Source: Hyphomicrobiales bacterium (GTDB taxonomy: Bacteria > Pseudomonadota > Alphaproteobacteria > Rhizobiales > Aestuariivirgaceae). Taken from it: a stretch of DNA of 15,342 nucleotides. The translations under genes were made by a program, and so were the position numbers. Under the pieces are notes generated by a model, which was given only the letters and a program-made list of their open reading frames with translations, was not told where the DNA came from and did no database searches. Shown one piece after another: positions 1-15,342 of the stretch. The stretch covers positions 1 to 15,342 of the forward strand of contig JANYGE010000413.1 in assembly GCA_025362535.1 (NCBI GenBank). Reading direction: 5' to 3'. Within the stretch, counting starts at the first letter, position 1. Each line of letters begins with the position of its first letter.

Positions 1-810
1 GATGCAAAGGCTGGCCTCGAAGACTTGAGCAAAGGCCTTGGCAATTGGATGGCCCCCAATGCCTGGACCAATCGCGCTAAAAAAGAACGGATAAGCTGGA
101 TCAGTGTTGCTGAGAAATATACCAAGGCGAGCAATGTCGAACGTCCGGCTGATTCTCAAGTCATCGGTGCCGTGCAGCGCATCCTAGGCAGTGAAGCGCA
201 TGTCTTGGGTGCCTCCGGTGGCCTGCCCGGTGAAATGCACAAGCTCTGGCAAGCAGGTGTGCCCGGTTCCTATCACATGGAATATGGCTTCTCTTGCATG
301 GGTTATGAAATAGCCGGCGGCATTGGCATTAAAATGGCGCGGCCAGACGCCAATGTGGTGGTGATGCTCGGCGATGGTTCCTACATGATGGCCAATTCCG
401 AACTCGCAACATCGGTGATGCTCGGCCACAAGCTTACTGTGGTGCTGTTGGACAATCGTGGCTTTGGCTGCATCAACCGTTTGCAACATGCAACAGGTGG
501 TGAGCGCTTTAACAATCTCTTTGACTATAACGTAAAGCAGGATGTTTCGCCTTCAATTGATTTTGCCGCTCATGCTGCCAGCATGGGAGCGATTTCCGAA
601 AAGGTGGCCTCTCTGGCCGATTTGGAATCAGCCCTTGAACGCTCCAAGACAAATAGTAAAACCACAGTGATCGTGATCGACACTGACCCTATGGCGACAA
701 CTGATGCGGGTGGCAGCTGGTGGGATGTGGCCGTGCCTGAAGTCTCAGACCGCCCCACCGTGCAGGCCGCCCGCAAGAAATATGTGAAAGCCTTAAAAAC
801 CGAACGCTAG
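1..810 (+). CDS. iolD: IolD, C-terminal part (5' end outside window)
   Basis: This is the C-terminal part of 3D-(3,5/4)-trihydroxycyclohexane-1,2-dione hydrolase (acylhydrolase), a ThDP-dependent cytosolic enzyme that opens the inositol ring to give 5-deoxyglucuronate. The frame is open from base 1 with no start, so the gene begins upstream; about 269 residues remain of a family usually just over 600. The visible part is the pyrimidine/diphosphate-binding ThDP domain. The ThDP motif GDGS begins at nt 370 and is followed about 25 residues later by the DN of LLDNRGFGCINRLQ, which is typical of IolD. It ends 10 bp before iolB on the same strand, so the two are an operon. The Met/Leu codons near nt 25-49 are internal, because conserved-looking sequence precedes them. 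The family call is firm. Confidence 0.95.
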   Translation, partial: DAKAGLEDLSKGLGNWMAPNAWTNRAKKERISWISVAEKYTKASNVERPADSQVIGAVQRILGSEAHVLGASGGLPGEMHKLWQAGVPGSYHMEYGFSCMGYEIAGGIGIKMARPDANVVVMLGDGSYMMANSELATSVMLGHKLTVVLLDNRGFGCINRLQHATGGERFNNLFDYNVKQDVSPSIDFAAHAASMGAISEKVASLADLESALERSKTNSKTTVIVIDTDPMATTDAGGSWWDVAVPEVSDRPTVQAARKKYVKALKTER

Positions 811-820
811 GAAAATCCAA

Positions 821-1627
821 ATGCCAAAACTTCTGGTCAAACCCAAAAAAGGTGATGGTCGTGTCACCCATATCACGCCGAAATCGGCCAAGTGGAAATA
901 TGTGGGCTTTGATCTTTGGAAAAGCCCTAAAGGCAAAACCGCTAAGGGCGCAGAGGCCAAACGTGAAACCTGTTTGGTATTTGTATCTGGCAAAGGCAAA
1001 GTGACAATTGGCGGCAAAGACTTTGGCGTGATTGGTGATCGCATGTCACCTTTTGAAGGCAAGCCTTGGTCAATCTATGTACCCCCCGGTTTAAAATGGT
1101 CGGTGGCAGCTACAACGGAAATGGTGCTTGCTGTGTGCTCAGCTCCAGCAAAGGGCAAACATGAAGCCCGCATCATACCACCTGATGGGCTCTCTCAAGA
1201 AGTGCGCGGCAAGGGCTCAAACACCCGCCATGTCACCAATATTCTTCCCGAACAAGACCCCTTGGCCGAAAGCCTGTTGGTTGTCGAAGTGATAACCCCC
1301 AATGGCAACACCTCATCCTATCCGCCGCACAAGCACGACAAAGACAATCTGCCGAAAGAATCCTATCTCGAAGAAACCTATTATCACCGCATCAATCCAC
1401 CCCAAGGCTTTGCTTTTCAGCGGGTCTATACTGACAGCCGCAAGCTTGATGAAGCCATGGCCGTTGAAGATGGCGATGTGACACTGGTGCCCAAAGGCTA
1501 TCACCCTTGCGCCACAGTGCATGGCTATGATCTCTATTATCTCAATGTAATGGCAGGCCCCAAGCGCACCTGGAAATTCCACAATGCGCCAGAGCACCAA
1601 TGGCTGTTGGCTAGCCCTACCAAGTAA
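821..1627 (+). CDS. iolB: IolB, 5-deoxy-glucuronate isomerase
   Basis: This cytosolic cupin-fold enzyme isomerises 5-deoxy-D-glucuronate to 2-deoxy-5-keto-D-gluconate, the step after IolD. At 268 residues it has the normal length. The C-terminal cupin carries the family hallmark: YPPHKHD (about 168-173, giving His170 and His172), then SYLEETYYHRINPPQGF (about 181-197, Glu184/185) and VPKGYHPCATVHGYDLYYLNVMAG (from about 223, split here by position: His228, His234). These are the expected metal-site residues. An AGGAAAA Shine-Dalgarno lies about 7 nt before the ATG, and the gap to iolD is 10 bp. The stop codon region overlaps the stop of the convergent HAD gene by 11 bp. No iolE or iolC lies downstream, so this is the distal end of the inositol operon. 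Confidence 0.95.
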   Translation: MPKLLVKPKKGDGRVTHITPKSAKWKYVGFDLWKSPKGKTAKGAEAKRETCLVFVSGKGKVTIGGKDFGVIGDRMSPFEGKPWSIYVPPGLKWSVAATTEMVLAVCSAPAKGKHEARIIPPDGLSQEVRGKGSNTRHVTNILPEQDPLAESLLVVEVITPNGNTSSYPPHKHDKDNLPKESYLEETYYHRINPPQGFAFQRVYTDSRKLDEAMAVEDGDVTLVPKGYHPCATVHGYDLYYLNVMAGPKRTWKFHNAPEHQWLLASPTK

Positions 1628-2381
1628 AATCCTTCATCAGGTAATCTGGCTTCGGCTCAATTTCATCTTCTGCAAGATGAGCCGAAACCCCTTGCTGCAC
1701 CAGCAAGGTATCAAGCCCAACGCCGCGCCCACCTGCCACATCATGCTCAGCACTATCACCAATGCACAGCACGCGTTTGGGGTGGCCCAATAGGTTCAAG
1801 GCATGCAGGTAAATCGATGGGTAGGGTTTGCCTACCCACATCACCTGTCCTCCAAGGCTTTCATAAAGTGCTGCTATTGCCCCCGGAGCGGGTTGCAAGC
1901 CAGAAGGCGTAAGCATCAGTTTATCAGGATTGCAGCACATACATGGCAATTTCACATCGCGCAATATTTCACGGTATTGTTCAAGCGAAGTCTCTGGCGC
2001 ATTGGACCCCAAAATCAACATAACATCTGCCCGGGCAGGATCGCTCACCATCTCCACACCATCAAAGCCATAATCTTCGCCGCTTTTGCCAATCACAAAG
2101 GCCCGCGTGGCTTGCATGGTTTTATAGGCCACCTCACCCGAACTCACAGCGTCGACAAATTGCCCACGCGGCACCCCCATCTTGACAAGACGCGCAACAT
2201 TGGAAGCGGCCCGCTTTCCAGAATTGGTCATCACCACAACCGGAATTTTCAACGCCTGAAGTTTTGCTAGAATTTCAGATGTGCCAGGATAAAGTTTTTG
2301 ACCATCATGGATAACGCCAAACTGATCAATCAACATGGCATCATAATTCTTGGCAATGTCAGAGAGCCCTTTAATCCGCAT
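1617..2381 (-). CDS. HAD superfamily class IIA phosphatase (TIGR01459 type)
   Basis: A predicted cytosolic phosphatase of 254 residues in the NagD-like HAD class IIA, closest in pattern to the family named TIGR01459, whose substrate is unknown. Motif I is LIDQFGVIHDG with Asp19 as nucleophile; the second motif-I acid is Phe21, while Asp26 follows further on. Motif II is MTNSGKR (51-57), motif III the Lys of WVGKPYP (185), and motif IV IGDSAEHDVAGG (Asp209, Asp214). The start at 2381 (MRIKGLSDIA) is chosen because the frame upstream lies inside the kinase gene and encodes a non-homologous-looking 25-residue tail. It overlaps the kinase stop by 11 bp, so translational coupling is likely. It is the last gene of the long operon and overlaps iolB tail to tail. 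It probably removes phosphate from a sugar or polyol phosphate made by the operon's kinases (inference). Confidence 0.85.
   Translation of the reverse strand: MRIKGLSDIAKNYDAMLIDQFGVIHDGQKLYPGTSEILAKLQALKIPVVVMTNSGKRAASNVARLVKMGVPRGQFVDAVSSGEVAYKTMQATRAFVIGKSGEDYGFDGVEMVSDPARADVMLILGSNAPETSLEQYREILRDVKLPCMCCNPDKLMLTPSGLQPAPGAIAALYESLGGQVMWVGKPYPSIYLHALNLLGHPKRVLCIGDSAEHDVAGGRGVGLDTLLVQQGVSAHLAEDEIEPKPDYLMKDFTW
1651..1686. repeat. 9-bp perfect inverted repeat at the convergent gene ends
   Basis: TTCGGCTCA (1651-1659) and TGAGCCGAA (1678-1686) are exact reverse complements, with a smaller TCTT-CTGC-AAGA hairpin nested between them. The repeat lies inside the last part of the HAD coding sequence and 24-59 nt past the iolB stop, where the inositol transcript would end. 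No U-tract follows, so it is not a classic terminator. It may be a 3'-end structure for the iolDB mRNA. Confidence 0.45.
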
Positions 2382-3627
2382 GGCCAAGCCCCCACCATGC
2401 CAAACGCGCAGCCCCCATAGCCGCATGCTCACTCGCTGAAGGCAAAGCCGGCACACCGAGCTTTTTCAAGCGAATAGCTGTCCATTTCTCGTTGCTTGCA
2501 CCACCACCCACAGAGCGAATTGTTTTAAGCGGTGTCGCCCCCAATTCCACCAAGCGCTGATAGCCCAAAGCCTCAATACTGGCGATGCCCTCAAGTACAG
2601 CCTGAAAGTAAGCCCCATCATCAGCTGGGCGCGGAACCATGCGCGGCTGCAAGCTCGGATCATTGATCGGAAACCGCTCACCCGCCGAAGGCAAAGGATA
2701 ATAGTCGAGCCCCGTAAGTTTTGACGGATCAACCAAATCCGTGAGGCGTACCATCTCTTCCTTCTTGAACTCTTGCGCCAATACCCGACCACCTGAATTA
2801 GAGGCCCCACCCGCCAACCAGCGATTGCCAATGCGGTGGCTGTAAATGCCATAGAGCGGCGAAAACACTGGCGTGGCCGATAGCAATTTTAGCGTGAGCG
2901 TGGTGCCGAGTGAGGTAACACCATCACCATCATCTTTGGCACCACTGGCGAGAAACGCGGCACAACCATCCGTCGTCCCCGTCACAATGGCGACATCAAA
3001 TGGCAATCCAAATTGTTGGGCGATCACTTTGCTTATGGTTCCAACCTGAGTTCCAACCGGAACTACAGTTGGAAGTCGCTTTACATCAAAACCCGTATTT
3101 GAAATCCACTGCGGCCATTTGCGTGTGACCGGATCATAGCCGGTCTTCAAGGCATTATTTTCATCGGTTACATCAAAGCGCCCACAAAATTGGCCGAGCA
3201 GCCAATCTGCTTGATGCACAATCTGGCCAGACATAGCCAAGGCCCGTGCCAGAGGTGATGACCCACCAAGGGCCGCAGTCTCCTGTGGGGCCACCGCGAC
3301 CACACGTGCAACATCTTCTGGCTCTGCCAAATCATTATACATCGAAGCAAGATCAACAGGCTTACCCGCAGCATCAATCGGCAAGATTGTTCCTGAGGTT
3401 CCATCAATGGCCAGAGCCACAACATGCAAGCCATCTAACCGCAAACCTGAAAATGCTTTTTCAATACCCTGCCACCACAAAACAGGATCCTGCAAAAGCC
3501 TGATCCCTGATTGAATTGGCAAATTTAATGAAACCTCACTGAGGGCCAACAAGGAACCGTCTATGCCACGCGCCGCAATGCGCACGCCGGATGTGCCGAT
3601 ATCAATACCAAGTGTGACATCAATCAT
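2371..3627 (-). CDS. FGGY kinase, D-ribulokinase type (SePSK/AtXK1-like)
   Basis: An ATP-dependent sugar kinase of 418 residues, shorter than ordinary xylulokinase (about 480-500) and matching the compact cyanobacterial/plant group typified by Synechococcus SePSK and Arabidopsis XK-1, which act as D-ribulose kinases. Visible motifs: GIDIGTSG (7-14), the ATP-phosphate loop; AIDGTSGTILP (73-83); QADWLL (139-144); NALKTGY (158-164); TGTTDGCAAFLASGA (216-230) with Asp220 as the expected catalytic base; GGASNSGG (273-280); TGLDYYPLPSAGERFP (305-320); LGYQRLVELGATPL (354-367); and GGGASNEKW (374-382). I recognise the pattern of this subfamily from memory; no alignment was run. The gene overlaps the SorC stop by 8 bp and the HAD start by 11 bp. 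The likely product is D-ribulose 5-phosphate or a related ketose phosphate; the exact substrate in this operon is an inference. Confidence 0.85.
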   Translation of the reverse strand: MIDVTLGIDIGTSGVRIAARGIDGSLLALSEVSLNLPIQSGIRLLQDPVLWWQGIEKAFSGLRLDGLHVVALAIDGTSGTILPIDAAGKPVDLASMYNDLAEPEDVARVVAVAPQETAALGGSSPLARALAMSGQIVHQADWLLGQFCGRFDVTDENNALKTGYDPVTRKWPQWISNTGFDVKRLPTVVPVGTQVGTISKVIAQQFGLPFDVAIVTGTTDGCAAFLASGAKDDGDGVTSLGTTLTLKLLSATPVFSPLYGIYSHRIGNRWLAGGASNSGGRVLAQEFKKEEMVRLTDLVDPSKLTGLDYYPLPSAGERFPINDPSLQPRMVPRPADDGAYFQAVLEGIASIEALGYQRLVELGATPLKTIRSVGGGASNEKWTAIRLKKLGVPALPSASEHAAMGAARLAWWGLGHAD

Positions 3628-4651
3628 GGTTCCGGGAAGCCTCAGCCAAGACCGCTTTAGCTGTCACCTCATCCGTCACCAAAACATTGGCATAACGCGC
3701 CCGCAGGGCTCCAATAATCGGTAACACTTTATTGCGGCCGCCAGACACCAGCACCACAGATTTTATCTCCTGCAAATATTGCGGAGCCAAAGCCACAGCG
3801 CGATCATTCAGCGGATGAGAAATTATTTTTCCAGTGCGATCAATCCAGTGCGAGCAAATATCGCCAACAGCCCCCATCCGCATCAAGCTTTGCACTTCAG
3901 CCTTATCGATAAGACCCAACATCACCATGGTATTGGCCATGGTCAATTCACCAACCGACAAAAAAGCTAAATCAACTTTACGCCCGCGCTCAAACACATC
4001 ACGCAGCATGGTTTGATTCATCAACACATCACGCATCTCTGCCGTATCGGTAAAGGCTGGTGCGGCAAAATAAAAACATTGCGCCCCGATAATATCGGCA
4101 AGATGCGATGCCGTTTCATGGCTGTTGACGGCTGAAGATTTTGTTAGCCCTCCGATGAGGGCAACCACTGATAGATTTTTGAACCTCTTGCGCGGCACCG
4201 AGCGCAATGACAACCGCAAAGTGCGCCCCCAGCCCATGCCAACCGACATGCCATCTTTAAGGCGTGAACCTAAATATTGACCAGCGGCAGTAGCGATAAC
4301 CAAGCGGAGTTGATTGCTATCAGGTGGTGTGGGCACCACAACAACATCTTGTAAGGCGAAGACCGATTTGAGCTTATCTTCCAAGGCCACACACTCAGCC
4401 AAACGCCCTGTGACCGAAATTTGCACAAGGCCCTGCTCGCGCGCATCAGATAAAAGCCGGTTCACGCGCCCGCGTGTGACACCCAATTCTTTTCCAATTT
4501 GGGCTTGCGTATGCCCCGCCACAAAATAAAGCCATGCCGCGCGCGTGGCCAATTGTTCTTCAGCGTCGACAAAAATAGATGGAATGAGCGCATCGTCCAA
4601 AGCTTCAGCCAATCCACTCGGAACCACCAATACATCGCGCTCTGGCATCAT
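3620..4651 (-). CDS. SorC-family sugar-responsive transcriptional regulator
   Basis: A DNA-binding regulator of 343 residues with the SorC/DeoR-like layout. A roughly 30-residue N-terminal extension precedes a helix-turn-helix (about 46-76; GHTQAQIGKELGVTRGRVNR), which is followed by a large C-terminal sugar-phosphate-binding domain of the NagB/RpiA fold. That domain contains GMGWGRTL, VALIGGL and LVSGGRNK, typical of SorC effector domains. The ATG at 4651 is preferred to the in-frame TTG three bases earlier: it forms a TGATG stop-start overlap with the GpsA-type gene and has GGAG 6 nt upstream. A second ATG follows immediately. Family effectors are usually phosphorylated intermediates, and EryD of the Brucella/Rhizobium erythritol operons belongs to the same family. 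Sitting inside the operon, it probably regulates itself (inference). Its operator may lie in 13932-14020. Confidence 0.9.
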   Translation of the reverse strand: MMPERDVLVVPSGLAEALDDALIPSIFVDAEEQLATRAAWLYFVAGHTQAQIGKELGVTRGRVNRLLSDAREQGLVQISVTGRLAECVALEDKLKSVFALQDVVVVPTPPDSNQLRLVIATAAGQYLGSRLKDGMSVGMGWGRTLRLSLRSVPRKRFKNLSVVALIGGLTKSSAVNSHETASHLADIIGAQCFYFAAPAFTDTAEMRDVLMNQTMLRDVFERGRKVDLAFLSVGELTMANTMVMLGLIDKAEVQSLMRMGAVGDICSHWIDRTGKIISHPLNDRAVALAPQYLQEIKSVVLVSGGRNKVLPIIGALRARYANVLVTDEVTAKAVLAEASRNHD

Positions 4652-5709
4652 CAAGAACTCCGGTGAAAATCACCCCAAGGTGGATTAAAGCTTGTGTTAT
4701 GTTGTAAGGCATTAAGCAAGGCCAGTGTAAGTGGTAAATTTTCGCCACGAAGCCTTCCACTGCGGATCATCGCGTGAAGGGCCGAAGCAACGGATAGCCC
4801 CAACTCAGCGCCCTCAACAGTATCATCCTTCATCGGGCCCTGTTTAACTTCAGAATAGGTGAGCCCGCGTCCTAAATGTTGACCAAGCCTTGAATTGCGT
4901 CCGGCTTGGCAGGTTACATAAAGGTCTCCTGCTCCCGGCATGCCCCACACGCTTTCGGCTGAACCACCAAGACTTTGAGCCAACACCATCATTTCCCGAA
5001 TGGCTTGATCAAACAAAATTGCTGCCGCATTATTATTCAATGCTTTGTTTTCGACACTGGGCAACTTATCCAAAGCACCGTGAGCCCAGCCCACCGAAAT
5101 GGCAAAAAAATTCTTGAAGGCCGCACAGGTTTCAACGCCGATCACATCAATTGAGGGCCGTGGTTGATAATAATGGGTTTGAAGATTTTCACAAAGTTGC
5201 ATCGCAAGCGCCAGATCATGCGCTACAATCACCGTGCCCGTTGTGCGGCGCACCGCCAATTCGCCTGCAATACAAGGGCCACCGATAGCCGCCGCAGGGA
5301 CTTTAAATCCAAGGGCTTTTTCGAGGGCCTGAGCAACCTTATCAACAAAACTTGAGAGGCTATTTTCCTCCGGCACCATGCCTTTGGTCACCATTAAAAC
5401 CGGTACAGGTTTTTTCAGAACCGAGACCAGTTGCTCAATGGCCCAGTTCACCCCTGCCGATGCAACACCCAGAACAATCAACTCCACACTATCATCCACC
5501 GCTTCCGCCAATTGCGTGTGCTGAAACCCCACAACGGATGCAGGCAGAGTGACATTGAGCCTGGGATGAAACTGTTTGGTTTTCACATTTTCAATAATTG
5601 CGACGTCAAGAAAAGTGCCAACCAAACGCACCGCATAGCCCCGGTCTGAGAGGGGCAGACACATGGCTGTTCCCATGACGCCTGCTCCCAAGATGGCAAC
5701 AGATCTCAT
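4651..5709 (-). CDS. NAD(P)-dependent glycerol-3-phosphate dehydrogenase family (GpsA-type)
   Basis: A cytosolic dehydrogenase of 352 residues. The N-terminal Rossmann fold starts with ILGAGVMGTA (GxGxxG at 8-13) and has the TKG lysine at 108-110. The all-alpha C-terminal domain has the catalytic AAFKN (Lys199-Asn200), MPGAGDLYVTC (257-267) and the RN pair at 271-272. All main GpsA landmarks are present. One differs: the GPSFAKE-type segment reads GGPCIAGE (143-150), with Gly where Lys is usual. The family interconverts sn-glycerol 3-phosphate and dihydroxyacetone phosphate. Its placement inside a catabolic operon, not beside housekeeping lipid genes, suggests either DHAP handling or oxidation of another polyol phosphate (inference). 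The start overlaps the ATPase stop as ATGA and its stop overlaps the SorC start, so coupling is likely. Confidence 0.85.
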   Translation of the reverse strand: MRSVAILGAGVMGTAMCLPLSDRGYAVRLVGTFLDVAIIENVKTKQFHPRLNVTLPASVVGFQHTQLAEAVDDSVELIVLGVASAGVNWAIEQLVSVLKKPVPVLMVTKGMVPEENSLSSFVDKVAQALEKALGFKVPAAAIGGPCIAGELAVRRTTGTVIVAHDLALAMQLCENLQTHYYQPRPSIDVIGVETCAAFKNFFAISVGWAHGALDKLPSVENKALNNNAAAILFDQAIREMMVLAQSLGGSAESVWGMPGAGDLYVTCQAGRNSRLGQHLGRGLTYSEVKQGPMKDDTVEGAELGLSVASALHAMIRSGRLRGENLPLTLALLNALQHNTSFNPPWGDFHRSS

Positions 5710-6758
5710 GCAATCACCTTGCCGGTTGCCTCATCGAAAAGATGGACCTTGCTGAGATCAGGCGCGAGCTCAACTGTGCTTCCACGTTTTAACACGAGAC
5801 GATCTCTGATAATCGCACAGACTTCCTGTGGGCCAACATCGGCATAAACGTGAATTTCCGGGCCTGTTGGTTCTGTCACGGAAATGGTTGCAGGAATGCC
5901 TTTCCCCAAGCTCATGTGTTCTGGCCTGATACCATAAACCACTTTTTGTCCAATTTTGCCACCATGGGTTTTCGGTAAAGGCAGCTTCACACCGCCTTCG
6001 GTTAAAACATGGTCCTTAGCCACAACACCCTTGATCAAGTTCATCGAAGGTGAACCAATGAAAGACGCAACAAATAAATTGACCGGATGATCATAAACAT
6101 CAAGTGGAGTTCCCACTTGCTCAATAATGCCATCACGCAAAATCACGATTTTATCGGCCATGGTCATGGCTTCGATTTGATCGTGGGTCACATAGACTGT
6201 TGTGGTCTTCAGCCGCTCATGCAGATCTTTAATTTCAGTGCGCATCTGAACACGGAGTTTTGCATCAAGATTTGACAGCGGTTCATCAAACAAAAACACC
6301 GCAGGATCACGCACAATAGCCCGGCCCATAGCCACGCGTTGGCGTTGCCCACCTGAAAGCTCACGCGGATATCTGGCGAGATAGGGTTCAAGATTGAGAA
6401 TCTTGGCAGCCCAGCCCACTTTCTCTTCGATCTCGGCTTTGGGCCGCTTGGCCAAATGGAGCGAGAAGCTCATATTATCCTTCACCGTCATATGCGCATA
6501 GAGCGCATAGTTTTGAAACACCATGGCAATATTTCGATCTTTCGGATGCACGTTATTCACGCGCTTTCCGGCAATTTCAACATCGCCCGCGGTGACCGAT
6601 TCAAGACCCGCAATCATGCGCAGCAAGGTCGACTTTCCACAGCCTGATGGGCCCAGAAATACAACAAACGAACCATCATCAATGGTCAGATTGATGCCGT
6701 GCACGACTTCAACATCGCCATACTTTTTGAAAATGTTTTTAATATTTACCGATGCCAT
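5706..6758 (-). CDS. ABC importer ATPase, MalK/UgpC type
   Basis: The nucleotide-binding subunit of a CUT1-type carbohydrate importer, 350 residues, on the cytoplasmic face. Walker A is GPSGCGKST (36-44), the Q-loop is Gln82, the signature is LSGGQRQR (134-141), Walker B is VFLFDE (154-159), the D-loop is SNLD (162-165) and the switch His is His192. The C-terminal third (about 235-350) is the TOBE/OB regulatory region with YGIRPEHMSL, as in MalK and UgpC. It serves the two permeases at 11259-13096 and the binding protein at 9669-11198, although it lies two genes downstream of them. A GAGGTAGG Shine-Dalgarno lies just before the ATG and overlaps the upstream stop; the gap to the G1PDH-type gene is only 12 bp. 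Confidence 0.95.
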   Translation of the reverse strand: MASVNIKNIFKKYGDVEVVHGINLTIDDGSFVVFLGPSGCGKSTLLRMIAGLESVTAGDVEIAGKRVNNVHPKDRNIAMVFQNYALYAHMTVKDNMSFSLHLAKRPKAEIEEKVGWAAKILNLEPYLARYPRELSGGQRQRVAMGRAIVRDPAVFLFDEPLSNLDAKLRVQMRTEIKDLHERLKTTTVYVTHDQIEAMTMADKIVILRDGIIEQVGTPLDVYDHPVNLFVASFIGSPSMNLIKGVVAKDHVLTEGGVKLPLPKTHGGKIGQKVVYGIRPEHMSLGKGIPATISVTEPTGPEIHVYADVGPQEVCAIIRDRLVLKRGSTVELAPDLSKVHLFDEATGKVIA

Positions 6759-6770
6759 ATTTTACCTACC

Positions 6771-8090
6771 TCACTGCGCGTCTTGCGCCAAAAATTCATC
6801 AAGCAAACCACAATCATCTGCCAAATCGAGAAATGACCAACGGTTGCGGATGTCGCGTCCATATTTCATCGCATCACGCCAAACTGAAATTGAAAGTCCA
6901 AGCTCACTTGCCGTTGTCGGGCCACCAGCTGACGCAATAATTTTTTGCATCTCGGTAGGATCAATCATGAAAGCCGCCAGTTCTTCGCGAAGCTCTGGCC
7001 ATAGCCGTTCAATTTTCGCATTGAAGGCCGCCGCACCCCTGGCATCGAAAGCTTTTTTCTGGGCCTCAGCAAAACACAATGGCCCAAGATGCCTGCCATA
7101 GCGTGTGATGAACTCATCTTCCACAAGATGTGTGGGTTTAATTTTCGGCGCACGCGCCATATTCAGCATTTCTTTTTGCAAGCGCGCAATCGCCAAGGTG
7201 GCAACACCCACTTGCTGGCCGTGGATAGAACCGGGATGCTGCTTACCCGCAAACATATCAATCCAATGTGAAACCTGATGCTCGCCCATCGAACCCGCAT
7301 GAGAACTGCCGGTAAAGCAATTGCCAAAACCAGAGAGAATCATCACCCGGTGCAGATGGCCTTGCGCCGCAATATCATGCTTGGCCAAGCCAGCCGCACT
7401 GGCGATCATGCGCGGTTCATCTTCAGCCACAAGAGTGTAAGGTGTTTTCGAATAGAAACTATCAAACAAGCGATGCGCCGCCCACCAATCCACTTGGGCG
7501 GTTGGCCGACACAGGCTATCAGCCAGACCTGCCGCCGGAAGCCAAGCGGGTGCCGCTGCATTCACTTTCAAATCAATAAATATGCCGCGTGGGGCATGGG
7601 CTGGCAGCGAAGTTTTATAACCACTATCGAGGGTAACTGAAGCCGTGCCCGCCGCATAACCATTCATCGAGGCTGCGGTGGGAAAGCTCACATATTTGCG
7701 GCCATCTTTGAATGTTGCGTATTTCACCACATCCGAAAGCGATCCGGAACCAACAACGATCAAGCCATCGGCATGGCGCGACTTGTCTTGCATCAAGGCA
7801 ATGGTTGGCTCATCGCAATGGGTATCACTCGGCATGATAATTTCATCAACGGTGCCGAGCGCTTTAAGCTCCTTGGCAATGCGTTTGCCCATGGCTTCAT
7901 GCGTGTTGTGATCGGAGATAACAGCCAAGCGTTTGCCGAGCTTGAGAGGTCCAACCATATCGGCCCCGCCACCCTCTAAATCCTCTTCAAGTCTGATCGT
8001 CTCGAACGGCATCTCTGCTGCCTTGCCGGTTTCCGGATCACGCCATTCACCTGCGATCACTTCGCGGATCAAACTGTTCCAATCAGCCAT
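6771..8090 (-). CDS. sn-glycerol-1-phosphate dehydrogenase family (AraM/EgsA type)
   Basis: A metal- and NAD(P)-dependent dehydrogenase of 439 residues in the iron-alcohol-dehydrogenase superfamily, on the glycerol-1-phosphate dehydrogenase branch (Fe-ADH_2), which includes archaeal EgsA and Bacillus AraM. The dinucleotide-binding segment is VVGSGSLSDVVKYA (112-125), followed by SFPTAASMNGYAAGTAS (135-151). Expected metal ligands are Asp191 in AGLADSL, His270 in SMGEHQVSH and His290 in SIHGQQVG. Several AraM proteins act on glycerol 1-phosphate, but related operon-borne enzymes may use other polyol phosphates. The ATG at 8090 is chosen over an in-frame TTG at 8105; it overlaps the kinase stop by 8 bp, as other junctions here do. 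It is a strong candidate for the polyol-phosphate oxidation step of this pathway. The family call is firm; the substrate is open. Confidence 0.85.
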   Translation of the reverse strand: MADWNSLIREVIAGEWRDPETGKAAEMPFETIRLEEDLEGGGADMVGPLKLGKRLAVISDHNTHEAMGKRIAKELKALGTVDEIIMPSDTHCDEPTIALMQDKSRHADGLIVVGSGSLSDVVKYATFKDGRKYVSFPTAASMNGYAAGTASVTLDSGYKTSLPAHAPRGIFIDLKVNAAAPAWLPAAGLADSLCRPTAQVDWWAAHRLFDSFYSKTPYTLVAEDEPRMIASAAGLAKHDIAAQGHLHRVMILSGFGNCFTGSSHAGSMGEHQVSHWIDMFAGKQHPGSIHGQQVGVATLAIARLQKEMLNMARAPKIKPTHLVEDEFITRYGRHLGPLCFAEAQKKAFDARGAAAFNAKIERLWPELREELAAFMIDPTEMQKIIASAGGPTTASELGLSISVWRDAMKYGRDIRNRWSFLDLADDCGLLDEFLAQDAQ

Positions 8091-9609
8091 GGTGACGACC
8101 TGCAAAATCTTGCAATTTTGTATTCCAGCTTGAAACTTGCGGCCAAAGCTCGCGGTAAATTGTCAACAATTCAACATATGCCTTATTTTGTTTTGTCCGT
8201 GGACGAAATGTTTTAGACGGTTTTCCCGACATGATCGCAGCAGCCTCGGGAATTGATTTAAACCAATTTGCAGCTTTCGCTGCAGCCATTGCGGCCCCCT
8301 GTGAAGAGGCTTCAACAGTTTCCAATCGCTTTACATCGCGCCCTGAAGCATCCGCCACAATTTGACACCAGAAATCAGAACGCGCGCCACCACCCATGAT
8401 TACATAATGATCAATGGCAGTTGTCGAGGCTTCTACTCCATTGGTCATCATCACTTGTTCAAGCACAATCCCTTCGAGCATGGCGCGGTAAACATCACCG
8501 CGTGAATGATTGCCCGAAAACCCGGCAATCAGACCTCGCGCACTGGTGTCCCAATAGGGTGTCATGCATCCCGACCAATAGGGAATAATGGCAATGCCAC
8601 GGCTTCCAACGGGAGAAAGCATGGCTTCGCTTTCCAGTGTTTTAAAAATCCCAGGATTTTTGAGTGGATCAACATTGAACAGGCGCTCTACCATCCAGTT
8701 CAGCAAAAATGTTCCGGTGCGAATGCAAGTCTCGTAAATATAGCCCTCTTCGGCAACCGCCGACATGGTGCGAAACACTGGATTATGGGCATAGGCCTTG
8801 CCAAAATTGCCCGATACGGCGGCGGTGCCGAGATTGAGATAGGCGCGGCCTTTTACAAAAACATTAGCGCCAGTACCTGCGCATTGGCCATCTCCACCAC
8901 CAGCAACAACCGGAGTTCCAGTCTTGAGGCCCGTGATCTTGGCAGCACCGACTGAAACCTCCCCCATCACTTCACCCGGACGATAAAGTTTGGGCAACTG
9001 ACTCAGATTAAGACCAACATGCGCGATCAATTCTTCCGACCACTTAAAGCTGCGCATATCAATGAGGCCCATCGGATCGGCCGATGCCGAAGAAGTGTGC
9101 CATTCACCGGTTAGAAATTGCGTAAGCACACCATGAACCTCGGCGGTCTTTGCAGTTTTGCCCCAAAGCTTTGGCATATTTTTAGAAAGCCACAGGCAGC
9201 GCGTAATGCAAGGTGTAACATCGGAAGGCTTGCCTGAAATATCATGCAAATGCGCCGCACCTAAAGCGCGCGCGATTTCTTTTGTTTCAACATGGGCGCG
9301 CTCATCCAGCCACAACGTGCCGGGGCGCAGCGGTTTATTCTTGGCATCAAACTGAGCAAAAGATTCGCGCTGGTTCGAAATGGAAAGTGCAGCTACCCTG
9401 CCCATGTCGATTTTTTTAGAAAGCTGCTTCAGCGCTTTGCTGGCAGCACCTGTCCAATCACCAACCTCTTGTTCAAACCAACCTGGCTTTGGATTGCTTA
9501 AGGCCACAGAAGCTCTCGCTTCAGCAACCGGATGGCCGCGCCTGTCCCAAGCAATAGCCTTGGTTGCAGTCGTTGAGGCATCAAGCCCTATGACGAGATC
9601 TTGTTTCAT
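8083..9609 (-). CDS. FGGY carbohydrate kinase (xylulokinase-like, 508 aa)
   Basis: An ATP-dependent sugar or polyol kinase with the full two-domain FGGY length of 508 residues. Visible motifs: IGLDASTTATKAIAWD (7-22), the ATP-phosphate loop; SNQRESF (78-84) and LWLDERA (99-105), substrate-side signatures shared with glycerol kinase and xylulokinase; GGGDGQCAGTGA (237-248) with Asp240 as catalytic base; NLGTAAVSG (259-267); MGGGARSDFW (405-414), the adenine site; and EASSQGAAMAAA (433-444). The exact subfamily (xylulose, glycerol, erythritol or another polyol) is not recognisable. Directly next to the binding-protein gene and overlapping the G1PDH-type gene, it is the best candidate for the first phosphorylation of the imported compound. 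No good Shine-Dalgarno precedes its ATG; a strong stem-loop lies 19 nt upstream. Confidence 0.88.
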   Translation of the reverse strand: MKQDLVIGLDASTTATKAIAWDRRGHPVAEARASVALSNPKPGWFEQEVGDWTGAASKALKQLSKKIDMGRVAALSISNQRESFAQFDAKNKPLRPGTLWLDERAHVETKEIARALGAAHLHDISGKPSDVTPCITRCLWLSKNMPKLWGKTAKTAEVHGVLTQFLTGEWHTSSASADPMGLIDMRSFKWSEELIAHVGLNLSQLPKLYRPGEVMGEVSVGAAKITGLKTGTPVVAGGGDGQCAGTGANVFVKGRAYLNLGTAAVSGNFGKAYAHNPVFRTMSAVAEEGYIYETCIRTGTFLLNWMVERLFNVDPLKNPGIFKTLESEAMLSPVGSRGIAIIPYWSGCMTPYWDTSARGLIAGFSGNHSRGDVYRAMLEGIVLEQVMMTNGVEASTTAIDHYVIMGGGARSDFWCQIVADASGRDVKRLETVEASSQGAAMAAAKAANWFKSIPEAAAIMSGKPSKTFRPRTKQNKAYVELLTIYRELWPQVSSWNTKLQDFAGRHHG

Positions 9610-9620
9610 GACGTGCCGTT

Positions 9621-9653
9621 AAAAATATGGAGGCGGGCCGACGCCCACCTCCA
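9621..9653 (-). terminator. Intercistronic stem-loop with U-tract (attenuator or mRNA 3'-stabiliser)
   Basis: In the 59-bp gap after the binding-protein stop, the - strand reads GGAGGTGGGC, loop GTCG, GCCCGCCTCC. Ten pairs form including one G-U wobble, and an eleventh U-A pair closes the base (9628-9653). Two bases later comes TTTTT (complement of 9621-9625). The shape fits an intrinsic terminator, but genes continue in the same direction only 12 bp further on. Partial termination or protection of the upstream mRNA is therefore more likely than full termination. It would raise binding protein relative to kinase, as intercistronic structures do after malE-type genes. Confidence 0.7.
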
Positions 9654-9668
9654 CGTGAGTGTTTAATA

Positions 9669-11198
9669 TTATAAGCCTGCGTCAGCCACGGCCTTGTTAA
9701 TTTGACCCGCAATGTCATCCATGCACTTCTTGGCATCACCACCATAATCTTGGCCAGTGAGCAGTTTGCCGAGATTGACAGGGATTTCATTGTTCGAGAA
9801 GCCAGCCCACAATGGCATATCGGGCTCGGAAGCCATGTCATTGTCGATGATTTCTTTAACAATTGGCAAGTGGCGTGTGGTGCCCGGGCCTACAACTTCC
9901 TTGGCTTTCACGCGAGGATCAGCGAAGGACGACAAGCGCATGGGAGCAAAACCACCGCCCAATGTGCAACGTGTCATGATGTCCTTCGAGCAAGCCCATT
10001 GCATGAATATCCAAGCTGCATCGAGGTTCTTCGAATATTTGGAGAGACCCAAAATCGAACCCCCTTGATGGCCAGCATTTGGAATTTCACCAAAGCCAGC
10101 ATCAGCAACGGAACGGTAAGCAGCACCGCGCACAGGACGCTTAGCCATCCACAGACCCTTGACCTTCGAGTCAGCAGCATCCCAACCCGGGAAGAACTCA
10201 TCCCAAGAGTTGACAAGTGCAATCTGGCCTGAAGCACCCATCTGCCATTGACCATCCCACGTTGAGTTGGTCGATTCTGGTGGAGAAATCTTGAGCAGCT
10301 CCTGATAATATTGCAGACCTTTGATACCCGCTTCATCATTGCCAGAGAACTTCTTGTGCTTGGTGAATATCGAGCCACCGGAGTTCCACACAACCTGGGT
10401 CCAATCGCATTCCAGCGAGTAGTGACCAGACTTGGCTTGAAGGCCTGTGCCAAACATGCCGTTGCCTTTTTCGGCCTCATAAATCGCCTTGGCACAAGTC
10501 ATAAACTCTTCTGGCGTATTGGGCGGAGTCAACTTGAGCTTGTCAAAGATGTCCTGACGCCACATCGTTGTCATGATTGGAATGTCGAATGGAATACCGG
10601 CCCAATGGCCATCATACATGGCAAGGCCTTCAACCAAGGGCTTGGAGAAGTCTTCCCAATCCATGCCAGGCATAGCGAGATCTGGCTTGTCCTTATAATT
10701 GGCAATTGGATCAACCGTGTCTTGAGCAAAGGTGGCAACCCACGACTGATCAAGATAATAGAGGTCATAGGAACCAAGTTGGCCTTGTACGTCTTGCGTG
10801 GCCTTGGCGAGAACTTGTTCCAAAGGAACAATTTCGATTTCCACTTCAATGCCTGTGAGGGCTGTAAATTCACCCTTCAGCTTATCCAACACCACGGTTG
10901 GTGGGGTTGCTTCTGAGGTATAACGAATCTTGGTGCCCTTGAATTTGGAACCAACATCCTTCAGCCACTTGTTCACTTCTGGATCGCCAGTTTCCTCAGC
11001 CCATGCAGGCGTTCCGATCAGGTTGTAGCTGTCGCGGTAACGGCGTGTGTTGCCGAGAAGTCCAAGATTGAAGGCCGAGAAGCCCACACCAGCTAGAGCC
11101 GATTTCTTTAGAAACGAGCGCTTGGAAATGCGCCGTGCCGTGAAGTCATTGGCCGCGTCAACTAGAAACGTCTTTTTATCATATTCTCTGAAACTCAT
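9669..11198 (-). CDS. ABC importer substrate-binding protein (CUT1 sugar/polyol type)
   Basis: A periplasmic extracellular solute-binding protein of 509 residues, longer than MalE or UgpB (about 400-440). The N-terminus is unusual: about 24 charged residues precede SKRSFLKKSALAGVGF (25-40), which resembles a Tat signal with Lys-Arg in place of the twin Arg, and a possible cleavage site AWA-EE lies at 65-69. The mature part has the two-lobe binding-protein pattern: YDLYYLDQSWVATFA, a hinge-like AGIPFDIPIMTTMWRQDIF and a C-terminal ALVNSWDEFFPGW. It is rich in Trp and Tyr, as expected for carbohydrate binding. A strong Shine-Dalgarno (GGGAGGAAA) lies 5 nt before the ATG. The gene follows the two permeases by 60 bp. 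The ligand cannot be read from sequence; given the enzymes around it, a polyol or ketose is likely. Confidence 0.9.
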   Translation of the reverse strand: MSFREYDKKTFLVDAANDFTARRISKRSFLKKSALAGVGFSAFNLGLLGNTRRYRDSYNLIGTPAWAEETGDPEVNKWLKDVGSKFKGTKIRYTSEATPPTVVLDKLKGEFTALTGIEVEIEIVPLEQVLAKATQDVQGQLGSYDLYYLDQSWVATFAQDTVDPIANYKDKPDLAMPGMDWEDFSKPLVEGLAMYDGHWAGIPFDIPIMTTMWRQDIFDKLKLTPPNTPEEFMTCAKAIYEAEKGNGMFGTGLQAKSGHYSLECDWTQVVWNSGGSIFTKHKKFSGNDEAGIKGLQYYQELLKISPPESTNSTWDGQWQMGASGQIALVNSWDEFFPGWDAADSKVKGLWMAKRPVRGAAYRSVADAGFGEIPNAGHQGGSILGLSKYSKNLDAAWIFMQWACSKDIMTRCTLGGGFAPMRLSSFADPRVKAKEVVGPGTTRHLPIVKEIIDNDMASEPDMPLWAGFSNNEIPVNLGKLLTGQDYGGDAKKCMDDIAGQINKAVADAGL

Positions 11199-11203
11199 TT
11201 TGG

Positions 11204-11212
11204 TTTCCTCCC
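11204..11212 (-). promoter_or_regulatory. Strong ribosome binding site of the binding-protein gene
   Basis: The - strand reads GGGAGGAAA, an almost complete anti-SD match, five bases from the ATG at 11198. It is clearly stronger than the sites before the permeases or the first FGGY kinase, consistent with binding protein being made in excess over the membrane parts. It also fixes the start of a protein with an unusually long signal n-region. Confidence 0.75.
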
Positions 11213-11258
11213 AAATGTTGTCTATTAAATCTAGGGTTCGTCTTTCTCGTCTGCGTGA

Positions 11259-12167
11259 TCACTCCTTTAATGAGCCGAGCGTTAGCCCGCGGACCAGATG
11301 GCGTTGTACCAGCAAGATAAAAATGAATCCGGGGATCACGGCTGCTGTGCCCAGCGCAGTGATAAAGCCCCATTCATTGCCAGTGGAAGTTACAAAGGTT
11401 TGGATTTTGACCGGCACCGTTCGAATGTCGGTGGTGAGAAACAGGGACAGCAAGAATTCTGTCCAAGAAAACACAAAACAAAGCACGGCCGCAGCGGCGA
11501 TACCCCCGCGCACCATGGGGAGCACAATTTTCGAGAAGGATTGAAAGCGCGTGGCCCCATCAATCATCGCTGCTTCATCAACGTCTTTTGGAACATCATC
11601 GAAGAAGGATTTGAGCAGCAACACGGCAATAGGCAAATTCATTAGCGAATAAATCAGCATCAGGCTGAGCCAGCCCAAGTAATAATTGTCGGTATCGCGC
11701 AGTCCAGCCAGTTTAAACGTGATTACGAGTGGGAAAATGATCGCAATGGGCGGCATAAAGCGCTGCCCCAGCACCCAGTTCAGAAAAGCATCACGGCCAC
11801 GAAATTGCATGCGTGACAAGGCATAAGCCGCAAGAATAGCCACAAGCATTGTGATGGTTGTGGCCCCGATTGAAACCACAATTGAATCCAACATCGATGA
11901 GCGCGAATCGTAAGCTTCGGTTCCAGCAACCCCCATGCCCAAACCCTCATCAATAGCAAGCTGCGAACGCGAACGGCCCAACAAAGTCACGGCGTAATTT
12001 ATCAGTGTCGGCGTGAAGTCAAACCAAACAACCTTGTCTTTGTCAAAAATCGCTGAAATCGGCTTAAGCGATGTGAGCGCCCACCAAAACATCGGAAACA
12101 TGAATAGGCTGGTCACAAAGACGGCAAATGAATCGCGTACAAACTGCCATGGCTTTGACAATTCCAT
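11259..12167 (-). CDS. ABC importer permease, MalG type
   Basis: An inner-membrane permease subunit of a CUT1 importer, 302 residues with about six membrane segments. The first covers about 11-31 (FAVFVTSLFMFPMFWWAL) and is followed by a long periplasmic stretch containing SQLAIDEGLGMGVAGTEAYD before the second. The coupling (EAA) loop is DEAAMIDGATRFQSFSKIVLP, starting at residue 197, where the MalK-type ATPase docks. The C-terminus RHLVRGLTLGSLKE is typical of MalG-like proteins. Its ATG overlaps the TGA of the MalF-type gene by one base (TGATG), so the pair is translated together. Confidence 0.93.
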   Translation of the reverse strand: MELSKPWQFVRDSFAVFVTSLFMFPMFWWALTSLKPISAIFDKDKVVWFDFTPTLINYAVTLLGRSRSQLAIDEGLGMGVAGTEAYDSRSSMLDSIVVSIGATTITMLVAILAAYALSRMQFRGRDAFLNWVLGQRFMPPIAIIFPLVITFKLAGLRDTDNYYLGWLSLMLIYSLMNLPIAVLLLKSFFDDVPKDVDEAAMIDGATRFQSFSKIVLPMVRGGIAAAAVLCFVFSWTEFLLSLFLTTDIRTVPVKIQTFVTSTGNEWGFITALGTAAVIPGFIFILLVQRHLVRGLTLGSLKE

Positions 12168-13096
12168 CAGAGCTTCACCTTAAAGATACGCATGAAAACT
12201 GTTGAGGTGACGATCACCAAAAATAACGTGAGCAATGCCACAGTTGACGCCAAGGGAAAATCAGCATTGCCAAAATAAATGCGGCCAGCATAGCTCGTCA
12301 AGGTTTCGGTGGCCGTGCCTGGCCCTGAATCCGTCATCACCTTAATGTAGTCAAAGGCGCGTAACAGATCGACACCACGGATTAATACGGCAATCGCGAT
12401 CACCTTCGACATCATCGGCAAGGTGAGTTTGAAAAACGCTTGTACAGGTGTTGCACCATCAATTGCTGCAGCTTCAAACGGCTCCTTAGGTAAGGACCGT
12501 AACCCTGCCAACATGATCAACACCATAAAGGGAGTCCATTGCCAGATTTCGGCAAGCAACACGCCTGCCATAGCCGTAGAGTAATTACCCAGTATCGTAT
12601 AGCCAGGTGGCAGGAGCCCAAGAGCCATAAGGCCTTTTGCAATCACACCAAACGAGCCGTTCAGCATCAGCAAAAACATCATGGCTGTAACGGCGGGCGG
12701 AATAACCAGAGGCAAAGTCATCATGGCGCGCATCACGCCATAGCCTTTACGATCTGAATCGAGCAGCAAGGCAATCAACATGCCCAATACCAATTGAAAC
12801 ACAATGGCAATGCCCGTGTACATGAGCGTATGCAGCAGAGCATCCCACATGCGGGGTTCGTGAAAAATTTTGATCCAATTATAGGCAGGATCAAACACCT
12901 CACGCCGGGTCGCTGCATTCTTGCGATGCAAGGATGACCATATGGCAGCAATAAGGGGATACATGCCAAACACCACCATCAATGCGCTGGCTGGCAATAA
13001 CCATGGAAGCGGATGCTCTGACGACAAGATGCGGCGCCACCAAATAGGTTGATGCATATCGTCATTTGCGATTGCGAGCGTCACTGTTTTTCCCAT
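12167..13096 (-). CDS. ABC importer permease, MalF type
   Basis: An inner-membrane permease subunit, 309 residues, partner of the MalG-type protein. After a cytoplasmic N-terminus of about 30 residues, the first membrane segment is LPWLLPASALMVVFGMYPLI, and six in total are apparent. The EAA loop EAAAIDGATPVQAFFKLTLP lies at about 208-227. The late FDYIKVMTDSGPGTATETL motif is characteristic of MalF/UgpA-like permeases. The Shine-Dalgarno before the ATG at 13096 is weak (AAAAG); an internal Met14 has no better site, so the longer form is kept. A candidate promoter lies 35-64 bp upstream, so the transporter may be transcribed separately from the aldolase. Confidence 0.93.
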   Translation of the reverse strand: MGKTVTLAIANDDMHQPIWWRRILSSEHPLPWLLPASALMVVFGMYPLIAAIWSSLHRKNAATRREVFDPAYNWIKIFHEPRMWDALLHTLMYTGIAIVFQLVLGMLIALLLDSDRKGYGVMRAMMTLPLVIPPAVTAMMFLLMLNGSFGVIAKGLMALGLLPPGYTILGNYSTAMAGVLLAEIWQWTPFMVLIMLAGLRSLPKEPFEAAAIDGATPVQAFFKLTLPMMSKVIAIAVLIRGVDLLRAFDYIKVMTDSGPGTATETLTSYAGRIYFGNADFPLASTVALLTLFLVIVTSTVFMRIFKVKL

Positions 13097-13130
13097 TCGT
13101 ACTTTTGTTTTTTTTAAAACACAAGTGTAC

Positions 13131-13160
13131 AGGCTAGATTCAAACAGGCGTCTTTGTCAA
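13131..13160 (-). promoter_or_regulatory. Candidate sigma-70-type promoter for the transporter operon
   Basis: In the 100-bp gap between aldolase and MalF-type gene, the - strand has a perfect TTGACA (complement of 13155-13160), an 18-base spacer, and TAGCCT (complement of 13131-13136) as a weak -10. A start near 13124 would give a leader of roughly 28 nt before the permease ATG. The -35 is excellent but the -10 is poor, which would fit an activated or repressed promoter. Confidence 0.45.
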
Positions 13161-13172
13161 TGCAAGGCACTC

Positions 13173-13196
13173 AAAAAACGTCGCTGCAATGCAGCA
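13173..13196 (-). terminator. Weak intrinsic terminator after the aldolase gene
   Basis: Directly after the aldolase stop the - strand forms GCTGC-ATT-GCAGC (13183-13195, five pairs plus a possible U-G at the base). GACG follows, then six T (complement of 13173-13178). The stem is short and the T-run begins four bases late, so leaky termination is expected. With the TTGACA promoter just downstream, it could separate aldolase transcription from that of the transporter. Confidence 0.4.
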
Positions 13197-13931
13197 TTAT
13201 TTCGATTTTGATTTTTTCGACGTTACATCGCGGCGCACCGGAGCAAACACCGCATGAGCTGAAACATCCTCAGCTTTCAACGCATCGGGCTGGCGTCCAT
13301 AAGTCTTAAAGCGCTTCAAAACACTCACCATTTTTGCATCGGGCAAGATCACGGGCTTGCCCGCAACACAGGCGGCCCAATATTGGTGACACGTAGCTTC
13401 AATCTCTCCCGCCAACCACAAAGCCTTATCCAGATTGTTCGAAAAAACAATTTGCCCATGATTAGCAAGCAAGCAAGCCGTCCGGTCTTTCATGGCTTCC
13501 AGCATCGTGTCTGAAAGTTCTTGTGTGCCAAATTCAGCATAATCTGAAACCCGCAAACTCGAACCTCCGGTAACACCGATCATATAGTGAAAGGCCGGAA
13601 CATCCTTGCGTAAACATGCAAGCGCAGTCGCGTAAGTTGAATGAACATGCACGATGGCGCCCGCTTCGGGTCGCGCTTTGTAAATATCCATATGCATGCG
13701 CCATTCCGTTGAGGGCAAATAATCACCCTCATAACCACCATCCAAATCCATCGACACAATATGATGCGGTTTCATTTTTTTATATGGAACACCTGATGCC
13801 GTAATCAGAAAACCTTCCGGCACCCGAACACTTACATTGCCAGACGTGCCTTGATTGATGCCGTCTTCATTCATCGCCAAACAAATTTCGATCACCTGTT
13901 TGCGCAATTGTAAATGTTTCAACTTTGTCAT
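13197..13931 (-). CDS. Class II aldolase/adducin family (L-fuculose-1-phosphate aldolase-like)
   Basis: A zinc-dependent cytosolic aldolase or epimerase-fold protein of 244 residues. The expected active-site residues sit almost exactly as in E. coli FucA, shifted by three: Glu76 in STEWRMH, His95 and His97 in VHVHSTY, and His158 in LANHGQI. The phosphate-binding segments QGTSGNVS (27-34) and TASGVPY (44-50) are also present. FucA-like enzymes split a ketose 1-phosphate into DHAP and an aldehyde; relatives are RhaD, the AraD epimerase, and others acting on tetrulose phosphates. The C-terminus is extended and ends in a Lys/Ser-rich tail (RRDVTSKKSKSK). AGGAA lies about 6 nt before the ATG. It is divergent from the third kinase and is the first gene of the - strand series. 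Its reaction would deliver DHAP, which the GpsA- and AraM-type enzymes classically use. Confidence 0.88.
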   Translation of the reverse strand: MTKLKHLQLRKQVIEICLAMNEDGINQGTSGNVSVRVPEGFLITASGVPYKKMKPHHIVSMDLDGGYEGDYLPSTEWRMHMDIYKARPEAGAIVHVHSTYATALACLRKDVPAFHYMIGVTGGSSLRVSDYAEFGTQELSDTMLEAMKDRTACLLANHGQIVFSNNLDKALWLAGEIEATCHQYWAACVAGKPVILPDAKMVSVLKRFKTYGRQPDALKAEDVSAHAVFAPVRRDVTSKKSKSK

Positions 13932-13943
13932 GATGGTTCCTGA

Positions 13944-13957
13944 TGAAATTATTTTCA
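13944..13957. repeat. Palindrome TGAAA-N4-TTTCA, candidate operator
   Basis: Two perfect 5-base arms flank the AT-only centre TTAT, located 13-26 bp before the aldolase ATG. TGAA-type half-sites occur in operators of some SorC/DeoR-like regulators, so this is the best single candidate for repressor binding over the aldolase leader. It is only one short site and could be chance in an AT-rich stretch. Confidence 0.35.
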
Positions 13958-13974
13958 GTTTTCACGCATAACAC

Positions 13975-13990
13975 CAGTTGCACAGTTGCG
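13975..13990. repeat. Tandem 8-mer CAGTTGCA/CAGTTGCG
   Basis: Two directly adjacent copies differ only in the last base. The repeat sits near the middle of the divergent region, where one factor could affect both promoters. An 8-bp period is not one helical turn, so it may be a chance duplication, not a pair of half-sites. Confidence 0.35.
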
Positions 13991-14020
13991 TCCACACCGA
14001 ACCCATGAAAATATGGCCTC

Positions 14021-15342
14021 ATGAAAAAAGAAAACAAAAAACTACGTGGTATCGTCGTTGTCGATGTGGGTTACACCAACACCAAGGCGATATTGTTTTC
14101 GCCAGATTTAAAGATCCTAGGTGAGCGCAAGATAGCCAGTGCACATCTTGCGGGTGCACATTATAAAGTTATCGATGCTGAACCTGTGTTTGCTTTCTTG
14201 CAAAAGGCTCTCTCTGAGTTGGATTCCATATTGCCAGTGGATTGCATTGTGCCTGCAGCGCATGGAGCCTGCATTGTGAGTTTGAATGAAGATGGGTCTT
14301 TGGCTTTCCCCGTTATGGATTATGCCTCTGAGCCACCTGAGCCCATTATTGCGGCCTATAAAAAAATCGAACCCCCATTTTCTGAAGTTTACTGCACCTT
14401 ATTGCCAATGGCATTAACCCATGCCGTGCAACTTTTTTGGCAACAGAGTTTAGATCCTGAAAAATTTAAAACTGTCAAAACCATTTTGCCTTGGATTCAA
14501 TATATTGCTTTTCGCCTGTCAGGCGTAGCCGCAACCGAAATCTCATCAATGGCGTGCCAATCCCAATTGCTCAATGTGAACAGTGCAGTGCCTTCCAGTT
14601 TGGCCATCACACAAGGCTGGGGCAAATCCTATGCGCTGCGCCGTAAAGCTTGGGATCGCTTGGGCCCATTGCGCAGCGAATATAGAGGCCAAAAATTTGC
14701 AGGGCGTGGCGAAGTTCTAGCTGGTGTGCATGATTCAAATGCCAATTACTTGCGCTATCTCGCAGGTGGTCTCGCTGATTTTACCCTTCTCTCCACTGGC
14801 ACCTGGGTGATCAGTTTTAACAGTGCTGCCGATATTGCCAAACTTGATCACACCAAAGACACCAACACCAATACCGATGTGCTCGGTCATGCTGTGGCCT
14901 GCAGCCGATTTTTTGGTGGCAAGGAATTGGAAATTCTGTCGGATGGCGCTCCTGCAGAATTGGCTGATTTGGTACTGGTGCAAAAACTGGTGAGTGCCCG
15001 AACCATGGCCCTGCCGAGCTTCACAGATTCGGGTGGGCCATTGCCGGGCACCGGCAATAAAGGCCGCATCATTGGTCCTGCGCCAGTAACTCCAGCTGAA
15101 CGCGCCAGCCTTGCAGCGCTCTATTGTGCGTTCATGGTTTCAGCCCAACTGGATGCTGTCTCATCGCGCAACCAGATCATTGTTGATGGTCCATTTTCCA
15201 AGCACAGCGTATTTTTGTCTCTGCTTGCTCAATTGCGTGGCGATCAAAAAATCTATGCGTCAGATTTACGTGATGGCACAGCAGCGGGTGCAGCATGTTT
15301 GGCTTTAATGCAAGATGCGAAGCTGCCTAAAATTGAAATCTC
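14021..15342 (+). CDS. Third FGGY-family carbohydrate kinase (3' end outside window)
   Basis: An open frame runs from ATG 14021 to the window end (440 codons, no stop), so the 3' end is missing but most of the protein is present. An in-frame TGA at 14006-14008 leaves 14021 as the first possible start; its Shine-Dalgarno is poor. Motifs: VVDVGYTNTKAILF (13-26), an FGGY phosphate loop with Tyr where Thr/Ser is common; GVHDSNANYLRYL (235-247) with Asp238 as likely catalytic base; LLSTGTWVISF (256-266), as in rhamnulokinase and fuculokinase relatives; IVDGPFSKH (387-395) at the adenine-site position where GGGxxN is usual; and DGTAAGAACLA (418-428). It resembles the NaCK-like/rhamnulokinase-like branch, whose substrate is uncertain. 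It is divergent from a FucA-like aldolase, which fits phosphorylation of a deoxy-sugar ketose or a tetrulose. Confidence 0.82.
   Translation, partial: MKKENKKLRGIVVVDVGYTNTKAILFSPDLKILGERKIASAHLAGAHYKVIDAEPVFAFLQKALSELDSILPVDCIVPAAHGACIVSLNEDGSLAFPVMDYASEPPEPIIAAYKKIEPPFSEVYCTLLPMALTHAVQLFWQQSLDPEKFKTVKTILPWIQYIAFRLSGVAATEISSMACQSQLLNVNSAVPSSLAITQGWGKSYALRRKAWDRLGPLRSEYRGQKFAGRGEVLAGVHDSNANYLRYLAGGLADFTLLSTGTWVISFNSAADIAKLDHTKDTNTNTDVLGHAVACSRFFGGKELEILSDGAPAELADLVLVQKLVSARTMALPSFTDSGGPLPGTGNKGRIIGPAPVTPAERASLAALYCAFMVSAQLDAVSSRNQIIVDGPFSKHSVFLSLLAQLRGDQKIYASDLRDGTAAGAACLALMQDAKLPKIEI

Follow-up and report, generated by a model that had tools for sequence, protein, structure and literature searches.

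The window, by which is meant the whole 15,342-nucleotide stretch of DNA analysed here, carries an AraM/EgsA-family and a GpsA-family dehydrogenase gene, both intact and lying in one operon with the ATPase gene of an ABC importer as the only gene between them (Table 1). A probability of about 0.5 is given to the reading of this operon as a polyol catabolic one, in which the two dehydrogenases would work in parallel on different polyol phosphates. The positions and families attributed to both genes in the preliminary description hold in the open reading frames (ORFs), in Pfam and NCBIfam matches and in comparisons with solved structures, and its observation that the importer ATPase alone separates them was confirmed by intact ORFs and tight spacing. 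With mechanically assigned starts, the GpsA ORF overlaps those of the ATPase and of the regulator by 4 nt each, and the AraM ORF shares 8 nt with that of kinase 1 and is separated from the ATPase by 12 nt. Two permeases, a solute-binding protein, two FGGY kinases and a SorC-type regulator share the operon, and the gene of a FucA-like aldolase lies 100 nt upstream of permease 1; this aldolase may go together with FGGY kinase 3, which is divergent from it.

Table 1. Genes of the window with their positions, strands and supporting matches.
Feature	Position	Strand	Supporting match
Class II aldolase, FucA-like (L-fuculose/D-ribulose-1-phosphate aldolase type)	13197..13931	-	Pfam Aldolase_II 184 bits
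ABC importer permease 1	12167..13096	-	BPD_transp_1; best NCBIfam UgpA 114 bits, below cut-off 335
ABC importer permease 2	11259..12167	-	BPD_transp_1
Solute-binding protein, probably for polyols	9669..11198	-	SBP_bac_8
FGGY carbohydrate kinase 1 (xylulokinase-like)	8083..9609	-	FGGY_N/C; XylB model 282 bits, below cut-off 380
AraM/EgsA-family dehydrogenase (G1P-dehydrogenase family), 439 aa	6771..8090	-	Pfam Fe-ADH_2
ABC importer ATPase (UgpC-type)	5706..6758	-	NF008653 500 bits, cut-off 432
GpsA-family dehydrogenase, 352 aa	4651..5709	-	NAD_Gly3P_dh_N and _C
SorC/DeoR-type regulator with sugar-binding domain	3620..4654	-	Sugar-bind domain 210 bits; DeoR and LsrR models below cut-offs
FGGY carbohydrate kinase 2, 418 aa	2371..3627	-	FGGY_N 48 bits, FGGY_C 45 bits; XylB 108 bits
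HAD-IIA phosphatase-like protein (TIGR01459)	1617..2387	-	187 bits, cut-off 104; start at 2387 chosen, mechanical ORF starting at 2456
FGGY kinase 3, divergent from aldolase, runs off contig end	14021..15342	+	FGGY_C_2 164 bits

The pairing of the two dehydrogenases is neither a local nor a chance arrangement. Its recurrence elsewhere, by which the preliminary description had proposed to judge it, was found widely: in a sample of 397 genomes spread evenly over the order, the GpsA type was seen in 17, the AraM type in 25 and both in 14, against 1.07 expected by chance (Fisher p = 1.3e-16, indicative only because the genomes are related to each other). No more than the best 4 or 5 first-look candidates were scored per genome, so that absences are not absolute. 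In 13 of these 14 cases the pair lies on one contig. Around AraM genes, the pair is accompanied by a related importer and kinase in both classes of loci. GpsA was present in all 33 assessable class A loci (the threshold count was 32/34; L071, with a GpsA cut by the contig end, was added, and L066, a 3.4 kb contig, was left out). In class B it was present in 20 of the 45 loci searched, as read off match coordinates, one of the 20 (L112) having it in two pieces and L109 lying outside the genome-wide search, hence the denominator. A relative of kinase 1 was seen in 77 of the 80 AraM loci. Bit thresholds for these locus counts were 100 for GpsA, 150 for GlpD, 100-200 for aldolases, 150 for the kinase and 200 for the binding protein; the ORF calls at the loci of relatives include spurious antisense ORFs, and gene order was read there only at matches to window proteins.

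Either dehydrogenase is also found alone in otherwise similar operons. The GpsA type occurs without a close AraM in the operons or genomes G003, G005 and G021, a mannitol-dehydrogenase-family protein and zinc dehydrogenases flanking the operon in G003 and G021, and neither GpsA nor GlpD (the latter counted only inside the fetched stretches) was seen at 22 of the 46 class B AraM loci. In the small genome G658 the AraM module comprises FGGY1, an SDR, a RhaD-like aldolase and the importer, and a separate GpsA module comprises FGGY2, a HAD-IIA relative and another SDR. In G585 AraM and GpsA each have a RhaD-like aldolase of their own next to them. These solitary enzymes, separate modules and separate aldolases favour parallel oxidation over an obligatory swap of glycerol-phosphate enantiomers.

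In the pathway proposed here, the importer would bring acyclic polyols into the cell and the FGGY kinases would place a phosphate on their terminal carbon, after which both dehydrogenases, in parallel, would oxidise the secondary alcohol adjacent to the phosphate, the AraM type in substrates of sn-glycerol 1-phosphate (G1P) configuration and the GpsA type in substrates of sn-glycerol 3-phosphate (G3P) configuration. The product of either would be a 1-phospho-2-ketose (DHAP if the polyol were glycerol), which the class II aldolase would cut into DHAP and a short aldehyde. We infer the substrates, the stereochemical complementarity of these enzymes and the aldolase step; an example fitting the stereochemistry would be the formation of D-ribulose 1-phosphate, on which FucA-type aldolases act, from ribitol 1-phosphate by the GpsA type and from D-arabitol 1-phosphate by the AraM type. 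It is conceivable, although somewhat doubtful, that the pair forms a handedness-blind gate, at which a hydroxyl of either orientation would be oxidised and C2-epimeric polyols (ribitol and D-arabitol, or L-arabitol and xylitol in the RhaD-containing version) would converge on a single ketose 1-phosphate and a single aldolase. Two families standing on either side of the archaeal/bacterial lipid divide would then have been recruited jointly for catabolism.

The statement of the preliminary description that no well-described bacterial polyol pathway uses this pair holds within open-access literature search listings, in which no description of an AraM/GpsA pair in a polyol pathway was found. The arabitol-phosphate dehydrogenases AtlD and AtlF of Bacillus methanolicus belong to another enzyme family than the AraM and GpsA types. 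According to the portion of the report available, they likewise provide two polyol-phosphate dehydrogenases for a single polyol, but with PTS uptake, pentulose 5-phosphate products and flux via one route only, and arabitol phosphates are reported there to be commercially unavailable (PMC7511216). The rhizobial erythritol/adonitol/L-arabitol (ery) loci also combine an ABC polyol importer with an FGGY polyol kinase, also taking adonitol and L-arabitol, whereas the accessible portion of their description names neither an AraM-type nor a GpsA-type enzyme (PMC3599248). In several automatic annotations of Rhizobium and Sinorhizobium records these genes are named as G1P and G3P dehydrogenases. Should they encode polyol-phosphate dehydrogenases, the names mislead, also where the presence of archaeal-type lipids is deduced from a G1P dehydrogenase gene, and the operon would represent a polyol route of soil and plant-associated bacteria that is recurrent, apparently uncharacterised and directly testable.

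For the joint role, the preliminary description had offered conversion of one glycerol-phosphate enantiomer into the other through DHAP or oxidation of two different polyol phosphates. The latter fits better, and conversion is disfavoured by the GpsA-only cases G003, G005 and G021 and by the class B loci without GpsA or GlpD, even though AraM-only loci could borrow a housekeeping GpsA for it. More broadly, a glycerol-phosphate role, with AraM oxidising G1P to DHAP, GpsA handling G3P and glycerol or both enantiomers being used, is what the family names of both enzymes would suggest, but we regard it as unlikely. It draws on the GlpD-type enzymes of class B operons, the four scored copies of which (745-776 bits) score much as the other GlpD-type copies in class B genomes do (17 at 717-794 bits, one at 523), which points to real G3P there. 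EryB is itself a GlpD relative, and, in a comparison with ery loci made through their published description and GlpD scores, six GlpD relatives taken as EryB-like reached 252-279 bits versus the 745-776 of the class B operon copies. A mutual replacement of GpsA and GlpD in class B was considered and dropped, as GpsA had been hidden just past the ends of loci truncated at about 21 kb and 15 loci have both. In the small genome G909 a GpsA-type gene (32-35% identity) has as neighbours an FGGY kinase and an importer with two ATPases, which leaves room for ordinary G3P oxidation by GpsA.

On the other hand, only one of the glycerol-phosphate enantiomers would be expected from a glycerol kinase, which counts against a glycerol-phosphate role, and kinase 1 is closer to XylB (282 bits) than to glycerol kinase models (173 bits). 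Residue 143 (window numbering) of the AraM-family protein is Asn in 83/83 sequences of its clade, and the equivalent position is Asp in the G1P dehydrogenases 9h4x, 3ce9 and 4rgq, where it presumably has a role in substrate binding; this replacement suggests that the operon AraM type may act on something other than G1P itself. As a clean marker of the operon clade, Asn143 was weakened by L151, a more distant relative that is 45% identical and has Asp; L150 and L152 have Asn, and L153 has Asp. The binding protein probably serves polyols, and the solved chain nearest to it is 5iai (108 bits), an entry containing ribitol (PMC8468352). As this match is distant, the link to ribitol is treated as suggestive, no more than a hint.

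The parallel reading was also weighed against an AraM type that would act as an aldehyde reductase on glycolaldehyde or lactaldehyde after the aldolase, leaving only the GpsA type to oxidise a polyol phosphate. The precedent is haloarchaeal VNG_6270G, annotated as a G1P dehydrogenase and reported, in the part of the source at hand, as actually a glycolaldehyde reductase of a ribulose-1-phosphate aldolase pathway, with no notable activity towards either G1P or DHAP (PMC9700705). That non-carboxylating pentose bisphosphate pathway resembles the operon in having a ribulose-1-phosphate aldolase together with a protein annotated as G1P dehydrogenase, and differs from it in that this protein reduces glycolaldehyde and that neither a polyol importer nor a partner of GpsA type is mentioned in that part (PMC9700705). 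A FucA-like aldolase is likewise present in the window, but a reductase role is quite improbable: the AraM-family protein scored 27 bits with the NCBIfam model of the haloarchaeal reductase (cut-off 550) versus 150 with its best NCBIfam model, NF002022 'glycerol-1-phosphate dehydrogenase' (cut-off 413), and it retains the RxR and S-x-x-EH motifs common to G1P dehydrogenases of known structure and absent from 9 proteins classed here as glycerol-dehydrogenase-type. It matches Pfam Fe-ADH_2 with 109 bits (cut-off 28), its best solved structure by sequence is the G1P dehydrogenase 9h4x, and the metal-binding positions D191, H271 and H290, aligned with 9h4x and 4rgq, are conserved in 83/83 AraM-type sequences. 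Judged on solved G1P dehydrogenases, it is like Bacillus subtilis AraM and archaeal EgsA in family, metal Asp/His/His and both motifs, and unlike them in its score below the NCBIfam cut-off, in Asn143 and in sharing its operon with FGGY kinases and an importer of sugar type.

Within the fetched stretch, a class II aldolase gene was seen at 16/34 class A and 29/46 class B loci. Its absence there from 35 of the 80 AraM loci speaks against such a reductase, and likewise against the parallel reading in that an aldolase step is not universal in the neighbourhood. The window aldolase aligned with 1fua (L-fuculose-1-phosphate aldolase) at 209 bits, the His and Glu positions that we take to be metal-site and catalytic residues, respectively, being conserved, and it stayed below the cut-offs of the NCBIfam fucA model (223 bits, cut-off 400) and of a subfamily model (237 bits, cut-off 264).

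Serial epimerisation at C2, whereby one dehydrogenase would oxidise a polyol phosphate and the other would reduce the ketose phosphate to the opposite configuration, would suit a shared operon of two families with opposite stereochemistry on glycerol phosphate, as stated in the excerpted source (PMC4244643), but the occurrence of GpsA without AraM and of AraM without GpsA beside related importers, and the separate kinase modules in G658, make it unlikely.

That the operon GpsA is a housekeeping lipid-precursor enzyme lying there by chance, an outcome the preliminary description had named as fatal to its proposal, is largely refuted: PF07479 matches no other protein of its own assembly, where that search found no canonical GpsA, but this assembly is 92.8% complete, a canonical GpsA accompanies the operon type in 17 of the 19 same-genus genomes that have the latter, and a tree separates the operon copies from 11 housekeeping copies with support 1.0. 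Across the own genome and 40 relatives, canonical-type GpsA was found in 39/41, at 116-186 bits versus 63-89 for the operon type. By these sequence criteria the operon GpsA is a paralogue distinct from the housekeeping one. It matches NAD_Gly3P_dh_N and _C with 63 bits (cut-off 23) and 85 bits (cut-off 25), its best score with NCBIfam GpsA models is 155 bits, below the cut-off of 257, and its best solved structure by sequence is the G3P dehydrogenase 1txg. Like canonical GpsA, the NAD(P)-dependent sn-glycerol-3-phosphate dehydrogenase, it has both domains and the active-site positions K109, K199, D262, R271 and N272, which we take to be catalytic and phosphate-site residues and which are conserved in 50/50 operon and 11/11 housekeeping copies. 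Besides splitting off in the tree, the operon copies differ at position 296, with Asp or Glu in 50/50 versus 8 Gly, 2 Glu and 1 Pro in the 11 housekeeping copies, and at position 264, with Tyr or His versus Leu or Val in 11/11.

Beyond the order, distinguishing the GpsA type from ordinary GpsA is difficult. The genomes G710, G720, G823, G909 and G983 (1.2-1.8 Mb) each hold one first-look GpsA candidate, at 31-35% identity, and, in our own reading of the ORFs, that of G720 adjoins respiratory-chain genes.

The window holds an entire contig of 15,342 bases from a 2.8 Mb draft genome (G000) that is 92.8% complete and probably belongs to, or close to, Aestuariivirga, a name that occurs among the relatives of its proteins and loci. 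In the direction of transcription, the gene order on the minus strand starts with a class II aldolase resembling FucA, followed by a pair of permeases, a binding protein, FGGY kinase 1, the AraM-type enzyme, the importer ATPase and the GpsA-type enzyme, and it ends with a regulator of SorC/DeoR type, FGGY kinase 2 and a HAD-IIA protein. A third FGGY kinase, divergent from the aldolase, runs off the contig. From kinase 1 through the HAD gene, neighbours are 12 nt apart or overlap by 4-17 bases, a spacing that looks like that of one transcript. The preliminary description placed both glycerol-phosphate dehydrogenase families in one operon; this was borne out and is more general than could be known from the window. 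No description of an AraM-GpsA pair in polyol catabolism was found among the matches listed in the open-access literature. The operon represents a variant of rhizobial-type polyol operons that is conserved and apparently uncharacterised.

Coordinates of features in the window and in loci (L) fetched from other genomes (G)
Sequence	Coordinates	Strand	Feature
Window	25-1627	+	iolD end and iolB, on the operon's other side (names read from ORFs by eye)
Window	4651-5709	-	GpsA type
Window	6771-8090	-	AraM type
Window	9669-11198	-	Binding protein
Window	13197-15342		FucA-like aldolase and divergent FGGY_C_2 kinase
L042	8375-18631		Second AraM type and surroundings
L043	1015-5169		Second AraM type and surroundings
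L108	about 12256-12490		GlpD fragments
L112	about 17200-18829		GpsA in two pieces
L163 (G658)	2690-3646		Canonical-GpsA-like ORF (by eye)
L165 (G909)	8690-17245		GpsA-type gene beside two-ATPase importer and FGGY kinase

Within the genus, sampled by 25 genomes including G000, a close AraM was found in 15, all of which carry the operon-type GpsA; four (G003, G005, G006 and G021) have this GpsA without close AraM, G006 being 89% complete in 820 contigs, and six have neither type. Across the order, 397 genomes drawn evenly were searched for the GpsA type (E <= 1e-35) and the AraM type (E <= 1e-60), which were present in 17 and 25 genomes respectively. Both occurred in 14 genomes against 1.07 expected (Fisher p 1.3e-16), and in 8 of the 384 left without the 13 listed own-genus genomes (GpsA in 9, AraM in 19; p 6e-11), both p-values being indicative only because the genomes are related. 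The pair lies on the same contig in 13 of the 14 genomes (on different contigs in G609), at a distance of ~1.3 kb or less in 12 of them and within 9.5 kb in G585; GpsA without AraM was seen in G005, G021 and G292, and AraM without GpsA in 11 genomes. A survey of 385 genomes of the class gave the GpsA type in 8, five of which may represent the ordinary GpsA of small genomes, the AraM type in 17 and both in three (G000, G945 and G658).

The best 80 loci of 294 relatives confirmed in the named collection were kept and display two layouts. Class A (L048-L081, 34 loci) reads permease-permease-solute-binding protein-FGGY1-AraM-ATPase-GpsA-regulator, with GpsA in all 33 assessable loci. Class B comprises L082-L127 (46 loci), with Rhizobium, Sinorhizobium, Agrobacterium, Mesorhizobium and Bradyrhizobium among the genera. 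In most of these loci FGGY1 and the regulator are divergent from AraM, which is followed by HAD-IIB, often GlpD, permeases, solute-binding protein, SDR and ATPase, then often by a RhaD-type aldolase/dehydrogenase and GpsA; the importer is on the divergent side in seven loci (L084, L087, L100, L110, L113, L114 and L117). GpsA was found in 20 of the 45 class B loci searched and GlpD in 19 of 46 (15 with both, 5 GpsA only, 4 GlpD only, 22 with neither), and the binding protein is still present in 19 of the 22 loci devoid of both. Class II aldolase genes were seen in 16/34 class A and 29/46 class B loci, and the R. leguminosarum WSM1689 record contains the full gene set under automatic names. Judging from L108 and L112, gene loss seems to be under way in these operons of some Rhizobium strains.

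Dehydrogenases of sn-glycerol 1-phosphate (G1P) and sn-glycerol 3-phosphate (G3P) belong to unrelated families with opposite stereochemistry of DHAP reduction, according to PMC4244643. The nearest solved structure is the G3P dehydrogenase 1txg (151 bits) for the GpsA type and the G1P dehydrogenase 9h4x (111 bits) for the AraM type, and both enzymes score under the NCBI cut-offs for the respective names. When 50 operon and 11 housekeeping GpsA proteins were compared, K109, K199, D262, R271 and N272 were invariant in all; position 296 is Asp/Glu in 50/50 operon proteins and Gly (8), Glu (2) or Pro (1) in the housekeeping ones, position 264 is Tyr/His in the former and Leu/Val in the latter, and the two sets are split in the tree by a branch of 1.42 (support 1.0). 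A PF07479 match exists in 41/41 genomes (G000 and 40 relatives), the canonical lipid-precursor type (116-186 bits) being present in 39 and the operon type scoring 63-89 bits; 17 of the 19 own-genus genomes with the operon type also carry the canonical one. Canonical GpsA was not found in two of the 41, the drafts G000 and G006; in G000, where the operon copy is the sole PF07479 match, this is probably due to incomplete assembly.

Among 86 aligned proteins, three of which were set apart beforehand, D191, H271, H290 and Asn143 are invariant in the other 83, which comprise the window protein, those of the 80 loci and a further two that are more distant. The equivalent of position 143 is Asp in G1P dehydrogenases of known structure; in the Aeropyrum enzyme this Asp is reportedly implicated in substrate binding. 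The set-apart rows have Asp (2) or Gly (1, dehydroquinate-synthase-like by eye). Of thirteen further PF13685 proteins of the phylum, L150 and L152 carry Asn, whereas Asp is found in the remaining eleven, namely L151, L153 and nine proteins that we label glycerol-dehydrogenase-type. Asn143 is best described from the alignment as a clade mark with one exception, since L151, 45% identical and with similar neighbour genes, has Asp. An RxR motif near the C-terminus and an S-x-x-EH motif are common to the AraM type, 9h4x and 4rgq and absent from all nine glycerol-dehydrogenase-type proteins. According to PMC9700705, a protein of haloarchaea that carried the annotation G1P dehydrogenase is a glycolaldehyde reductase of a ribulose-1-phosphate aldolase pathway, which shows that this family name need not fix the reaction; the window AraM type is distant from it by profile (27 bits vs a cut-off of 550). 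L042 and L043 carry a second AraM type, 39-40% identical, whose neighbourhood includes an FGGY kinase, a FucA-like aldolase and a protein of 224-246 aa. For the L042 version of this last protein, no NCBIfam (E up to 1e-20) or Pfam (E up to 1e-5) match was found.

A single conversion, whether G1P to G3P or C2 epimerisation, would make either enzyme useless alone. The operons of G003 and G021 lack AraM but retain the importer, kinase, GpsA and regulator, and are flanked by a mannitol-dehydrogenase-family protein and zinc dehydrogenases (G003 scanned, G021 alike by eye), and G005 has GpsA with no AraM match, a contig end falling inside its operon. Conversely, 22 class B loci have AraM without GpsA or GlpD nearby, for which a housekeeping copy could substitute. 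The 1.4 Mb genome G658 has two blocks: AraM shares the first with the importer, FGGY1, a RhaD-type aldolase and an SDR, and the GpsA type (31%) shares the second with FGGY2, a HAD-IIA relative and a different SDR. In G585 one RhaD-type aldolase adjoins AraM and a second adjoins GpsA. The two enzymes are therefore read, from gene content, as two parallel entries. Of the two roles proposed in the preliminary description, oxidation of two polyol phosphates thus seems the better reading, and enantiomer conversion is disfavoured by each enzyme being found alone. As a separate observation, the G658 ORF listed for L163 directly adjoins the RhaD-like aldolase in the block that contains AraM.

Regarding possible substrates, the nearest solved relative of the binding protein, as of its S. 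meliloti copy, is 5iai, a distant match, which contains ribitol according to PMC8468352. In a scheme that we derived from textbook stereochemistry, the G3P-type enzyme would convert ribitol 1-phosphate, and the G1P-type enzyme D-arabitol 1-phosphate, to D-ribulose 1-phosphate, a product that would suit aldolases of the FucA type; where the aldolase is RhaD-type instead, L-arabitol and xylitol phosphates would be the corresponding pair and give L-xylulose 1-phosphate. Counting against this pentitol-phosphate scheme, G3P may be a real intermediate, because the scores of four GlpD copies from class B operons (745-776 bits) fall inside the span covered by the remaining GlpD-type copies of those genomes (717-794 bits, one at 523). 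In the 1.3 Mb genome G909, the gene layout at L165 is one that we take to resemble rhizobial glycerol operons, and its GpsA type may be a catabolic G3P dehydrogenase.

A link of the operon to inositol metabolism is possible, since relatives of the neighbouring iolB occur in 14/34 class A loci. The FucA-like aldolase was seen in 11 class A loci, always accompanied by the FGGY_C_2 kinase, and the two are possibly a separate ketose kinase-aldolase module. Finally, the window binding protein is 92% identical to the copies in G003 and G021 (L044 and L046 compared), and kinase 1, GpsA and the regulator are only 59-68% identical to their counterparts, identities that indicate a mosaic in which transporter genes and enzyme genes differ in origin.
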